From Methylomonas methanica MC09 (GTDB lineage Bacteria > Pseudomonadota > Gammaproteobacteria > Methylococcales > Methylomonadaceae), in assembly GCF_000214665.1 (NCBI RefSeq), contig NC_015572.1, positions 4,836,001 to 4,900,000 of the forward strand: a DNA stretch of 64,000 nucleotides, given 5' to 3'. The translations under genes and the position numbers were made by a program. A model generated the notes under the pieces. The model saw only the letters and a list, made by a program, of their open reading frames with translations, ran no database searches and had not been told where the DNA came from. Positions 1-64,000 of the stretch are shown here, in pieces (within the stretch, counting starts at the first letter, position 1; every line of letters begins with the position of its first letter).

Positions 1-582
1 CGCTCGGTATGGCATTTAATATCCTCTCGTGCAGTATGCCGAGTCGCTGGGTCAACGTGGAATCGCTATCAAATAGATGAGGAGCTAATGCGTGCTGTAT
101 AGCCATAATCACCTCATTGTTAAGTTATACGCATTGTCCGGCCTACCATACAACATCAATAGGCTTAGTACACGATTTCGGCTCGAAATAGTGTTCCCAA
201 GCACATTATTAAACTGAGTGGCCTTCTCGACTGCGGCGTTCCACTCAGCGGAAGTCATAAACTAGAACACTCCGCCTTTATCCGCAAATAGTTAGGATAA
301 AACCTGTATCAGCAGAGTGCTCAGCTAAGCAAGATGTTGCATATTGTCGGCTAGGCTCTCTGCAACTCCCTGCTCGCCCCCTGTTGGAACATTTTGCCCC
401 AGCCACGGGAGTTGCAGCCGACCAGGCTAAGAAGATTTACTCTCCAGGATACCCGCATTGCCGCTCTCAAACCAACAAATCCCGGTCGAAATATTGGCAG
501 TGCTCTTCCCGAGCTAATGCGATAGGATGGCTGCTCACCGGATAACACACACCGCGTTGTTAGCGCTTAAAAAGGAGACGTC
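1..582. other. Non-coding, hairpin-rich left edge
   Basis: I see no convincing gene here apart from a possible minus-strand start codon at 13-15, which has a GAGAGGA-like ribosome site six bases before it and would belong to a gene leaving the window. The stretch contains several inverted repeats, including an 8-bp perfect stem at 214-221/241-248 and a longer one at 346-422. It ends in the ribosome-binding site of the gene at 583. It could be a decayed mobile element or a structured leader, and the sequence does not decide which. Confidence 0.4.
346..422. repeat. Interrupted inverted repeat
   Basis: Positions 361-370 and 407-416 form a perfect 10-bp stem (TGCAACTCCC / GGGAGTTGCA). An outer 6-bp stem GTCGGC/GCCGAC lies at 346-351 and 417-422, separated from the inner one by a nine-base bulge on the left arm only. 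The central loop is 36 bases. It does not look like a simple terminator because no T-run follows. Function unknown. Confidence 0.5.
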
Positions 583-972
583 ATGCTGAGTTCCATTTAC
601 GCAGCCTTATTGGCTCTATTGATCGTCCGGTTGTCGCTGGGCGTAATCAAATTGCGCCGTAGCGAGAAAGTCAAGCTGGGCGACGGCGGTGTTTCCGCCC
701 TGCAAAACGCCATCCGTGCACAAGGCAACGCCACGGAATATGTACCCATTTCATTGATCTTACTGATCCTGCTGGAATTGAATGGCGGGCACATGCTGTT
801 GATCCATTTGGGCGGCATGACCATCCTGGCGGGACGCTTGCTGCATGCCAAAGGCTTGTTGGACGAAAACCTGCGATACCGGGTCTTAGGCATGCAATTG
901 ACAATTTACAACTTGATTGGGTTGGCGGTATTCAATATCGGTTACGCCGCGTATCGGCAACTTTTCGCCTGA
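583..972 (+). CDS. MAPEG family membrane protein
   Basis: A 129-residue integral membrane protein of the MAPEG superfamily (YecN-like branch). The conserved central stretch runs NAIRAQGNATEYVP, followed by hydrophobic segments and a GRLLHAKGL motif. These are the glutathione/lipid-binding landmarks of small bacterial MAPEG proteins. About four membrane helices are expected. An AAAGGAG ribosome site lies at a good distance before the ATG. MAPEG members include glutathione transferases and peroxidases, but the substrate here cannot be read from sequence. The gene stands alone, with about 230 bases before the next coding region. Confidence 0.85.
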   Translation: MLSSIYAALLALLIVRLSLGVIKLRRSEKVKLGDGGVSALQNAIRAQGNATEYVPISLILLILLELNGGHMLLIHLGGMTILAGRLLHAKGLLDENLRYRVLGMQLTIYNLIGLAVFNIGYAAYRQLFA

Positions 973-1208
973 CTTGGCTCGAAAACCAAGCGGCTTAAAT
1001 CGAATCGGAGCAGGGCACTGCGGAATTTGCTTGCGCTGAATCAAACCTGCTCAATTGCGAAGCAGCTCGCCCGTACACGTGTGAGCCAAGTAAACCTAAC
1101 CGGCGACCGCCCAAACAGGAGCACGAACCTCCGGCTCCGGCATACAACCGTTATGGCAACTACGATGTATAATTTCGCCCGCGTTTTTCGAATTTTTTAG
1201 GGGGACGG

Positions 1209-1505
1209 ATGAGTCTGGCATTTCAGCTACTCGCGCACCTGATCTTCTTAGCATGCATGCTGGCATTATTAATCTTGCCCGATCACCGCTACGCCTGGAT
1301 GCAGGCGTTCGATCCGGCCTTACCGGCCGAAGCCGTAACGGACCCCGCGGACAATAACCTGATATTTAGCTTCTTGCTGTTAATGGGCGCGTGCTTGACG
1401 CAAACCCTATTGATTGTCTGCAGCTGCGGCCGCGTGGGAAAGCGGGTTTCCGTTTCGCTCATCTGCGCGGCCGCTGTTTTTTGGGCCGCGAAATTCTGGC
1501 TTTGA
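1209..1505 (+). CDS. Small hydrophobic membrane protein, unknown function
   Basis: A 98-residue protein with hydrophobic segments near residues 5-25 and 55-75, plus a hydrophobic C-terminal end. The predicted topology is two or three membrane passes with a short acidic loop between the first two. A GGGGGA-type ribosome site stands just before the ATG. It lies 27 bases upstream of the esterase gene at 1533 and may be co-transcribed with it. I do not recognise a family. Confidence 0.6.
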   Translation: MSLAFQLLAHLIFLACMLALLILPDHRYAWMQAFDPALPAEAVTDPADNNLIFSFLLLMGACLTQTLLIVCSCGRVGKRVSVSLICAAAVFWAAKFWL

Positions 1506-1532
1506 TGCCCCCCTTTATCACCAGGATATTCA

Positions 1533-2540
1533 ATGAAAAATCGTTTAGTGGTCTCGAGCACGGTCGGTTTGGTTACGCTGGCGATAGTGTTATTACCGGC
1601 AATTTGCCACAGCCAGGAAAAAACTTTACGACAGAAGTGGAAAGAGCGCCGCCTGGCGCGACAGTCTCAAGCTGCGGAAAATGCGGCAAGCCCAATTACC
1701 CAAGCCGGCGATTACACCTTCAGCCTGCAACAAAACGGATTAAACCGCCGATATCGGGTGCATGTGCCGGCCGGCTATACGCCGGATAAGCCGACTGCCA
1801 TGCTGCTGTCCCTGCATGGCGGCGGCGGTAACATGGATTATCAGGCCGACGACAGATACTACGGCCTGATTTCCAAATCGGACAGCGCGGGTTTCGTGGC
1901 GGTTTTTCCCAACGGCTATAGCCGCCTACGCTCCGGCAAACTGGCCACCTGGAATGCCGGCATCTGCTGTGGGGCGGCCCGCGACAAGGGTATCGACGAT
2001 GTCGGTTTTCTACGCGCCGTGGTGCGGGACATGCAAACCAGGATGAACATCGATCCGCAACGGATTTTCGCCAGCGGCATGTCCAACGGCGGCATGATGA
2101 GCTACCGTCTGGCCTGCGAAATGGCCGATACCTTTAAGGCTATCGCCTCGGTGGCCGGCACGGACGGCACGCTGGCCTGCACACCCGCCCGCGCGGTGTC
2201 CATCCTACACATTCATGCCAGAGACGATGACCGGGTACTATACAACGGTGGCTCCGGCAGCGCCTCGGCCAGCCACGCAGACTTTGTCTCCGTACCCGTT
2301 ACCATCGCCAAGTGGGCAAAGCTCAATGCCTGCAACTCGGCACCAACCCGGGTTTTGCAAGTACCGGGCGCGTACTGCGAGCAGTATTCGCCATGCCGGG
2401 AACAAACCCAAGTCAAACTGTGCGTCACCGAAACCGGCGGCCACTCATGGCCGGGCGGGCGTAAAGTGCGCGGCGGAAAACAGGGTTCTACAGCAATTTC
2501 CGCAACCGATCTAATGTGGGATTTTTTCAACAGCCAATGA
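1533..2540 (+). CDS. Secreted PHB-depolymerase/feruloyl-esterase-like hydrolase
   Basis: A 335-residue alpha/beta hydrolase of the LpqC/PHB-depolymerase family, probably exported through an N-terminal signal peptide (residues 1-28, ending before QEK). A basic linker follows. The catalytic domain shows the oxyanion stretch LHGGGGNMDY near residue 94, the nucleophile elbow GMSNGG near 183, an acid-residue region HARDDDRV, and the histidine motif GGHSWPGG near the end. The family hydrolyses short polyester or aromatic ester bonds outside the cytoplasm. Whether this one acts on polyhydroxybutyrate or plant esters is not visible. Length is normal for the family. Confidence 0.88.
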   Translation: MKNRLVVSSTVGLVTLAIVLLPAICHSQEKTLRQKWKERRLARQSQAAENAASPITQAGDYTFSLQQNGLNRRYRVHVPAGYTPDKPTAMLLSLHGGGGNMDYQADDRYYGLISKSDSAGFVAVFPNGYSRLRSGKLATWNAGICCGAARDKGIDDVGFLRAVVRDMQTRMNIDPQRIFASGMSNGGMMSYRLACEMADTFKAIASVAGTDGTLACTPARAVSILHIHARDDDRVLYNGGSGSASASHADFVSVPVTIAKWAKLNACNSAPTRVLQVPGAYCEQYSPCREQTQVKLCVTETGGHSWPGGRKVRGGKQGSTAISATDLMWDFFNSQ

Positions 2541-2657
2541 CAAAAATTAGCGGATTGACTTGTATAGTGCCTTTGGTAAAACCTTTTTTCAATGTCACGG
2601 AATTGAAATAATAAACCAATAAACTCAGCTGAAACTCTAGCCACAGGGAGCGTCTAT

Positions 2658-3425
2658 ATGCGTACCGTTTTATTGCTTGTCAGCTGCTTTTTTTTATCTT
2701 CGACCGTTCAGGCTTCGCTTGAATCCGATTCAAATGCCATGTCATGCCTGTACGATACGGTAAGCTGCAGTAATGTCATTTCATTACGTCGCGAAACATT
2801 ACAAGAAAACGCTCCACTGCCGTTACAACTGACCGACATACTTAAATTAAGCGACTTCAAAACATATCTCGTTCAGCCTACAGTACAATTCACCCAACCC
2901 AACGGTGGTAGTCCAATCGCACTATCGGCAGTTCCGCGAACACTTTCAGCCGGTACTGTAACTTTGCTAAATCCAAATAGAGAGCTGATCTGGAATAATG
3001 CTGGCAGCGGTGGCAACGTAAGCCTGAATACTGGGCAATTAGGGGGGAGAATATCGGTTCCTGACCGAAGCAGTCTTATATCGCCGAAGGCTTCGTTAAC
3101 ACCATCTTATGGAGAAATCACGATCTTGTCTCCTGGCGCATCGATCAGCGCTCTTAGAGGAGACTCGGTTTCGCTTCAAGCCATTTCCACTCGGTTTACT
3201 CAATCACCCGCAGAAATATCCATGCTTAGTTACGGGGGAGCAATTAGCATAGCCAGCGGTAGTATAAGTTCTCTAAATATCGCCTCTACTCCCAGATCCA
3301 ACATATTCTCAAGTAACCAAGCCCTTAATGTGCCCTTGCCGGCCTCACTTAACATCTTGCTTAGCGGACTCGCATTTATGCTATTTTCGTCCCGCCGTTC
3401 GACCATGCATAAAGCGGCCTACTGA
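2658..3425 (+). CDS. Secreted beta-rich protein with PEP-CTERM-like tail
   Basis: A 255-residue protein with a signal peptide (about residues 1-19, ending VQA) and a serine/threonine/glycine-rich body lacking recognised domains. The C-terminus reads VPLPASLNIL, then a hydrophobic stretch, then SSRRS. That is the motif, helix and basic-cluster layout of a PEP-CTERM sorting signal, although the motif departs from the usual form. It may therefore be exported and processed by an exosortase. Short imperfect repeats of the type I-S-x-L/ASG occur through the body. Codon use is less GC-rich than in neighbouring genes, which fits an accessory origin. Confidence 0.65.
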   Translation: MRTVLLLVSCFFLSSTVQASLESDSNAMSCLYDTVSCSNVISLRRETLQENAPLPLQLTDILKLSDFKTYLVQPTVQFTQPNGGSPIALSAVPRTLSAGTVTLLNPNRELIWNNAGSGGNVSLNTGQLGGRISVPDRSSLISPKASLTPSYGEITILSPGASISALRGDSVSLQAISTRFTQSPAEISMLSYGGAISIASGSISSLNIASTPRSNIFSSNQALNVPLPASLNILLSGLAFMLFSSRRSTMHKAAY

Positions 3426-3469
3426 TAACGGCAACCGCATAAACCGGCTAGTTGCACAGTATTCGGCAA

Positions 3470-5428
3470 TCACTGCGATTTAGCGAAAATCAAAATACTG
3501 TTGGCCGGAATGGCAATGCCCGCCGAACGCGGCAGACCGTGCATGGCCGCACCGGAGGTATAAACGCCCTTGCCGTTACCGACCATCCAGGGATTCATCC
3601 AGTTATCGTACAAATCGCTGTTGAATACTTCGTTCCAGAAACCGGGCAGCGGAAACCCCAGCCAATAGTCGTGAAAAGTAGTCTCGTTGAGACTTGCCAC
3701 CACCACCACATCGTGCCCCGCTCCCGGCACCCAACGGTGAAAAGCTAAAATACGGTTTCGATCATGTACGTGAAACACATTCAGCCCCTCACCTTTCAAT
3801 CCGGGCAGGCGGTTGCGGGTAGCGATCAGCGCCCGACAAAATCGCAGGAAGTCTACCCGGGCTTGATTGAGATTATCCCAACCGATCTCATGGCCGCTGT
3901 GCGGTTGGTCGCTCCATTGTTTATCTTCTAAAAACTCCTGCCCCATAAACAGCTGCGCAATTCCGGCTGCGGTCAGCGTCAACCCCAGCGCCACCCGCGA
4001 GCGGCTGCGGGCATACCAGGACTGCGTGTCTTCACTGTCGGCGATTTTGGGGATGCGCCAGCCTCTATCATAGCGAACGATGTCATGATTTTCGGTGCAT
4101 TGCACCGCCCGCCATTTATCTCCCAATTGAGGCGTGGCGATTTCCCGGGCGATCCGGCTCATATCGACAAAAGCACCCGTACCTGCAGAAGCCTGTCCAA
4201 CCGCCGTACGCACCGCTTCCCGCAAACCGTCGCTTTGCGCGGCATCGAATCCGCCGCCGCCTTGCCAAGTCGGGCGGACGATGGCCTGCTCGACAGGCCA
4301 GGATTCGGCGATATGGATCGCTTGCGGTTTGATAAAACGGCAGGTATCTGTCACGTATTGGCAAAACCGCCAACCCTGCTCGCCACCGCTATTTTTAATC
4401 ACACTGACTTCGTCGTAACGAAAACCGTCGCAGTGATACTCCCGCAACCAGAATGTTGCGTTGTCGATTAGAAATTGTTTGACCTTGTCTTGCCGATAGG
4501 CGAATACCAAGCCGCCCGCCCAACCTTGATCGGAAAAATACAAACTGGCGTCCCGGCTATCGCTGGCTTTGCGGTCGAAATAATAAATACCTCGGTCACC
4601 GAAATCGCCGCCGGCATGGTTGTAAACCACGTCCAATAACACGGCGATACCGTGCAAATGGCAAAGGTCTATCAACACCTTCAATTGGTTGGCCGTGCCC
4701 TGTATGTCCTGCAGACGGTAAGGCCTCAAACGGGGATTAATATCATACAGCAGCTGATTGACCGATTGCAGATAACGCGGCATGGCCGGGTCGTCGTCCT
4801 TGATGCCGTAATCGGTTTCAGGCGAAAAATAATCGACGCCGTTGTAGCCCAGGCTGAATAAACCCGGGAATTCCACGATAGGCAAGGGTTGAATGGCATT
4901 GATGCCCAGGGATTGCAAATAAGGCAACTTTCCGGCCACGTCCAAAAAAGTACCATTCCTCCGGCCGGCCGGTATAAACCATACGCCAATATGCAGTTGG
5001 TAAATCACCAACTCATGGACGGGTGGCGTACGGTACTCGGCATCATGCCAAGGAAATGCCGCCGGATCGACCAACAGACAATGGCAATCCGGCCAGCCGG
5101 GCTCGGCACTCAATTCGCGTGCATAAGGATCGCGTTTCAAACCTTCGCTACCGCCGGCGGGCCCCACCACATAAAACATGTAGCGATCGCCGGATTTTAA
5201 CTCCGGGACGAAACCCGCCCACACACCATCCGCCGAGGCTTGTAATTGTGCGGATCTGCGGTTTTCCCAGCCATTGTCGGTAGATACGTAGCCCCAAAGC
5301 AAGCGCACTTCCCTGGCCGCCGGCGCCCAAACCCGAAAGGTGGCTCCAGTGCCGTCCGCCAGCAGATTGCCGCCCATCGGAGTAAAATTATCGATATGCG
5401 CAAGCGTCAGGGTTTGCATGTCGGTCAT
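3470..5428 (-). CDS. GH13 alpha-amylase-family enzyme with N-terminal CBM48-like domain
   Basis: A 652-residue alpha-glucan-active enzyme. An N-terminal immunoglobulin-like CBM48 domain (residues 15-100, GATFRVWAPAAREV) precedes a GH13 barrel. Conserved region I is DVVYNH (266-271), region II GFRYDE (335-340, nucleophile Asp339), region III AESWP (general acid Glu375) and region IV ENHD (446-449). A C-terminal beta domain ends the protein. The architecture resembles branching or debranching enzymes and trehalohydrolases; exact specificity cannot be assigned. No signal peptide is visible, so it probably acts on intracellular glycogen or maltodextrin. Two palindromes in its upstream region may be regulatory. 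Confidence 0.88.
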   Translation of the reverse strand: MTDMQTLTLAHIDNFTPMGGNLLADGTGATFRVWAPAAREVRLLWGYVSTDNGWENRRSAQLQASADGVWAGFVPELKSGDRYMFYVVGPAGGSEGLKRDPYARELSAEPGWPDCHCLLVDPAAFPWHDAEYRTPPVHELVIYQLHIGVWFIPAGRRNGTFLDVAGKLPYLQSLGINAIQPLPIVEFPGLFSLGYNGVDYFSPETDYGIKDDDPAMPRYLQSVNQLLYDINPRLRPYRLQDIQGTANQLKVLIDLCHLHGIAVLLDVVYNHAGGDFGDRGIYYFDRKASDSRDASLYFSDQGWAGGLVFAYRQDKVKQFLIDNATFWLREYHCDGFRYDEVSVIKNSGGEQGWRFCQYVTDTCRFIKPQAIHIAESWPVEQAIVRPTWQGGGGFDAAQSDGLREAVRTAVGQASAGTGAFVDMSRIAREIATPQLGDKWRAVQCTENHDIVRYDRGWRIPKIADSEDTQSWYARSRSRVALGLTLTAAGIAQLFMGQEFLEDKQWSDQPHSGHEIGWDNLNQARVDFLRFCRALIATRNRLPGLKGEGLNVFHVHDRNRILAFHRWVPGAGHDVVVVASLNETTFHDYWLGFPLPGFWNEVFNSDLYDNWMNPWMVGNGKGVYTSGAAMHGLPRSAGIAIPANSILIFAKSQ

Positions 5429-5523
5429 GATGCCTCCGGCGTGAAGCGGAACAGGTATGGCGAATCCGACGGCCGCGCCTTAGCGGCGGCAAGCCGAGGT
5501 GATGCGCTAACCATGTAAATTAG

Positions 5524-5615
5524 TAAGCGCTTAAGTATGCGCGAAGGGCGTCAACAAGGCAACCGGTTTTCTAACGGGAAAAACTCTGTTTTTCCTAACG
5601 GACGAATTCGTCCGT
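5524..5615. promoter_or_regulatory. Two palindromes upstream of the GH13 gene
   Basis: TAAGCGCTTA at 5524-5533 is a perfect 10-bp palindrome with the central AAGCGCTT seen in many LacI/GalR-family operators. A second perfect palindrome of 18 bp (core GGACGAATTCGTCC) spans 5598-5615. Both lie in the promoter region of the leftward GH13 gene. LacI-type control of an alpha-glucan enzyme would be typical, but no regulator gene is present in the window, so this is inference. Confidence 0.4.
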
Positions 5616-5625
5616 AATCGAGAAA

Positions 5626-5650
5626 GGGAGCAGACTAACAGCCCGCTCCC
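5626..5650 (-). terminator. Probable rho-independent terminator of the PEP-CTERM gene
   Basis: A 6-bp GC-rich stem (GGGAGC/GCTCCC) with a 13-base loop lies 38 bases past the stop codon of the leftward gene at 5688-6413. On the minus strand it is followed by CTTTCTC, a weak T-rich tail. Confidence 0.45.
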
Positions 5651-5687
5651 AAGTTTCAGACTAAGCAATGGACCTAAGGTCAATGGT

Positions 5688-6413
5688 TCAGGATACTCGG
5701 CGACTTACCCCCACCAATCCCAGCAATGCGCTGCCGAACAGCCAGACAGCGCCGGGTACGGGGACTTGCGAAACGGTGATGGTGTTGCCGGACAGACTGA
5801 AACGTAGCGTATCGGAACTCAAGGTAACGCGATAATCGCCATGACCGCCCACGCCGGTGTTACGCATAGTGTCGCCGCCGTTTATGCCGGAGGCCGCCTC
5901 GGTTTCGGTCAAGCGGTAATCTGCCATCACAAACAGATAATTGCCGACGGCCATGGCGACCTCATAAGCAGGGTCGCGCTGAGCATGGATCGAACCGTCG
6001 CCGGCACCGAATGCGGCGCCGAGGTCGGTTAATTTAAAATCTGGGGTATCGACAACAGGACAATTGTTGGCAATATCGTCGCAACGGGCCAAGTGATTTG
6101 CCGGATTCAGCAAAGGATTAACGCTACCGTCGTCATGCCAAAAATGCGTGTCCGGATCGATGTAAGTGAATTCCCCGTCGCCATTCAAATCTTGCGCATC
6201 GGCGGACGAATTACTGGTGCTTTCGTAAGCCAGTACATTAACGTTAAAGCGACCCGCATCTTGCATGACAATCTTCCAGGTATCGAACGTCGTACCGTTT
6301 TCCAGTTGCAGCAAGCTGCCGTCGATGACCAACTGACTAGCGGCTTGAGCGGGGGCCACCCAGGCGGCGGCGGTCAAAGTGGCTGTACCGAGAATTTTGC
6401 TAATAGTGTTCAT
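5688..6413 (-). CDS. PEP-CTERM sorting-domain protein
   Basis: A 241-residue exported protein with a signal peptide (residues 1-24, ending AQA) and a C-terminal PEP-CTERM signal: VPVPGAVWLFGSALLGL followed by a basic VSRR end. The body is acidic, with calcium-binding-like DLNGDGEFTYIDPD near residue 75 and few cysteines. Such proteins are exported, cleaved and anchored or released by an exosortase of the EpsH/XrtA type. The body has no recognised enzymatic domain. A terminator-like hairpin follows the gene. The cognate exosortase for this motif is probably elsewhere in the genome, because the one at 23210 looks like another class. Confidence 0.85.
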   Translation of the reverse strand: MNTISKILGTATLTAAAWVAPAQAASQLVIDGSLLQLENGTTFDTWKIVMQDAGRFNVNVLAYESTSNSSADAQDLNGDGEFTYIDPDTHFWHDDGSVNPLLNPANHLARCDDIANNCPVVDTPDFKLTDLGAAFGAGDGSIHAQRDPAYEVAMAVGNYLFVMADYRLTETEAASGINGGDTMRNTGVGGHGDYRVTLSSDTLRFSLSGNTITVSQVPVPGAVWLFGSALLGLVGVSRRVS

Positions 6414-6789
6414 TGAGTTCCTTCCTAATTGGTTTGGATGAATGCGCCTCGATGCGGGGCGCTCACGTATATCTCATGCTTGAGAAAGCAGCCCGGCTAT
6501 CTCGCTGAGCGGCAAGACCCGCGGCTTTCCGAACCCGCCTTGCGACGGGGATGGCGAATTTATGCGGACCTGAATAGCGGACGATACTGCCTGTTGCCGT
6601 AAAAAGTCTGCAGCACTGTTTTATTGCAACACGCAGGCCAACTATCAAGTTATTGAAATTTCGAATAATTTAGCAAGACTTATAACAGCGGGATAAAAAA
6701 TAACGGCATATGCCCTATTGGGCGCGGGAAATAACCTACCGTTCAACCATGCGCTGCAGAGATGTGGCGAGTTTACGAATTGGTAATGC
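6414..6789. other. Intergenic region without recognisable gene
   Basis: The stretch contains the leader of the PEP-CTERM gene (right-hand side of its ATG at 6413) and otherwise no open frame with family resemblance. From about 6790 onward decayed Rhs sequence begins. Confidence 0.5.
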
Positions 6790-7245
6790 ACATTCATGCC
6801 GGCCGGGTCGTAGCTGCGGCCGTCTTCGGCGTTGACGCTGTCCAACAAATGACCGTAAACCCAGGTATAAGGTCGAAAGGTGCAATCGGTAGGGCGTCAA
6901 TGGGCGATCGCCGTATTGCGCCGAATGGAATCGTTTAACATTCGGCGGGCTGTCCGGACGTAAAATAGCTAATGCTCGGCGTTATGGCATTAGAAACCTT
7001 AGCCATCAACAACCCATTCGGATCGTTGAAATTAATCGGATTGTTGTGGACGTAGCTGTACGGATTGATGCCGTCAGTAAATCCCAAGGGGGTCCCGTTG
7101 GGTAAACCTTATCTGGTTGGGATCGTAGTAGTGTGCCCGGTAGTAGACCAGGTCGCCGGCGTCCGGCTCCCGTACGGTATAGCCGTTGCGGTCCGCCGAT
7201 CTTGCTACCGAAGGCGTCGAAACGCTGGGTGGCGGTTATTTTTCA
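6790..7245 (-). pseudogene. Decayed Rhs core relic
   Basis: Positions 7245 back to about 6945 match the Rhs core of the intact gene at about 14700-14470: the RYYDPNQTRF, DPLG and NPYLYVHNNPINFNDP regions are recognisable. Small insertions and deletions break the frame, for example around 7080-7110 and 7185. A second patch at 6799-6876 resembles the RHS segment encoding YTWDYGH (compare 15838-15897), so the relic is also scrambled. It lies just downstream of the immunity candidate at 7264. It is probably the oldest displaced tip in the array. Confidence 0.75.
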
Positions 7246-7263
7246 CATTCTACGTGCGCCTCG

Positions 7264-7848
7264 TTAAAAGCAGTAATTTTTACCCAATATTTTTACCAAA
7301 TCACCGTAAACTCCGCAGAAGTCCTGATAGCTTGACGAATCTGATTTAAATTGTTCGCAATCAAATATTGGTAACTCTGCCAACCTGCTTGATAGGGTTA
7401 ACTCATTTATAAATTCATTTGCCTGTTGATCTTCTTTCTCTACAACCAGAACACCTAGTTCCTCGTAAGCACTTTCAAATGCTACCCAGTTAATATTCAT
7501 ATTTGAAATTAATAATGGGTACCTAACGGTACCTTCAAAAAATGTATTAAAACCGGAACGAAGAACTGATAAGCTTAATTCGAGCTTTTCGTAATCTATT
7601 AAAAATATTGCATGTTCATCTGATTTAGGGATTCCAAAAGATATAAACACGCTTGAATCATAATGTCTTTTGTTTGACGATAATATTTCCAATAGCATCT
7701 CTTCATATGCCAAAATAGGCCTCTCAAAAAAACGAATACCTCGATGCTTGGATGAAAAGACATAGTCTGGCAAGTCTTTTTCAAAACTCACAAATTGACA
7801 TAATTTTTCGATTATTTTGAAATCAATTGATTGCCCTCTAAGTAACAT
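7264..7848 (-). CDS. Candidate immunity protein for the second displaced Rhs tip
   Basis: A 194-residue cytoplasmic protein with no signal peptide, rich in charged and aromatic residues, from no family I recognise. It begins 12 bases after the stop of the displaced Rhs tip (7860), the position where immunity genes sit in rhs loci. The DNA is clearly more AT-rich than the Rhs core, typical of toxin-immunity cassettes. The immunity role is inferred from position only. Confidence 0.6.
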   Translation of the reverse strand: MLLRGQSIDFKIIEKLCQFVSFEKDLPDYVFSSKHRGIRFFERPILAYEEMLLEILSSNKRHYDSSVFISFGIPKSDEHAIFLIDYEKLELSLSVLRSGFNTFFEGTVRYPLLISNMNINWVAFESAYEELGVLVVEKEDQQANEFINELTLSSRLAELPIFDCEQFKSDSSSYQDFCGVYGDLVKILGKNYCF

Positions 7849-7859
7849 AACACCTCTAA

Positions 7860-10340
7860 TTATTGAGAAAACCGTATTTTCGCAACCGGCTTATTAAGCC
7901 CTTCTATTGTTAAAGAAGCTGAAGGCCCACCAGTAGACGTCGATTCAGGGTAAATTCTATAAGTTTTCGTACCGTTAGTTAACACAGTAACAGAACCATC
8001 TTGACTAAATGATTTTGCAAAGCCGTTATTTTCTAATACGGAGATAGCTTCTGCAGAAGAACTCCCCACATCAATATTTTGAGCGCTATATTTGGTTAGT
8101 TTAGGTAGAAACTCTATTTCTGTGACTTGCCTTGCTTCATTATGTAAACTAGAAACCGGAACATTACTCGGCTTATATAAGCCTCCAGTAGCCGCAACCA
8201 GTGCAACCTGTGTCACAAAACCAGTTGAGTCGCCATTAGCCGCCTGATTGATTGAGTTTTGTGCAGGTTTAACAGTCAATCCCAAGTACGGATTGTTTGC
8301 TGAGGCTTCGTTTAGAGCATTAGCCGATGATTGAAGTTGGTTACTGAACTGCCCGGACGTAAAATAACTAATGCTTGGTGTTATAGCATTAGAAACCTTA
8401 GCCATCAACAACCCATTCGGATCATTGAAATTAATCGGATTGTTGTGGACGTACAGATACGGATTGATGCCGTCGGTGTGTCCCAATGGATCGCGCTGGG
8501 TAAACCGCGTTTGATTAGGATCGTAGTACCTCGCCCGGTAGTAGATCAAGCCGCTGGCATCCGGCTCACGTCCGGTATAGCCGTATTGCGGCACGGTATT
8601 GGCGCCGCCGATCTTGCTGCCGAAGGCGTCGAAACGCTGGGTGGCGGTAATCGCCTTGGCTGCGTTGGTCATGGCCAGCACGGAGCTTATTCCGTCTTGG
8701 TGGTAGTAGGCCGCCGTGGCGGTCGGCAGGTTGACTTGCCCGGTTAACCGGGCCAGCGGGTGGTCGAGGCCGGCTTGCACGTATTGGGCTGCAGGCGTTG
8801 TCCAGCTTGTACCGGGGTATTCGGCGTAGATATTCTGGCCGTCGTACAGGTAGTTTGTCGTGGTACTGCCTTCGGTTTTCTGGATTCTGCGGCCTTGATG
8901 GTCGTAAGCGTATTGGCCTGTGGTGACGCCGTTGCTTTGGACTTGGCTCAGGCGTTCGAAACTGTCGTAGTGGTATTGGCTTTGGCTGGAGCCGGTGCAG
9001 CTTTGCTCGTTGGACCTCGTGACCGTGCCGCCGCCGCACTTTTTGCTTTGGTTGCCGGTTTCGTCGTACAGGTAGGCTTCCAGCAGGGTGCCGGCCAAAT
9101 TGGTTTGATGAACTTCGGTCAGTTGGTTGGCCGCATCGTAGGCATAGGCGGTGGTGGCGGTAACCGGGTTGCCGATTTGCTTTTGTACCCGGTTGCCCAG
9201 CGTGTCGTAGCCGAAGCCTTGGGTTTGCGCGGCGGTGCCGTTGTTGACTTGAGTCAGTTGGTCGAGGGCGTCGTATTGGTAGCTGTAGTTCAGCGTGGTT
9301 TGGCCGCTGAGGGTTTCCTGATTCGATTTCCGTCTGCCCAGTCCGTCATAGCCGTAACTGGCTTGGGCGATGACGGTGGCGGCGTTTTTATGGGCGATCT
9401 TGCTTAAGCTGTTGTCGGCGTTCCAGACCAGGGTCTGGTCGATGCCGTTCGGGTAACGGGCTTCGATCAGCCGGCCGCCGGCGTCGTAGTCGAAGGTGTA
9501 GTGGTCGTAATTGGGCGCCCACAGGCCGATCAGGCGGCCAACTTCGTCGTACAGGTAGTCGCTGCGGGCGCCATCGCTGTCGGCGGTGTAGTCCAGCATG
9601 CCGCCGGGACTCCAGCTATAGCCGAGGGTTTTGTTGCCTCTGGAATCGGTGACCTGTTGCAGCCGGTGGGCAGCGTCGTAGCCGTAATTGTAAGCGACTT
9701 CGAGTTGGCTATTGGGGGTTGGGCTCCAGGTTTCGGCGCGGGTGGTTTGGCCCAGCGGGTTACGATTGTAATGTATCGCGCGGCCGTCTTCGGCGGTCAT
9801 GCCGAGTAATTGATGGCCGTAGTCCCAGGTATAAGTCAAGGTGTGGCCGTTCGCGCCCGGCGTTTGCTGGGTCACGACGTTGTTGTGCAGATCGTAGGTG
9901 TAAGTCGTGATTTGGTTATTAGCGTCGGCTTCGCTGAGTTTTCGGCCGAAGTCGTCGTAAACGGTGCTGGTTTGGGTAGCGACGCTGTCACTGGCGGAGA
10001 CGCCGGTATTGGGGTCGATAGCGGCGCCGCCGTCAGCCGTGGTTTGGCCGGCCTGAATTTCCAGCAGATGGCCCAAGTGGTCGTAGACGTAACGGGTCAG
10101 CGGACGGATAGGTTGGCCGAAGGTCGCGGAACTCGGGTTGCTGTCGACGACTTGCGGCCCTGCGACCCGGATCAAGCGGCTCAAAGCATCGTAGGTGTTG
10201 AGGGTGTCGCGGGCGGCGTCCGTGGAACCGGCGGCCGGAGTGTCGGTGACTTTGACGATTTGGCCTAGTGCATCGTAATCGAACTGGCGGATTTGCCCCA
10301 AGCTGTAGCTGCCGATCTTGGGCTGGGTGACGCTTTTCAA
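7860..10340 (-). CDS. Displaced Rhs protein fragment with unrecognised C-terminal domain
   Basis: An 826-residue open frame containing YD/RHS repeats (for example YNYGYDAAHRLQQV), then the Rhs core signature YYRARYYDPNQTRF and NPYLYVHNNPINFNDPNG near residues 620-660, then about 170 residues of variable C-terminus. The tip contains LPKLTKYSAQ and KTYRIYPESTSTGGPSAS; I cannot assign it to a toxin family. The fragment lacks the signal peptide and N-terminal half of the full-length gene at 13775. Its repeats continue upstream to 10690 in another frame because of a one-base deletion near 10500, so it is probably silent unless recombined into the full gene. Confidence 0.75.
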   Translation of the reverse strand: MKSVTQPKIGSYSLGQIRQFDYDALGQIVKVTDTPAAGSTDAARDTLNTYDALSRLIRVAGPQVVDSNPSSATFGQPIRPLTRYVYDHLGHLLEIQAGQTTADGGAAIDPNTGVSASDSVATQTSTVYDDFGRKLSEADANNQITTYTYDLHNNVVTQQTPGANGHTLTYTWDYGHQLLGMTAEDGRAIHYNRNPLGQTTRAETWSPTPNSQLEVAYNYGYDAAHRLQQVTDSRGNKTLGYSWSPGGMLDYTADSDGARSDYLYDEVGRLIGLWAPNYDHYTFDYDAGGRLIEARYPNGIDQTLVWNADNSLSKIAHKNAATVIAQASYGYDGLGRRKSNQETLSGQTTLNYSYQYDALDQLTQVNNGTAAQTQGFGYDTLGNRVQKQIGNPVTATTAYAYDAANQLTEVHQTNLAGTLLEAYLYDETGNQSKKCGGGTVTRSNEQSCTGSSQSQYHYDSFERLSQVQSNGVTTGQYAYDHQGRRIQKTEGSTTTNYLYDGQNIYAEYPGTSWTTPAAQYVQAGLDHPLARLTGQVNLPTATAAYYHQDGISSVLAMTNAAKAITATQRFDAFGSKIGGANTVPQYGYTGREPDASGLIYYRARYYDPNQTRFTQRDPLGHTDGINPYLYVHNNPINFNDPNGLLMAKVSNAITPSISYFTSGQFSNQLQSSANALNEASANNPYLGLTVKPAQNSINQAANGDSTGFVTQVALVAATGGLYKPSNVPVSSLHNEARQVTEIEFLPKLTKYSAQNIDVGSSSAEAISVLENNGFAKSFSQDGSVTVLTNGTKTYRIYPESTSTGGPSASLTIEGLNKPVAKIRFSQ

Positions 10341-10690
10341 GCGGCCGTCATGCGTGGCATTCCAGTAGCTGTAAATTGTGACGTTACCGTTAGGGTCGGT
10401 GACCGACCTGACCCGCCCAGCGGCGTCGAGCTTACGGTTGACGGCGTGGCCGGCCTTGTCGTAGGCCTTGGTCCAACGGTTGACCGGGTCGTAATGGAAC
10501 CCAGCGTGTAGTTGTCCGGATCGGTAATCTGAGTCAGATTGCCGGCCGCGTCGTATTGGTATTGCGCGATGTGGCCGCCGGCGTCCAGGGTGTGTTGCAG
10601 GCGGCCGACGGTATCATAGCGGTAGGCGCTATCCCACAGTCGGGTTTGGCCATTTTGGGTCAGTTCCAGTTCGTCGCTGGAGTACCCGGC
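10341..10690 (-). pseudogene. Frameshifted 5' part of the displaced Rhs fragment
   Basis: This DNA is closely similar to 16400-16690 of the intact rhs gene and encodes, in one frame, repeats such as RYDTVGRLQHTLDAGG. Compared with the intact copy (GTAATCGAAGCCC at 16545-16557), the segment at about 10492-10503 reads GTAATGGAACCC, one base shorter, which shifts the frame. The reading frame upstream closes in the boxA-containing repeat at 10700. Confidence 0.8.
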
Positions 10691-10699
10691 AGGTCCAAT

Positions 10700-10744
10700 G
10701 ATAAATTGTTAAAGAGCAATCGCGACAGATGCGCACGTTATCGC
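10700..10744 (-). repeat. Junction repeat A with rrn-like boxA
   Basis: On the minus strand this repeat reads GATTGCTCTTTAACAATTTA and onward, including TGCTCTTTAACA, the boxA antitermination core of gammaproteobacterial rRNA operons. Positions 10700-10734 match 12928-12962 with two differences. The following ACGTTATCGC matches 12996-13005. Copy A lacks 33 bases present in copy B between two GCGC tetramers. It lies exactly where Rhs homology starts in the displaced tip. Confidence 0.75.
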
Positions 10745-10863
10745 GTTTGATTGCCCAGGAAATTTACAATCAGACCAGATATATGGGAGCAATATTCTTT
10801 TTGTCACGAGCGAATTTTTCTTGCAATACGGGGTAGACCATATATGACCCCGTCCGTTTTTCT

Positions 10864-11061
10864 TTATCCTTGTTGCTCTCGCAACTCTTTAATTTTCTTA
10901 TTCCAATATTTGCAAGCTTCAATATGCTGCTGCCGAGTAATCGCAGTTTTATTTTCAGGATCTGAAGGATCGCCACCAACAATTATTGGAGTTATATCGA
11001 AAATCTCTAGTCCCTCTAAGTCCCGACGATTCTGTTTTCTTATATCAGAGTAACGAGCCAT
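10864..11061 (-). CDS. Small protein resembling the tail of an HNH-type toxin domain
   Basis: A 65-residue protein with the sequence FDITPIIVGGDPSDPENK, then QHIEACKYWN. This pattern (P-x-x-x-GG-D/S-P-x-DP-x-NK, then H, then WN) parallels the C-terminal tip of the Rhs protein at 11747 (IKPVKFDGSPTDPANK, then H, then WWN). The first catalytic-type histidine position is occupied by Asp here (FDITP against VHEIKP). The start codon overlaps the end of the SUKH gene by 17 bases, so the two are translationally linked. It may be an orphan nuclease tail, a decoy or a part of the immunity module. Confidence 0.6.
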   Translation of the reverse strand: MARYSDIRKQNRRDLEGLEIFDITPIIVGGDPSDPENKTAITRQQHIEACKYWNKKIKELREQQG

Positions 11062-11455
11062 CTGATTCCTTCATTCTCTCTAAAAGATGAGTAAAGCTAT
11101 CTGCAACTGGTGATGCATACTGAAGATCCATACCAATAAAAGGAATTTGCACTACCTTGAATGGTTTACTTCTAGTATCAAATCCAAAACCTTCACCACC
11201 ACCATTAGAGCCGAATAAAAATATCCCAGGAGCATACATTTCAACCTCATACTCCTTGTTAAAGACAGCCAATTCCTCAGCTTTCCAAAGGATTAAATAT
11301 TCGGCACCAACAAAACCTTCCCCACCATTAAGCTCAGCAAAAATTGACAAATAATCCTCAGGCAACTTTAAGGCGCTTAAATCAGAGAGCACATTCTTAG
11401 ATGCGCTCTCTCCGAAAGAAAAATCATTAAGTAATTCTTTTATGTGTTCATTCAT
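11045..11455 (-). CDS. SMI1/KNR4 (SUKH) family immunity protein
   Basis: A 136-residue SUKH-superfamily protein. Diagnostic pieces are LPEDYLSIFAELNGGEGFVG (residues 32-51), the strand LILWKAEEL, and GIFLFGSNGGGEGFGFD. SUKH proteins are the commonest immunity proteins of polymorphic toxin systems and often neutralise nuclease toxins. It lies downstream of the displaced Rhs tip with an HNH-like C-terminus (11747-12835), separated by a 290-base AT-rich gap, and overlaps the small HNH-tail gene. Pairing with that toxin is inferred from position. Confidence 0.85.
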   Translation of the reverse strand: MNEHIKELLNDFSFGESASKNVLSDLSALKLPEDYLSIFAELNGGEGFVGAEYLILWKAEELAVFNKEYEVEMYAPGIFLFGSNGGGEGFGFDTRSKPFKVVQIPFIGMDLQYASPVADSFTHLLERMKESDGSLL

Positions 11456-11456
11456 A

Positions 11457-11736
11457 CTAAAGTTTCGGAGTTCATTTTTGGCTATTGGTTGATCGTAAGC
11501 AATTGTTTTATTAATAAAAAATCTGCGTATAAAGTAAAAAATTGATTAGTTTCTTTTTAATTTCGACAGAAAAATAGTAAGTTAGTTACTCTAAATTCAA
11601 ATTTTAGCGCTATATGAATCAATAACTTACAACGAGACATTTTCGAGTCAAGATATGCAGCTTTTAAAGCGAAATTATATTTTAATTGTTTTTAAACACA
11701 ATGAGCTAATGAAAAACATGAATTCCGAAACTTTAG
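11457..11736. repeat. AT-rich spacer bounded by 19-bp inverted repeats
   Basis: The ends 11457-11475 and 11718-11736 are inverted copies (CTAAAGTTTCGGAGTTCAT and its complement) with one mismatch. They enclose about 240 bases of very AT-rich sequence without an open frame. The left copy begins two bases from the SUKH start codon and the right one lies about ten bases from the Rhs-tip stop. It could be a small non-autonomous element inserted between toxin and immunity genes, or a regulatory stem. Confidence 0.5.
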
Positions 11737-11746
11737 ATTCATAACA

Positions 11747-12835
11747 TCATCCAACAAGATCTTTTAGCAACTGATTCCACCAAGGCGTCACCTGCTGCCT
11801 ATGAAGATCTCTATCAAGAATGACCTTATTAGCTGGGTCAGTAGGTGATCCATCAAACTTCACTGGCTTTATTTCGTGAACATCTACAGGCTGGCCACGC
11901 AAGTTGTTATCTACGCGTATTTGGTTGTTTGCTTGATTCGCTGCTTTTCTAGCTGCGTCATACTCAGTACCTTCTAGAAGTTTAAACGGCCCTTGAGGCT
12001 TTGGCACGCTTGAGGGATAACCAGACCAGTCACTAATGGAAAACTCACCCGGCTTAACTACACCCTTTGTAACTCCCAAAGGCATTTCACCCGAGGCGAC
12101 AAAGCCCAGCGCTAACATTTGAGGCGCTGCGGGCACTGCCAATATAGGCACAGTCCCAGTTAGTCCGATAGTTGGGTTATTCTGCACCGCACCGCCAAAT
12201 GCCAGCGTGGTATCACCCAACGTTTGCGAGAACTGTCCAGACGTAAAATAGCTAATGCTCGGCGTTACAGCATTAGAAACCTTAGCCATCAACAACCCCT
12301 TCGGATCGTTGAAATTGATCGGATTGTTATGGACGTAGAGATAGGGATTGACGCCGTCGGTGTAACCGAGCGGATCGCGTTGGGTAAACCGCGTTTGGTT
12401 CGGATCGTAATACCGAGCCCGGTAGTAGATCAAGCCTGAGACGTCGGGCTCGCGTCCGGTATAGCCATATTGCGGGATGCTATTGGCGCCGCCAATCTTA
12501 CTGCCGAAGGCGTCGAAACGTTGGGTGGCTGTGATTGTCTTGGTGGCGTTGGTCATGGCCAGCACGGAACCGAGGCCGTCCTGGTGATAGTAAGCCGCCG
12601 TGGCGGTCGGCAGGTTGACTTGCCCGGTTAGCCTAGCCAGCGGATGGTCGAGGCCGGCTTGCACGTATTGGGCTGCAGGCGTTGCCCAGCTTGTACCGGG
12701 GTATTCGGCGTACAGATTCTGGCCGTCGTACAGGTAGTTGGTCGTGGTGCTGCCTTCTGTTTTCTGGATTCTTCTGCCTTGGTGGTCGTAGCGGTATTGG
12801 CCGGTGGTGACGCCGTTAGACACCACTTGATTCAA
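11747..12835 (-). CDS. Displaced Rhs tip with HNH/His-Me-type nuclease domain
   Basis: A 362-residue fragment (start at a TTG; the frame is open further upstream through YVWSIASRLQQTPDADG to about 12927). It contains the last YD repeats, the Rhs core (YYRARYYDPNQTRF at about residue 145; NPYLYVHNNPINFNDP), a linker and a C-terminal domain of about 90 residues. That domain reads GTEYDAARKAANQANNQIR, then VHEIKPVKFDGSPTDPANK and HRQQVTPWWN, which fits an HNH/His-Me finger nuclease toxin. It lacks secretion and shell regions, so it is a displaced tip rather than a full effector. A SUKH immunity gene follows. Confidence 0.78.
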   Translation of the reverse strand: MNQVVSNGVTTGQYRYDHQGRRIQKTEGSTTTNYLYDGQNLYAEYPGTSWATPAAQYVQAGLDHPLARLTGQVNLPTATAAYYHQDGLGSVLAMTNATKTITATQRFDAFGSKIGGANSIPQYGYTGREPDVSGLIYYRARYYDPNQTRFTQRDPLGYTDGVNPYLYVHNNPINFNDPKGLLMAKVSNAVTPSISYFTSGQFSQTLGDTTLAFGGAVQNNPTIGLTGTVPILAVPAAPQMLALGFVASGEMPLGVTKGVVKPGEFSISDWSGYPSSVPKPQGPFKLLEGTEYDAARKAANQANNQIRVDNNLRGQPVDVHEIKPVKFDGSPTDPANKVILDRDLHRQQVTPWWNQLLKDLVG

Positions 12836-12927
12836 GCGCTGGAAGCTGTCGTAGTGGTATCGACTGACGTTACCGTCGGCATCCGGGGTTTGTTGCAGGC
12901 GGCTGGCAATGCTCCAGACGTAATGAA

Positions 12928-13005
12928 GATAAATTATTAAAGAGCAATCTCGACAGATGCGCCTCCTTGCGTCGGCAGCATCCTATAATTAGCGCACGTT
13001 ATCGC
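12928..13005 (-). repeat. Junction repeat B with boxA-like sequence and rrn-leader-like region
   Basis: The minus strand contains GATTGCTCTTTAATAATTTA, one base away from the boxA of copy A. Before it comes a GC-rich stretch (GCCGACGCAAGGAGGCGC), and before that TAATTATAGGAT, possibly a -10 region. The order AT-rich promoter-like box, GC-rich discriminator, boxA resembles an rRNA-operon leader. It begins nine bases after the DUF4259 gene stops and ends where Rhs homology of the displaced tip begins. Confidence 0.65.
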
Positions 13006-13013
13006 ATTAAGAT

Positions 13014-13442
13014 TTAGCTCACGTTATCTGGTTGCATCAAACTATATAGGCGCCTCTTTATTGATAGTATAGCTTCATGCCATTTGGGATAATCTTGTTC
13101 GTTCTCTTCCCAAAGCTGCTTTAGTTCGCTGTCATCGCCAAGAACGCGATCAATTGCCTGTAACGCAGCCGGAATCAGCGGAGACGTATCCAAAGACTCG
13201 TGGTTCTTCACCCATTGGCGCACTTCGTCAGGAATATTCGTTGACAGCTTGCCCCGAAAAGCTGTGACAACTTCACAGGCACACAACAGCCGCGCTCCTT
13301 CAGGCTCCTCAATATAATCGGGGGTATCCAAGACAGCATAAATCGCATTATTCAGAATCTCTAAATCGTTTGCATCTGCCAATTCGTTGATCCAATCTGC
13401 CGCATCATCATTGTCAAAAACTCCGCTATCCCAAGCACCCAT
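13014..13442 (-). CDS. DUF4259 family protein, immunity candidate
   Basis: A 142-residue protein starting MGAWDSGVFDNDDAADWINE, the signature start of DUF4259 proteins. The rest is mostly helical (CACEVVTAFRG, WEENEQDYPKWHEAI). DUF4259 proteins are often found beside polymorphic toxins and behave as candidate immunity proteins; biochemical function is unknown. It is the second gene after the large rhs, 27 bases downstream of the 102-residue gene. Either of the two may neutralise the Rhs tip. Confidence 0.75.
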   Translation of the reverse strand: MGAWDSGVFDNDDAADWINELADANDLEILNNAIYAVLDTPDYIEEPEGARLLCACEVVTAFRGKLSTNIPDEVRQWVKNHESLDTSPLIPAALQAIDRVLGDDSELKQLWEENEQDYPKWHEAILSIKRRLYSLMQPDNVS

Positions 13443-13469
13443 GTCGTTTTCCTCGCGATGAAAGTTTAT

Positions 13470-13778
13470 TCAAAATTCTGAAAATTTACGCCCAAGCTTG
13501 GCTTCAAATTCTGCGATTAGTTTTTCGCTTTGTTCGGGTGCCTTGCAAGCAATTACTTCAGGAGTTTCTCTTAAACCTTGCCGGCAACCTTTTATCATTT
13601 CACGACCAGTCTTGGAATCGACTCCGTCAACTAACATTTGTTTAAACTGAACAAGTGCAGAATCCAGGCTAGCAGCTAAATCAACAAGCCTCGTAATCTT
13701 AGTTTCTTTGAGAAATTCAATTAATTGTTCATAAGTTGTTATGTAAGACTGAATTTTTAAAATAGTAGCTTCTGTCAT
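13470..13778 (-). CDS. Small helical protein, first immunity candidate after rhs
   Basis: A 102-residue, probably all-helical cytoplasmic protein without a family I recognise. Its start codon overlaps the stop region of the 2519-residue Rhs gene by four bases, the tight coupling expected of a cognate immunity protein. The composition is lysine- and glutamate-rich and the DNA is more AT-rich than the Rhs body. Function is inferred only from position. Confidence 0.6.
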   Translation of the reverse strand: MTEATILKIQSYITTYEQLIEFLKETKITRLVDLAASLDSALVQFKQMLVDGVDSKTGREMIKGCRQGLRETPEVIACKAPEQSEKLIAEFEAKLGRKFSEF

Positions 13779-16700
13779 GGTAATGTTCCTGGCGATGTTA
13801 CAGGCCCAATTCTAAATCTTGATGGAGAATTGTCCGGTAAAGCCCCAAATTGTTGTATCGATTCATTAATATAATCGGGGCGGAAAACATTCAAATCCGC
13901 CACCCCATTAATCTTGTTTCTTGCTGTGCCCCCAACGCTTTGCGCGCCTCCATAATAATCGATCAGTTGCTGTTCGCGTCCGCGTATTGCACTTCTATCT
14001 GTTGAAACTGCATCAAGAACAGGCTTGGAAAAACCTTCCGAATTCAACAAAGGTTGTCCTGCTGCTCGCCTGTTTAGTATCTGTTGGGCGGTTTCATCCG
14101 CAAAACCGCTGGTTCTGCCCGAATAGACACTTCCAGTAACCGGATTCGTTCTAGTATAGGTTACATAAACATCCGTGCGGTCTTGGCGAGTGTCGCCAGA
14201 AAGTGACAACGGCAACAAAAATGCACCTATGGAAGAACTGACGGCCCGGCTAGCTACGCCTGAAATACCATTAGCTAGACTCCCAGCGCTTACATCACTT
14301 CCAATTGCTAAAGTTGTTAACCCAATGCCAATATTAGCGTTGTTTGAGAAAGAATTTGAGGTACTAACCGGCTGGGCACTTGACAGGGTCGGGCTGCCGC
14401 TGCTGAAGTTATAGTAGCTCTGGTTTTGGTTCTGCGTCCAGGTGGTGACCGACTTGGCGACGGTGCCGCCCGGATCGTTGAAGTTGACCGGATTATTGTG
14501 GACGTAAAGATACGGATTGATGCCGTCGGTATATCCCAGCGGGTCTCTTTGCGTGAACCGGGTTTGGTTCGGGTCGTAGTACCGTGCCCGGTAGTAAATC
14601 AGCCCGCTGGCGTCCGGTTCTCGGCCGGTATAGCCGTATTGCGGCACGGTGCCGGTGCCGCCGATCTTGCTGCCGAAGGCGTCGAAGCGTTGGTTGGCGG
14701 TCACTGCTTTTGTGGCGTTGGTCATGGCTAGCACGGAGCCTATTCCATCCTGGTGGTAGTAAAGCGCTGTGGCGGTCGGCAGGTTGACTTGCCCGGTCAG
14801 TCGGGCCAGCGAATGGTCGAGGCCGGCTTGCACGTAGACCGCGCTCGGAGTCGCCCAACTTGTGCCTGGGTATTCGGCGTAGAGATTTTGGCCGTCGTAC
14901 AGATAGTGGGTCGTGGTGCTGCCTTCGGTTTTTTGGGTTCTGCGGCCTTGATGGTCGTAGCGGTATTGGCCGGTGGTGACGCCATTAGATACCACTTGAT
15001 TCAAGCGCTGGAAGCTGTCGTAACTGTATTGATTTTGACTGTTGCCGGTGCAAGCCGTGTCGCTGGCTCGGGTGACCGTGCCGCCGCCGCACTTTTTGCT
15101 TTGGTTGCCGGTTTCGTCGTAGAGATAGGCTTCCAACAAAGTACCGCTGAGATTGGTTTGCCGGACTTCGGTCAGTTGGTTGGCGGCATCGTAGGCATAG
15201 GCGGTGGTGGCGGTAACCGGGTTGCCGATTTGCTTTTGCGCCCGGTTGCCCAGTGCATCGTAGCCGAAGGCTTGGGTTTGCGCGGCCGCGCCGTTGTTGA
15301 CTTGGGTCAGCCGGTCGAGCGCGTCGTATTGGTAGCTGTAGTTCAGCGTGGCCTGTCCGCTGAGGATTTCCTGGTTGGTTTTGCGCCTGCCCAGGCCATC
15401 ATAGCCGTAACTGGCTTGGGCGATGACGGTGGCGGCGTTTTTATGGGCGATCTTGCTTAAGCTGTTGTCGGCGTTCCAGACCAGGGTCTGGTCGATGCCG
15501 TTCGGGTAACGGGCTTCGATCAGCCGGCCGCCGGCGTCGTAGTCGAATGTGGTGTGGTCGTAGTTGGGCGCCCACAGGCCGATCAGACGACCGGTTTCGT
15601 CGTACAGGTAGTCGCTACGGGCGCCGTCGCTGTCGGCCGTATAATCCAGCAGTCCGCCCGGGCTCCAACTGTAGCTGAGGGATTTGTTGCCTCTGGAGTC
15701 GGTGATCTCCTTCAACCGGTGGGCAGCGTCGTAGCCGTAATTGTAAGCGACTTCGAGTTGGCTATTGGGGGTTGGGCTCCAGCTTTCGGCGCGGGTGGTT
15801 CGGCCCAGCGGGTTTCGGCTGTAGTGTATCGCGCGGCCGTCTTCGGCGGTCATGCCGAGTAATTGATGGCCGTAGTCCCAGGTATAAGTCAAGGTGTGGC
15901 CGTTCGCGCCCGGCGTTTGTTGGCTGACGACATTGTTGTTCAGGTCATAGGTGTAAGTCGTGACCTGGTTATTGGCGTCGGTTTCGCTGAGTTTGCGGCC
16001 GAAATCGTCGTAGACGTAGCTGGCTTGGCTGGTCACGCTGTCGCCGGCTGAAATACCGGTATCGGGATCGATGTTGGCGCCGCCGTCGGCTGTGGTCTGG
16101 CCGGCCTGAATCTCAAGCAGATTACCCAGGTGGTCGTAGACGTAGCGGGTCAACGGCCTAATCGTTTGGCCGAACGTAGCGGAACTCGGGTTGCTGTCGA
16201 CGACTTGCGGCCCCGCCACCCGGATCAAGCGGCCCAGCGCGTCATAGGTGTTGAGGGTGTCGCGGGCGGCGTCCGTGGAACCGGCGGCCGGCGTGTCGGT
16301 GACTTGGACGGTTTGGCCCAGCGCGTCGTAGTCGAACTGGCGAATTTGTCCTGCGGTGTAACTGCCGATCTTGGGCTGGGTGACGCTTTTCAGACGGCCG
16401 TCTTGGGCGGCGTTCCAATAGCTGTAAAGCGTGACATTGCCGTTGGGGTCGGTGACCGACTTGACCCGCCCCGCGGCGTCGAGTTTGCGGCTGACGGAAT
16501 GGCCGGCTTTGTCGTAAGCCTTGGTCCAGCGGTTGACCGGGTCGTAATCGAAGCCCAGCGTGTAGTTGTCCGGATCGGTAATCTGAGTCAGATTGCCGGC
16601 CGCGTCGTATTGGTATTGCGCGATGTGGCCGCCGGCGTCCAGGGTGTGTTGCAGGCGGCCGGCGGCGTCGTAGTGGCGGTAGTCACTGTCCACCAGTATA

Positions 16701-19700
16701 GTTTGGCCGCTTTGGCTGACCACCAGTTCCTGACCGGTCGGGCGGCCGTCTCCGTCGTAGAACACATCGCGCGGACGGCCCGTGGCATCGGTAGTGCTGA
16801 TCGGCAGGCCGTCGGCGTCGTACACGGTTTGTTGGGTGTGCCAGTCGGCGCCGATGCCTAGCGTCTGCCGTCCCAGCGCATCGAATTGCAGCGTGGCGCT
16901 GTCGGCCGGGTCGGCGGCATTAATAACACCGTCGCCGTTCTTGTCGCCCAGTCTGGCGATTTGAGTCGGATACAGCGTATTGGCATCGTACGTGGTGGTG
17001 ACGGTCGGGCCGGTACCGCTAGTAAAGTTGCCGAGTGTGGCACCGCTGAAATCGCGCAAGGTTTTGCTTTGGGTCGGTTGGCCGGTGGCGGCGTCATAAT
17101 TGCGTTTGGTCCAGGCGGCGATTTCGGCCAACGCGGGTGTGGCGCCGACGGTCGGTGTTTTGCCGGTTTTCAGTTTGACGGTATCGGTCAGGTTGCCCTT
17201 GGCGTCGTATTTCAGCAAAGTCCAATTGCCCAAGGCGTCCTTGATGCGTTGCGGGGCGTTGAAGGCGGTAAAATCGTAATATTCGGTGGTGGCGCCGGAC
17301 GGCTGGGTGATGCGGGTGACATTGCCGGCCGTGTCGTATTGGTATTGCACCGTCAGGCCGGCCGGGTCGGTTTCGCTTTGGCGGTTGAAGGGGTTGGCCG
17401 GGTCGTAGCTGTATGTATGGGCCATGCCGGTTTCGTCGACGATGCGCAGCGGATTGCCGTTTTCGTCGAAGGTATGCCGGCGTTCGTAACCGCGTTCGTT
17501 AACGGTGACGGTTTCGCGGCGGAAGTCCTGGTAGCGGAAGGTGGTGGTTTCCGGCAACAGGGTGCCGTTGTTATGCCGCTGGTGGCGGAACACCCGGCCG
17601 TCCACGTAATAGGAAAACTGCATGCCTTCGCCTTGCGGCGCGGTCGTGGTTTTTAGCGCGTGAGCAAGATTGTGGCCGTCGGCGGCGTTGTAGTAGCTAT
17701 AGCTCAGCGGCGCGTGTTGATTGGCAACGGCCAACGGGCTTTTATAGGTGGCCAAGTTGCCGTCTGCGTCGTAAGCGTATTGGTGAGTAGCGAGTACCGC
17801 GCCGCCGATGGCGTTGATATCGACTTGACTGATGCGGCCGGCCGTATAGCTAAACGCCAGTTTGCGGCCGGGGCCATCGGTGACGTCCTTCAGGGTTTGG
17901 TCGGCGTTATAACTCAGGGCCAGGGTATTGAGGTTGCGGTCCTGGATGGTCAACAAGCGGGCTGATTGCCCGGCAGTGGCACCGGCATTGCTCTCGAAGC
18001 CGTAGCGCAGGCCGTTCTTTTCGGTGACACTCCAGCTGCCGTCGGCTTCGCGCTTAAGTGTCGAGTACACGCCCGGCGCGGATTCGAAGGTACTGCCCGC
18101 CGGCACACTCGAGCCGGCCAGACCAAAGAAACGCTCCGCTCCGGTACCGTCCAGCCAGCCGACCTTGACATAGCCATTCTCGGCACCGTAGAAGTTCAGG
18201 GTATGGTTGAAGCTATGGGTCCAGCCGAAACCCATCGGGCCGTCCTTGGGATTGCGGCTGTTGTAGTTGCGCTCGAACACCAGCGGCAGGCCGCGGCCGG
18301 GCACCGATACATCGCGTTCCGAATGGTACAAATTGCCGGTGGCCAGATTCACCGGATCACCGCCCCAACTTTGCGTGGCGTTCAAGCCGTTGGACAGGGT
18401 GGTGGAGTTGACCGGCGACGGTGAGGCATTGACGATCGTAGCGGGTACGTAGCTGGCGGTGGGGTAGCTGACCGAAATCGGGGTGGGGTACACCAGAGGG
18501 TAGCCGCCGCCCAGACTGCCGCCGATGATGGCGGAGAAATAGCCCTGGGTTTGATTTTCCACCATATAGACCGCACCGTTCCAGGTCTTAGGCTGAGCGC
18601 CGCCGTCGGTATAGGCAATACTCCTGCGCGGTACGGTAACGGTGGATAGATTGGTTACTACCTCTTTTTTAATTGCGGCCTTGGAACCGGCCATGCTGGC
18701 GGTATCCATCCAAGCCGACCAGTTGCTTTCAAAAACGGCATCGCTCATAGGCGTGAAAACACGCAAGGGAATACTGGTTTCGGCCGCGAATTGCAGGCCT
18801 CTGACAGTGGAAACGGCGTCGGTTCGGATCAGTTCCTGCCAAATAAAATGCTCGTAAGCCGAAGTACAATAAGACGACAATTTGAAAGTCGGCCAGATTT
18901 CCGCCCGCTTTGCGGCCAGTTTCGTTTGTTTCGTTGCCTCCGTGTCGGTATCCAATAATACGATGGTCGAATCCAGTTTAGTGAAATGTGCAAGGCCACC
19001 CTTTACGTCGATATAGGGCCCGCTGGGGTGTACCGCAAACGGCAGATCGAACAGGTAGTCCACCGAGAGGCCGGCCGCGGTCAACCCTAGATGCGTTCCG
19101 CTTTCGGCACTCACACCGTTGAGTTCGCCGACGCGTTGACTGGCGTCAGTGACGTAGCGCAGGTATTTCAGTAAAGCAATATGCAGAAATTCGCCTTCCG
19201 TATCATCGTAAGCGGCGGCATTGGCGGGCGTTGGCGCCGTCGGCGCCCCCTGTATTGTTTGAATCAGTTGATCGGCCCGTTCAGCAATCAAGCGGTCGGA
19301 GCCTTGCCGGGCATAGGCCATCAGTGCATGATGCGCACCAGCGACGAGATTGGTATACACAGTTTTATTGAAGCAGTGCAGATCGGGGTCCGGCGTTGTA
19401 TTGCCTGGATCGTCGTTGGGGCAGGAAGGCTGAAGAAGTGTAGTGTCCTCCAGAGACACCTTCATAATCAGCCGATGTTGCGTACCCATTGCCACTGAAC
19501 CGATACCGGTTGCCAATGTGACGCCGTCGACCTTGATGACCGGATGCAGATTCACCAGGCTGGCGGGTAGGCTGGCCAGGTCACCGCCCCAGCTGTCCCA
19601 AATCGATTGCGATGGGGCATCTGCCGGTTCGTAGGAAAGCGTGACCCGTTGATGAACGATAGCGGGTAGCGACAATTGCTGGTCGACCAATAAGGTACCG

Positions 19701-21334
19701 CCGGTGTCGCTCTGTACTTTGATAATAAATTGGTAGCGGTGGCTGCCGGGGAGTTCGGCGGTTTCCGGCGAAGACGACCCGTTCCAATTGACGTATTGCA
19801 CCACTTCATAGGGCAACGTAATCGGCAAGATATCGTAAGTTCTGACAGTTTGCTGGCCTAGATAGGGTACGTCAAGCAGGGTGTTGTCGGCGTTCAGACT
19901 CTTGATGTAGCTTTCGACTTGTGACTCGAAATGCTCGTGCGGTAACACGTTGGTGCGGGTTGCCAAGTAACCGGCCGGGCTGTAATCGAAGGTTACGTGT
20001 TGTTGAATGCCGGCTATGCCCGACTGATAAGTCTTGTCTTTGAAACTGGCATCCAACGGAATCCAGCGATAGCCGCTGTTGTCCGACGAGGCGCCCCGGT
20101 AATTGCCGTAAGGCAGGCAAGCCTCGACCCAGACATGGCGTAATTGGATGCCCCTATTGCTGGTTAAAGCACCCGAATTGGGATTCAGATTGGAGGAAAG
20201 AATGGCGGCGGCGGCTCGATAGTTCTTGGCGCCCACCCAGCGGGGCGCACGGCCGTTGGCTCCCAGGTTCGACCCATCAAGCACCTGGATGTCGCCCAGC
20301 ACATATCGGGCCGGAATATTAGAGGCGCGCAACAGGGCGATCAGCAGCGAGGCTTGGTCGGTCGCGCCGCCGGCACCGCTGTATAGCGTACCGAGAGAGC
20401 CTTTCATGGAGCCGAAGTAGGGCTCGAAACGGATATTGTCGTAAACATACTGGAATATCTTGACCGGTGAGTAACCCAATCTGGCCGCCAGCTCGCGTAT
20501 TTCGCCGTTGATGACGACGTCCTCGTTCTCGGCCAAATCGGTGGCCGGCACGTAACCGCAAGCATTAGCTTCATTAGGTACCGCCGGCGCATTGGCTTGA
20601 GCAGGTTTAGCCAACAGCTCCAGCAACCAAGCGTAGGCTGGCTCATTGGACTTGAACGGCGCCACACTAAGATAACGAGGTAACCGCTTACTGGGTTCGG
20701 CCTGTGTCGCAACAATTTCCGCGCCCAGCCGGGTAGTCGGCATGGGCAGGTTCTCCGGCGCCGCTGCCGCCGCACGTGAGCCGCGATGTAACGAGCCGAT
20801 GTCGGCCCGCAGCCCGCCCAAAGCTCGTCGGCGGGCTTTGTCGCCGCGCGCGTTGGTAAAGTCCGCCAGTGATTTATCCAAGCGGTCGAAGCGTTGTTTG
20901 ATGTGAGCGCTATATCGTTCGAATGCGGCCGCCTTATCCGGCAACTTCATATCGTATAGCTTGGTGCGCATATGCTCGAGCTCACCTTCCACATCTAGCC
21001 GAAAGTCCGCGATTTCGGCACGTTTGGCTTCCAGCAAGTCTTGCTTCACCGGCAAAATATTAGCCTCGCCGTGCTCTTGGCGCCGATCTTCTTCGTTGGC
21101 TTCTTCGATCAGTTCGGCGGCTTCCTCAAGATGCCGGCGCAATGTTTGGGGCGCATTGTGTCCGGGTTGCCGATGCACCTCGAGCAGCGATTGCACCACA
21201 TGGTCTGGCAGTAGCCCGGGATCGGCTGGTAGTGCGTACGCGGCTGAAAAGCTCATAAAAGCCAAACCTGATAAGATCAGCAGGAGATACGGGCGAAGCG
21301 AATGGTGTTGCAACATGAATGAATTCCCTGGCAT
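13775..21334 (-). CDS. Full-length Rhs/YD-repeat protein with transglutaminase-like domain and nuclease-like tip
   Basis: A 2519-residue exported protein and the intact parent of the array. Signal peptide about residues 8-34 (a second ATG at residue 7 is an alternative start). A charged helical region (50-170) is followed by a transglutaminase-like domain (about 285-440) in which the usual Cys is Ala324 (GGATDQA), while His400 (LRHVWVEA) and Asp428 (IPLDAS) remain. A DUF6531-like entry (GNLYHSERDVSVPGRG) comes near 1000, RHS repeats about 1080-2230, and the core YYRARYYDPNQTRF near 2245-2290. The tip contains DVYVTYTRTNPVTGSVYSGR and RGREQQLIDYYGG, which fits a GIY-YIG/URI-type nuclease toxin. 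It sits six bases downstream of the toroid gene and overlaps an immunity candidate. Confidence 0.85.
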   Translation of the reverse strand: MPGNSFMLQHHSLRPYLLLILSGLAFMSFSAAYALPADPGLLPDHVVQSLLEVHRQPGHNAPQTLRRHLEEAAELIEEANEEDRRQEHGEANILPVKQDLLEAKRAEIADFRLDVEGELEHMRTKLYDMKLPDKAAAFERYSAHIKQRFDRLDKSLADFTNARGDKARRRALGGLRADIGSLHRGSRAAAAAPENLPMPTTRLGAEIVATQAEPSKRLPRYLSVAPFKSNEPAYAWLLELLAKPAQANAPAVPNEANACGYVPATDLAENEDVVINGEIRELAARLGYSPVKIFQYVYDNIRFEPYFGSMKGSLGTLYSGAGGATDQASLLIALLRASNIPARYVLGDIQVLDGSNLGANGRAPRWVGAKNYRAAAAILSSNLNPNSGALTSNRGIQLRHVWVEACLPYGNYRGASSDNSGYRWIPLDASFKDKTYQSGIAGIQQHVTFDYSPAGYLATRTNVLPHEHFESQVESYIKSLNADNTLLDVPYLGQQTVRTYDILPITLPYEVVQYVNWNGSSSPETAELPGSHRYQFIIKVQSDTGGTLLVDQQLSLPAIVHQRVTLSYEPADAPSQSIWDSWGGDLASLPASLVNLHPVIKVDGVTLATGIGSVAMGTQHRLIMKVSLEDTTLLQPSCPNDDPGNTTPDPDLHCFNKTVYTNLVAGAHHALMAYARQGSDRLIAERADQLIQTIQGAPTAPTPANAAAYDDTEGEFLHIALLKYLRYVTDASQRVGELNGVSAESGTHLGLTAAGLSVDYLFDLPFAVHPSGPYIDVKGGLAHFTKLDSTIVLLDTDTEATKQTKLAAKRAEIWPTFKLSSYCTSAYEHFIWQELIRTDAVSTVRGLQFAAETSIPLRVFTPMSDAVFESNWSAWMDTASMAGSKAAIKKEVVTNLSTVTVPRRSIAYTDGGAQPKTWNGAVYMVENQTQGYFSAIIGGSLGGGYPLVYPTPISVSYPTASYVPATIVNASPSPVNSTTLSNGLNATQSWGGDPVNLATGNLYHSERDVSVPGRGLPLVFERNYNSRNPKDGPMGFGWTHSFNHTLNFYGAENGYVKVGWLDGTGAERFFGLAGSSVPAGSTFESAPGVYSTLKREADGSWSVTEKNGLRYGFESNAGATAGQSARLLTIQDRNLNTLALSYNADQTLKDVTDGPGRKLAFSYTAGRISQVDINAIGGAVLATHQYAYDADGNLATYKSPLAVANQHAPLSYSYYNAADGHNLAHALKTTTAPQGEGMQFSYYVDGRVFRHQRHNNGTLLPETTTFRYQDFRRETVTVNERGYERRHTFDENGNPLRIVDETGMAHTYSYDPANPFNRQSETDPAGLTVQYQYDTAGNVTRITQPSGATTEYYDFTAFNAPQRIKDALGNWTLLKYDAKGNLTDTVKLKTGKTPTVGATPALAEIAAWTKRNYDAATGQPTQSKTLRDFSGATLGNFTSGTGPTVTTTYDANTLYPTQIARLGDKNGDGVINAADPADSATLQFDALGRQTLGIGADWHTQQTVYDADGLPISTTDATGRPRDVFYDGDGRPTGQELVVSQSGQTILVDSDYRHYDAAGRLQHTLDAGGHIAQYQYDAAGNLTQITDPDNYTLGFDYDPVNRWTKAYDKAGHSVSRKLDAAGRVKSVTDPNGNVTLYSYWNAAQDGRLKSVTQPKIGSYTAGQIRQFDYDALGQTVQVTDTPAAGSTDAARDTLNTYDALGRLIRVAGPQVVDSNPSSATFGQTIRPLTRYVYDHLGNLLEIQAGQTTADGGANIDPDTGISAGDSVTSQASYVYDDFGRKLSETDANNQVTTYTYDLNNNVVSQQTPGANGHTLTYTWDYGHQLLGMTAEDGRAIHYSRNPLGRTTRAESWSPTPNSQLEVAYNYGYDAAHRLKEITDSRGNKSLSYSWSPGGLLDYTADSDGARSDYLYDETGRLIGLWAPNYDHTTFDYDAGGRLIEARYPNGIDQTLVWNADNSLSKIAHKNAATVIAQASYGYDGLGRRKTNQEILSGQATLNYSYQYDALDRLTQVNNGAAAQTQAFGYDALGNRAQKQIGNPVTATTAYAYDAANQLTEVRQTNLSGTLLEAYLYDETGNQSKKCGGGTVTRASDTACTGNSQNQYSYDSFQRLNQVVSNGVTTGQYRYDHQGRRTQKTEGSTTTHYLYDGQNLYAEYPGTSWATPSAVYVQAGLDHSLARLTGQVNLPTATALYYHQDGIGSVLAMTNATKAVTANQRFDAFGSKIGGTGTVPQYGYTGREPDASGLIYYRARYYDPNQTRFTQRDPLGYTDGINPYLYVHNNPVNFNDPGGTVAKSVTTWTQNQNQSYYNFSSGSPTLSSAQPVSTSNSFSNNANIGIGLTTLAIGSDVSAGSLANGISGVASRAVSSSIGAFLLPLSLSGDTRQDRTDVYVTYTRTNPVTGSVYSGRTSGFADETAQQILNRRAAGQPLLNSEGFSKPVLDAVSTDRSAIRGREQQLIDYYGGAQSVGGTARNKINGVADLNVFRPDYINESIQQFGALPDNSPSRFRIGPVTSPGTLP

Positions 21335-21340
21335 CGGGCC

Positions 21341-22732
21341 TTAAGCAGTGAACGTTTTAGTGTGACGTTTAATGTGTTTCATGGCGGCGATCAGTGCAGC
21401 GGCCAGTAGCAATGCCGCCCAACCCGGCATATCCGGCACCTGGATCGGCGCGTTTACGTAGATTTGACCTGCGACGCTGATTTGCAGGTCCGCCGCCGCA
21501 ACCCGATAAACGAAGTTGAATGCACCGCGCTGAGTCGGTGTACCGCTGATCTGGCCGGTGGTCCCGTTCAGAGTAAGACCGTCCGGCAGGCTGCCGGAGA
21601 TCACCGACCATGTGTAAGGCTGGGTACCGCCGTTACCGGCCAATGTCGTGCTATAGGGCTGATTCAGAGTAGCCTGGGCCAATATCATGGCCGTAGTCGT
21701 GCCAGCGGTCTCCATGCCGTTGCCTTTGATCAAGGTTCGACTGTCGGCAAGATTGGGATTGGTGCCCAGCAACTCCGGCGTTTCCACGCCATCGGGGAGT
21801 CCGTCCTTGTCGTTATCCGCCAAGGTGGTGCTTGGCAATGCAGCCAAGGTCAGGGTAGTCGCCAACGTATCCTTGTCGCCCCAATTGCCGTCGGCTTGCT
21901 GCTGGGCGACTAGAAAGTTTTGGGCACTTACCGCGACGGAATCATCGGCCCCAAGCACTGCCACCAGCGCTCGATACGCTAACGAGGTTTCCAGTACCGT
22001 ACCAGCAGAGCCTTGGCCAAAACCGCCGCCGGGTAGTTTCTGTTGCGCTTTAAGCCAAGCAATTCCGGTATTGATATAATTTCCTACAGCTACGGAGTTG
22101 TTGATTTGATCATCGGTACAGTCTATGGAGTAACCGTTATAACGATTGAGCGCGATTAAATTTGAAGCTGTCGAGATAATTTGACTGGTTTGAGGGGTGT
22201 CATCGGATTTTATGTAAGACCACCCATGATCGGCATTTTGCTGATTTAATATAAAACAGACAGCACTACCTTCTTGGTTGTAAGCGGTTCCTGTCTGCTT
22301 AATTGCCTCCAATGCCATAGCGGTATCAGGGGAACTGCCGCTGTAATGATCGTACGCGCCCCAACTGAAAGTGGAATCGTTGCGCCAGTTAATGAGTCGC
22401 GTGACCAGACTAGCGGTGTCCCTCCCGGCTTTAGACAGTGCAATAATCTGCCTGGATAACGCATCGATGCTATAAGCTTGGTGACTTTGCAACCAGGCTA
22501 CCCCTGCGGCAAACGCCGGTCCGTTGGTGACGCCGGCGTCGGCCAAGGCTTCGATAGCCGTTGCGGTATCTTGCATTTCCAATCCTGACGTACCGCGCCA
22601 ACTACCATCTCCGTTCTGATGGCTAATCAACCAAGCCACCCCCTTCAAGCGTGTATCGTCAACTGGCGTTGCATGAGCAGTAGCTGCTGTTATTAGGCCT
22701 AGCCAAAGTATTCTATAAAGCACGCGGCTCAT
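21341..22732 (-). CDS. Secreted alpha/alpha-toroid protein with Ig-like domain and sorting tail
   Basis: A 463-residue protein starting at the ATG at 22732 (GGAG upstream), with a signal peptide ending TAHA. Residues 25-300 carry squalene-cyclase/prenyltransferase-type repeats (GVAWLISHQNGDGSW, AQNFLVAQQQADGNWGD). A calcium-binding-like DNDKDGLPDGVE follows, then a putative Ig (He_PIG-type) domain (GSLPDGLTLNGTTGQISGTP). The C-terminus is VPDMPGWAALLLAAALIAA with a basic end, similar in layout to IPTLxxWG/PEP-CTERM tails. The toroid lacks an evident cyclase DxDD motif, so a binding or structural role is likely. It is probably co-transcribed with the rhs gene and divergent from the exosortase gene. 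Confidence 0.75.
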   Translation of the reverse strand: MSRVLYRILWLGLITAATAHATPVDDTRLKGVAWLISHQNGDGSWRGTSGLEMQDTATAIEALADAGVTNGPAFAAGVAWLQSHQAYSIDALSRQIIALSKAGRDTASLVTRLINWRNDSTFSWGAYDHYSGSSPDTAMALEAIKQTGTAYNQEGSAVCFILNQQNADHGWSYIKSDDTPQTSQIISTASNLIALNRYNGYSIDCTDDQINNSVAVGNYINTGIAWLKAQQKLPGGGFGQGSAGTVLETSLAYRALVAVLGADDSVAVSAQNFLVAQQQADGNWGDKDTLATTLTLAALPSTTLADNDKDGLPDGVETPELLGTNPNLADSRTLIKGNGMETAGTTTAMILAQATLNQPYSTTLAGNGGTQPYTWSVISGSLPDGLTLNGTTGQISGTPTQRGAFNFVYRVAAADLQISVAGQIYVNAPIQVPDMPGWAALLLAAALIAAMKHIKRHTKTFTA

Positions 22733-23209
22733 TTCCTGGTTCTCCGTTGCGTCCCCGGCCAATAGTTGGCATTGGTTTATTTCATGTTCAGACGGTGGTC
22801 ATGCGTATAAAATCTCGCGAAGCCATGCCTAATTCCGGAACAGAAAAACGTTCTGATCAAACTCTTATTTCGCAGCAACTATCACACCAAATCAGTTGAC
22901 AACGCGCTGTCCGGGTCTCGTCTCAAGTCGTCAGGCCAATATCCTAGCGCGCTTCAAAGGTCAATTAGTTGCCGCAAAACCATCATTAAATAATAATACT
23001 CAGCATGGAAAGCCAGACAGTTAAAACTAAACTTTGTTATATGATGCATTTCTGAGTGAGTTATGTGTTAAATGCCACATCTATTCATCCGATAAAATTC
23101 GTATTATGATCGCTCAGTAAATAGGCTGAATTTCTGTTTCTTTCCATTTCAGAAAAGCATGTAAATAGACCTATTCTGCCGCCACATACTTTAATATCCC
23201 CAGGTCGTC
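22733..23209. other. Divergent promoter region between toroid and exosortase genes
   Basis: About 475 bases separate the two divergent start codons. The half nearer 23209 is AT-rich. A TTGACA lies at about 22897, but no matching -10 is at the right distance. I see no tRNA, ORF or strong hairpin. Promoters for both directions are expected here. Confidence 0.5.
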
Positions 23210-23749
23210 ATGAATATTCGTTTCTACGCTATAGACAACTTTCCTATCAACAGGTTATTGAAAAGCTTTTTTTTTCCACTGGGATTTTTGGTAATTTCAC
23301 TGACCCTTGATAGTCTCTACTTAGGCATAAACGATCTCAGTCTGAAGCAGTTTTATCTAAACCATCTGGCATATGCCAGTGCAAACTTCATTAATTTTAT
23401 AACACCGGGAGAAAACGTCGCCGTTTACCAAAATTCAATATCTTCCGGTAAAGTGAATCTGGAAATAGCGCGAACCTGCTCCGGAAGCACCACATTATTT
23501 TTATTAATGGCGGCAATATTAGTTTTTTATGGATCGGTTTGGCATAAAGTATCAGGCATTGTTTTTAGCGTGTTACTGGTATCGTTTCTCAATCATATCA
23601 GGATTGTATCGCTATACTTTTCTTTGGCGTATAACCCGGATTTTTTTTCGTTGATCCATCTTTACATAGCGCCAACACTCACTATTATTTGTTGCTGCTT
23701 ATTTTTTACATGGTGGGCATTTTGGGCGATAGGATCCACGCATGAGTGA
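23210..23749 (+). CDS. xrtH: Exosortase H-like transpeptidase
   Basis: A 179-residue polytopic membrane protein of the exosortase/archaeosortase family. The three catalytic residues are visible: Cys90 in ARTCSGST, Arg131 in NHIRIVSLY and His150 in LIHLYIAPTL. The short length and the following partner gene fit exosortase H, which in known genomes recognises IPTLxxWG-CTERM tails rather than PEP-CTERM. It would cleave and re-anchor exported proteins at the inner membrane. The toroid protein on the other side of the divergent promoter carries a candidate substrate tail. Its stop overlaps the next gene by eight bases. Confidence 0.75.
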   Translation: MNIRFYAIDNFPINRLLKSFFFPLGFLVISLTLDSLYLGINDLSLKQFYLNHLAYASANFINFITPGENVAVYQNSISSGKVNLEIARTCSGSTTLFLLMAAILVFYGSVWHKVSGIVFSVLLVSFLNHIRIVSLYFSLAYNPDFFSLIHLYIAPTLTIICCCLFFTWWAFWAIGSTHE

Positions 23750-24440
23750 TTTGATGGAACCGGATGTTTTGATCAGAATATTGATTACCTGGATAATTAT
23801 TTTTGCCTTAAGTTTTTTTTTCGGAAAACGGTTTTCATTGCTGAGCAAAACCACGCTGTTGCATAGTATTATTCGTTTTGCCATAGTCTGGACAAGCTTG
23901 GCTATCTTGATTTTTGTGTCCAAAAGGCAATATATCGATTTATTTTTACCTTACCTGACATTTGTCATCCACTTAATCCAGGAAGACTACAAGGCCACAC
24001 TGAGCTTGGCCGGTAATAAGGGAGAGTTAATTCAACTAACTGCCGTATTGAATCACAGTGTGGCACGACTCCAGCAAAACACTGTAATGTCAACATTCAT
24101 CGATAGCCTACATTTCATCATGGCGCAGGCATTGCTTTTCTCCATCTTGTTTAGCTGGCCGGTAAAGCGCTTTCGTTCTCGTCTTAAGCTCTTGCTGCTA
24201 GGCGTTCCACTGGCCTTGATCCTGGCGGGATTGACAACGCCCATGTTGTTGGCGGGGCTCAATGAGACGGCTTTTCAGCATATGGACAACGCCTATTTTG
24301 AATCCAGTCAACACTCATGGTTATTAAGCTGGATGTGGCTGGTTGAAAACGCCGGTAATTGGTTTCAAAACGTTGTGTTAGCTCTATTGGGGGGCGCTAT
24401 ATTGCAGCGTATCCAGGCGTCTAATCGAACCCGTGGCTGA
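23742..24440 (+). CDS. Exosortase-H-associated membrane protein
   Basis: A 232-residue integral membrane protein with about five hydrophobic segments (residues 8-27, 42-58, 123-140, 150-172 and near 205-225). It overlaps the exosortase gene by eight bases and is surely co-expressed. Its size, topology and position match the membrane protein usually found beside exosortase H. No catalytic motif is visible. The DNA is AT-rich like the exosortase and unlike the following chromosomal genes. Confidence 0.6.
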   Translation: MSDLMEPDVLIRILITWIIIFALSFFFGKRFSLLSKTTLLHSIIRFAIVWTSLAILIFVSKRQYIDLFLPYLTFVIHLIQEDYKATLSLAGNKGELIQLTAVLNHSVARLQQNTVMSTFIDSLHFIMAQALLFSILFSWPVKRFRSRLKLLLLGVPLALILAGLTTPMLLAGLNETAFQHMDNAYFESSQHSWLLSWMWLVENAGNWFQNVVLALLGGAILQRIQASNRTRG

Positions 24441-24455
24441 CCCGCGGAGATGACT

Positions 24456-25286
24456 TCAGCCTTCAAACCGGTGCGCGATGGTTTGCATCACCAAAATCAA
24501 TACCACCCCGGCCAGAATAAAGCCGATCTGTTGCAGCGAGGTCTTGATATCGGTCTTTTGGTGCAAGGACGGAATCAAGTCGGCCACGGCGATGTAGATA
24601 AAACTGGAAGCGGCCAGGGTCAGGAAATAAGGCAGGATATGATGCAGATCGCCGAGGCTGAAATAGGCCAACACGCCGCCTATCACCGTGGTCAGACTGG
24701 CCAGCATGTTGTAAAACAAGGCTTTGCCGCGCGTGTAGCCGCTGTGCAGCAGGATGGCGAAATCGCCGACTTCCTGCGGAATTTCATGCGCCGTAACCGC
24801 CAAGCTGGTGACTATGCCTAGCTGCGGATCGGTCAAAAACGCCGCGCCGATCAACACCCCGTCGACAAAATTGTGGATGCTGTCGCCCAAGATAATGAAC
24901 ATGCCGGCCACCCGGCGGCCATGGTCGTTATGATGGTTGTGACCGTGATGATCGTCATGCGAGTCCTCGCCGTGGGCCTCGCAGGCATGGGAATGGCAAT
25001 GCCGCCAAACCAGCAGTTTCTCCAGTACGAAAAACAACAAAATGCCGATCAGGATGGTTGCCGACAGCATTTGCATATCTTCAGCCGCCACATCCTCAAA
25101 AGCGTGCGGAATCAACCCGCAAAAAGCCCCAGTCAACAGCGCGCCGATCGCAAAGCTGATACCGTGCGGCAACAGGCTTTGTCTTTTTTGTTCCGGCAAC
25201 AATAAAAACACGCCGGCGGCCAGCACGCTCAAAATACCGCCGATGGCGGTAAAAATGACGATCAATAACAAAGTACTCAAATTCAA
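24456..25286 (-). CDS. ZIP-family metal (zinc) transporter
   Basis: A protein of about 276 residues if it starts at the TTG at 25286, which overlaps the pgeF stop as TTGA; another TTG at 25280 is possible. It has eight expected membrane helices, a cytoplasmic histidine-rich loop (HGHNHHNDHG and neighbours) between helices III and IV, and the metal-site motifs HNFVDGVLIGAAF and HEIPQEVGDFAIL that define ZIP transporters of the ZIP13/LIV-1 branch. Zinc or another divalent metal would be imported. An upstream extension of the frame into pgeF is only overlap and should not be used as the start. Confidence 0.85.
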   Translation of the reverse strand: MNLSTLLLIVIFTAIGGILSVLAAGVFLLLPEQKRQSLLPHGISFAIGALLTGAFCGLIPHAFEDVAAEDMQMLSATILIGILLFFVLEKLLVWRHCHSHACEAHGEDSHDDHHGHNHHNDHGRRVAGMFIILGDSIHNFVDGVLIGAAFLTDPQLGIVTSLAVTAHEIPQEVGDFAILLHSGYTRGKALFYNMLASLTTVIGGVLAYFSLGDLHHILPYFLTLAASSFIYIAVADLIPSLHQKTDIKTSLQQIGFILAGVVLILVMQTIAHRFEG

Positions 25287-26005
25287 TCTCTCCAGATCAG
25301 ACTGGCCATCCGGCCGGTGGCGGCGCCATCGCGGCGGTAGGAATAAAATCGCGCATCGGCCACCGTGCAATAACCGCCGCCATAAACGCGTTCGACCCCG
25401 AGCTCCGCCAGTTGCAAGCGCGCCAGTCGGTAAATATCCGCCAACCATTTGCCGGGGCCGTTGCTGCTAAAGGCTTGGGCGGCTGCGACATGGCCGGAAA
25501 CAAAAGCCTCCCGCACCTCATCGCCCACTTCGAAATTTTGCGGGCCGATGGCCGGCCCCAACCAGACCGAAACCTCGCGGCATTGCATCGCCGATAAGGT
25601 TTGTTTGATGACACCGGCCTGCAAACCGCGCCAGCCGGCATGGGCCGCGGCAATCTTCGCCCCGTCGTCGCCGCAAAACAATACCGGCAGACAATCGGCG
25701 GTCAACACCGCGCAAACCGTAGCGGCTCGATCGGTAAAACTGGCGTCGGCTTCAGGCTGGCCATGCACGCTATCGGCCTGCACTACCTCGATGCCGTGCA
25801 CCTGCTGTAGCCAGACCGGCTCGGCCGGCAATTTCAGCATTTCTTTGATAATGCGCCGGTTGGCCGATACATGCTGCGGATCGTCGTTGACATGGCCCGC
25901 GGGATTCAGACTGGCATAAGCGCCGACACTGACGCCGCCGTTACGCACAGTGGTGGCGGCATGCACCTGCGCGGGCAACGGCCAATCAGGCTTGATCCAG
26001 TTCAT
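25283..26005 (-). CDS. pgeF: PgeF/YfiH laccase-domain protein
   Basis: A 240-residue protein of the YfiH/PgeF (DUF152, Cu-oxidase_4) family. The zinc-binding and active-site pattern is present: QVHGIEV with His around 65, ADCLPVLF with Cys about 105, and AAHAGWRG with His about 122. Family members act as purine nucleoside phosphorylase/adenosine deaminase-like enzymes and as peptidoglycan editing factors. The gene overlaps the end of rluD by 20 bases and the transporter start by a few bases, so the three genes form one operon. The rluD-pgeF pairing is common in gammaproteobacteria. Confidence 0.92.
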   Translation of the reverse strand: MNWIKPDWPLPAQVHAATTVRNGGVSVGAYASLNPAGHVNDDPQHVSANRRIIKEMLKLPAEPVWLQQVHGIEVVQADSVHGQPEADASFTDRAATVCAVLTADCLPVLFCGDDGAKIAAAHAGWRGLQAGVIKQTLSAMQCREVSVWLGPAIGPQNFEVGDEVREAFVSGHVAAAQAFSSNGPGKWLADIYRLARLQLAELGVERVYGGGYCTVADARFYSYRRDGAATGRMASLIWRD

Positions 26006-26936
26006 TTTCCGCCAACAGCTTGATCAGGTTTTGCATGTCCTCGGGCATGGCTTGCTCCCATTCCATGTATTCGCCGGTTTCCGGATGATCCAGACCCAGT
26101 TTGGTGGCGTGCAGCGCCTGACGCTTGAAATTGCGCAAGGCCTCGGCCAAGGCCGGATTGCATTCGGCAGGCATTTGAAAGCGGCCGCCGTAGGTTTGAT
26201 CGCCGACCAAGGGATAATTGATGTGCGCCATATGCACCCGAATCTGATGGGTGCGGCCGGTCTCCAACTTGACCCGGATCAGGGTATGGCGCTTGAAACG
26301 TTGCTCCAGACGGTAATGAGTCACCGCTTCCTTGCCGTCGCGGCGTACCGCGTTACGTTTACGGTCCACCGGGTGGCGGCCGATGGGTTCGTCGACGGTG
26401 CCGCCGGCGGTCATCCAGCCTTTTACCAAGGCCAGGTATTCGCGGTGAATGCTGCGCTCTTGCAGCTGCTCGACCAGACTGTTGTGCGCCTGCAAGGTTT
26501 TCGCCACCATCAGCAAGCCGCTGGTGTCCTTGTCGATGCGGTGTACGATACCGGCCCGAGGTAAAGTATCCAGGTTAGGCGCATGATTCAACAGGGCGTT
26601 AACCAGCGTGCCGCTCCAGTTACCCACCGCCGGATGCACCACCAGCCCGGCCGGTTTATTCACGATCAACAGCGACTCGTCTTCATAAACGATATCCAGC
26701 GGAATATCTTCGGCGTCATATTCCACAACCTGCTCCGCCTCGGCATCCAGCTCGATTTCCTCGCCGCCGTCCATTTTCTCGCGGCCCTTGCGTTGCTCGC
26801 CGTCCACCAGCACTCGGCCGTCCTTAAGCCAGGTTTGCAGCTTGCTGCGGGAGTAATCGGGAAACATTTCCGCCAAACACTGGTCCAGGCGCATGCCTGC
26901 CAGCTCTTCGGGAACCCGTTCGGTTAATATCGTCAT
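25986..26936 (-). CDS. rluD: 23S rRNA pseudouridine synthase RluD
   Basis: A 316-residue enzyme that isomerises uridines in helix 69 of 23S rRNA. An N-terminal S4 RNA-binding domain (residues 12-60, RLDQCLAEMFPDYSRSKLQ) is followed by the catalytic domain with HRIDKDTSGLLMVAKT, where the Asp is the nucleophile, and the RTHQIRVHMAHI motif. The length is normal. It is the first gene of the rluD-pgeF-transporter operon and divergent from bamD, an arrangement found in many gammaproteobacteria. Confidence 0.95.
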   Translation of the reverse strand: MTILTERVPEELAGMRLDQCLAEMFPDYSRSKLQTWLKDGRVLVDGEQRKGREKMDGGEEIELDAEAEQVVEYDAEDIPLDIVYEDESLLIVNKPAGLVVHPAVGNWSGTLVNALLNHAPNLDTLPRAGIVHRIDKDTSGLLMVAKTLQAHNSLVEQLQERSIHREYLALVKGWMTAGGTVDEPIGRHPVDRKRNAVRRDGKEAVTHYRLEQRFKRHTLIRVKLETGRTHQIRVHMAHINYPLVGDQTYGGRFQMPAECNPALAEALRNFKRQALHATKLGLDHPETGEYMEWEQAMPEDMQNLIKLLAENELDQA

Positions 26937-27019
26937 AGTCGTTTTTAAGATATACTCGCGGCTTTGGCGTTGCCTTTAGCCGCAAAAAACCCACAATATT
27001 ACAACGTGTTGTCTTTTCT

Positions 27020-27862
27020 ATGCGATTACTTTTAGTAAAAACCGTTTTTATCGCCAGTTTGGCCGGCTTTTTGCCGGGCTGCGAGAGTTTGGATATTTTC
27101 AGCAAGAAGGATAATTCCGCCAAGGAAGACGAATATGTCGGCTGGGACGATGCCAAGTTTCACCAGGAGGCAAAAAAAGCCCTGGACGAGAAGCATTACC
27201 AAAAAGCCATTACGCTGTATGAAGCCCTGGAAGCCCGTTACCCGTTTGGCGATTACGCCGCCCAAGCGCAATTGAACGTAGCGTACGCCTACTATAAAAA
27301 CGACGACCCGGAAGCCGCGCTGGCCGCCATTGACCGCTTCATCAAAGTCCACCCCAGAAGTCCCAACGTCGATTATGCCTATTATTTAAAGGGCTTGGTC
27401 AATTACAACCGCGGCATCGGCTTTATCGACCGTTTTTTACCGACCGACTCCTCGCAACGCGACCCAGGCAATGCCAAGGATTCCTACGATAACTTCCAGG
27501 AATTGATCCAGCGTTTCCCACAAAGCAAATACGTGCCGGACGCCCGCCTGCGCATGGTGGCCTTGCGGAACAATCTGGGCATGTACGAAGTGCATGTCGC
27601 CGACTTTTACCTGCGCCGCAAGGCCTATGTGGCGGCGGTGAACCGAGCTAATCATATTCTCAAGGAATATCAGCGCACCCCGGCCGTACCGCACGCGCTG
27701 GTGATCATGCAGGAAGCTTATGCCAAGCTGGGTATGGACGATCTGGCCGCCGATACCGAGCGGGTGTTTAAACTGAATTATCCTAACGGCATCCCGGTGG
27801 CCGATTACAAGGATAAGACCATTATGGAAGAAACCTGGGATGCCATCGGCCTGGATAAATAA
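27020..27862 (+). CDS. bamD: Outer-membrane assembly lipoprotein BamD
   Basis: A 280-residue lipoprotein with lipobox LPGC (Cys21) and five TPR-like repeats (for example KALDEKHYQKAITLYEALE and AQLNVAYAYYKNDDPEAALA). BamD is the essential scaffold of the BAM complex that inserts beta-barrel proteins into the outer membrane. Length and repeat pattern are normal. It is divergent from rluD, a conserved arrangement. The following gene starts four bases after its stop. Confidence 0.95.
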   Translation: MRLLLVKTVFIASLAGFLPGCESLDIFSKKDNSAKEDEYVGWDDAKFHQEAKKALDEKHYQKAITLYEALEARYPFGDYAAQAQLNVAYAYYKNDDPEAALAAIDRFIKVHPRSPNVDYAYYLKGLVNYNRGIGFIDRFLPTDSSQRDPGNAKDSYDNFQELIQRFPQSKYVPDARLRMVALRNNLGMYEVHVADFYLRRKAYVAAVNRANHILKEYQRTPAVPHALVIMQEAYAKLGMDDLAADTERVFKLNYPNGIPVADYKDKTIMEETWDAIGLDK

Positions 27863-27865
27863 GGC

Positions 27866-29086
27866 TTGAACCGCACACGACCTTTATGGGCCGCAGGTTT
27901 ACTGCTGTGCAGCCTGTCCGTGCCGGCCGCCACGCCAGGCCCGGAAGCCTTGTTTCAAAACCGTTTTTTCACGTTGTCGACCGGTAGCGAGCTGCTATGC
28001 GCCACCAGCGAACAGCAGTTTATGCCAACCGCTCAGTTGGCGGACATCATTCGTTTCTACGAAAACAACCATCCCAATCTACGCCAACAGGCGGTAGCGG
28101 TATTAACCGACCATACCAATCCCGAGCATCTGGATGATTTGGCCGCTTATAAGGACGATTGCGAAGGTCATACTTCGGCGGATTTATGCGTGCTGGAAAA
28201 ATACTGGGACGATAAAGATGCCGCCTGGCGGGCACTGGCGCTGTTTTACGACACCAAAACCGTGATCAAACACAGCGAGGATTATCGCTATCAGGTCAAG
28301 CGCTTCGATGCCGATCATTTGCGCATCTTCGAAAAAGCCATCCGCAAAATCCCGGCCTTTTTGCGGCAAAGCATCAGCAAGGCCAAACCGGTGGAAAATC
28401 TGGACAAGGAAATCGCCGACAAGCCCACCGCCATACAAGAATTAATACAAGATGCCTTTCAGGAAGATTACAAAACCAGCATCTGGCGGGACCATACCCA
28501 TCCGCTAACCTTCGCCCCCGGCATAGGCTTTCGCTCGCAAACCGTGGCTCAGGTGTTTAGCGGCCAAAATCTGATCGTGTTTACCGTCAAGGAATTCGAC
28601 AAAGGCAAGGAAGGCGCCACCTACCGGGATATCGACGTACAATATCTGGTAGATTTCCGCCTGCCCATCGTCGTGCACGAAATCGCCCATACCATCGACA
28701 ATTTTCACTTCTGGAACGGCACCGACGACCTGTATTTTTTTTACAAATACCACAAAATTTCCAACGACGAACAGATCATGAAAATCATCGCCGACGCCAA
28801 GCTGGCACTTTGGCCGTCGAAATGGTTCGAAGCCTTCGAATATCTGTATGAGGTGAACGACGGCCGCTACGACGGCAACACCCAGGAAAAACTGGCCGAA
28901 CTGGTGGCGCAATACATTTTAATTCCCGATCGCCTGCGGGACAGCGCCCCGGCAGCGTATCAATGGCTGCGTAACGACGTATTTCGCAGCATAGAATATC
29001 AAGGCTACGACCGCTGCCCCACGCCGATCACCCGGCCGTTAAGCTGGTGGCAAAAATACGCCAGCGGTAAACTGTTGGGGCAATAA
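27866..29086 (+). CDS. Secreted HExxH putative zinc metalloprotease
   Basis: A 406-residue exported protein, probably starting at the TTG at 27866 with a signal peptide ending VPAAT. The zinc-binding motif HEIAHTIDNFHF has His271, Glu272 and His275; a glutamate in KLAELVAQYIL downstream could be the third ligand. The N-terminal half has no known domain. It lies directly after bamD, suggesting shared transcription and a periplasmic location. Quality control at the outer membrane is possible but speculative. Confidence 0.65.
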   Translation: MNRTRPLWAAGLLLCSLSVPAATPGPEALFQNRFFTLSTGSELLCATSEQQFMPTAQLADIIRFYENNHPNLRQQAVAVLTDHTNPEHLDDLAAYKDDCEGHTSADLCVLEKYWDDKDAAWRALALFYDTKTVIKHSEDYRYQVKRFDADHLRIFEKAIRKIPAFLRQSISKAKPVENLDKEIADKPTAIQELIQDAFQEDYKTSIWRDHTHPLTFAPGIGFRSQTVAQVFSGQNLIVFTVKEFDKGKEGATYRDIDVQYLVDFRLPIVVHEIAHTIDNFHFWNGTDDLYFFYKYHKISNDEQIMKIIADAKLALWPSKWFEAFEYLYEVNDGRYDGNTQEKLAELVAQYILIPDRLRDSAPAAYQWLRNDVFRSIEYQGYDRCPTPITRPLSWWQKYASGKLLGQ

Positions 29087-29132
29087 ACGCTTGTGCTATG
29101 CTAGCTAAAACGCAGATCTTGGAGACCACGCC

Positions 29133-29729
29133 ATGGCTTTTGCATTGGAAAAAGACAAACATTACACCTATCGCGACTATCTGACCTGGCCCGATGACAT
29201 GCGCTGCGAATTGATCGACGGCGAAGTGTTCATGATGACGCCGGCACCACTGCTGACACATCAAAATGTGGCGGGTGAAATTTTTTTTCAAGCCAAATCG
29301 GCTTTGCGCGGTAAACCGTGTCAAGCACTGATAGCGCCTATCGACGTGCGCCTGCCGCGCCATGGCGAAGCCGACGAGGAAACCGATGTGGTGGTGCAAC
29401 CCGATGTAATGGTGGTTTGCGATTCAAACAAACTGGACAGGCGCGGCGTGCGCGGTGCGCCGGATTGGGTGGTGGAAGTTTTATCCCCATCCACGGCCGG
29501 CCGCGACCATATTCAAAAACGCCGCATCTACGAACGCCATGGGGTCCGCGAATATTGGCTGGTTCACCCCATAGACCGGCTGCTGACCATCTACCGCCTG
29601 ATCGGCGGCGAATTCGGCAAACCGGACATTTATGAACTACAAGGCGCGACGCCGGTCGAGGCCGTACCCGATCTGGAAATCGACTGGCAAGCCGTACTGC
29701 CTTATCTCCCATCCGACGACTTAACATGA
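29133..29729 (+). CDS. Uma2 family (DUF820) putative restriction endonuclease
   Basis: A 198-residue Uma2 protein with the PD-(D/E)xK-like core: ELIDGEVFMM near residue 25, VVVQPDVMVV, DWVVEVLSPSTAGRD and the KRRIYERHGVREYWLV segment. The fold is that of restriction endonucleases, but many Uma2 copies spread in genomes without a known role and no partner methylase is present. Its stop overlaps the DUF2058 gene start by four bases. Confidence 0.88.
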   Translation: MAFALEKDKHYTYRDYLTWPDDMRCELIDGEVFMMTPAPLLTHQNVAGEIFFQAKSALRGKPCQALIAPIDVRLPRHGEADEETDVVVQPDVMVVCDSNKLDRRGVRGAPDWVVEVLSPSTAGRDHIQKRRIYERHGVREYWLVHPIDRLLTIYRLIGGEFGKPDIYELQGATPVEAVPDLEIDWQAVLPYLPSDDLT

Positions 29730-30280
29730 AAAAACCGCAACTCAATCCCTTGCAAGCGCAATTGCTGAAATCCGGCCTGACCAGCGAAGCTAAAGTCAAA
29801 CAGGTCAAGGCCGAAAAGCGCAAGCAAGACAAATTGCAGCGCAATAACGGCGTGGAAATCGTCGACGACATCAAGCTCAGCGCCGAGCAGGCCCGCCAGC
29901 AACAAATCGAGCGCGACCGGGAACTGAACCGCCAGCGCAAACAGGCCGAAGAGCAAAAAGCCCTGGCCGCGCAAATCAAACAAATCACCCTGTTGAATAA
30001 AATCGAGCAGGGCGATAACGGCCTCAGTTACCAGTTTAATCATCAGAATAAGGTCAAAACAGTGTATGTCGCGGACAAGGTCCGCGAAGCCCTCATCAAT
30101 GGCCGCGCCGGCATTGTCCACCTCAGCTCCGGATACGAAATTGTACCCGCGGAAATCGCGCGCAAAATCCAGGATAGAGATGTTCACGCGGTTGTAGTGT
30201 TAAACCAAGCCACGCAAGATGTCGCCGTAGAGGATGATCCCTATGCGGCGTTTCAGATTCCCGATGATTTGATGTGGTAA
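29726..30280 (+). CDS. yaiL: DUF2058 (YaiL-type) protein
   Basis: A 184-residue protein of the YaiL/DUF2058 family. A long lysine- and glutamine-rich helical first half (about residues 20-95, likely coiled coil) is followed by a compact C-terminal domain with TVYVADKVREALINGRAGIV. Members are described as polynucleotide-associated proteins, but a reaction is not established. It overlaps the Uma2 gene by four bases. Confidence 0.88.
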   Translation: MKKPQLNPLQAQLLKSGLTSEAKVKQVKAEKRKQDKLQRNNGVEIVDDIKLSAEQARQQQIERDRELNRQRKQAEEQKALAAQIKQITLLNKIEQGDNGLSYQFNHQNKVKTVYVADKVREALINGRAGIVHLSSGYEIVPAEIARKIQDRDVHAVVVLNQATQDVAVEDDPYAAFQIPDDLMW

Positions 30281-30408
30281 ACGGCTGGGCCGACTAATCG
30301 AGAATTAAGCGTGCGGAATCCGCACCACAACAATTAATCTAAATCTCGGTTCCCGCCGTAACTGGCGCTCCCTCAAAACTCGACGATTTTTCCGAAGATT
30401 AAAACCCC

Positions 30409-31242
30409 ATGCAACAATATCTGCACCTGCTACAAACCCTCCTCGACAGCGGCAACAAAAAAGGCGACCGTACCGGCAGCGGCACCTTGTCTATTTTCGG
30501 CCACCAGATGCGCTTTGATCTGGCCCAGGGCTTTCCGCTGGTCACTACCAAAAAAGTACATATCAAATCCATCATTCACGAACTGCTCTGGTTTTTAAAC
30601 GGCGACACCAATGTACGCTACCTACAGGAAAACGGTGTGACAATCTGGGACGAATGGGCGGATGAACATGGCAATCTAGGCCCGGTCTACGGCGCGCAAT
30701 GGCGTAACTGGCCGGCAGGCAACGGCGAAACCATAGACCAGATCGCCCAAATCGTCGAGCAAATCAAACGCACGCCCAACAGCCGGCGCATGCTGGTGTC
30801 GGCTTGGAACGTAGCGGATTTGCCGGACGAATCGCAATCGCCTCAGATCAATGTCGCCAATGGCAAGATGGCCCTGGCGGCCTGCCATGCGCTGTTTCAG
30901 TTCTATGTGGCGGACGGCAAATTATCCTGCCAGCTTTACCAGCGCAGCTGCGATACCTTTTTGGGTCTGCCGTTCAATATCGCCAGCTATGCCTTGTTGA
31001 CTCACATGCTGGCTCAGCAATGCGATTTGGCAGTAGGCGATTTCGTCTGGAGCGGCGGCGACGTGCATCTGTACCTGAACCATATCGAACAAGCCCAATT
31101 GCAATTAAGCCGGCAACCGTTTCCATTGCCTACGCTGAAACTCAAACGCAAGCCGGACTCTATTTTCGATTATCGGTATGAGGATTTCGAAATCTTAGAC
31201 TACCAATGTCATCCCGGCATAAAGGCGCCGATTTCGGTTTAA
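30409..31242 (+). CDS. thyA: Thymidylate synthase
   Basis: A 277-residue enzyme that methylates dUMP to dTMP with methylene-tetrahydrofolate. Signature elements are [20 protein letters not shown] near residue 20, the catalytic cysteine in [11 protein letters not shown], and [20 protein letters not shown] that binds dUMP. The C-terminus KAPISV is typical, which shows the gene is complete. It is slightly longer than the E. coli enzyme (264). Confidence 0.97.
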
Positions 31243-31398
31243 ACGGCCGACACCGCCGCCGCCTCGCCGCGCATAAAGACTGTCTTGCCCGCGACGCGGG
31301 CATAGCGTCGTAAAACCACTTAAAAATAAATCTTCGGCGGACTTTGAAAACTAGGTTGTTGTAAAATGAACCTACAGCCAGATCAAGGAGAGCTCCTT

Positions 31399-33702
31399 AT
31401 GCTGTATCAGCCTGAATCGGACGAAGAAATGCAGCGCCTGCAAGCGCTGCATGCATACCGCATCCTCGATACGCCCCCCGAACAAGATTTTGACGATATC
31501 GTTACGCTTGCCGCCCAAACGTGCGCTATACCTTTTGTCGTCTTCAGTCTGGTCGATGAAGATCGCGAATGGTTCAAATCCAAAAAGGGAATAACGCTTA
31601 CCGAGCAATGCCGAACCAGCGGTTTTGCAGCACACACCTTGCCGTATCAAGACGTTTTCGTCATCACAGATGTGTCGGAGGATGCACGTTTCTCGGCCAA
31701 TCCACTAGTAATGGGTGAACCGCATATTCGTTTCTACGCAGGCATGCCGGTTCGTTCCGGCACGGGCGAAGCAGTGGGCGCCCTAGGCGTCCTCGATTCG
31801 CAACCGAGAACCTTAAGTCCGGCACAGACCCAGGCGCTGAGAATACTGGCCCGTCAAATCGGCGTGGTATTGGCTTTAAGACTCAAGACACTGTCCGAAA
31901 CGGATACACCCGAAATACTCCCGCAACCGCGCAGTGCCTCCAAGGAACTTCAGCTGCAAAAATCCGCGCGCTTTATCCGCGCCGTACTCGCGGCTTTCTC
32001 CAAACAATTTTGCGTACTGGACGAAAACGCCACTATTTTGGAAGTCAATAAACCCTGGCTGGATTTCGAAACACACTATGGCGGCGGCAAACCAATGCTT
32101 GAAATCGGCCAAAATTATCTGGAACTGCTGGATGCGGGCCTCGCCAACGATAGAGGCGGCAAAGCCTTTGCGGATGGCATACGGTCGGTGTTAAGCGGCG
32201 CAAGCAAGCAATTTTCGCTGGAATATGCTTTTCCCACGCCATCAGGGCAACTCTGGTTCTCCGGCAAAGTCCTTCCGTGCCCGGATCCGGAGTTGAGCTG
32301 CGTCTTCGTAATACATGAGAATATCTCCGAACATAAGCAATTAGAGGATAGGTTTCGGCAAGCCGTGGAATCGGCGCCTAATGCCATCGTCATGGTCAAT
32401 GAATCCGGCACGATTTTAATGGTCAATGCACAAACCGAATCATCGTTCGGTTACAGCAGAAAGGAGATGATCGGCCAAGCCGTGGAAATGCTGGTGCCGG
32501 AACGCTTTCGCAGTGCGCATAAAGGTTTCCGCCAGGCATACTTATCCAACCCCGAGTCGCGTCCCATGGGCGCTGGCCGCGATCTATACGGCCAGCGTAA
32601 GGACGGCAGCGAGTTTCCGGTGGAAATCGGCCTGGGCTTGATCGAAAACCATTCGGAGACCCTGGTTCTCAGTTCCATCGTCGATATCACCGAACGCAAG
32701 CGCCTGGAACACCGGTTTCGACAAGCCGTGGAATCCGCGCCCAATGCCATTGTCATGGTCAACGAATCAGGTAGGATTTTGATGGTCAATGCGCAAACCG
32801 AGTTATCCTTCGGGTACTCTCGCCAGGAACTGGTAGGCCAGGCGGTGGAGATACTGGTGCCGGAACGCTTTCGCGGAGCGCACGTCGCCTTCCGACAAGC
32901 TTATCTGGCCGCCCCGGTATCCAGACCGATGGGTGCGGGCCGCGAATTATATGGGTTACGTAAGGACGGCAGCGAGTTTCCGGTAGAAATCGGCCTGGGG
33001 CTGATCGACGACGAAAATGGCACTATTGTGCTCAGCTCCATCGTCGACATTACCGAGCGAAAACACGCCAGCGACAAGCTGAAACAAGCGCTCAATGAGA
33101 AAGAGGTGTTGCTTAAAGAGGTCTATCACCGGGTCAAGAACAACTTGCAGGTGGTTTCTAGCCTAATCAACCTTCAGGCCGGCAGCGTCACTGACGAGAC
33201 GACTCAGAATTTGCTGAGGCAAAGCGCGGATCGTATCAAGGCCATGGCCATATTGCATGAGAAGCTGTACCAATCCAAAGATTTGGCCAGAATAGATTTC
33301 AATGAATATATCCGTAGCTTGGTGAATCACTTACTATACGGCTACGGCACTCAAACCCATAAAATCGAGATAAGCATGCGGGTCGACGATGTATTTCTGG
33401 ATGTAGATACCGCAATACCTTGCGGGTTGATTATCAACGAATTGCTGTCCAACGCACTTAAATACGCGTTTCCCGAGGATAGACCGGGCACAATACGCAT
33501 TACTTTCACCCGCGAACAAGATGATCTGGTGCTGTCGATCGGCGATGACGGTATCGGTCTGCCTTCTAACCTGGATTTTAAACAAACCACCTCGCTGGGC
33601 CTACAACTGGTCGACACCCTGAGTCATCAGCTAATGGGACAAATGAGCCTGGATAGAACCAACGGCTCGACCTTTACCCTGCGCTTTGCCGAAACCGCTT
33701 AA
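31399..33702 (+). CDS. Sensor histidine kinase (GAF, PAS repeats, HisKA_2-type)
   Basis: A 767-residue cytoplasmic kinase. The ATG at 31399 is preferred over 31366 because AAGGAG stands eight bases before it. A GAF domain (residues 15-165) is followed by a PAS-like domain (about 190-310), two nearly identical PAS domains (315-435 and 436-556) and a HisKA_2/HWE-type transmitter with His577 in VYHRVKNNLQ. The ATPase domain contains NELLSNALKYAF and GDDGIGLP. There is no membrane segment, so it senses an internal ligand or redox state. It lies 16 bases upstream of a REC-GGDEF-EAL regulator, its likely phosphoacceptor. Confidence 0.88.
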   Translation: MLYQPESDEEMQRLQALHAYRILDTPPEQDFDDIVTLAAQTCAIPFVVFSLVDEDREWFKSKKGITLTEQCRTSGFAAHTLPYQDVFVITDVSEDARFSANPLVMGEPHIRFYAGMPVRSGTGEAVGALGVLDSQPRTLSPAQTQALRILARQIGVVLALRLKTLSETDTPEILPQPRSASKELQLQKSARFIRAVLAAFSKQFCVLDENATILEVNKPWLDFETHYGGGKPMLEIGQNYLELLDAGLANDRGGKAFADGIRSVLSGASKQFSLEYAFPTPSGQLWFSGKVLPCPDPELSCVFVIHENISEHKQLEDRFRQAVESAPNAIVMVNESGTILMVNAQTESSFGYSRKEMIGQAVEMLVPERFRSAHKGFRQAYLSNPESRPMGAGRDLYGQRKDGSEFPVEIGLGLIENHSETLVLSSIVDITERKRLEHRFRQAVESAPNAIVMVNESGRILMVNAQTELSFGYSRQELVGQAVEILVPERFRGAHVAFRQAYLAAPVSRPMGAGRELYGLRKDGSEFPVEIGLGLIDDENGTIVLSSIVDITERKHASDKLKQALNEKEVLLKEVYHRVKNNLQVVSSLINLQAGSVTDETTQNLLRQSADRIKAMAILHEKLYQSKDLARIDFNEYIRSLVNHLLYGYGTQTHKIEISMRVDDVFLDVDTAIPCGLIINELLSNALKYAFPEDRPGTIRITFTREQDDLVLSIGDDGIGLPSNLDFKQTTSLGLQLVDTLSHQLMGQMSLDRTNGSTFTLRFAETA
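32341..33066 (+). repeat. Tandem duplication of a PAS-encoding segment
   Basis: Within the histidine kinase, 32341-32703 and 32704-33066 encode two PAS domains in a head-to-tail 363-base (121-codon) repeat. Both contain RFRQAVESAPNAIVMVNESG, FGYSR, LVPERFR, GAGR, RKDGSEFPVEIGLGLI and SSIVDITERK. Nucleotide similarity is high, indicating a recent in-frame duplication. Confidence 0.85.
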
Positions 33703-33718
33703 ACAGGAGCAGCACGCC

Positions 33719-36181
33719 ATGTTAGCCAGCAGAATTTTGATCGTCGAGGATGAAGGTATTATCGCCATGGACCTGCGCAGGCAATTGACGGATTTCGGCT
33801 ACGAAGTGGTGGCGACCGCATTTTCCGGCGGACAAGCCATTTCATTGGCAAAACAGCACAAACCGGATCTGGTCATGATGGATATCGTGTTGAAAGGCGA
33901 AATGGACGGCATCTGCGCGGCACAAGCGATAAAGGACGCACTGCAAATTCCGGTGATTTTTCTGACGGCTTACAGCGACCCGGCGACGTTGCGGCGCGCC
34001 AAAACAACCGGCGCCTACGGATATTTAATCAAACCGTTCCGTCCCGATGAGTTGCATGCGTCCATTGAAGTGGCGCTGTACAAGCATCAACTGGAGCGCA
34101 AACTGAAGCAAAGCGAACAGTGGTTCGGCAAGACGCTGCACTGTATTAGCGATTCCGTGATTGCCACCGATGCGGAAGGCCGCATTCGCTTTATGAATCC
34201 CGCCGCCGAAACGGTAGTCGACCAACGGCTGGAACAAGTCAGAGATACGCCAATCGGCAACCTTGTAACGTTATTGGACGAATCCGACCGCAAAGTAATT
34301 GAAAATCCCGTACTTAAAACATTAAGAAATCTCGAAGTCACCCAATTGGATTGTGCGACGCTACTGGTGAATCAATCGGGCGTGGAAATTCCGGTGGACG
34401 ACGGTGCGGCGCCCATTCTGGACGATGACGGTTCCGTATTGGGTGCGGTATTGGTATTTCGCGATATCAGCGCGCGGCGGCAAATGGAAAACATGCTGAG
34501 AGAAAGCGAAGAACGCTTTCATAGCGCCTTCGATCTGGCCGCCATCGGCATGGCGTTGATCGCCCTGGACGGCGGTTTCCTGCAAGTTAATCACGCCATC
34601 TGCGACATATTCGGCTATTCGGAAGCCGAGCTATTGAAAACCAAGCTGCAGACCCTGACCCACCGCAATCAGCAAGGCCATGAACTCAGCCATCACCTTA
34701 AGCAACTATTGGCCGACGAATTGCCGACGTTTCAAATCGAGGTGGAGTGTTTTCACAAAATCGCCGGCCAATTGGTTTGGACTCTGTTAAGTGCATCCCT
34801 GGTGCGCAACCCGGAGGGCGAACCGCAGTATTTCATTGTGCAAATACAAAACATCACCAACCGCAAACACGCCGAGCAGCAGCTGATATATCTGGCTACG
34901 CACGATCCCTTGACCGGCCTGCTGAATCGTGAGCATTTTCACAGCCATTTGACGCAGGCCTTGTCCACTGTCCAGCGACATGACACCAAACTGGCACTGT
35001 TATACCTTGATCTGGACCGTTTCAAATTGATTAACGATACCCTGGGCCATCGCTTAGGCGACTTATTGCTGCAAGCCGTCAGCGAGCGATTGAGAAGCTC
35101 GGTGCGCGCCAACGATATTCTGGCCCGCCTGGGCGGCGACGAATTCCTTGTGTTGCTAAGCGATATTACCCAAATCGGGGATGTGGCCAGGATTACCCAA
35201 AAAACCATCGAACTACTCACACAGCCGTTTGCATTGGAAGGCAATGATCTGGTGATAACCGCCAGCGTTGGGATCAGTATTTATCCCGACGACGGCAAAG
35301 ACAGCCACACGCTGCTGATGAATGCCGACGCCGCCATGTACTTGGCCAAGGAGCGAGGCAAGAACAATTATCAATTTTATACGTTGGAAATGACCGAGCG
35401 TTCGATGGAGCGCTTGACCATCGAGCGGGGCTTGCGGCATGCCTTGGTACACGACGAACTAAGGCTGCATTATCAGCCTCAGGTCGACACCGACAGCGGC
35501 CTGATAATCGGTGCCGAAGCGCTATTGCGGTGGCATCATCCCGAATGGGGGTTGGTGTATCCGGACCGCTTTATTGCCGTGGCCGAAGAAACCGGCCTGA
35601 TCGTACCTATCGGTGCCTGGGTATTGCACACTGCGTGTTTGCAAGCCAAAACCTGGCTGGAACAAAAGGGTCCTTTCAAATGCGTGGCCGTCAACGTGTC
35701 GCCCCGGCAGTTTGTAGAAAGCAATCTGTTTGAGACTATTAAACAGACCCTGGCCGAAACAGGTCTCCCCCCCGATGCACTGGAGCTGGAAATCACCGAA
35801 TCGGCAGTCATGCAAGACCCGGAGAATACCCTGCGGGTACTGCAACAATTGCAAGCGTTAGGCGTACGGTTAAGCATCGACGATTTCGGTACCGGCTATT
35901 CCAGTCTGACCTATCTGCGCCGCTTTCCGGTGCAAAGCGTCAAAATAGATCGTTCGTTTGTAATGGACCTGCCGAACGACGAAGGCAGTAAGACTTTGGT
36001 CAGAGCTATCATTGCGCTGGCGCACGAGCTTAAACTGCATGTGGTCGCGGAAGGCGTGGAAACCGATGCGCAATTTTCATTTCTCAAGACCCAACAATGC
36101 GACGCCTTGCAGGGCTATATGTTTAGTAAACCGTTAGAGCCTCAACAGCTCAAAATCGGCATCACGACGGCTGAATTTTAA
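33719..36181 (+). CDS. Response regulator with PAS-PAS-GGDEF-EAL domains
   Basis: An 820-residue protein; the ATG at 33719 has CAGGAG nine bases upstream, and a longer frame from 33686 overlaps the kinase. REC domain with phosphoacceptor Asp55 (LVMMDIVLK), two PAS domains (about 145-260 and 265-385), a GGDEF domain with intact GGDEF (472-476) and an upstream I-site RxxD (RAND five residues before), then an EAL domain (GAEALLRW near 600; DDFGTGYSSL near 725). It can in principle make and degrade cyclic di-GMP. Phosphorylation by the adjacent kinase would set the balance. Confidence 0.92.
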   Translation: MLASRILIVEDEGIIAMDLRRQLTDFGYEVVATAFSGGQAISLAKQHKPDLVMMDIVLKGEMDGICAAQAIKDALQIPVIFLTAYSDPATLRRAKTTGAYGYLIKPFRPDELHASIEVALYKHQLERKLKQSEQWFGKTLHCISDSVIATDAEGRIRFMNPAAETVVDQRLEQVRDTPIGNLVTLLDESDRKVIENPVLKTLRNLEVTQLDCATLLVNQSGVEIPVDDGAAPILDDDGSVLGAVLVFRDISARRQMENMLRESEERFHSAFDLAAIGMALIALDGGFLQVNHAICDIFGYSEAELLKTKLQTLTHRNQQGHELSHHLKQLLADELPTFQIEVECFHKIAGQLVWTLLSASLVRNPEGEPQYFIVQIQNITNRKHAEQQLIYLATHDPLTGLLNREHFHSHLTQALSTVQRHDTKLALLYLDLDRFKLINDTLGHRLGDLLLQAVSERLRSSVRANDILARLGGDEFLVLLSDITQIGDVARITQKTIELLTQPFALEGNDLVITASVGISIYPDDGKDSHTLLMNADAAMYLAKERGKNNYQFYTLEMTERSMERLTIERGLRHALVHDELRLHYQPQVDTDSGLIIGAEALLRWHHPEWGLVYPDRFIAVAEETGLIVPIGAWVLHTACLQAKTWLEQKGPFKCVAVNVSPRQFVESNLFETIKQTLAETGLPPDALELEITESAVMQDPENTLRVLQQLQALGVRLSIDDFGTGYSSLTYLRRFPVQSVKIDRSFVMDLPNDEGSKTLVRAIIALAHELKLHVVAEGVETDAQFSFLKTQQCDALQGYMFSKPLEPQQLKIGITTAEF

Positions 36182-36194
36182 TTACAGCCGTCGT
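36165..36194 (+). terminator. Hairpin at the end of the GGDEF-EAL gene
   Basis: A perfect 10-bp stem (ACGACGGCTG/CAGCCGTCGT) with an AT-rich loop overlaps the last codons and stop of the gene. No clear T-run follows, so termination strength is uncertain. It lies between convergent genes. Confidence 0.45.
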
Positions 36195-36229
36195 ATTAGC
36201 GAAAAAACGACCCTGTTTAACGGTAAATA

Positions 36230-37114
36230 CTAAAGCGGCCGGCCCTGCTGTAAAAGCGCAAGGATTTCCTTGAAACCTTTTTCTCGGGCAATGGCAAGGG
36301 GTGTGGCGCCGGAACTATGCGGTGCATTGGGGTCGGCTTTAAATTTCATCAATAGTGCCACGACTGCATCATGTCCGTTCGCAACCGCTTTATGCAACGG
36401 CGTCCAGCCGTCATTGTTTGCCAGATTAGGCGAGGCGTCTGCTTTTAATAGCTGTTCAACGACCCCGGTATTGCCGCGCGCGGCCGCCTGCAACAACGGC
36501 GTAGTCCCGGCGTCGCTTTGCGCATTGGGGTCTATGTTCATCTTTAGCAGTTGGGCCACGACTCTGATAAAGTTTCGATACGCTGCGAAATGGATGGGCG
36601 CATAGCCTTTTTTATCTTTGGCAAACACATTCGCGCCATGTTGAATCAGCAAAAGCGCCATCTCTTCGGTACCTTCGAAAGCGGCTATCATCACGGGTGT
36701 CCAGCCCCTCTGGTCTCTTTGTTCGAGATCGATACCGGCATCCAGCAACATAATCACTTCCTTGGCGTTACCGTCGGCCAGGGATTTGAAAAATTTGTCG
36801 GAATTTCGCTGGTTTTCCACGCCGTTTTGAGGCTTTTCCGCCTCGTTCCCCCAACAATCGCCATTGGCCACAGCCAACGCATGTATCTTGTCGTAAGCGC
36901 TGCTGAGGCTGAACAATTCCGAGGCGATTTCCGGCGGAAAACCTTGCCGTTCATGGTGGTCGGCAATCATCAGTTCTTGAAAATAGGCCTCCAGTTTTTC
37001 CGGGTCGCGCCACAATTCGACGATCTTATTGACGATACGCGGATAAAGTTCGTCTAATTTATGCGGATACCGGTCTTCAAAACCCCGCATGAATTCAGCC
37101 AGTTGTGTGTTCAT
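36230..37114 (-). CDS. Ankyrin repeat protein
   Basis: A 294-residue protein with a helical N-terminal part (about 1-105) and five ankyrin repeats (about 110-290), for example DQRGWTPVMIAAFEG, DKKGYAPIHFAAYRN, AGTTPLLQAAARG, NDGWTPLHKAVANG and SGATPLAIAREKG. No signal peptide is visible, so a cytoplasmic protein-protein interaction role is likely. Partners are unknown. Confidence 0.9.
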   Translation of the reverse strand: MNTQLAEFMRGFEDRYPHKLDELYPRIVNKIVELWRDPEKLEAYFQELMIADHHERQGFPPEIASELFSLSSAYDKIHALAVANGDCWGNEAEKPQNGVENQRNSDKFFKSLADGNAKEVIMLLDAGIDLEQRDQRGWTPVMIAAFEGTEEMALLLIQHGANVFAKDKKGYAPIHFAAYRNFIRVVAQLLKMNIDPNAQSDAGTTPLLQAAARGNTGVVEQLLKADASPNLANNDGWTPLHKAVANGHDAVVALLMKFKADPNAPHSSGATPLAIAREKGFKEILALLQQGRPL

Positions 37115-37324
37115 AATTCTGTATTTTTACACATAAGTCGGACTTAATATCTGCATTCCGCACCGCAGCCCTAACGGTACGACCTACCCTGTTTGAGCCA
37201 AAGTAACACTCCGCCGGAGTCGTGACCAGTTTTAGTCCACTTTTAATCGATTGCTAACCGAGGCGACTGTAACAGGCACATGCTCTTATAATGATGCTTC
37301 AATCAAACCCAGCCAATATTCAGC

Positions 37325-37957
37325 ATGAATAAACATATTCGTTTGGCGATTTTCGACCGCCTTGCCGCCGCCATTCCGGAACCGACCACCGAGCTAAACT
37401 ACAGCACCCCGTTCGAATTATTGATCGCCGTGGTATTGTCCGCCCAAGCGACCGATAAAGGCGTCAACAAGGCCACCGAAAAGTTGTTTCCGGTGGCCAA
37501 TACGCCGCAAGCGATTTTGGCACTGGGAGAAGACGGCTTGAAGGACTACATCAAAACCATCGGCTTATTCAACAGCAAGGCTGCCAATATCATCAAGCTC
37601 TGCGAAACGCTCATCAATTGCCACCACGGTGAAGTGCCGCAAAGCCGCGAAGCACTGGAAGCGTTGGCCGGCGTGGGCCGTAAGACCGCCAATGTCATAT
37701 TGAACACGGCCTTCGGCCAGCCGACCATTGCTGTCGACACGCATATTTTCCGCGTCAGCAATCGCACCGGTTTAGCTCCGGGAAAAAATGTAATGGATGT
37801 GGAAAGGAAACTGGAGAAATTCGTACCGGCCCAACACAAAAAAGATGCCCACCACCTGTTAATCCTACACGGCCGCTACGTCTGTATGGCCCGCAAACCT
37901 CGCTGCCCGGTTTGCTGCATTGCGGATTTATGCGAGTTTAAGGAAAAAACCTCGTAG
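37325..37957 (+). CDS. nth: Endonuclease III
   Basis: A 210-residue base-excision-repair DNA glycosylase/AP lyase that removes oxidised pyrimidines. It shows VVLSAQATDKGVNKAT, the helix-hairpin-helix LAGVGRKTANVILN with the catalytic Lys, the catalytic Asp in VDTHIFRV, and a C-terminal Cys-X6-Cys-X2-Cys-X5-Cys iron-sulfur cluster (CMARKPRCPVCCIADLC). Complete and normal length. Confidence 0.96.
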   Translation: MNKHIRLAIFDRLAAAIPEPTTELNYSTPFELLIAVVLSAQATDKGVNKATEKLFPVANTPQAILALGEDGLKDYIKTIGLFNSKAANIIKLCETLINCHHGEVPQSREALEALAGVGRKTANVILNTAFGQPTIAVDTHIFRVSNRTGLAPGKNVMDVERKLEKFVPAQHKKDAHHLLILHGRYVCMARKPRCPVCCIADLCEFKEKTS

Positions 37958-38061
37958 AGCGTTTACAATGGAGCAGACTGAACTTAAGGATTAAGCGTTA
38001 GTCGCAATTGCTCGGCCTGCCGGCTGAAGCCAATAATAAAAATCTTAAGAGAGGATACATT

Positions 38062-38676
<615 letters not shown>

Positions 38677-38702
38677 GCAGGTCTCGTTGATAGTTGCAGG
38701 TT

Positions 38703-39551
38703 ATGGACAAACACCCGTTAATTAACGCTGCAGGCTTAGGGTTGCGGCGATCTTTTCTGTCCGAGGTCGCCGCTAATCCGCCCGCCAATGTCGGTTTTTA
38801 CGAAGTTGCACCGGAAAACTGGATGACTTTGGGCGGCAAACTGGGCAAGCAATTTCGGGCCATGACCGAGCGTTTTCAATTTATTTGCCACGGTTTGTCG
38901 TTATCGATCGGCAGCAGCGACCCGCTGGACGAAAAATTCGTGCGGGATCTGAAAAAATTCATGGCCGAACACGGCATCCGCTATTACAGCGAACATTTGA
39001 GTTATTGCAGCCACGAAGGGCATCTGTACGACCTGATGCCTATCCCGTTTACAGCCGACGCCGTCAAACACGTTGCCGCCCGTATTCGCCGCGTACAGGA
39101 CATTCTGGAGCACAAAATCGCCATCGAAAACGTTTCCTATTACGCGGCACCCGGCCGGGAAATGTCCGAAATCGAGTTTTTCAATGCGGTCGTGGAAGAA
39201 GCCGATTGCAATGTACTGATCGACATCAACAACATTTATGTCAACAGCGTCAATCACGGTTACGATGCCGAAGACTTTCTAAAAGCCATGCCCGGCAAGC
39301 GTATCGCCTACGCGCACATTGCCGGCCATTATGTCGAAGCCGAGGATTTTTTGGTCGACACCCATGGCGCACCGGTCATCGACCCGGTCTGGCGTTTGCT
39401 GGACAAAGCGTATGCGCATTTTGGCGTGTTTCCGACTTTGTTGGAACGCGATTTCAACCTGCCGCCGTTGGCGGAATTGTTACAGGAAGTCGACACCATA
39501 CGCAGCATTCAAAACAGCGCCAGCCAACGGCGGACACAACAGGTTGCCTGA
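38703..39551 (+). CDS. bufB: DUF692 multinuclear iron oxidase BufB
   Basis: A 282-residue TIM-barrel enzyme of the DUF692/MbnB-HvfB family. Metal-ligand segments are visible: FYEVAPENWM near residue 25, ICHGLSLSIGSSDPLD, YYSEHLSY, IENVSYY, LIDINNIYVNSVNHG and AYAHIAGH. Together with the BufC partner it converts cysteines of the precursor into thiooxazole-type or related groups. The ATG at 38703 is favoured over an upstream TTG. It overlaps bufC by one base (TGATG). Confidence 0.92.
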   Translation: MDKHPLINAAGLGLRRSFLSEVAANPPANVGFYEVAPENWMTLGGKLGKQFRAMTERFQFICHGLSLSIGSSDPLDEKFVRDLKKFMAEHGIRYYSEHLSYCSHEGHLYDLMPIPFTADAVKHVAARIRRVQDILEHKIAIENVSYYAAPGREMSEIEFFNAVVEEADCNVLIDINNIYVNSVNHGYDAEDFLKAMPGKRIAYAHIAGHYVEAEDFLVDTHGAPVIDPVWRLLDKAYAHFGVFPTLLERDFNLPPLAELLQEVDTIRSIQNSASQRRTQQVA

Positions 39552-40312
39552 TGGGCATCGACTTCAAAGCCAAACAAAGCGAATTTGCCGCTTATATCCG
39601 CGACCCCGCGCATTTTCCGGTACCCGCCGATGTGGACCCCAGCCGCATGGCTATCTACCGCGAGCTGTTTTTCAACAACATCAACGGATTTCTGAGCAGC
39701 AATTTTCCGGTGTTGCACACGATACTCAGCGACGGGCAATGGCAAGCTTTGGCGCAGGATTTTTTCGCCCGCCATCAATGCCAAACCCCGCATTTTTCCG
39801 AAATTGCCGAGGAATTTTTAGACTATCTGCAAAACGAACGCCGGGCGGAAGACGATTTTCCGTTCATGCTGGAATTGGCGCATTACGAATGGGTGGAAAT
39901 GGCCTTGTCCATTGCCCAAGCTGCACCGATTTACGGCGATGCCGCGTTTGCGGAACAGATACTGCGGCAAAACATCAGCCTGTCTCCGGTCGCCTGGCCG
40001 TTGGCCTATCAGTACCCGGTGCATAAAATCGGCCCGGATTTTTTGCCGAGCTCGGTACCCGAGCAGCCCAGCTACTTGGTGGTATACCGGGACGCGGACG
40101 ATCGAGTGCATTTCATGCAAACCACGCCGCCAACCTTTCGCTTACTGCAATTGATCGAACAGTATGACGGCATCTCCGGCGAGCAAGCCTTGCAAATTTT
40201 GGCGACTGAACTGGCGCCGCAACTCGATCAAGCCACGGTATTACAGTTCGGTTTGCAAACCTTGCAGGAACTGGCCGCAAAAGACGTGCTTATTCCGGCT
40301 GCCAACGGCTAA
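39551..40312 (+). CDS. bufC: DUF2063 partner protein BufC
   Basis: A 253-residue protein beginning MGIDFKAKQSEFAAYIRDP, with the N-terminal DUF2063 DNA-binding-like fold (IYRELFFNNINGFLSSNFPVL) and a C-terminal HvfC-like domain. It is the recognition partner of the DUF692 enzyme. The start ATG overlaps the bufB stop codon, which makes a tight bufA-bufB-bufC operon. A longer open frame upstream is only a shadow of bufB. Its 3' end overlaps the convergent ASCH gene by 23 bases. Confidence 0.9.
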   Translation: MGIDFKAKQSEFAAYIRDPAHFPVPADVDPSRMAIYRELFFNNINGFLSSNFPVLHTILSDGQWQALAQDFFARHQCQTPHFSEIAEEFLDYLQNERRAEDDFPFMLELAHYEWVEMALSIAQAAPIYGDAAFAEQILRQNISLSPVAWPLAYQYPVHKIGPDFLPSSVPEQPSYLVVYRDADDRVHFMQTTPPTFRLLQLIEQYDGISGEQALQILATELAPQLDQATVLQFGLQTLQELAAKDVLIPAANG

Positions 40313-40625
40313 ACCGGTGCACCCATACCAAGCCGTCGTCGTTCCATTCCATATTGGCGTGCATTTTCAAAATCAAATCCTTATACATGGCCAGACTCGG
40401 ATAACCTTCTGCCTGCGCGTCCGCTTCGCTCATATCGCCGATGCGCTGCCGGTCCACGCCGGTAACCACAAAGGTCACGCCTTCCAATTCAAAAGTTTCG
40501 CCGGGATAGGCATATAAACCGTCGCGGCGCTGCTGGGTTTTCTGTCCGCTGAGCGCGGCGGCCACCAGTTTCGGATGTCGAACCAATCTATCTATCTGGC
40601 AGGTTTTTTCGGGGTAATCGGTCAT
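40290..40625 (-). CDS. ASCH-domain protein
   Basis: A 111-residue protein with an ASCH/PUA-like fold: residues 13-35 (LVRHPKLVAAALSGQKTQQ) carry the typical xLxGxKT motif, with VTGVDRQRIGDMSEADAQAEGY later. ASCH proteins bind RNA or modified nucleosides; exact function unknown. Convergent with bufC, with the last codons overlapping. Confidence 0.75.
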   Translation of the reverse strand: MTDYPEKTCQIDRLVRHPKLVAAALSGQKTQQRRDGLYAYPGETFELEGVTFVVTGVDRQRIGDMSEADAQAEGYPSLAMYKDLILKMHANMEWNDDGLVWVHRFSRWQPE

Positions 40626-40699
40626 TATTGTGTCCTGTTGGGTTAGCCAAGCCGTTTATTATCAACCATAATACGATTTTTTCCTGATTGGAGGCCAAA

Positions 40700-41140
40700 A
40701 TGCGCTATTTGCATACCATGGTTCGGGTTAACAATTTAGACGAGTCTCTGGACTTTTATTGCAATAAACTAGGATTATCGGAAATACGCCGCATGGAAAG
40801 CGAAGCCGGTCGCTTTACGCTGGTTTATCTGTCCGCGCCGGGCGATGCGCTGCAAGCCAAGGCACACGACGCGCCGCTATTGGAGCTGACGTATAACTGG
40901 GATACCGAGGACTATACCGGCGGCCGTAATTTCGGCCACTTGGCCTTTGAAGTGGATGACATTTACGCGGTTTGCCAAAACCTGATGGATCAAGGCGTGA
41001 CGATTAACCGTCCGCCCCGCGACGGCTGGATGGCCTTTATCCGCTCGCCGGATCAAATTTCCATTGAATTATTACAGAAAGGCGCCGCGCTGTCGGCACG
41101 GGAGCCCTGGGCCAGTATGGCCAATACCGGGGTTTGGTAA
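40700..41140 (+). CDS. gloA: Lactoylglutathione lyase (glyoxalase I)
   Basis: A 146-residue enzyme of the vicinal-oxygen-chelate fold that converts the methylglyoxal-glutathione adduct into S-lactoylglutathione. The start is the ATG at 40700 after GGAGG; an earlier TTG in frame lies inside the ribosome site. Metal ligands are seen in [40 protein letters not shown] and ISIELLQK. Complete. Confidence 0.93.
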
Positions 41141-41151
41141 AGAAGCCCGAA

Positions 41152-42288
41152 ATGCCGTTACCGCCACTTAGTCTTTACATTCATTTTCCCTGGTGCATCC
41201 AAAAATGTCCGTATTGCGACTTTAACTCGCATGCGGTCAAATCGGGCATACCCGAACAGCGTTACGTGGCTGCCTTGTTGGCGGATTTACACGCAGACTT
41301 GCAGCTCTTGGATACGCCGCGCGCCATAAGCAGCCTATTCATGGGCGGCGGCACGCCCAGCCTGTTTACGCCGGAAGCTTTACAAACATTGTTGAGCGGT
41401 ATCGGACAACAGGTCAACCTGAGCGATGATTGCGAAATTACCCTGGAAGCCAACCCCGGCACCTTCGAAAGCGCCAAATTCAAGGCTTTTCGGGAACTGG
41501 GCATCAACCGGCTATCCATCGGCATACAAAGTTTTAACGACCGCCACCTGAAGAAACTCGGCCGGGTGCATAATGCCGATGAGGCAATTAAAGCCGTGGA
41601 AATTGCCCGGCTGGCCGGCTTCGAAAACCTGAACCTGGATCTGATGTTCGGTTTGCCGGAGCAAACCGAGGACGAAGCGCTGGCGGATATTCACACCGCC
41701 GTCTCGCTAAAACCAAGCCATTTGTCGTTTTATCAGCTCACCTTGGAGCCCAATACCTACTTTTATAAATTCCCGCCGCAACTGCCGGAAGACGAGAGTA
41801 TTTTTGCGCTGCAAAAAGCCTGTCAGCGGGTATTGGCCGAATGCGGCTATCGGCAATACGAAATCTCGGCCTACGCTGCCGACGGTTACCAATGCCGGCA
41901 CAACCGTAATTACTGGCAATTCGGCGATTACCTGGGCATAGGAGCCGGCGCGCACGGCAAAATCAGCCGAACTCTACCGGCGAACATCATCCGCACCGCC
42001 AAGCCGAAAAGCCCGGAACAGTATTTGAACAATCCGACCGCGACTACCCGCACCCCGATCAGCCTTTCCCAACTGCCGCTGGAATTTATGATGAACCAAC
42101 TGCGCTTGAAAACCGGCTTTAATCTAAGCGATTACTCAGGCTTAACCGGCTTGGCGCAAAACAGCCTGCAACCGGCTTTGCAACAGTGTATCGAGCAGGG
42201 GCTGCTGATTCAGCAACAACAGCAGTTGTTTTGCTCCGAACAAGGCTGGGATTTTCTGGATGAAATATTGGAAAAGTTCATTCCCTAA
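41152..42288 (+). CDS. hemW: Heme chaperone HemW (radical SAM)
   Basis: A 378-residue radical-SAM protein with CxxxCxxC (CIQKCPYC, Cys15/19/22 counting from this ATG), GGGTPSLF for SAM binding and a HemN-like C-terminal domain. HemW delivers heme to respiratory enzymes. A TTG at 41134 in the same frame, overlapping the gloA stop, is an alternative start. It follows gloA directly, so co-transcription is likely. Confidence 0.9.
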   Translation: MPLPPLSLYIHFPWCIQKCPYCDFNSHAVKSGIPEQRYVAALLADLHADLQLLDTPRAISSLFMGGGTPSLFTPEALQTLLSGIGQQVNLSDDCEITLEANPGTFESAKFKAFRELGINRLSIGIQSFNDRHLKKLGRVHNADEAIKAVEIARLAGFENLNLDLMFGLPEQTEDEALADIHTAVSLKPSHLSFYQLTLEPNTYFYKFPPQLPEDESIFALQKACQRVLAECGYRQYEISAYAADGYQCRHNRNYWQFGDYLGIGAGAHGKISRTLPANIIRTAKPKSPEQYLNNPTATTRTPISLSQLPLEFMMNQLRLKTGFNLSDYSGLTGLAQNSLQPALQQCIEQGLLIQQQQQLFCSEQGWDFLDEILEKFIP

Positions 42289-42336
42289 AGGCCTGCAGGT
42301 TATAATTCCCCACCAACCCGTTTTGAACCACTGAAT

Positions 42337-42975
42337 ATGCTCGACTACCAAAAACAATTCATAACCTACGCCCTGGATTGCGGCGTACTTAAATTCGGCG
42401 AGTTTCATTTAAAGTCCGGCCGCATCAGTCCTTATTTTTTCAATACCGGCTTATTCAATACCGGCGCGCAGCTCGATAAACTGGGCCAGTTCTACGCCCA
42501 AACCCTGATTAACGCCGAGGTGGACATCGATATACTGTATGGTCCGGCCTACAAGGGCATCCCTCTGGTCAGCGCTACTTCAATAGCCTTTTCGCGCTTG
42601 TTACGCGACATTCCTTTCGCTTTTAACCGCAAGGAAGCCAAGGACCACGGCGAAGGCGGCGTACTGGTAGGCGCCCCTCTACAAGGCAAGGTATGGATAC
42701 TGGACGATGTGATAACAGCCGGCACCTCGGTGCGCGAATCCGTAGAGATTATCCGGAACGCCGGCGCCACGGTCGCCGGCGTCGTGATTGCATTGGATCG
42801 CCAGGAAAAAGGTCAGAACCAGACCTCCGCCGTGCAGGAAGTATCGCAACAATTCGGCATACCGGTGCTGCCTATCATTTCCTTGGCGGAAATCATAGAA
42901 TTTATCGAACAAAACCCGAGTTTTACCGAACAATTGGCGATTATCCGCGGCTATCGTCAACAATACGGCATTTAG
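42337..42975 (+). CDS. pyrE: Orotate phosphoribosyltransferase
   Basis: A 212-residue enzyme that joins orotate to PRPP to give OMP in pyrimidine synthesis. It has FGEFHLKSGRISPYFFNTG near residue 22 and the PRPP loop VWILDDVITAGTSVRESVEI (residues 118-137). Complete and of normal length. Confidence 0.96.
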   Translation: MLDYQKQFITYALDCGVLKFGEFHLKSGRISPYFFNTGLFNTGAQLDKLGQFYAQTLINAEVDIDILYGPAYKGIPLVSATSIAFSRLLRDIPFAFNRKEAKDHGEGGVLVGAPLQGKVWILDDVITAGTSVRESVEIIRNAGATVAGVVIALDRQEKGQNQTSAVQEVSQQFGIPVLPIISLAEIIEFIEQNPSFTEQLAIIRGYRQQYGI

Positions 42976-43077
42976 GATTATCATAGGTGCCAATCTTCCG
43001 CTTATTTGTATTTAGTCTACAATTAGCCCTTACTATTCGCCCTCTTACAACGAGTACAGTCAGCAGAAAGGCTTGCC

Positions 43078-45018
43078 ATGAGAAATCTGGAATTTAAAGA
43101 ACAATTACACGAATATTCGAATTGGCGTGAACACCTGATACAAGCAATCGAAATGTATCGGGAATGGCGTAACCGTTATAATTTTAGCGACCCACAAAGT
43201 ACCGACACCTTGCTGAACATACTCCAGGGCCTGAACATGGACCGCGTCACGCTGGCCTTTGTTGCCGAATTTTCCCGAGGCAAAACCGAACTGATCAACG
43301 CGCTGTTTTTTGCCGAAACCGGCGTCCGCCTACTGCCGTCGTCGCCCGGCCGCACCACTATGTCGCCTACCGAGCTGTATTGGGACGAAGCGGGCGGCAG
43401 CTATATCCGCTTGTTGAATATCGAAAGCCGCTTGGAAGATATTTCCCTGATGGATTACAAGCGCAATCCGGACCGCTGGACGCAAATCAGCCTGAATGTC
43501 GAATCGCCCACCCAAATGCAGGAAGCCTTCAGAGAATTGATTGCCACCAAAAAAGTCAGCAAGGAAACCGCCGACAAATTGGGCTTGTGGAATGAACGCG
43601 AAGCGGCCGAACAGGGCATCATCAACCCCGAATTCGTGGAAGTACCCTGCTGGCGGCATGCCTTGATCAGCTTTCCGCACCCCTTACTCAAGGAAGGCTT
43701 ATGCATTCTGGACACGCCGGGCCTGAATGCCCTGGGTACCGAGCCCGAGTTGACCCTGAGCATGCTGCCCAGCGCCCAAGCCATCGTGTTTGTATTGGCG
43801 GCCGATACCGGCGTGACCAAAAGCGACCTGGAAATGTGGAAAAGCCACGTATGCAGTTCCAGAGGCCAACGCCGCCAAGGTCTGGCGGTAGTGATGAACA
43901 AGATCGATTCCATGTGGGACGACTTAGCCGGCGAAACAGGTTACGATGCGGCGATACAAAAGCAGATCGAAACCTCGGCGACCATTCTGAACCTGAAACA
44001 GGAACTGATTTTCCCTGTATCGGCCAAACAAGCGTTACTGGCTAAAGTGAAAGGCGATGAGGCCTTATTGGAAAAGAGCCGGCTGAACAAACTGGAAAAT
44101 TATCTATCGGAAGACATCCTGAACCAACGCCGCGATATCCTGAAAGGCGTGGTCGAAAAAGACATCGGCTTTCTGGTCAGCGAATCAATCAAGTTGATGA
44201 ACAGCAAAGTCGTCAACGCCAGCAAGCAACTGGAAGAATTCAAGCAAATCGACTTTGAAAACCAGGAAATGACCGGCAAGTTGATGGCGGAAACCCGCGA
44301 CCGGCAAAACACCTATATGGCCAACATAGAAAACTTTCAGGCCAGCCGCAAAGTATTCGCCGTACAAGCCCGCATGCTGATCGATTCCTTCGCCAAGGAT
44401 AAAATCGATGAAATTATCCTGCGCACCAAAGAGGATATGCGTAAAAGCCTGACCACCTACGGCATGAAACAAAACATGCGTAAATTGTTCGACGAACTGC
44501 GCGACCTGCTGCAGGACTCCGTCGATATTACCGAAGAAACCCGCCGCCTGATCAAAGCCATACACAAGAAATTTCAGGACGAGTACGGGTTTAAGGAAAT
44601 CGAGCCGCAGCTGTTCTCTATCAAACAATACCAGTTCGAATTGGAACAGATTTTTGAAGAAGGCGAAGCATTTCGCAACAGCGCCCGAACCACCATGACC
44701 GAACAAAGCCTGGTAATAAACAAGCTTTACAGCACACTGATTGTGAAAGCGCGTACTATTTTGCAACAAGCCCATAAAGACGCGGCCACTTGGAGCAATA
44801 GCGTATTAACGCCGCTGATGCACCAGATCAAGGATCATAAAAAACAGATTGAAAGCCGCTTGATCATGCTGCGCAAAATCAACGAATCCAAAGGCAATGT
44901 CAACGAAAGCATCGCCCAACTGGAAGCGGAACTGGCGCCGTTGAAACAGCAGCGTCAGGAATTGCTGGCCATCATCAAGGCCATGCAAATCAACATCACC
45001 GATATAGAAAACGCCTAG
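43078..45018 (+). CDS. Dynamin-like GTPase
   Basis: A 646-residue large GTPase of the dynamin superfamily. The P-loop AEFSRGKT (residues 63-70) has Ala in place of the first Gly; switch II is DTPGLNALG and the guanine motif is VMNKID. The second half is a long helical stalk (about 350-640) with coiled-coil character at the end (NESIAQLEAELAPLKQQRQE). Such proteins remodel membranes or protect against phage in some bacteria. It stands alone between pyrE and a bidirectional terminator. Confidence 0.83.
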   Translation: MRNLEFKEQLHEYSNWREHLIQAIEMYREWRNRYNFSDPQSTDTLLNILQGLNMDRVTLAFVAEFSRGKTELINALFFAETGVRLLPSSPGRTTMSPTELYWDEAGGSYIRLLNIESRLEDISLMDYKRNPDRWTQISLNVESPTQMQEAFRELIATKKVSKETADKLGLWNEREAAEQGIINPEFVEVPCWRHALISFPHPLLKEGLCILDTPGLNALGTEPELTLSMLPSAQAIVFVLAADTGVTKSDLEMWKSHVCSSRGQRRQGLAVVMNKIDSMWDDLAGETGYDAAIQKQIETSATILNLKQELIFPVSAKQALLAKVKGDEALLEKSRLNKLENYLSEDILNQRRDILKGVVEKDIGFLVSESIKLMNSKVVNASKQLEEFKQIDFENQEMTGKLMAETRDRQNTYMANIENFQASRKVFAVQARMLIDSFAKDKIDEIILRTKEDMRKSLTTYGMKQNMRKLFDELRDLLQDSVDITEETRRLIKAIHKKFQDEYGFKEIEPQLFSIKQYQFELEQIFEEGEAFRNSARTTMTEQSLVINKLYSTLIVKARTILQQAHKDAATWSNSVLTPLMHQIKDHKKQIESRLIMLRKINESKGNVNESIAQLEAELAPLKQQRQELLAIIKAMQINITDIENA

Positions 45019-45030
45019 TCCGGAGCAAAA

Positions 45031-45056
45031 AAATAGGCCGAACAGTCGGCCTATTT
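45031..45056. terminator. Bidirectional rho-independent terminator
   Basis: An 11-bp perfect stem (AAATAGGCCGA/TCGGCCTATTT) with loop ACAG, followed by a T-run on the plus strand and preceded by an A-run that serves the minus strand. It lies between the convergent GTPase and speD genes and should stop both. Confidence 0.92.
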
Positions 45057-45094
45057 TTACACGTTACCAACCCCATTCAGGGCAAGCAGTCCGC

Positions 45095-45889
45095 TTAACT
45101 GAAATTTCTACCGTAGAAAATTTCCGCCATTTCCTCCTGCAACTGATCCTGAATTTCCAGCTTTTCATCCTCACTGAAATTACTTTCCTTTTCAAACAGG
45201 TAATTTTCCAGCTCGGTTTCCTTCAGCATCATTTTGGTGTGAAAAATGTTTTCCTGGTACACGTTCACGTCGATCATTTGATACAACTCTTTGGTGCTCT
45301 CGGCGATGTAATTCTGGATCGAGTTGATCTTATGGTCTATGTAATGCTTCTCGCCGGAAATATCCCGGGTAAAGCCGCGCACTCGGTAATCCATAATGAC
45401 GATATCCGATTCGAAGCTATGAATCAGATAATTCAAAGCCTTCAAGGGCGAGATCTGCCCGCAGGTGGATACGTCGATATCGGCCCGAAAGGTACAAATA
45501 TCGGTATCCGGATGACTTTCCGGATAGGTATGTACGGTGATATGGCTTTTATCCAGATGCGCCAGAATAGTGTCGGGCAACGGTCCGGGCGATTCGGAAT
45601 TCATGCCGGCGGGTATCACCGCACCTTCGGAGATCAACATGGTTACGCTGGCACCCTGCGGATCGTAATCCTGATGGGCGATATTCAAAATCTGCGCACC
45701 GATAATGTTGGCGACATCCTTGAGAATTTGGGTAAGCCGTTTGGCGTTATAGGCTTCGTCGATATATTCGATATAAGCTTTTTCCTGTTCCTTAGGCGCG
45801 TAACACACATCGTAAATATTAAAACTTAGCGATTTGGTCAGGTTGTTAAACCCGTGTAATTGTAATTTGCTCAACCGATCAACCCTCAA
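45095..45889 (-). CDS. speD: S-adenosylmethionine decarboxylase proenzyme
   Basis: A 264-residue class-1 (E. coli-type) proenzyme. Self-cleavage before Ser115 in [13 protein letters not shown] yields the pyruvoyl cofactor, and the acid cysteine is Cys143 in STCGQISP. The product feeds spermidine synthesis. It overlaps the OsmC gene by 11 bases, so both are co-transcribed. No spermidine synthase gene is adjacent. Confidence 0.95.
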
Positions 45890-46298
45890 TCACTTCAAAA
45901 TCATGGCTAATGTCCACTCCTGCCTTGCCCAGCATAATGGATGCCGAACAGTATTTCTCCGCGGATAATTTAACCGCGCGCTCAACGGCCGTCGCCGATA
46001 AGTTTTTACCCGTCACCTTAAAATGCAAATGGATCTTGCTGAACACGGCGGGAATCGCATCCGCCCGTTCCGCCGTCAACTCGGCAACGCAATCGATCAC
46101 ATCGTGCCGACCTTTTTGCAAAATATCGATGACATCGAACGAAGAACAACCTCCCACGCCCAACAAAATCATTTCCATCGGCCTCGGGCCCATATTTCGG
46201 CCGCCATGATCGGGCGGACCGTCCATTACCACCGCGTGACCGCTGCCGGACTCCCCGACGAATAACCGGCCGTCGACCCATTTCACTGTTGCTTGCAT
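45879..46298 (-). CDS. OsmC/YhfA family protein
   Basis: A 139-residue OsmC-fold protein, YhfA-type: [20 protein letters not shown] contains the first conserved Cys, and [12 protein letters not shown] the second. The two cysteines would reduce organic hydroperoxides, although the YhfA branch has no established substrate. First gene of the operon with speD. Confidence 0.9.
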
Positions 46299-46423
46299 TT
46301 TGAATCCCGGAAAATAAAAATGTGGCGAATTTTACAACGATACCCGCTGAGGAATTGTTTTTTTTGCAAATTGCATCTCATTTAGTTAGGGTATCATTAT
46401 CTAATTGGACTGGATTACGACAA

Positions 46424-47080
46424 ATGAGCTTGGTTAAAAAAAATAATAAAATCTCCCAGGAAGCGCTCGATGCGTTTTTGCATGTCTGCCACGTGCGCAG
46501 TTATCCCGCCAAATTAACCATCGTCAGGCCCGGCGACATTGGCGATAAACTGCTCTTCGTGGTCGACGGCTCGGTCAGCGTCAGCGTGGAGGACGAAGAA
46601 GGCCACGAATTGATTTTGGCCTATTTGAACAAACACGACTTCGTCGGCGAGATCGGCGTGTTCAAAAATGCTGAAATACGTAGCGCTTACGTTAAATCGC
46701 GCACCGCTTGCCATATGGCGGAAATCGGTTACGACCGCTTCAAAGCCTTACTCAACACGGAATTGCGCGAACATGCGGTGGAAATTCTAACGGTACTTGG
46801 CGAACAGTTATCCACCCGCTTGTTAATCACCAGCCGCAAATACCGCGATTTGGCCTTCATGGATGTGGAGGGGCGCATCGCCCGCACCTTATTGGACCTG
46901 ACCAAGGAACCGGATGCAATCACCCACCCGGACGGCATGCAATTGCATATCACCCGCCAGGAAATCGGCCGCATCGTCGGTTGTTCGCGGGAAATGGCCG
47001 GCCGGGTGTTAAAAGAGCTGGAAGATAAGGGGTTGATTACCGCACACGGCAAAACCATCGTGGTTTTCGGCACGCGTTAA
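46424..47080 (+). CDS. crp: CRP/Vfr-like cAMP-responsive regulator
   Basis: A 218-residue transcription factor. Cyclic-nucleotide domain with FVGEIGVF followed by the RSA phosphate-binding triad (IRSAYVKSRTAC), a long dimer helix, and a C-terminal helix-turn-helix ITRQEIGRIVGCSREMAGRVL. This matches CRP/Vfr rather than FNR because the N-terminal iron-sulfur cysteines are absent. The ATG at 46424 is chosen; a longer frame from 46322 runs into the promoter. The stop is immediately followed by the MFS start. Confidence 0.92.
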   Translation: MSLVKKNNKISQEALDAFLHVCHVRSYPAKLTIVRPGDIGDKLLFVVDGSVSVSVEDEEGHELILAYLNKHDFVGEIGVFKNAEIRSAYVKSRTACHMAEIGYDRFKALLNTELREHAVEILTVLGEQLSTRLLITSRKYRDLAFMDVEGRIARTLLDLTKEPDAITHPDGMQLHITRQEIGRIVGCSREMAGRVLKELEDKGLITAHGKTIVVFGTR

Positions 47081-48274
47081 TTGTCCGCGGCTCCTGTTCC
47101 GGTCTGGCGGCGGATTCCCAAAGGGGTTTGGGCCTTAGGCTGTGTAAGCCTGTTAATGGATGTTTCTTCGGAAATGATCCATTCGCTGCTGCCATTATTC
47201 ATGGTCGCCAACCTCGGCGCCAGCAGCCTCACCATCGGCTTGATCGAAGGCGCTGCCGAAGCAACGGCGCTGATCGTCAAGATTTTTTCCGGAGCCCTCA
47301 GCGATTACTGGGGTAAACGTAAAGGCTTGGCCATACTCGGTTACAGCCTCGGCGCCCTGAGCAAGCCTTTGTTCGCCGTTGCCGCCAGCAGTGGCATTGT
47401 GTTGACGGCCCGACTGGTCGATCGTATCGGCAAAGGTATACGCGGCGCACCGCGCGATGCGCTGGTGGCCGACATCACCCCCTTGGAGATACGCGGCGCC
47501 GCATTCGGTCTACGCCAATCTCTGGATACCGTGGGCGCCTTTCTCGGCCCCTTGTTGGCCGTGGGTTTGATGCTGCTGTGGGCCGACGACTTTCGCGCAG
47601 TATTCTGGGTAGCGGTCATCCCGGGAATGGCGTCTGTTTTGGTACTGGTTGCCGGCGTCCGCGAGCCGGCGCGCGGCACGAACCAACACCGCAGCAATCC
47701 AATCCGCAAACAAAACCTGCGGCGGTTGAGCCGCGCTTATTGGCATGTGGTAGCAATAGGGGCGATCTTCACCCTGGCCCGTTTTAGCGAGGCATTTTTG
47801 GTATTACGGGCTCAGCAGAGCGGTATTCCCATGGCCTGGGTGCCGCTGGTGATGGTAGCCATGAACATTACCTACGCAGCCAGCGCCTATCCTTTCGGCC
47901 AGTTATCGGACAGAATCAGTCCTATCCGTTTATTGGCCTGTGGCTTGCTGATTTTAATAGCCGCCGATCTGGTGCTGGCCGGCAGTGGGCATTGGGCGGT
48001 AATCCTGGCCGGTGTTTGCTTGTGGGGCATACATATGGGTATGACGCAAGGACTATTGGCTAAAATGGTGGCCGACACAGCCCCCGCGGATTTACGCGGC
48101 ACAGCCTACGGCTTTTTCAATTTGATCAGCGGCGGCGCCATGCTGATAGCAAGTATTCTAGCTGGCTTGCTTTGGGATGAATTCGGTTCGGCTTCGACTT
48201 TTTATGCCGGCGCGGCATTTTGCCTACTGGCGCTGCTGGCCTTAGTTACACTTAACATCAAGGCCGCAGGTTAA
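47081..48274 (+). CDS. Major facilitator superfamily transporter
   Basis: A 397-residue transporter with twelve expected membrane helices. The start is a TTG directly after the crp stop; the conserved N-terminus (VSLLMDVSSEMIHSLLPLF) supports it. Motif A-like LSDYWGKRKG lies between helices 2 and 3, and VDRIGKGIRGAPRDALV is a feature of one drug/metabolite subgroup. The substrate cannot be inferred. Its end overlaps the convergent M23 peptidase by 33 bases. Confidence 0.88.
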   Translation: MSAAPVPVWRRIPKGVWALGCVSLLMDVSSEMIHSLLPLFMVANLGASSLTIGLIEGAAEATALIVKIFSGALSDYWGKRKGLAILGYSLGALSKPLFAVAASSGIVLTARLVDRIGKGIRGAPRDALVADITPLEIRGAAFGLRQSLDTVGAFLGPLLAVGLMLLWADDFRAVFWVAVIPGMASVLVLVAGVREPARGTNQHRSNPIRKQNLRRLSRAYWHVVAIGAIFTLARFSEAFLVLRAQQSGIPMAWVPLVMVAMNITYAASAYPFGQLSDRISPIRLLACGLLILIAADLVLAGSGHWAVILAGVCLWGIHMGMTQGLLAKMVADTAPADLRGTAYGFFNLISGGAMLIASILAGLLWDEFGSASTFYAGAAFCLLALLALVTLNIKAAG

Positions 48275-49192
48275 ACCTTCCAACCAATCGCCCTGCCGTG
48301 GCTCAAATAGCAAGCGGTTGGCACCCATAAATTGGAACGGCACCGACTCGAGCCGCATACCGCGGTTAACCTGTACGGCAAAATGCAGATGCGGCCCGCT
48401 GCTGAAACCGGTATTTCCGGAATAAGCGATCAATTCACCGGCCTTAACTTGCAAACCGGGCTGTACTTGAGCCTTTTCCAAAGCCAAGTGGGCATACACC
48501 GCCATCGAACCGTCTTCGTGCAAAATCCAGATACTGTTCGCCTTGCTGGCAAAGGCTTGCTGCATACCGCTGGCATAAAAATCATCTTCCACTTCCAGCA
48601 CTATCCCTGCCCGCGCGGCGTGTACCGGCGTACCAACCGGCATCATAATGTCCACGGCATATTGATTTTGCGGATCGTGGTGACTGAATTCGCCGCCAAA
48701 TCCCTGCGAGACCTGAAATCGCCTGCCCGGAGCAAGCGGCGGCAGATAGTGGACGCGACTGGCGTAGTCAGGCAGCGGCCTACCCACCACATAACGGTAT
48801 TCCAGAGTAAAGCGTGATTCCGCCGCCTGATCGTCGGCCGTGATGGTGAAAAGATTATCCGATCTGCCCGGCTCGACCACAAAGCGATGCGGCAATTGCG
48901 GCGTAGCGCTTAGATTGTGATGATCCCGCCAGTCGACAGCCACCTCGATAGGGCCGGGATATTGGTTGATTATCAGAAAACCGGGACTGTTCGCGCTACC
49001 GGTTTTTTCCAGCCACACCCGCTGTTTGCGGACCGGCTTTAATTGCCTTACCTCAACGGGCTGTTCTGTGACCGGTGCTTTGTCGCTAAAATACCAACGA
49101 CCTTGCTTATCCTGATATTTGTAGAGTTTTTTGGCGAAACCGGTCGTGCTAAGCGGCAGCAGTAAAATCAATAATAAGCACTGCAGCCGCAC
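48242..49192 (-). CDS. M23 family murein endopeptidase with DUF4124
   Basis: An exported LytM-type peptidase of about 316 residues. The GTG at 49192 is the likely start because an ATG frame from 49249 would run into the upstream lipoprotein gene. Signal peptide, then DUF4124 (KLYKYQDKQGRWYFSDKAP), then the M23 domain with HDPQNQYAVDIMMPVGTPV, VYAHL and GPHLHFAVQVNRG holding the zinc ligands. It cleaves peptide cross-links in peptidoglycan or activates amidases. It lies 16 bases downstream of the OmlA-like lipoprotein gene. Confidence 0.85.
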   Translation of the reverse strand: MRLQCLLLILLLPLSTTGFAKKLYKYQDKQGRWYFSDKAPVTEQPVEVRQLKPVRKQRVWLEKTGSANSPGFLIINQYPGPIEVAVDWRDHHNLSATPQLPHRFVVEPGRSDNLFTITADDQAAESRFTLEYRYVVGRPLPDYASRVHYLPPLAPGRRFQVSQGFGGEFSHHDPQNQYAVDIMMPVGTPVHAARAGIVLEVEDDFYASGMQQAFASKANSIWILHEDGSMAVYAHLALEKAQVQPGLQVKAGELIAYSGNTGFSSGPHLHFAVQVNRGMRLESVPFQFMGANRLLFEPRQGDWLEGLTCGLDVKCN

Positions 49193-49208
49193 GAATGCCG
49201 CGCCACGC

Positions 49209-49553
49209 CTACTTGCGGGTCGAGCTGAACGTGTAAGAACGCACCACACCTTGCGGGTCGAAACGAATCAGCAAATCCTGGGTATCGTCGGCACCAAACA
49301 GCGAATATTTGTAGATACCGTAAGTCCAGGTAGTTTTACCGTCTTCCATACCGGTACGCCAGGGTCTGCCGAAAATATCGGTGATTTCCTGCCGGGTGGT
49401 TTGACCGATTTTGATTTCCGGTACCCGCGAACCGGCGAATTCCTGCCCGACGGTAAAACAACCGGTCAATTGGGTAGCCGCCAAACCACTGATTAACAAG
49501 AACGAACTTAGTTTTACCGCACGTGCGCTGCGTTTAAGAAACAGTTTTTTCAT
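49209..49553 (-). CDS. SmpA/OmlA (BamE-like) lipoprotein
   Basis: A 114-residue lipoprotein with lipobox LTGC (Cys32) and the BamE-type fold: KIGQTTRQEITDIFGRPWRTG, YSLFGADDTQDLLIRFD, GVVRSYTFSS. The canonical bamE is usually elsewhere, so this may be a paralogue. It is the first gene of a two-gene operon with the M23 peptidase, suggesting an envelope role. Confidence 0.82.
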   Translation of the reverse strand: MKKLFLKRSARAVKLSSFLLISGLAATQLTGCFTVGQEFAGSRVPEIKIGQTTRQEITDIFGRPWRTGMEDGKTTWTYGIYKYSLFGADDTQDLLIRFDPQGVVRSYTFSSTRK

Positions 49554-49654
49554 GAAATGAACCTCAATTGGCTGGGTGATTGTTATAAAGTGCTCGATAG
49601 CGCTATCTTAGCCGCATCTTGTCCTTAACCGAAACTGATTTTCGCTAAAAGCCC

Positions 49655-51250
49655 ATGCCGACTCAACCTGCCAACACGCTTCTCGACACGTTAAATTTCG
49701 ATAACCGCTTTGTTCATGATTTACCCTGCGACCCGGAGCCGGACAATTACCGCCGTCAGGTATATCAAAGTTGTTATTCGCAGGTCAGGCCCAAACCCGT
49801 CAAGGCGCCGCGCTTAGTGGCCTATTCGAAGGAAATGGCCAAGCTGCTGGATTTGCCGGAAGCCGCCTGCCAATCCCAAACCTTTTGCCAGGTATTTGCC
49901 GGCAATCAATTACTGGACGGCATGGAGCCGTACGCCATGAATTACGGCGGTCAACAATTCGGGCATTGGGCCGGACAACTGGGCGATGGCCGGGCCATCA
50001 ACCTGGGCGAGGTCGTCAATAGAGAAGGCCAGCGCTGGACCCTGCAATTGAAAGGCGCCGGCCCCACACCCTATTCGCGTAGCGCCGACGGCTTGGCGGT
50101 ACTGCGTTCCTCCATCCGCGAATTTTTATGCAGCGAAGCCATGTATCATCTGGGCGTGCCGACCACCCGGGCCTTGAGCGTGATATTGACCGGCGAACAA
50201 GTGGTGCGCGACATGTTTTACGACGGCAATCCGCAACTGGAACCCGGTGCGGTGGTATGCCGGGTGGCGCCTTCGTTTATCCGTTTCGGCAATTTTCAAC
50301 TGTTTACATCGCGCGACGATCTGGAAACGCTGAAACAACTGGTCGATTTCACCATAAAGACCGATTTCCCGCATTTAGGCGCCCCCAACAAAGAGGTATA
50401 TCTGCAATGGTTTGCGGAAATATGTCGCACCACGGCGGACATGATCGTGCATTGGCAGCGAGTGGGCTTCGTGCATGGCGTGATGAACACCGACAACATG
50501 TCCATTCTGGGTTTGACCATCGATTACGGCCCCTACGGCTGGTTGGAAAATTACGATCCGGACTGGACGCCTAACACCACTGACGCGCAAGGTCGCCGCT
50601 ACCGGTTCGGCAACCAGCCCAAAATCGCCTACTGGAATCTGGTGCAACTGGCCAATGCCCTCTATCCGCTAATTCTAAAAGCAGAGCCCTTACAAGACGC
50701 ACTGACGGTGTTTACCAGCACTTTCGAACAAAACTGGCAGCAGACCATGGCAACTAAATTGGGTTTGAAGGCCTTTGATCCTGGCAGCGACGAAACGCTG
50801 ACAAGCGAGTTAGCCACTTTGCTGCAGGCAGCCGAAGCGGATATGACCCTGTTTTATCGCGGCTTGGCTGCAATCGAAGCCAATGATGCCGTTGCGGTTT
50901 TCCAGGCACATCTTGAGGCGTGCAGCTATGAGCCGCTGTCTCCGGAGACACTGGCATTGGCCGAAGCGTGGTTCCAAACCTATCAAGCCCGTCTGCAAGG
51001 CGAAAACAGACCGCAAGCCGAACGCCAACGAGCCATGAATGCCGTTAATCCCCTCTATGTATTACGCAACTACCTGGCCCAACAAGCCATTGATTTAGCT
51101 GAGCAAGACGACTTCAGCGAAGTTTGGGAATTGCTGGAAGTGTTGCGCCACCCCTACACCGAACAAGCCGGTAAGCAGCGCTTTGCGGAAAAACGCCCCG
51201 ACTGGGCCAAGCAGCGCGCCGGTTGTTCCATGCTGTCCTGTAGTTCTTAA
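49655..51250 (+). CDS. selO: Protein adenylyltransferase SelO (YdiU)
   Basis: A 531-residue pseudokinase-fold enzyme of the SelO/YdiU family, which transfers AMP from ATP to protein hydroxyls and protects against oxidative stress. Landmarks are YGGQQFGHWAGQLGDGRA (residues 90-107), LKGAGPTPYSRSADGLAVLR, GVMNTDNMSILGLTIDYGPY with the metal-binding Asn/Asp, and the C-terminal CSMLSCSS that carries the redox cysteine corresponding to selenocysteine in animals. Slightly longer than E. coli YdiU. Confidence 0.95.
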   Translation: MPTQPANTLLDTLNFDNRFVHDLPCDPEPDNYRRQVYQSCYSQVRPKPVKAPRLVAYSKEMAKLLDLPEAACQSQTFCQVFAGNQLLDGMEPYAMNYGGQQFGHWAGQLGDGRAINLGEVVNREGQRWTLQLKGAGPTPYSRSADGLAVLRSSIREFLCSEAMYHLGVPTTRALSVILTGEQVVRDMFYDGNPQLEPGAVVCRVAPSFIRFGNFQLFTSRDDLETLKQLVDFTIKTDFPHLGAPNKEVYLQWFAEICRTTADMIVHWQRVGFVHGVMNTDNMSILGLTIDYGPYGWLENYDPDWTPNTTDAQGRRYRFGNQPKIAYWNLVQLANALYPLILKAEPLQDALTVFTSTFEQNWQQTMATKLGLKAFDPGSDETLTSELATLLQAAEADMTLFYRGLAAIEANDAVAVFQAHLEACSYEPLSPETLALAEAWFQTYQARLQGENRPQAERQRAMNAVNPLYVLRNYLAQQAIDLAEQDDFSEVWELLEVLRHPYTEQAGKQRFAEKRPDWAKQRAGCSMLSCSS

Positions 51251-51328
51251 AAAGCAAAAAAACATGCCGAAAACGACCTTTTCAGGTATCCTTTTTGGGC
51301 TAAGCCAACGATTTTCTAGGTTCCGTAA

Positions 51329-53992
51329 ATGAACAACAATACCGACATTGCCGTCAGAAACGATATTGACCCTGCTGAAACCCAGGAGTGGATGGAGGCC
51401 CTGCAGGCGGTGATTGAAAAAGAAGGCAGCGACCGCGCCAGCTTTCTGATCGAAACACTGCTCGACACCGCCAGACAAGCCGGTCTGGACATCCCGTTTT
51501 CCGCCAATACGCCTTACATCAACACCATTTCGGTCGACAAACAACCCAAGTTTCCCGGCAATTTCGACATAGAACGCACCATACGTTCTTACGTGCGCTG
51601 GAACGCCATGATGATGGTATTACGCGCGAACAAACATACCAACGTCGGCGGCCATATCGCCAGTTTCGCCTCGGCCATCACCCTATACGACGTGGGGCAA
51701 AACCATTTCTGGAACGCGGCCTCCGACAAACACGGCGGCGACCTGATTTTCTCGCAAGGCCATTCCGCGCCGGGCATTTATGCCCACTCGTTTTTGCTGG
51801 GTCGCTTGAGTGAAGAGCAAATGGACAATTTCCGCCAGGAAGTGGGCGGCAACGGTTTATCGTCCTATCCGCATCCCTGGCTGATGCCGGAATTCTGGCA
51901 ATTCCCCACCGTATCCATGGGCCTGGGCCCGATCATGGCCATTTACCAAGCCCGTTTCATGCGTTACATGCAGGATCGCGGCTTCGCCCAAACGGACAAC
52001 CGCAAAGTCTGGGCCTTTTTGGGCGACGGCGAATCGGACGAACCGGAAACCCTGGGCGCGATCGGCATGGCCGGCCGCGAAAAACTGGACAACCTGATCT
52101 TCGTGGTCAATTGCAACCTGCAACGCCTGGACGGCCCGGTACGCGGCAACGGCAAAATCATTCAAGAACTGGAGGGCAACTTTCGCGGCGCCAACTGGAA
52201 TGTCATTAAAGTGATCTGGGGCCGGCGCTGGGATCCGATTCTGGCCCGCGACAAGGACGGCCTGGTGGTCAAGCGCATGATGGAATGCGTGGACGGCGAT
52301 TACCAAACCTTCAAATCCAAAGACGGCGCTTACGTCCGCGAGCATTTTTTCAACACCCCGGAACTGAAGGAACTGGTTAAAGATTACACTGACCGCGACA
52401 TCTGGGAATTGAATCGCGGCGGCCACGATCCCATCAAGGTCTTCACCGCCTTTAACGCTGCCGTCAATCATAAAGGCCAACCGACCGTCATTTTAGCCCA
52501 CACCATCAAGGGCTACGGCATGGGCGATTCCGGCCAAGCCCAAAACACCAGCCATCAGCAAAAAAAGATGAGCATGGAGTCGATTAAAGCTATCCGCGAC
52601 CGCTATCAACTGCCGATCAGCAACGAGGAATTGCTCGAGCTGCCTTACATTCGACTTGCCGAGGACTCCGCTGAATTAAACTATCTGCGCCAGCGCCGCA
52701 TAGACTTGGGCGGTTACCTGCCGGCTCGACGTACCAAAGCTTATCCGCTGGAAATTCCGGCACTCAGCGCCTTCAAATCGCTGCTGGACGGTGGCCACGA
52801 AATTTCCACCACCATGGCCTTCGTGCGCATGCTGAATGTTTTGGTTAAAGACAAACAAATCGGCAAACGCATCGTGCCCATCGTGCCGGACGAGTCGCGT
52901 ACCTTCGGCATGGAAGGCATGTTTCGCCAGCTCGGCATCTGGTCGCAAGTCGGCCAGCTGTACACGCCGCAAGATGCCGAACAACTGATGTTCTACAAGG
53001 AAGACAAGCACGGTCAGGTGTTGCAGGAAGGTATCAACGAAGCCGGCGGCTTGTGCGACTGGATTGCCGCGGGTACTGCCTACTCGACCCACGGCGTGCC
53101 GATGATTCCGTTCTTCATCTATTATTCGATGTTTGGCTTCCAACGTGTCGCCGACCTGATCTGGGCTGCGGCCGACCAGCGTACTCGCGGCTTCCTGCTG
53201 GGCGGTACCGCCGGCCGCACGACGCTGAACGGCGAGGGCCTACAGCACGAAGACGGCCATAGCCATCTGATCGCGGCAACCGTGCCTAATTGCTATTCTT
53301 ACGACCCGACCTTTGCCGGCGAATTGGCGGTGATTATCCACGACGGTTTGCGGCGCATGTACGTGGAACAGGAAGATATTTTCTATTACATCACGCTGAT
53401 GAACGAAAACTACGACCAAGCCCCACTGGTGGAAGGTTCGGAAGCCGACATACTGAAAGGCATGTATCTGTTCAAAAAAGGCCCGAACAGCAAAAAGCCC
53501 CGCGTGCAATTGCTGGGCTCCGGCACCATCTTTATCGAAGTGATCGAAGCCGCCAAGCTGCTGAGCGAAGACTGGGGGGTGGACGCCGACCTGTGGAGCT
53601 GCCCGAGTTTTACCGAACTGGCCCGCGACGGTCAAAGCTGCGAGCGTTGGAACCGATTGCATCCCACCGAGAAAGCCCGCGTTACGCATATCGAAAAGTG
53701 CCTGGACAACGCCAAAGGTCCTATCGTTGCCGCCACCGATTATATGCGCGCCTTCGCCGAGCAAATCCGGCCTTGGGTGAAAAACCCTTACTCCGTGTTG
53801 GGCACCGACGGTTTCGGCCGTTCAGACACCCGCGCCAACTTGCGCAGTTTCTTTGAAGTGGACAGATACCACGTCACTGTGGCCGCCCTACACGCTCTGG
53901 CGCAAGCCGGCGAATTCGATGCCGGCAAAGTCGAAGTGGCAATTGCTAAATACAATATCAATCCGGACGTCACCGCGCCGTGGTTGATTTAA
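51329..53992 (+). CDS. aceE: Pyruvate dehydrogenase E1 component (homodimeric)
   Basis: An 887-residue thiamine-diphosphate enzyme that decarboxylates pyruvate and acetylates the lipoyl arm of AceF. ThDP motif GDGESDEPETLG with NCNLQRLDGPVRGNGKIIQ, RSYVRWNAMMMV near the start and FGRSDTRANLRSFFEVDRYH near the end are typical. E. coli-type length. It is the first gene of the aceE-aceF-lpd locus; no pdhR is present. Confidence 0.97.
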   Translation: MNNNTDIAVRNDIDPAETQEWMEALQAVIEKEGSDRASFLIETLLDTARQAGLDIPFSANTPYINTISVDKQPKFPGNFDIERTIRSYVRWNAMMMVLRANKHTNVGGHIASFASAITLYDVGQNHFWNAASDKHGGDLIFSQGHSAPGIYAHSFLLGRLSEEQMDNFRQEVGGNGLSSYPHPWLMPEFWQFPTVSMGLGPIMAIYQARFMRYMQDRGFAQTDNRKVWAFLGDGESDEPETLGAIGMAGREKLDNLIFVVNCNLQRLDGPVRGNGKIIQELEGNFRGANWNVIKVIWGRRWDPILARDKDGLVVKRMMECVDGDYQTFKSKDGAYVREHFFNTPELKELVKDYTDRDIWELNRGGHDPIKVFTAFNAAVNHKGQPTVILAHTIKGYGMGDSGQAQNTSHQQKKMSMESIKAIRDRYQLPISNEELLELPYIRLAEDSAELNYLRQRRIDLGGYLPARRTKAYPLEIPALSAFKSLLDGGHEISTTMAFVRMLNVLVKDKQIGKRIVPIVPDESRTFGMEGMFRQLGIWSQVGQLYTPQDAEQLMFYKEDKHGQVLQEGINEAGGLCDWIAAGTAYSTHGVPMIPFFIYYSMFGFQRVADLIWAAADQRTRGFLLGGTAGRTTLNGEGLQHEDGHSHLIAATVPNCYSYDPTFAGELAVIIHDGLRRMYVEQEDIFYYITLMNENYDQAPLVEGSEADILKGMYLFKKGPNSKKPRVQLLGSGTIFIEVIEAAKLLSEDWGVDADLWSCPSFTELARDGQSCERWNRLHPTEKARVTHIEKCLDNAKGPIVAATDYMRAFAEQIRPWVKNPYSVLGTDGFGRSDTRANLRSFFEVDRYHVTVAALHALAQAGEFDAGKVEVAIAKYNINPDVTAPWLI

Positions 53993-54017
53993 CGGCTGAA
54001 CTATTGGAAATCACGAT

Positions 54018-55319
54018 ATGAGTTCTTTATTCGAAGTAAAAGTCCCCGACGTCGGCAACGTGCCCGAGATCGATATCGTCGAGGTATTGGTCCAACCTGG
54101 CGATGTGGTGGCCGTGGAACAAACCCTGGCGGTCATGGAAACCGATAAAGCCACTATGGACTTGCCGTCCAGCGCTGCCGGCATTATTAAGAGCATACAC
54201 ATCAAGCCGGGCGATAAGGTCGCAGAAGGTACTTTGATCGCGACGGTGGAAATCAGCGATACCGCCGCTGCCCCCGCACCAGAGCCGGAACCCGCCGCTA
54301 CCGCGCCCGCAGCGACCGAAACCGTCCCCGAGCCGGCGGCAGAAGCGCCCAAAATCGAACCCGAAAAACCGGCAGCCGTGCCAGCAGCTCCAGTCGCCAG
54401 CAGTAGTGGCGAAGGCTATAAAGCTCACGCCACCCCCAGCGTCCGGCTGTTTGCCCGCGAACTTGGCGTGGATTTGAGCAAAGTCCAGGCCGGCAGCGGC
54501 CGCAAAGGGCGGATTCTGAAAAGCGACGTACAAAACTTCGTCAAACAAGTGATGGCCTCCGGCGCCACTGCCGCTAGCGGAGCCGGCATTCCTGCGATTC
54601 CGGCTGTGGATTTCACGCAATTCGGCGAAATCGAAGAAAAACCGTTAAGCAAAATCAAACGCCTGACCGGCCAAAATTTGACCAGGGTCTGGCTGAACCT
54701 GCCGCTGGTGACCTACCACGACGAAGTCGCCATCGACGAAATGGAAGATTTCCGCAAAACCACCAACGCCAGCCAAGGCAAAGACGGCATCAAACTGACC
54801 GGCCTGGTCTTCATCATGAAGGCGCTGGTAGGGGCGATGCAAAAATACCCGTCGTTCAACAGTTCCCTGTCACCGGAAGGCGACAAGCTGTACCTGAAAA
54901 AATATTTCCATCTCGGTATCGCCGTCGACACGCCGAATGGCTTGGTAGTACCGGTGATTCGCGACGTGGATAAAAAAGGCATCTTCCAATTGTCGACCGA
55001 GCTGGCCGAAATGAGCGAACTGGCCCGCCAAGGCAAACTCAAACCGTCCGACATGCAGGGCGGCTGCATGACCATTTCCAGCCTGGGCGGCATAGGCGGC
55101 ACGGCGTTTACGCCGATTGTGAACGCCCCGGAAGTGGCGATTTTGGGCGTTACCCGCGCCAAGGTACAACCGGTCTGGAACGGCTCCAGCTTCGAACCGA
55201 AACTGATGCTGCCGCTGGACATTACCTACGACCACCGCGTCATCGACGGCGCCGAAGGTGCGCGGTTTATGGAAGCCTTGAAAGCCAATCTGGCAGATAT
55301 TAGACGATTGTTATTGTAA
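54018..55319 (+). CDS. aceF: Dihydrolipoamide acetyltransferase E2
   Basis: A 433-residue E2 subunit. One lipoyl domain with Lys44 in METDKATMDLP (E. coli has three), an Ala/Pro/Glu linker (about 85-135), the peripheral subunit-binding domain (ATPSVRLFARELGVDLSKV) and a catalytic domain ending DHRVIDGAEGARF. Single-lipoyl AceF is common in related bacteria. It is 25 bases downstream of aceE. Confidence 0.96.
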   Translation: MSSLFEVKVPDVGNVPEIDIVEVLVQPGDVVAVEQTLAVMETDKATMDLPSSAAGIIKSIHIKPGDKVAEGTLIATVEISDTAAAPAPEPEPAATAPAATETVPEPAAEAPKIEPEKPAAVPAAPVASSSGEGYKAHATPSVRLFARELGVDLSKVQAGSGRKGRILKSDVQNFVKQVMASGATAASGAGIPAIPAVDFTQFGEIEEKPLSKIKRLTGQNLTRVWLNLPLVTYHDEVAIDEMEDFRKTTNASQGKDGIKLTGLVFIMKALVGAMQKYPSFNSSLSPEGDKLYLKKYFHLGIAVDTPNGLVVPVIRDVDKKGIFQLSTELAEMSELARQGKLKPSDMQGGCMTISSLGGIGGTAFTPIVNAPEVAILGVTRAKVQPVWNGSSFEPKLMLPLDITYDHRVIDGAEGARFMEALKANLADIRRLLL

Positions 55320-55384
55320 GTAGGTATATCGCCCAACCGGACCCGACGCGCATTGCTTAATCGGACCCATTGGATTTCCATCTG

Positions 55385-55792
55385 ATGCAACAAGACATCC
55401 GCTGGCAACAACGCTTTTCCAATTACCAAAAAGCCCTGGATCAACTGCGCAAGTTCATCGCCCACGGCGAGCTGAACGAGTTGGAGGAGCAGGGCTTGAT
55501 TCAAGCGTTCGAATACACCCATGAGCTGGCCTGGAATGTATTGCGCGACTATCTGTTGTTCAAGGGCCAGCAGGCCATTCACGGCTCACGCGATGCCACG
55601 CGCGAGGCTTTCAAACTGGATTTGATCGACGATGGCGAATGCTGGATGGACATGATCCGCGACCGGAACCGCACGATGCATACCTATAACCGGGAAACCG
55701 CGCAAGCGATTGCCGGCAATATACGCGAGCGGTTTTTTAACCAATTCGAACGCTTGCAGCAAACCATGGCGGGCTTGGTCGATGGCGAATGA
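55385..55792 (+). CDS. hepT: HepT-like HEPN toxin (HI0074 family)
   Basis: A 135-residue four-helix HEPN protein. The RNase/AMPylation motif R-X4-H-X-Y is present as RNRTMHTY (Arg94, His99, Tyr101). In MntA/HepT pairs the nucleotidyltransferase adds AMP to this Tyr and silences the RNase. The start is taken at ATG 55385; a TTG at 55370 is in frame. It overlaps mntA by 11 bases and sits between aceF and lpd. Confidence 0.85.
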   Translation: MQQDIRWQQRFSNYQKALDQLRKFIAHGELNELEEQGLIQAFEYTHELAWNVLRDYLLFKGQQAIHGSRDATREAFKLDLIDDGECWMDMIRDRNRTMHTYNRETAQAIAGNIRERFFNQFERLQQTMAGLVDGE

Positions 55793-56108
55793 GGCGTTGG
55801 TCAGACAATGCGGGCTGAATTCCGCAACCGTCAAAGCATTGCAACAAGTGTTTTCCCAACATGGCGAAGTCGAGCGCGTGCTGCTTTACGGTTCGCGCGC
55901 CAAAGGTACTTTTCGTAACGGCTCGGATATCGATTTGACATTGTTGGGCGACAACCTGGATTACGGCTTGTTAAACCGTATCGAGACCGAAATCGACGAC
56001 TTGCTACTCCCGTACACTGTCGACCTGTCGCTGTTCCAACAAATCGATAATCCCGATTTAATCGATCACATCCGCCGAGTAGGATTAATTTTCTATCCGT
56101 CACAGTAA
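55782..56108 (+). CDS. mntA: MntA-like minimal nucleotidyltransferase antitoxin
   Basis: A 108-residue MNT-fold protein with the diagnostic GS-X10-DxD motif (GSRAKGTFRNGSDID) after VERVLLYG, and a further catalytic Asp in YTVDLSLF. It would inactivate the HepT toxin by AMP transfer. The ATG at 55782 lies inside the end of hepT, giving translational coupling. A longer frame from 55710 is only overlap. Confidence 0.88.
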   Translation: MANEALVRQCGLNSATVKALQQVFSQHGEVERVLLYGSRAKGTFRNGSDIDLTLLGDNLDYGLLNRIETEIDDLLLPYTVDLSLFQQIDNPDLIDHIRRVGLIFYPSQ

Positions 56109-56193
56109 CCGGTAAAATGCTTGCCAACCCCCGCGCCTTGTTGAGACCCGGCTTGCGCGCACAGACGATTCAGGCATTTAGGAGTTCAATTAC

Positions 56194-57609
56194 ATGAGTA
56201 ACACACAAACACACGCCGAAGTATTGGTTTTAGGCGGCGGCCCCGGCGGTTATACCGCTGCGTTTCGCGCCGCCGATTTGGGCAAACAAGTGGTGCTGGT
56301 CGAGCGTTACCCGGTGCTGGGCGGCGTTTGTCTGAACGTCGGCTGCATCCCATCCAAAGCCCTGTTGCATAGCGCACAGATTATTCACGAAGCGGAAGAG
56401 ATGGCGGCGCACGGTGTCAGTTTCGGCAAACCGGAAATCGACCTGGATAAGATTCGCGCCTGGAAAGAGAGCGTCAGCGGCGCTTTAAACCAAGGCTTGG
56501 GCAAGCTGGCCAAGCAGCGCAAGGTCACCGTCATCCACGGCGTCGGCAAGTTCGCCGGCGCAAACAGCCTGATTGTGGAAAACGACGATGGCGAACAAAC
56601 CGTGACCTTCGACAATGCCATCATCGCCGCCGGTTCGCAGCCGACCAAAATCCCCGGCTTTCCGCACGACGACCCGCGCGTGTGGGATTCCACGGACGCG
56701 CTGGCCTTGCAATCGGTGCCGGAAAACCTGTTGATCGTCGGCGGCGGCATCATCGGCCTGGAAATGGCTACCGTTTACCACGCGCTGGGTTCTAAAATCA
56801 GCGTGGTCGAATTGATGGACCAAATCATCCCCGGCTGCGACAAGGATTTAGTCACCCCGCTGCAACGCAAAATCAAAAAGCAATACGACAACCTGTGGTT
56901 GAAAACCAGCGTCAAGGCCATGGAAGCCAGCGATGCCGGGATTAAAGTGACCATGGAAGGCAAGGATGCGCCGGAATCGGCCGTGTTCGACGCGGTCTTG
57001 GTGGCGGTAGGCCGCCGCCCTAACGGCAAGTTGATCGATGCCGATAAAGCCGGCGTGACCGTTGACGACAGAGGCTTCATTCCGGTGGACAAACAGGGCC
57101 GCACCAATATCAGCCACATCTTCGCGATCGGCGACATCGTCGGCAACCCGATGCTGGCGCATAAAGCCACCCACGAAGGCAAAATCGCCGCCGAAACCAT
57201 CGCCGGCCATAAAGCCGGTTTCGACGCATTGACCATTCCGTCGGTCGCTTATACCGACCCGGAAGTGGCCTGGATGGGTTTGACCGAAAACCAAGCCAAG
57301 GAACAAGGCGTGGAATACGAAAAAGCCACCTTTCCATGGGCCGCCAGTGGTCGCTCCTTGGCCTTGGGCCGGAACGAAGGCTTGACCAAAATCCTCACCG
57401 ACAAAACCAGCGGTCGGATTCTGGGTGCCGGCATGACCGGCCCCGGCGCCGGCGAACTGATTGCCGAAGCCGTATTGGCGCTGGAAATGGGTGCCGATGC
57501 TACCGACATTAGCCTCACTATCCATCCGCATCCGACTTTGTCGGAAACCTTTGCGTTTGCGGCAGAAATGATCGAAGGCACGATTACGGATTTGTACGTT
57601 AAGAAATGA
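56194..57609 (+). CDS. lpdA: Dihydrolipoamide dehydrogenase E3
   Basis: A 471-residue flavoprotein disulfide reductase that reoxidises dihydrolipoamide with NAD. FAD-binding GGGPGGYTAAFRAADLG, redox disulfide GGVCLNVGCIPSK (Cys46-Cys51), NAD motif GGGIIGLEMA and the C-terminal base region HPHPTLSETF are all present. It closes the pyruvate dehydrogenase locus, 85 bases after the mntA stop. Confidence 0.96.
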   Translation: MSNTQTHAEVLVLGGGPGGYTAAFRAADLGKQVVLVERYPVLGGVCLNVGCIPSKALLHSAQIIHEAEEMAAHGVSFGKPEIDLDKIRAWKESVSGALNQGLGKLAKQRKVTVIHGVGKFAGANSLIVENDDGEQTVTFDNAIIAAGSQPTKIPGFPHDDPRVWDSTDALALQSVPENLLIVGGGIIGLEMATVYHALGSKISVVELMDQIIPGCDKDLVTPLQRKIKKQYDNLWLKTSVKAMEASDAGIKVTMEGKDAPESAVFDAVLVAVGRRPNGKLIDADKAGVTVDDRGFIPVDKQGRTNISHIFAIGDIVGNPMLAHKATHEGKIAAETIAGHKAGFDALTIPSVAYTDPEVAWMGLTENQAKEQGVEYEKATFPWAASGRSLALGRNEGLTKILTDKTSGRILGAGMTGPGAGELIAEAVLALEMGADATDISLTIHPHPTLSETFAFAAEMIEGTITDLYVKK

Positions 57610-57700
57610 GCTTAGGCTGGGCAACGCGATAGCGAAGCCCAGCTTTGACGTCTCTTAAATGCTGAGGATTGCATCTGCTTACTCTCTAAGGGGAATACCG

Positions 57701-58201
57701 ATGACAACCGTGATAGATATAATTGACGCTGAGGATAAGTACACAGCTAACGATATTAAGTCACTACTAAAAGACAAGGGGTTTTCAAACTTTATTGAAA
57801 TGCCGCCTAGCTCGAATGTCATTCTTGAAACGGTGAATAGGATAACCCACAGTACACCTTTGTTTTCAATAAAACTACTGCGTTTTTGGGGACATGGGGA
57901 AGCCGGTATGCAATGTATCGCTGGCAAGGAATACTGCATCACATCGACGGATTTCAAACATTTAGAACCTCTCGCGCAATATTTTGCCAAAGATGCTTTA
58001 GTGGAGTTTCATGGCTGCGAAGTTGCGTCATTAAACAAAGCTAATAACGGTGAAGACTTCATTCAGAAGCTGGCCAATCTTTGGAATGTAAGAATTCGTG
58101 CAAGTACTGTTGAACAAAAAAATATGGTAGACCGAACAGACTGGGTGAAACCGGTTTTTGAGGCTCGCCCAAATACATCGGGTATTTTTAGAGTGCTGTA
58201 A
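57701..58201 (+). CDS. Small caspase-like/DUF4347-like protein
   Basis: A 166-residue protein starting at the ATG at 57701 (AAGGGG upstream). A His-Cys dyad pattern resembles DUF4347 and clan-CD peptidases: LRFWGHGEAGM with the His and LVEFHGCEVAS with the Cys, followed by a helix and WNVRIRAST. It has no signal peptide and no extra domains, which is unusual because DUF4347 is mostly found at the start of large surface proteins. Function is not known. It is followed by two small co-directed genes. Confidence 0.6.
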   Translation: MTTVIDIIDAEDKYTANDIKSLLKDKGFSNFIEMPPSSNVILETVNRITHSTPLFSIKLLRFWGHGEAGMQCIAGKEYCITSTDFKHLEPLAQYFAKDALVEFHGCEVASLNKANNGEDFIQKLANLWNVRIRASTVEQKNMVDRTDWVKPVFEARPNTSGIFRVL

Positions 58202-58268
58202 ATCAGGCCCGAGAAAGGTAAATGTCTACGGTAAATCTGATTTGCCCAACACATCTGAAAGGAAGGTT

Positions 58269-58481
58269 ATGAAGCAATACAAAGTCGTGATTTATCAGGA
58301 AGGCATGTTGGGCTCTTTGCTGTTGGGAGCGTCCAAAGTCGACCCTGTCAAATTCACCGAGTTTCTGAATAAAAATGCCAAACAAGGCTGGCGCGTCGTA
58401 ACCATGGAAAAAGATATTCGCCGCATGTTGTTACTTTGGCAACGCGAAGCGTATTTGGTGATTATGGAGAAGGATGTGTGA
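58269..58481 (+). CDS. DUF4177-like small protein
   Basis: A 70-residue protein starting at ATG 58269 after GAAAGGAAGG. It shows the pattern YKVVIYQEG, then LNKNAKQGWRVVTME, then a final hydrophobic strand (AYLVIME), typical of DUF4177 proteins. Function unknown. Its stop overlaps the next gene start (GTGA). Confidence 0.75.
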   Translation: MKQYKVVIYQEGMLGSLLLGASKVDPVKFTEFLNKNAKQGWRVVTMEKDIRRMLLLWQREAYLVIMEKDV

Positions 58482-58693
58482 AATACGGTATCGGCATTTC
58501 TCTAATCATTGTGGTGTTGTGGTCGGCAATCGCGCTTCTACAGCTTTGGTTTTCCTTGTTGGCAGCACATGTTTTTATCAAGCTCACCGTTTCGGCGGTT
58601 TTGATCATTGCGGCAGTGCTATTGGTCGCCTTGGGTATACGCGAATACCTGAGCGATAAAGACCTTAAATCTAAAGGTTTCATCGACGAATGA
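58478..58693 (+). CDS. Small two-helix membrane protein
   Basis: A 71-residue protein starting at GTG 58478 with a four-base overlap with the upstream gene. Two hydrophobic segments (about residues 4-26 and 29-51) and a short charged tail. Presumably co-expressed with the DUF4177-like protein. No family recognised. Confidence 0.6.
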   Translation: MKYGIGISLIIVVLWSAIALLQLWFSLLAAHVFIKLTVSAVLIIAAVLLVALGIREYLSDKDLKSKGFIDE

Positions 58694-58716
58694 TCCAACA
58701 GCCTTTCGGCGAAAAG

Positions 58717-58739
58717 CAGGGTACGCACTGCGTACCCTG
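58717..58739. terminator. Bidirectional terminator hairpin
   Basis: A nearly perfect 23-base inverted repeat (CAGGGTACGCA/TGCGTACCCTG) between convergent genes. On the minus strand it is followed by CTTTT, on the plus strand by an AT-rich stretch. Confidence 0.7.
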
Positions 58740-58747
58740 ACTATTTA

Positions 58748-59398
58748 TTACCGATTCTTAAAAAACGCCTCTAACGCTGCAGCCCTGTCCTTGCCAACCA
58801 ATTGCGCATGCGGGCGGTTTTCGATCAGCTGCATGTATGCCGCGACGCCTGGAATATGTTCGGCCACCAAGTCCCTGCCGTAAATCTGTTGGGTGGCGAA
58901 TCCCACCAACTGAAAATGCGGCCAAGCCACCACATCGGCGGCGGAAAAATGATCCCCTAGCGCGTAAGGCGATAAAGTCATTAGCCGAGCCAATCCCTTC
59001 AGGCCGTTTTCGACCTTGATCAGTACTTCATCCTTGATTTCCTGCGACACTTTGCCGCCGAAGATGGCTTCCGCATAGATGCGTCTGGCTATCTGCTCCA
59101 CATTCAGCTCGATATGCTGGATGAATTCCCGACATTTCGCCCGCTCGAACAGATCGCTCGGATACAGGGGATGTTCCGGAAAAGCCTCTTCCAAATATTC
59201 CAGAATGGCTTGCGACTCGGACAGATAACCGCCATCGATCTTTATAAACGGAATTTTACCCAGCGGCGAGCGTTTTAATACCGCCTCGCTCTGTGCCGGC
59301 GGCAAGACTTCTTCCGTGAAAGCGATCTGTTTTTCCAGTAACGCCAGTTTGACTTTGTTGTAATAGTTGCTGATGGCAACACCGTAAAGTGTGATCAT
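58748..59398 (-). CDS. Glutathione S-transferase family protein
   Basis: A 216-residue GST with a thioredoxin-like N-terminal domain (ITLYGVAISNYYNKVKLAL, then GKIPFIKIDGGYLSESQAIL with the glutathione-binding Ser) and an all-helical C-terminal domain. It is divergent from a TetR regulator, and both share an operator. Electrophile or xenobiotic detoxification is likely. Confidence 0.9.
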   Translation of the reverse strand: MITLYGVAISNYYNKVKLALLEKQIAFTEEVLPPAQSEAVLKRSPLGKIPFIKIDGGYLSESQAILEYLEEAFPEHPLYPSDLFERAKCREFIQHIELNVEQIARRIYAEAIFGGKVSQEIKDEVLIKVENGLKGLARLMTLSPYALGDHFSAADVVAWPHFQLVGFATQQIYGRDLVAEHIPGVAAYMQLIENRPHAQLVGKDRAAALEAFFKNR

Positions 59399-59432
59399 GG
59401 GGCTATCTCCTCTGGTTAAGAAACGAATAAGA

Positions 59433-59481
59433 CTATACCGACCGGTCAGTCTGTTGTAATAATACAGACCGGTCGGTATAG
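59433..59481. promoter_or_regulatory. TetR-type operator in the GST/tetR divergent promoter
   Basis: Two inverted 15-base arms, CTATACCGACCGGTC at 59433-59447 and GACCGGTCGGTATAG at 59467-59481, are perfect complements. Each contains the smaller palindrome GACCGGTC. The spacing of 34 bases between symmetric points suggests two bound dimers. Position between divergent genes supports autoregulation by the TetR protein at 59507. Confidence 0.85.
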
Positions 59482-59506
59482 TAGCAAGTTTTAATTTGTT
59501 TACTTT

Positions 59507-60076
59507 ATGTCACGTAATCTTCAAAAACACATTCTGCAGGCTGCTTCCGCGCTTTTTTACCGCCAAGGTATCAAATCCACGGGCGTCGATGCGATAGTCA
59601 AGGCCGCCGGCACCACCAAGATGAGCCTGTATAAATACTTTCCATCGAAAGACGATTTGGTGCTGGCGCATTTGTGCCAAAGCCGTACAAACACACTGAC
59701 GCACATTCAAAGTGCTATAGACAGCGCAGGACAGACGCCAAGGCAAAAACTGCTGGCGATATTCGATGTTTTCGATGCCATGCTGGATACCCCGGAGTTC
59801 CGCGGCTGCCCGTTCATCAATGCCGCCGCCGAATTTGCCGAGGAAAATAATCCGGTACAAAAAGCCGCCGCCGCGTTTTATGCCGACTTCGGCAAGCTGC
59901 TGGCCGATCTGGCCGCACAAGCCGGTAGCCGCGACGCCGAACAACTGGCGGCACAGTTGACGCTACTGATTGCAGGCGCCATAGTCGGCGAACAAATACA
60001 CCGAAATGCCGGAGCCATCGCCAATGCGCGGGCTGCCGCCACCATTCTGATCGATTACAATCTGTCCAAAAATTAA
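59507..60076 (+). CDS. TetR family regulator
   Basis: A 189-residue repressor with an N-terminal helix-turn-helix (HILQAASALFYRQGIKSTGVDAIV split by KAAGTTKMSLYKYFPSKDDL) and a ligand-binding C-terminal half with a Cys at the domain join (FRGCPFINAAAEFAE). This resembles the electrophile- or ROS-responsive group. It most likely represses the divergent GST gene and itself through the operator at 59433-59481. Confidence 0.9.
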   Translation: MSRNLQKHILQAASALFYRQGIKSTGVDAIVKAAGTTKMSLYKYFPSKDDLVLAHLCQSRTNTLTHIQSAIDSAGQTPRQKLLAIFDVFDAMLDTPEFRGCPFINAAAEFAEENNPVQKAAAAFYADFGKLLADLAAQAGSRDAEQLAAQLTLLIAGAIVGEQIHRNAGAIANARAAATILIDYNLSKN

Positions 60077-60103
60077 TTTCACAAATTAAGCAACTTCACG
60101 TCG

Positions 60104-60523
60104 ATGTGGATACAAAAAGAAATACGCCTCAAACCCCGCAGCCGCGGCTTTCATTTGGTGACCGACGAAATTGTCGCCCAGCTTCCGGAACTGCGAGAAA
60201 TCCATATCGGCCTGCTGCATGTGTTCATCAAACATACTTCGGCGGCGCTGACCCTTAACGAAAACGCAGACCCTACGGTGCGGGTGGATTTCGAAAGCTT
60301 TTTCAACCGGGCCGTGCCGGAAGATCAGCCTTATTACCAACACAGGGACGAAGGCAGCGACGACATGCCGGCGCATTTAAAAAGCAGCCTACTGGGTTGC
60401 AGCTTGACGCTGCCGATCAATAGCGGACGCCTGAACGTGGGCATCTGGCAAGGGATTTATCTGTGCGAACATCGCAATCACGGCGGCAGTCGCAGTTTGG
60501 TGCTAACCCTGCAAGGCGAGTAG
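60104..60523 (+). CDS. yjbQ: YjbQ/UPF0047 family protein
   Basis: A 139-residue UPF0047 protein, whose E. coli member has weak thiamine-phosphate synthase activity. Conserved [40 protein letters not shown] and [18 protein letters not shown] are present, with histidines for metal or phosphate binding. Complete. Confidence 0.92.
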
Positions 60524-60596
60524 GCCGGCAGTGCAATCGTAACGTCGGCAGCGTACAATAGCCCGCTATTTTAGATAGCCGAATACGGGGGTATTT

Positions 60597-61058
60597 ATGA
60601 AACGCTTAAAATGTTTACTCAGCGCGCTGCTGCTGGCATCCAGCATGACGACGGTTGCCGGGGAAGCGGCGGCCGACAAGGAAATGACCGTTTACCGCAG
60701 TCCCACCTGCGGCTGCTGCGGCAAATGGATAGCCCATGTCAAACATAATCACTTTGCCATTAAAGACATCGTCAGCGACGACATGCAGGCCGTAAAACAA
60801 AAATTCGGCGTGCCGTCGGAATTGTCTTCTTGCCATACCGCAATCGTCGACGGCTATGTAATCGAGGGCCACGTGCCGGCGGCCGATATCGAAAAACTGC
60901 TGAAAACCAAGCCCAACGTGGTAGGCATTTCCGCGCCCGGCATGCCCATGGGCAGCCCCGGCATGGAAATGGGCGGCCGGCAGGACGATTACACCGTGGT
61001 GTCCTTCGATAAAGACGGCAAGGCACAGGTATTTTCAGAACACAAAGCCGGCCAGTAA
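60597..61058 (+). CDS. DUF411 copper-associated exported protein
   Basis: A 153-residue exported protein with a signal peptide (about 1-22) and the DUF411 domain: YRSPTCGCCGKWIAHV near residue 32, LSSCHTAIVDGYVIEGHVPA and a Met-rich tail (GMPMGSPGMEMG). The Cys and Met clusters fit copper binding; the family is linked to copper resistance or delivery. It supports the copper theme begun by the bufferin operon. Not obviously in an operon with trpD. Confidence 0.88.
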   Translation: MKRLKCLLSALLLASSMTTVAGEAAADKEMTVYRSPTCGCCGKWIAHVKHNHFAIKDIVSDDMQAVKQKFGVPSELSSCHTAIVDGYVIEGHVPAADIEKLLKTKPNVVGISAPGMPMGSPGMEMGGRQDDYTVVSFDKDGKAQVFSEHKAGQ

Positions 61059-61101
61059 CGCCGATTCACGCTCAATTTAGCTTCACCCGGTTCAAAACCT
61101 T

Positions 61102-62118
61102 ATGCTGATCCAAGCCACCTTACAGAAATTGCTCGATAAACATGATCTCACTGCCGCCGAAATGCAGGCGGTGATGCGGGCCATGATGAACGGCGAGCTC
61201 AGCGACGCCCAAATTGCCGGCTTTCTGATTGCCCTGCGCTGTAAGGGCGAAACCATAGAGGAAATCGCCGCTGCCGTCGCCGTGTTACGGGAATTGGTGC
61301 GGCAGGTGCCGGTCAGCGGCGATCACGTCATCGATACCTGCGGCACCGGCGGCGACGGCGCCAATACCTTTAATATTTCCACCACGGCGGCTTTCGTCGT
61401 GGCGGCGGCCGGCGGCAAAGTCGCCAAACACGGCAACCGCTCGGTATCCAGCAGTTGCGGCAGCGCGGACGTGCTGGAAGCCGCCGGCATCAACCTGGAC
61501 ATGCCCGCCGAACAGGTCGCGGACTGCGTGAATCAACTTGGGGTCGGCTTTCTGTTTGCCGCCAAACACCACAGCGCGGTGCGGCATACGGTCGGCCCGC
61601 GCAAGGAAATGGGCGTCCGAACCCTGTTTAACCTGATCGGTCCGATGTCCAATCCGGCCAATGCCCCGCATCAGTTAATCGGCGTGTTCGACAAACAATG
61701 GCTGGTGCCGGTGGCGGAAGTGTTGAAAAAACTGGGCAGCAAGCATGTGCTGGTGGTGCATGCTCAAGACGGTCTGGATGAAATCAGTATCGCCGCCGCC
61801 ACCGATGTAGCCGAATTGAAAGACGGCCAAGTCAGCAGTTACAGCGTTACACCGGAGCAATTCGGCTTGCCACGTGCCGGCCTGGATAGTTTAGCGGTCG
61901 GCAATGCGCAGGATAGTCTGGTAATTATCCGCCAAGTATTGAATAATCAACCCGGCCCGGCACGGGATATCGTGGCGCTGAACGCCGGCGCGGCGATTTA
62001 TGCGGCGGATTTGGCCCCTACGCTGGCCGACGGCATTCAGCGCGCGCAACTCGCGTTGTCCGATGGCAGCGCACTAGCAAAATTCGAAGCGCTGATTGCT
62101 TATTCCAAAAACCGCTAA
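61102..62118 (+). CDS. trpD: Anthranilate phosphoribosyltransferase
   Basis: A 338-residue enzyme that joins anthranilate to PRPP. It has the PRPP/metal motif [20 protein letters not shown] (residues 79-98), [19 protein letters not shown] and [11 protein letters not shown]. The second gene of tryptophan synthesis here, trpC, follows 72 bases later. trpG is not in the window. Confidence 0.96.
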
Positions 62119-62190
62119 CGTTTGAAATACCTCACGCCGGACATGGCTTACGCCTTAATCCGGCCTATATTGATCTAAATTTGAACAACC

Positions 62191-62991
62191 ATGACCGACA
62201 CTCCCGACATTTTAAAAACCATCCTGGCTAAAAAAGCCGAAGAAGTGGCGCGCCGTAAAACCAATGCCCCCGTTTCCATGTTGCAGGAAATCGCTACCGG
62301 AGTACCCGGCCCACGCGGTTTTTACCATTCGTTGCGCAGCAAGGCCGACGCTAAAAAACCGGCCATTATCGCCGAAATCAAAAAAGCCTCGCCCAGCCAG
62401 GGCGTGATTCGGGAAAATTTTCAGCCGATTAATATTGCCGCCGATTATGCGATGAGCGGCGCGACGTGTTTGTCGGTATTGACCGATAAAGAATTTTTCC
62501 AAGGTTCGGAAGCCACGCTGCAAATGGTGCGGGAAAAATGTCCGCTGCCGGTAATTCGCAAGGATTTTATGATAGACCCGTATCAGATCCACGAATCGCG
62601 CGCGCTGGGGGCGGATTGCATATTGTTGATCGTCGCCGCGCTGGATGATGCCATGCTGAAAGAATTGGCCGATACCGCCACCGGCTTGGGCATGGATGTG
62701 CTGGTGGAAGTACACGATGCCGCCGAACTGGAACGGGCCTTAAAATTGGACACGCCGATGATAGGCATCAACAACCGCAACTTGCGCACGTTCGAAGTCT
62801 CGCTGCAAACCACGCTGGATTTAAAAAGCACCCTGCCGGCGGGCAAGCTGGTCGTCACGGAAAGCGGCATCCATACCCCGGATGACGTCAAGCTGATGCA
62901 GGATAACGGCATTTATACCTTCCTGGTGGGCGAAGCCTTTATGCGCGCCGAATCCCCCGGGCAAAAAATGCGTGAACTGTTCTTTAGCTAA
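62191..62991 (+). CDS. trpC: Indole-3-glycerol phosphate synthase
   Basis: A 266-residue TIM-barrel enzyme of tryptophan synthesis. Conserved [19 protein letters not shown] (residues 51-69), [13 protein letters not shown] and [12 protein letters not shown] carry the catalytic Lys and Glu residues. Monofunctional, without the TrpF fusion found in E. coli. Confidence 0.96.
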
Positions 62992-63026
62992 GCTGACGTC
63001 AAACTGAAAGTTGAGGCTATTTACTC

Positions 63027-63857
63027 ATGACTCTGGCCCAAGTTTTCAATCGCTATTACGTAGCCGGTAAAACCGATTGCGGCCGGCGCCGCGATCACAA
63101 CGAAGACACCATACTGATCAACCATGCCGAAGGTCTTATTTTGCTGGCGGACGGCATGGGCGGGCACCAATACGGCGACAAGGCCAGTTTCGAGGCCACC
63201 CAACTCGTCAACCAACTGGCCGCAAAGCATTTATCGGCCGATTGCAAACCGCGGAATCAGCCAAATCTTTGGGGAAAGATGGCCGGGCTATGGCGCAAGT
63301 CCGAACCTGCCGATCAGCAAGGACTACTGGAAACCCACAGCCAAATTATCGCCGACATACTGGTGCAAACCAATCAAGCTATTTACAACCTGAATCAGGA
63401 AGCGCAAATGCTTGACGGTAACGGCATGGGAACCACGCTGGTCGGCTGCAGATTCTGCTCGGCGCAGCCCAAAATGCATGTATTCCATGTGGGCGACAGT
63501 CGGTTATACCGTTGGCGAGACAATCAATTGCAGCAAGTCACCAAGGACCATTCGGCTTATCAAATTTGGCTGGATAACGGTCAAGTCGGCCAGGCGCCCC
63601 GCTCAAACATCATTCTGCAGGGCATCGGCCCTAACCCAAATGTTAAACCAGCCGTACAAATTTTGGATATTGCCTCCGGCGATAGCTTTTTATTGTGTTC
63701 GGACGGGTTGACGGATATGGTTGATGATAGTCGGATAGCGGCTACCCTGACCGGTGTTTGCCGGGACAATATCGAGCAAAAAACCCAACAATTAATCGAT
63801 ATGGCCAATGAAAACGGCGGAAACGACAATATCTCGGTTATTTTGATTTGCCAATAA
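63027..63857 (+). CDS. PP2C-family protein serine/threonine phosphatase
   Basis: A 276-residue metal-dependent phosphatase. Conserved motifs include CGRRRDHNEDTIL, LADGMGGHQYGD, GMGTTLVGC, VGDSRLYRW, CSDGLTDMVDD and GGNDNISVIL with metal-binding Asp residues. No signal peptide or membrane helix. It is convergent with an FHA-domain gene at the window edge, suggesting phosphoprotein signalling, for example with a type VI secretion or kinase pathway outside this window. Confidence 0.92.
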   Translation: MTLAQVFNRYYVAGKTDCGRRRDHNEDTILINHAEGLILLADGMGGHQYGDKASFEATQLVNQLAAKHLSADCKPRNQPNLWGKMAGLWRKSEPADQQGLLETHSQIIADILVQTNQAIYNLNQEAQMLDGNGMGTTLVGCRFCSAQPKMHVFHVGDSRLYRWRDNQLQQVTKDHSAYQIWLDNGQVGQAPRSNIILQGIGPNPNVKPAVQILDIASGDSFLLCSDGLTDMVDDSRIAATLTGVCRDNIEQKTQQLIDMANENGGNDNISVILICQ

Positions 63858-63861
63858 GGCT

Positions 63862-64000
63862 TTATTCTTCCACAAATTTTAATAACAGCTTTTTAATGAT
63901 AATGCTGTCGTCGTTGTTTAATTTACTCTGCGTATGTAAACTCTGACCGTTCAATTTGATTAAGCTGGATTTTCTCGGTAACAAATAAAAGTTATTGCCT
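63862..64000 (-). CDS. FHA-domain protein, C-terminal end (partial)
   Basis: The last 46 codons of a minus-strand gene that runs off the window. The translation contains SSLIKLNGQSL followed by a DDSIIIKKLLLKFVEE end, the pattern of the final strands of a forkhead-associated (phosphothreonine-binding) domain. It is only four bases from the PP2C stop and convergent with it. The N-terminal part is not visible. Confidence 0.55.
   Translation of the reverse strand, partial: GNNFYLLPRKSSLIKLNGQSLHTQSKLNNDDSIIIKKLLLKFVEE

Follow-up and report, generated by a model that had tools for sequence, protein, structure and literature searches.

The locus described here encodes the exosortase-family enzyme XrtM, an unnamed membrane partner, a toroid protein with a C-terminal sorting tail and a giant Rhs toxin. 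Judging from the sequences, it is probably an exosortase-served polymorphic-toxin system in which XrtM processes the toroid tail and the toroid carries or anchors the Sec-exported Rhs protein at the cell surface. Coordinates refer to the stretch of 64,000 nt from Methylomonas methanica MC09 contig NC_015572.1 that was analysed (the window). XrtM (23210..23749, 179 aa) and its partner (23742..24440, 232 aa) are encoded on the plus strand by genes that overlap by 8 bases. The toroid gene (21341..22732) and the Rhs gene (13775..21334, 2519 aa) lie divergently on the minus strand, with six bases between the toroid stop and the Rhs start. An initial annotation made from the DNA alone had listed the same parts, with the membrane partner next to the exosortase, both divergent from the toroid, and the toroid gene six bases upstream of the giant rhs gene. 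All of them are present.

XrtM is predicted to be a membrane cysteine enzyme. It scores 256.6 bits on the NCBIfam model for XrtM (TIGR04300, cut-off 125) and 37.4 on Pfam Exosortase_EpsH (cut-off 25.7). The annotation had called it exosortase H-like, a reading rejected here since the enzyme reaches 37.9 bits on TIGR04177, below the cut-off of 86. None of the 37 genus genomes encodes an exosortase H over cut-off. The annotation had also picked out Cys90, Arg131 and His150, which we take to be the exosortase catalytic residues. The sequence has all three, and in an alignment of 20 out of 23 genus XrtM proteins they are among 17 invariant positions. The window XrtM is deeply diverged and is partnered with the same toroid-Rhs family. 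Of the four distant XrtM relatives scanned, three have XrtH as their second-best enzyme model, and the XrtM cut-off is exceeded in only 3 of 369 genomes of the class.

The partner adjoins XrtM in 22 of the 23 loci known from the genus, and 24 of the 27 other named loci have it in the same place. Its AlphaFold model (pLDDT 87) is mostly helical with a three-strand insert. It has no NCBIfam or Pfam match at E 0.01, no convincing PDB match for its fold (best E 0.47) and no relation to XrtM by profile comparison. None of its 109 homologues carries a Pfam domain; where the source gives a name, it is 'hypothetical', 'uncharacterized' or 'DUF4149'.

The toroid protein is predicted to comprise a signal peptide, an alpha/alpha toroid, an Ig-like domain and the sorting tail. 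Its open reading frame spans 21341-22762 (minus strand) and opens at TTG 22762. The likelier start is an ATG in the same frame at 22732, after which a signal peptide of Sec type can be recognized by eye. The protein matches Pfam SQHop_cyclase_C and He_PIG, and its structure model (mean pLDDT 73) resembles squalene-hopene cyclase, transcobalamin and C3d/C4 folds. The sequence lacks both GCxEQ and DxDD, the catalytic motif of squalene-hopene cyclase. Assignment as that cyclase was rejected because DxDD is missing from an otherwise similar fold.

The tail (21344..21439, minus strand) reads VPDMPGWAALLLAAALIAAMKHIKRHTKTFTA. VPDMPGWA is followed by a hydrophobic helix (residues 447-472 in the structure model) and a basic end, the tripartite layout of IPTL-CTERM with its short proline motif. 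The window tail has no match to the IPTL-CTERM models PF18203 and TIGR04174 at E 0.01. A protein tail from the G005 locus reaches 24.5 bits on PF18203 (cut-off 20.8), and the toroid tail of locus L281 reaches 22.5 on TIGR04174 (cut-off 20.5) and 26.9 on PF18203. The motif is kept across the toroid family, some members being of the IPTLPEWG type.

The tail also follows the enzyme from genome to genome. A DNA pattern for the tail gave 111 matches in the 37 genus genomes versus 66 for a backwards control pattern. Inspection of all 111 left ten true C-terminal tails, all in eight XrtM-positive genomes; nine adjoin XrtM and one (G028) is on another contig. Chance occurrence was rejected on these counts. 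Among toroids with known gene context, the tail is present in 16 of 17 genes beside XrtM versus 0 of 6 elsewhere, or 15 of 16 versus 0 of 6 without L296, whose relation to the toroid is weak and which lacks an SQHop match. This comparison omits fragments and broken copies (G022, L283, L284, L288, L289) and toroid domains within larger reading frames (L290, L292, L293), and many tailed toroids in a large protein database fall outside it. One toroid-Rhs-XrtM locus (G032) has a toroid without the tail. Two genus matches exceed an IPTL-CTERM cut-off; one of them lies in G016, which has no XrtM, within a frame of 51 codons. As the annotation had supposed, the toroid C-terminus is by sequence and layout a variant sorting signal; it tracks XrtM.

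The linkage of XrtM, toroid and Rhs recurs well beyond the window. All five XrtM loci in the same genome adjoin a transglutaminase-Rhs (TG-Rhs) gene. Of the 17 TG-Rhs genes counted in the genus, 14 are part of XrtM loci; one of the 14 (G028) is split over two contigs, its linkage being deduced. A VPx[LMV]P-tailed protein is encoded at most 0.75 kb upstream of TG-Rhs in 13 of the 14 XrtM-linked cases versus 0 of the 3 unlinked ones (p 0.006, genomes treated as independent). Of the 19 transglutaminase matches, two giant proteins that lack RHS repeats (G025, G035) were dropped; keeping them gives 0 of 5 in the unlinked group (p 5e-4, genomes again treated as independent). The genus linkage search likewise excludes 12 of 27 rows that matched the Ig domain only.

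Other orders of the class also have the linkage, arranged either as one operon or divergently. In a sample of 369 class genomes, an XrtM-like gene was found in 14, a toroid in 13 and both in 5. Excluding the window's own genome, both occur in four, each pair on one contig and 0.6 to 12 kb apart (p 4e-4, genomes treated as independent); two XrtM-like genomes (G122, G359) were left out of the locus inspection. L281 is a toroid-XrtM-partner-Rhs operon in which the XrtM, partner and Rhs genes overlap each other behind the toroid, and L150 and L282 have a divergent layout like that of the window. A scan of the named genomes with an alignment returned matches, unlike a single-sequence scan of the same genomes, which returned none. 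The annotation had proposed a neighbourhood search in which a lack of recurrence would count against it; the exosortase-toroid-Rhs link does recur in other genomes, so that ground for refutation fails.

Rhs is absent from 7 of 23 genus XrtM loci in the available DNA, two of these at contig edges. The 27 further named XrtM loci, many on short contigs, include a sizeable Rhs gene in four and remnants only in one. Eleven class loci examined include TG-Rhs in four and a fragment in one. Other XrtM loci hold tailed subtilases, RCC1 and other proteins, so XrtM is not exclusive to toroid-Rhs. TG-Rhs operons also occur without XrtM, as do toroid-Rhs pairs (L119, L120, L285). The evidence supports a dedicated local system around XrtM, toroid and Rhs. 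This part of the annotation's proposal stands for the recurrent linkage, in the genus and in other orders, and falls short for the exclusive use of the enzyme.

The giant protein matches RHS_repeat, DUF6531, Transglut_core and the TIGR03696 Rhs core, and has an N-terminal Sec-type signal peptide (by eye). Its transglutaminase-like domain (residues 290-429; 20048..20467, minus strand) reads GAGGATDQAS, without cysteine, in the region where we presume the active-site cysteine would be expected. The annotation had described a Rhs/transglutaminase-like protein; both domains are there, in what is a polymorphic toxin with a cysteine-less motif. The Rhs body is 71-79% identical to seven relatives, with unaligned ends of 115-197 aa. 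The variable tip covers about 231 aa after the core (13778..14470, minus strand); the tips are not alignable, and the main one has no Pfam match.

Several genes downstream on the same strand extend this picture. Right behind the main tip is a candidate immunity gene (13470..13778, 102 aa), named by position only and with no family match over cut-off. A DUF4259 protein (13014..13442; PF14078 124.3 bits, cut-off 22.8) is a second candidate, its role again suggested by position only. Two orphan tips follow. The first (11747..12835, 362 aa), the end of a Rhs body with another tip, is 71% identical to the main Rhs over 247 aa and then diverges, and it is trailed by a SUKH (SMI1/KNR4) immunity-type protein (11045..11455; PF09346 35.4 bits, cut-off 25.4). 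The second (7860..10340, 826 aa) is 88% identical over 650 aa and then diverges; the gene behind it (7264..7848, 194 aa) is a candidate immunity gene by position only, with no family match. On this organization, with a kept body, a replaced tip and downstream orphan tips accompanied by immunity-type genes, the giant Rhs gene is a polymorphic toxin.

We infer the following route of export, cleavage, anchoring, toroid-Rhs binding and delivery. Sec would export the toroid and the Rhs toxin, both of which have signal peptides by eye, and the IPTL-type tail would keep the toroid in the inner membrane. XrtM, with Cys90 as nucleophile and the partner assisting, may cut the toroid around the VPDMPGW motif and hand it to a putative envelope acceptor for transfer to the outer surface, possibly via type II secretion; two candidate GspD genes exceed the cut-off in this genome. 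There the toroid-Ig protein could carry or anchor the Rhs shell, perhaps by binding the transglutaminase domain that lacks the cysteine. The exchangeable tip would pass from the shell to a neighbouring cell, and the producer would be protected by the adjacent immunity genes.

Cleavage could instead serve release: once XrtM has removed the tail, the toroid would be free of the inner membrane and secreted in soluble form, either complexed with Rhs or alone. The genetic evidence is the same as for anchoring, and some toroid relatives without a membrane tail fit a soluble form. We nevertheless regard release as unlikely, because a plain signal peptide would be enough for it and because archaeosortase and myxosortase substrates are described, in the portions of those sources considered, as still anchored after cleavage. 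A tail that is an ordinary membrane anchor and no exosortase substrate would agree with the window's scores below the IPTL-CTERM cut-offs. It is very improbable given a motif conserved in the toroid family, IPTLPEWG-type members included, relatives that pass the IPTL-CTERM models and the lack of a tail in all six toroids examined that are not beside XrtM.

The Rhs gene itself could be a bystander, if XrtM and the toroid make up a surface-protein unit of their own and Rhs genes repeatedly insert next to it, as in other islands. XrtM and TG-Rhs are each found without the other, as this would predict. Such a hot spot is nonetheless improbable: the toroid-Rhs gap is just six bases, the L281 genes overlap behind the toroid, toroid and Rhs pair even without XrtM, and the window's deeply diverged enzyme is paired with the same toroid-Rhs family. 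The genome also encodes a full-length VipB/TssC homologue, so a type VI secretion system might deliver Rhs with the neighbours unrelated. Against this, the Rhs protein opens with a signal peptide of Sec type (by eye) and has no PAAR match at E 0.01, and type VI delivery was set aside as scarcely credible.

The window enzyme agrees with XrtM (TIGR04300) in exceeding its cut-off and conserving Cys/Arg/His; we found no description of XrtM substrates or gene context, and no literature pairing 'exosortase' with 'XrtM'. The tail is of the type handled by exosortase H (TIGR04177; IPTL-CTERM, TIGR04174 and PF18203). The window enzyme differs from XrtH in falling below its cut-off and in adjoining its presumed substrate. 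No publication was found joining exosortase with XrtH, or with Rhs and transglutaminase; exosortase and Rhs without transglutaminase occur together in two listed papers, and 'IPTLxxWG' was not found among the matches listed, judged by title and start of abstract. The founding exosortase paper, in the portion considered, describes genomes in which numerous proteins bear the tag and links the system to exopolysaccharide; it presents no processing experiments.

Further parallels come from toxin and contact systems, each source being considered in part. Zhang et al. 2012 (PMC3482391) describe Sec-dependent polymorphic toxins with an inactive N-terminal transglutaminase and RHS repeats, and suggest for the inactive domain a possible role in anchoring the toxin through peptide binding. 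These toxins share with the window Rhs the signal peptide, cysteine-less motif, RHS shell, variable tip and immunity genes. The window adds an exosortase and a tailed toroid; 'sortase', 'CTERM' and 'EpsH' are absent from the first 300,000 of the paper's 357,715 characters. In the MYXO-CTERM/myxosortase system with TraA (PMC11980579), a membrane protease removes a C-terminal tripartite tag and, with type II secretion involved, a contact protein is placed on the outer surface. That protease differs from XrtM in belonging to another family (CPBP), and its tag has a lipidated cysteine. The VARTIG modules of Thermococcales (PMC8416519) resemble the window in placing an Ig-domain protein in a module organised as a polymorphic toxin system. 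Unlike the window they are archaeal, and 'exosortase' occurs in the portion considered in the reference list only. Literature on PEP-CTERM and contact-dependent immunity led to myxobacterial SitA toxins, and literature on Methylomonas and Rhs led to a paper on S-layer shedding, which in the part considered does not mention exosortase.

We found no published description of exosortase, toroid and Rhs in combination. More tentatively, the locus may exemplify a wider trafficking mode for polymorphic toxins, in which Gram-negatives mount or release Sec-exported Rhs shells by a toroid-Ig carrier. The carrier's exchangeable end would set the attachment. Where XrtM is co-encoded, this end would be an IPTL-type tail that the enzyme sorts; toxin operons lacking XrtM would use a dockerin-like or TSP3-like end instead. 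The literature searched yielded no description of trafficking via such a carrier and an exosortase. If true, the exosortase would be a component of a contact-dependent weapon and not of exopolysaccharide metabolism. The window, from a genus with cultured methanotrophs, and L281 each bring the enzyme and its partner together with the tagged protein and with a protein for which a competition phenotype is expected; such compact loci make both toxin holding and exosortase processing testable.

The source genome of the window (5.05 Mb, one contig) encodes an exosortase-family enzyme at 23210-23749 (+ strand). The last 8 bases of this gene are shared with that of its membrane partner, a protein of 232 residues at 23742-24440 (+). 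Divergent from this pair are a toroid protein (21341-22732 from the likely ATG, - strand; TTG 22762 starts the ORF as called mechanically) and a giant transglutaminase-Rhs (TG-Rhs) gene of 2519 residues (13775-21334, -), which begins six bases past the toroid gene. The coordinates, motifs and spacing in the initial annotation were all correct on re-examination of the window. Its naming of the enzyme as exosortase H-like is revised to XrtM: the top NCBIfam model is TIGR04300 (256.6 bits, cut-off 125), and exosortase H is ruled out at 37.9 bits against a cut-off of 86. Cys90, Arg131 and His150 are unvarying in an alignment of 20 of the 23 XrtM proteins from the genus. From the exosortase/archaeosortase literature we take Cys90 to be the nucleophile and Arg131 and His150 its catalytic partners.

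Neither Pfam nor NCBIfam gives a match to the partner at E 0.01, and profile comparison indicates no relationship to XrtM. It adjoins XrtM in 22 of 23 genus loci and in 24 of 27 further named loci, with two of the three misses stopping at a contig edge. The predicted structure (pLDDT 87) consists of long helices and a three-strand insert, and its top PDB match reaches only E 0.47. None of the 109 listed homologues has a Pfam domain, and their source-given names are "hypothetical", "uncharacterized" or "DUF4149 domain-containing". Read by eye, the gene at 24456-25448, tail-to-tail with that of the partner, looks like a metal transporter of the ZIP type whose loop is rich in histidine.

The toroid combines SQHop_cyclase_C and Ig-like He_PIG domains (Pfam). 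Its predicted structure (mean pLDDT 73) is similar to those of squalene-hopene cyclase, transcobalamin and complement C3d/C4 fragments; a search of the sequence for DxDD and for GCxEQ found neither motif. Its end, VPDMPGWAALLLAAALIAAMKHIKRHTKTFTA, is a variant of the IPTL-CTERM sorting signal, in agreement with the initial reading of a variant sorting tail. The window's own tail fails the Pfam and NCBIfam IPTL-CTERM models; proteins of other XrtM loci, the L281 toroid included, pass them. A length and motif filter kept 64 database relatives of the toroid from the best 120 of 146 matches. Among these listed matches, 43 carry [VIA]Px[LMVIFA][PS] within the last 46 residues (some as IPTLPEWG or VPTLPEWG), 10 more end in TPTLPEWG or VP[LIM]PxWA tails, and 11 have neither type. 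One database relative (P0131) bears the NCBI name "IPTL-CTERM sorting domain-containing protein". Most of these relatives come without known surroundings, so their tails are no test of the link to XrtM. A dockerin-like end (by eye) replaces the tail in the relatives L285:6620-8161, P0149, P0167, P0172 and P0193.

In the genus, 15 of 37 genomes encode XrtM above cut-off, with 23 loci in all. The window's genome has five of them (contig C1 at 1194287, 1568216, 2166064, 4044640 and 4859297), each adjoining a TG-Rhs gene; this is the highest count among the 37, followed by four in genome G032. The neighbourhood search proposed with the initial annotation recovers a recurrent link: at 16 of the 23 loci Rhs is present within 10 kb, as a gene or as a remnant (in G032 one Rhs is convergent and one is a remnant), and four families of other orders supply further cases.

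The transglutaminase part of Rhs has 19 matches in the genus. Two (G025, G035) were dropped as giant Ig/PKD proteins without RHS repeats, leaving 17 TG-Rhs, three of which have the transglutaminase part and RHS repeats as separate neighbouring genes. Fourteen of the 17 are linked to XrtM, counting G028, whose linkage across two contigs is inferred. Upstream of 13 of these 14 lies a VPx[LMV]P-tailed protein, at distances from a 32-base overlap to 741 bases; it is a toroid in 11 cases and otherwise a protein of 215 or 199 residues (two cases). The lone exception (G032:2180907) has a toroid without the tail. No such tail lies beside the three unlinked TG-Rhs (0/5 with G025 and G035 included): two (L119, L120) are preceded by toroids ending in TSP3-like repeats (by eye), and the third (L264) has no tailed neighbour. 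The count of three is the weaker figure, but it is not the sole support of the argument. Full toroids occur in 11 of the 37 genomes, 10 of them XrtM-positive (p 8e-5 were genomes independent), after 12 of 27 matches, confined to the Ig domain, were left out.

The two non-Rhs giants of G025 and G035 adjoin a PEP-CTERM-like protein (by eye). At L262:2-10034 and L263:1-9991, a giant Ig/PKD and transglutaminase protein immediately follows a small PEP-CTERM-like protein, perhaps a parallel arrangement served by the ordinary exosortase.

The tail is largely confined to XrtM loci. The DNA pattern VPx[hydrophobic]PxW[G/A/S/C/W], which is blind to Trp-less tails such as VPAVPNIG, occurs 111 times across the 37 genomes and a backwards control 66 times. 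All 111 were inspected (104 in retrieved stretches, seven in known loci), and 10 are true gene-end tails with a hydrophobic helix. Nine of these lie within XrtM loci, and the other belongs to the G028 toroid, which sits on a separate contig; the eight genomes involved are all XrtM-positive. Exosortase H is above cut-off in none of the 37. A broader screen detected tails in 24 ORFs out of 929 from XrtM loci, with five loci entered twice and one of the tailed proteins ~20 kb off, versus 3 of 188 control ORFs, the three being toroids already listed. The Pfam IPTL-CTERM model has three matches in the genus. The protein of the G005 locus exceeds the cut-off, and the G008 toroid falls just short of it. 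The third match (G016:C52:13122-13190), over cut-off in a 51-codon frame of an XrtM-less genome, is perhaps chance or a substrate of another enzyme.

Beyond the genus, an XrtM alignment search yielded 32 named loci, 27 distinct from those of the genus. A [VI]Px[LMV][PS]-tailed protein occurs at six of the 27 (L130, L131, L133, L135, L142, L150) and a sizeable Rhs gene at four (L127, L134, L135, L150), many contigs being short. One XrtM gene (L139) sits at a contig end in a metagenome bin labelled Bordetella parapertussis, a label that looks doubtful. Among 369 class genomes, an XrtM-like gene is present in 14 at E 1e-15 (over cut-off in only three) and a toroid in 13. Five have both, where 0.5 are expected; without the window's genome four remain (p 4e-4 ignoring relatedness). 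All p-values here treat genomes as independent, uncorrected for phylogeny.

The surroundings in these four genomes, from four families outside the window's order, are the clearest evidence for linkage, with toroid and XrtM-like gene on one contig 0.6-12 kb apart. In G228 (L281) a single strand carries toroid, XrtM-like gene, partner and TG-Rhs, the last three overlapping, and the toroid tail IPTLSEWG passes both IPTL-CTERM models. G161 (L282) is window-like: divergently from its XrtM pair run genes for a 600-residue protein and a toroid, both tailed, and for TG-Rhs. In G298 (L284) two other tailed proteins are encoded divergently from the pair, and TG-Rhs and a fragment of a toroid lie farther along; G151 (L283) retains a fragmentary toroid and a remnant of Rhs. 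The locus L296 (G369) is collinear: XrtM-like gene, partner, weak toroid relative, TG-Rhs. XrtM is the top model for the enzymes of L281, L282 and L296, although their 92-107 bits stay under its cut-off; that of L150 (Chromatiales), also divergent in layout, reaches 127 bits, above it. TG-Rhs is present in four of the 11 class XrtM loci examined and represented by a fragment in one; the other six lack it. Readable toroid ends carry the tail in 16 of 17 cases beside XrtM (15 of 16 minus the weak L296) versus 0 of 6 elsewhere. One genome (G387) has toroid and TG-Rhs without XrtM; its toroid end is dockerin-like (by eye), and an exosortase H lies elsewhere in the genome. Another (G096) carries two XrtM-partner pairs ~7 kb apart (L294:2598-3486 and 10262-11474), of which the first seems to have a shortened XrtM.

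In a 44-sequence tree the window XrtM groups with G000:4044640, the other divergently arranged copy of its own genome (100/93). A long-branched third divergent copy (G008:C142) joins them (97/88), and the collinear genus copies fall outside this group. The divergent L150 is placed elsewhere, so descent alone does not account for layout. The window XrtM has just 29-39% identity to the other 19 aligned proteins. The window toroid (56-62% to seven close relatives) and Rhs (71-79%) are both near the partners of collinear XrtM copies. One toroid-Rhs family thus accompanies two deeply different XrtM lineages, a pattern that argues for functional dependence between them.

The giant Rhs gene encodes a predicted polymorphic toxin. 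Over ~2300 residues of the body it shares 71-79% identity with six genus copies (one in the window's genome) and one Methylococcaceae copy; the last 115-197 residues of the compared copies are not alignable. Downstream lie two orphan tips, which match the main gene at 71% and 88% identity up to the tip switch. The same stretch has genes for a SUKH-type immunity protein and for a DUF4259 protein, and two small ones at immunity-gene positions. The main tip has no Pfam match and the orphan tips none beyond RHS repeats. A motif expression located the transglutaminase motif in 8 of 19 sequences, the window's included (11 had no match), and the cysteine is present in none of the eight. This fits the inactive transglutaminase-RHS class of Zhang et al. 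2012 (PMC3482391), who suggest that the inactive domain anchors the toxin via peptide binding. A second Rhs class, in XrtM loci L036, L039, L047, L050 and L055, has a conserved end, GGF[VL][IL]YPN[KM]xNTxxIxxVY (slightly different in L047), and no variable tip. Near the toxin locus, 2658-3425 and 5688-6413 encode two proteins with PEP-CTERM-like ends (by eye), VPLPASLNILLSGLAFML and VPVPGAVWLFGSALLGLVG, probably destined for the genome's long exosortases.

Gene identities, linkage, tail specificity and tip exchange are established here, and a mechanism can be proposed. Toroid and Rhs would be exported by Sec, and XrtM would cleave the toroid tail and transfer the toroid to an envelope acceptor. 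The toroid could then be placed at the surface, where it may bind the Rhs protein; a type II route is permitted by GspD, the secretin, with two matches over cut-off in the window's genome. Anchoring has parallels in passages on archaeosortase (PMC7157517) and myxosortase (PMC11980579), in which a tripartite tail is cut and the protein remains surface-anchored. Release of the toroid after cleavage fits the same sequences and is therefore kept as the main rival to anchoring. The openly licensed literature searched yielded no description of the combination of XrtM, tailed toroid and TG-Rhs.

Anchored or released, the toroid is not the sole tailed protein at XrtM loci: subtilases, an RCC1 protein, an LTD/phosphatase-domain protein and a laminin-G-domain protein also occur, so the XrtM-Rhs linkage is frequent, not obligatory. 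Subtilase-domain neighbours with a tail-like end lie in XrtM loci without a detected Rhs (L133:10388-12301, L136:3896-5749, L151:7242-9878, L051:6840-9509; ends less typical in the last two) and are perhaps another exosortase-displayed class.
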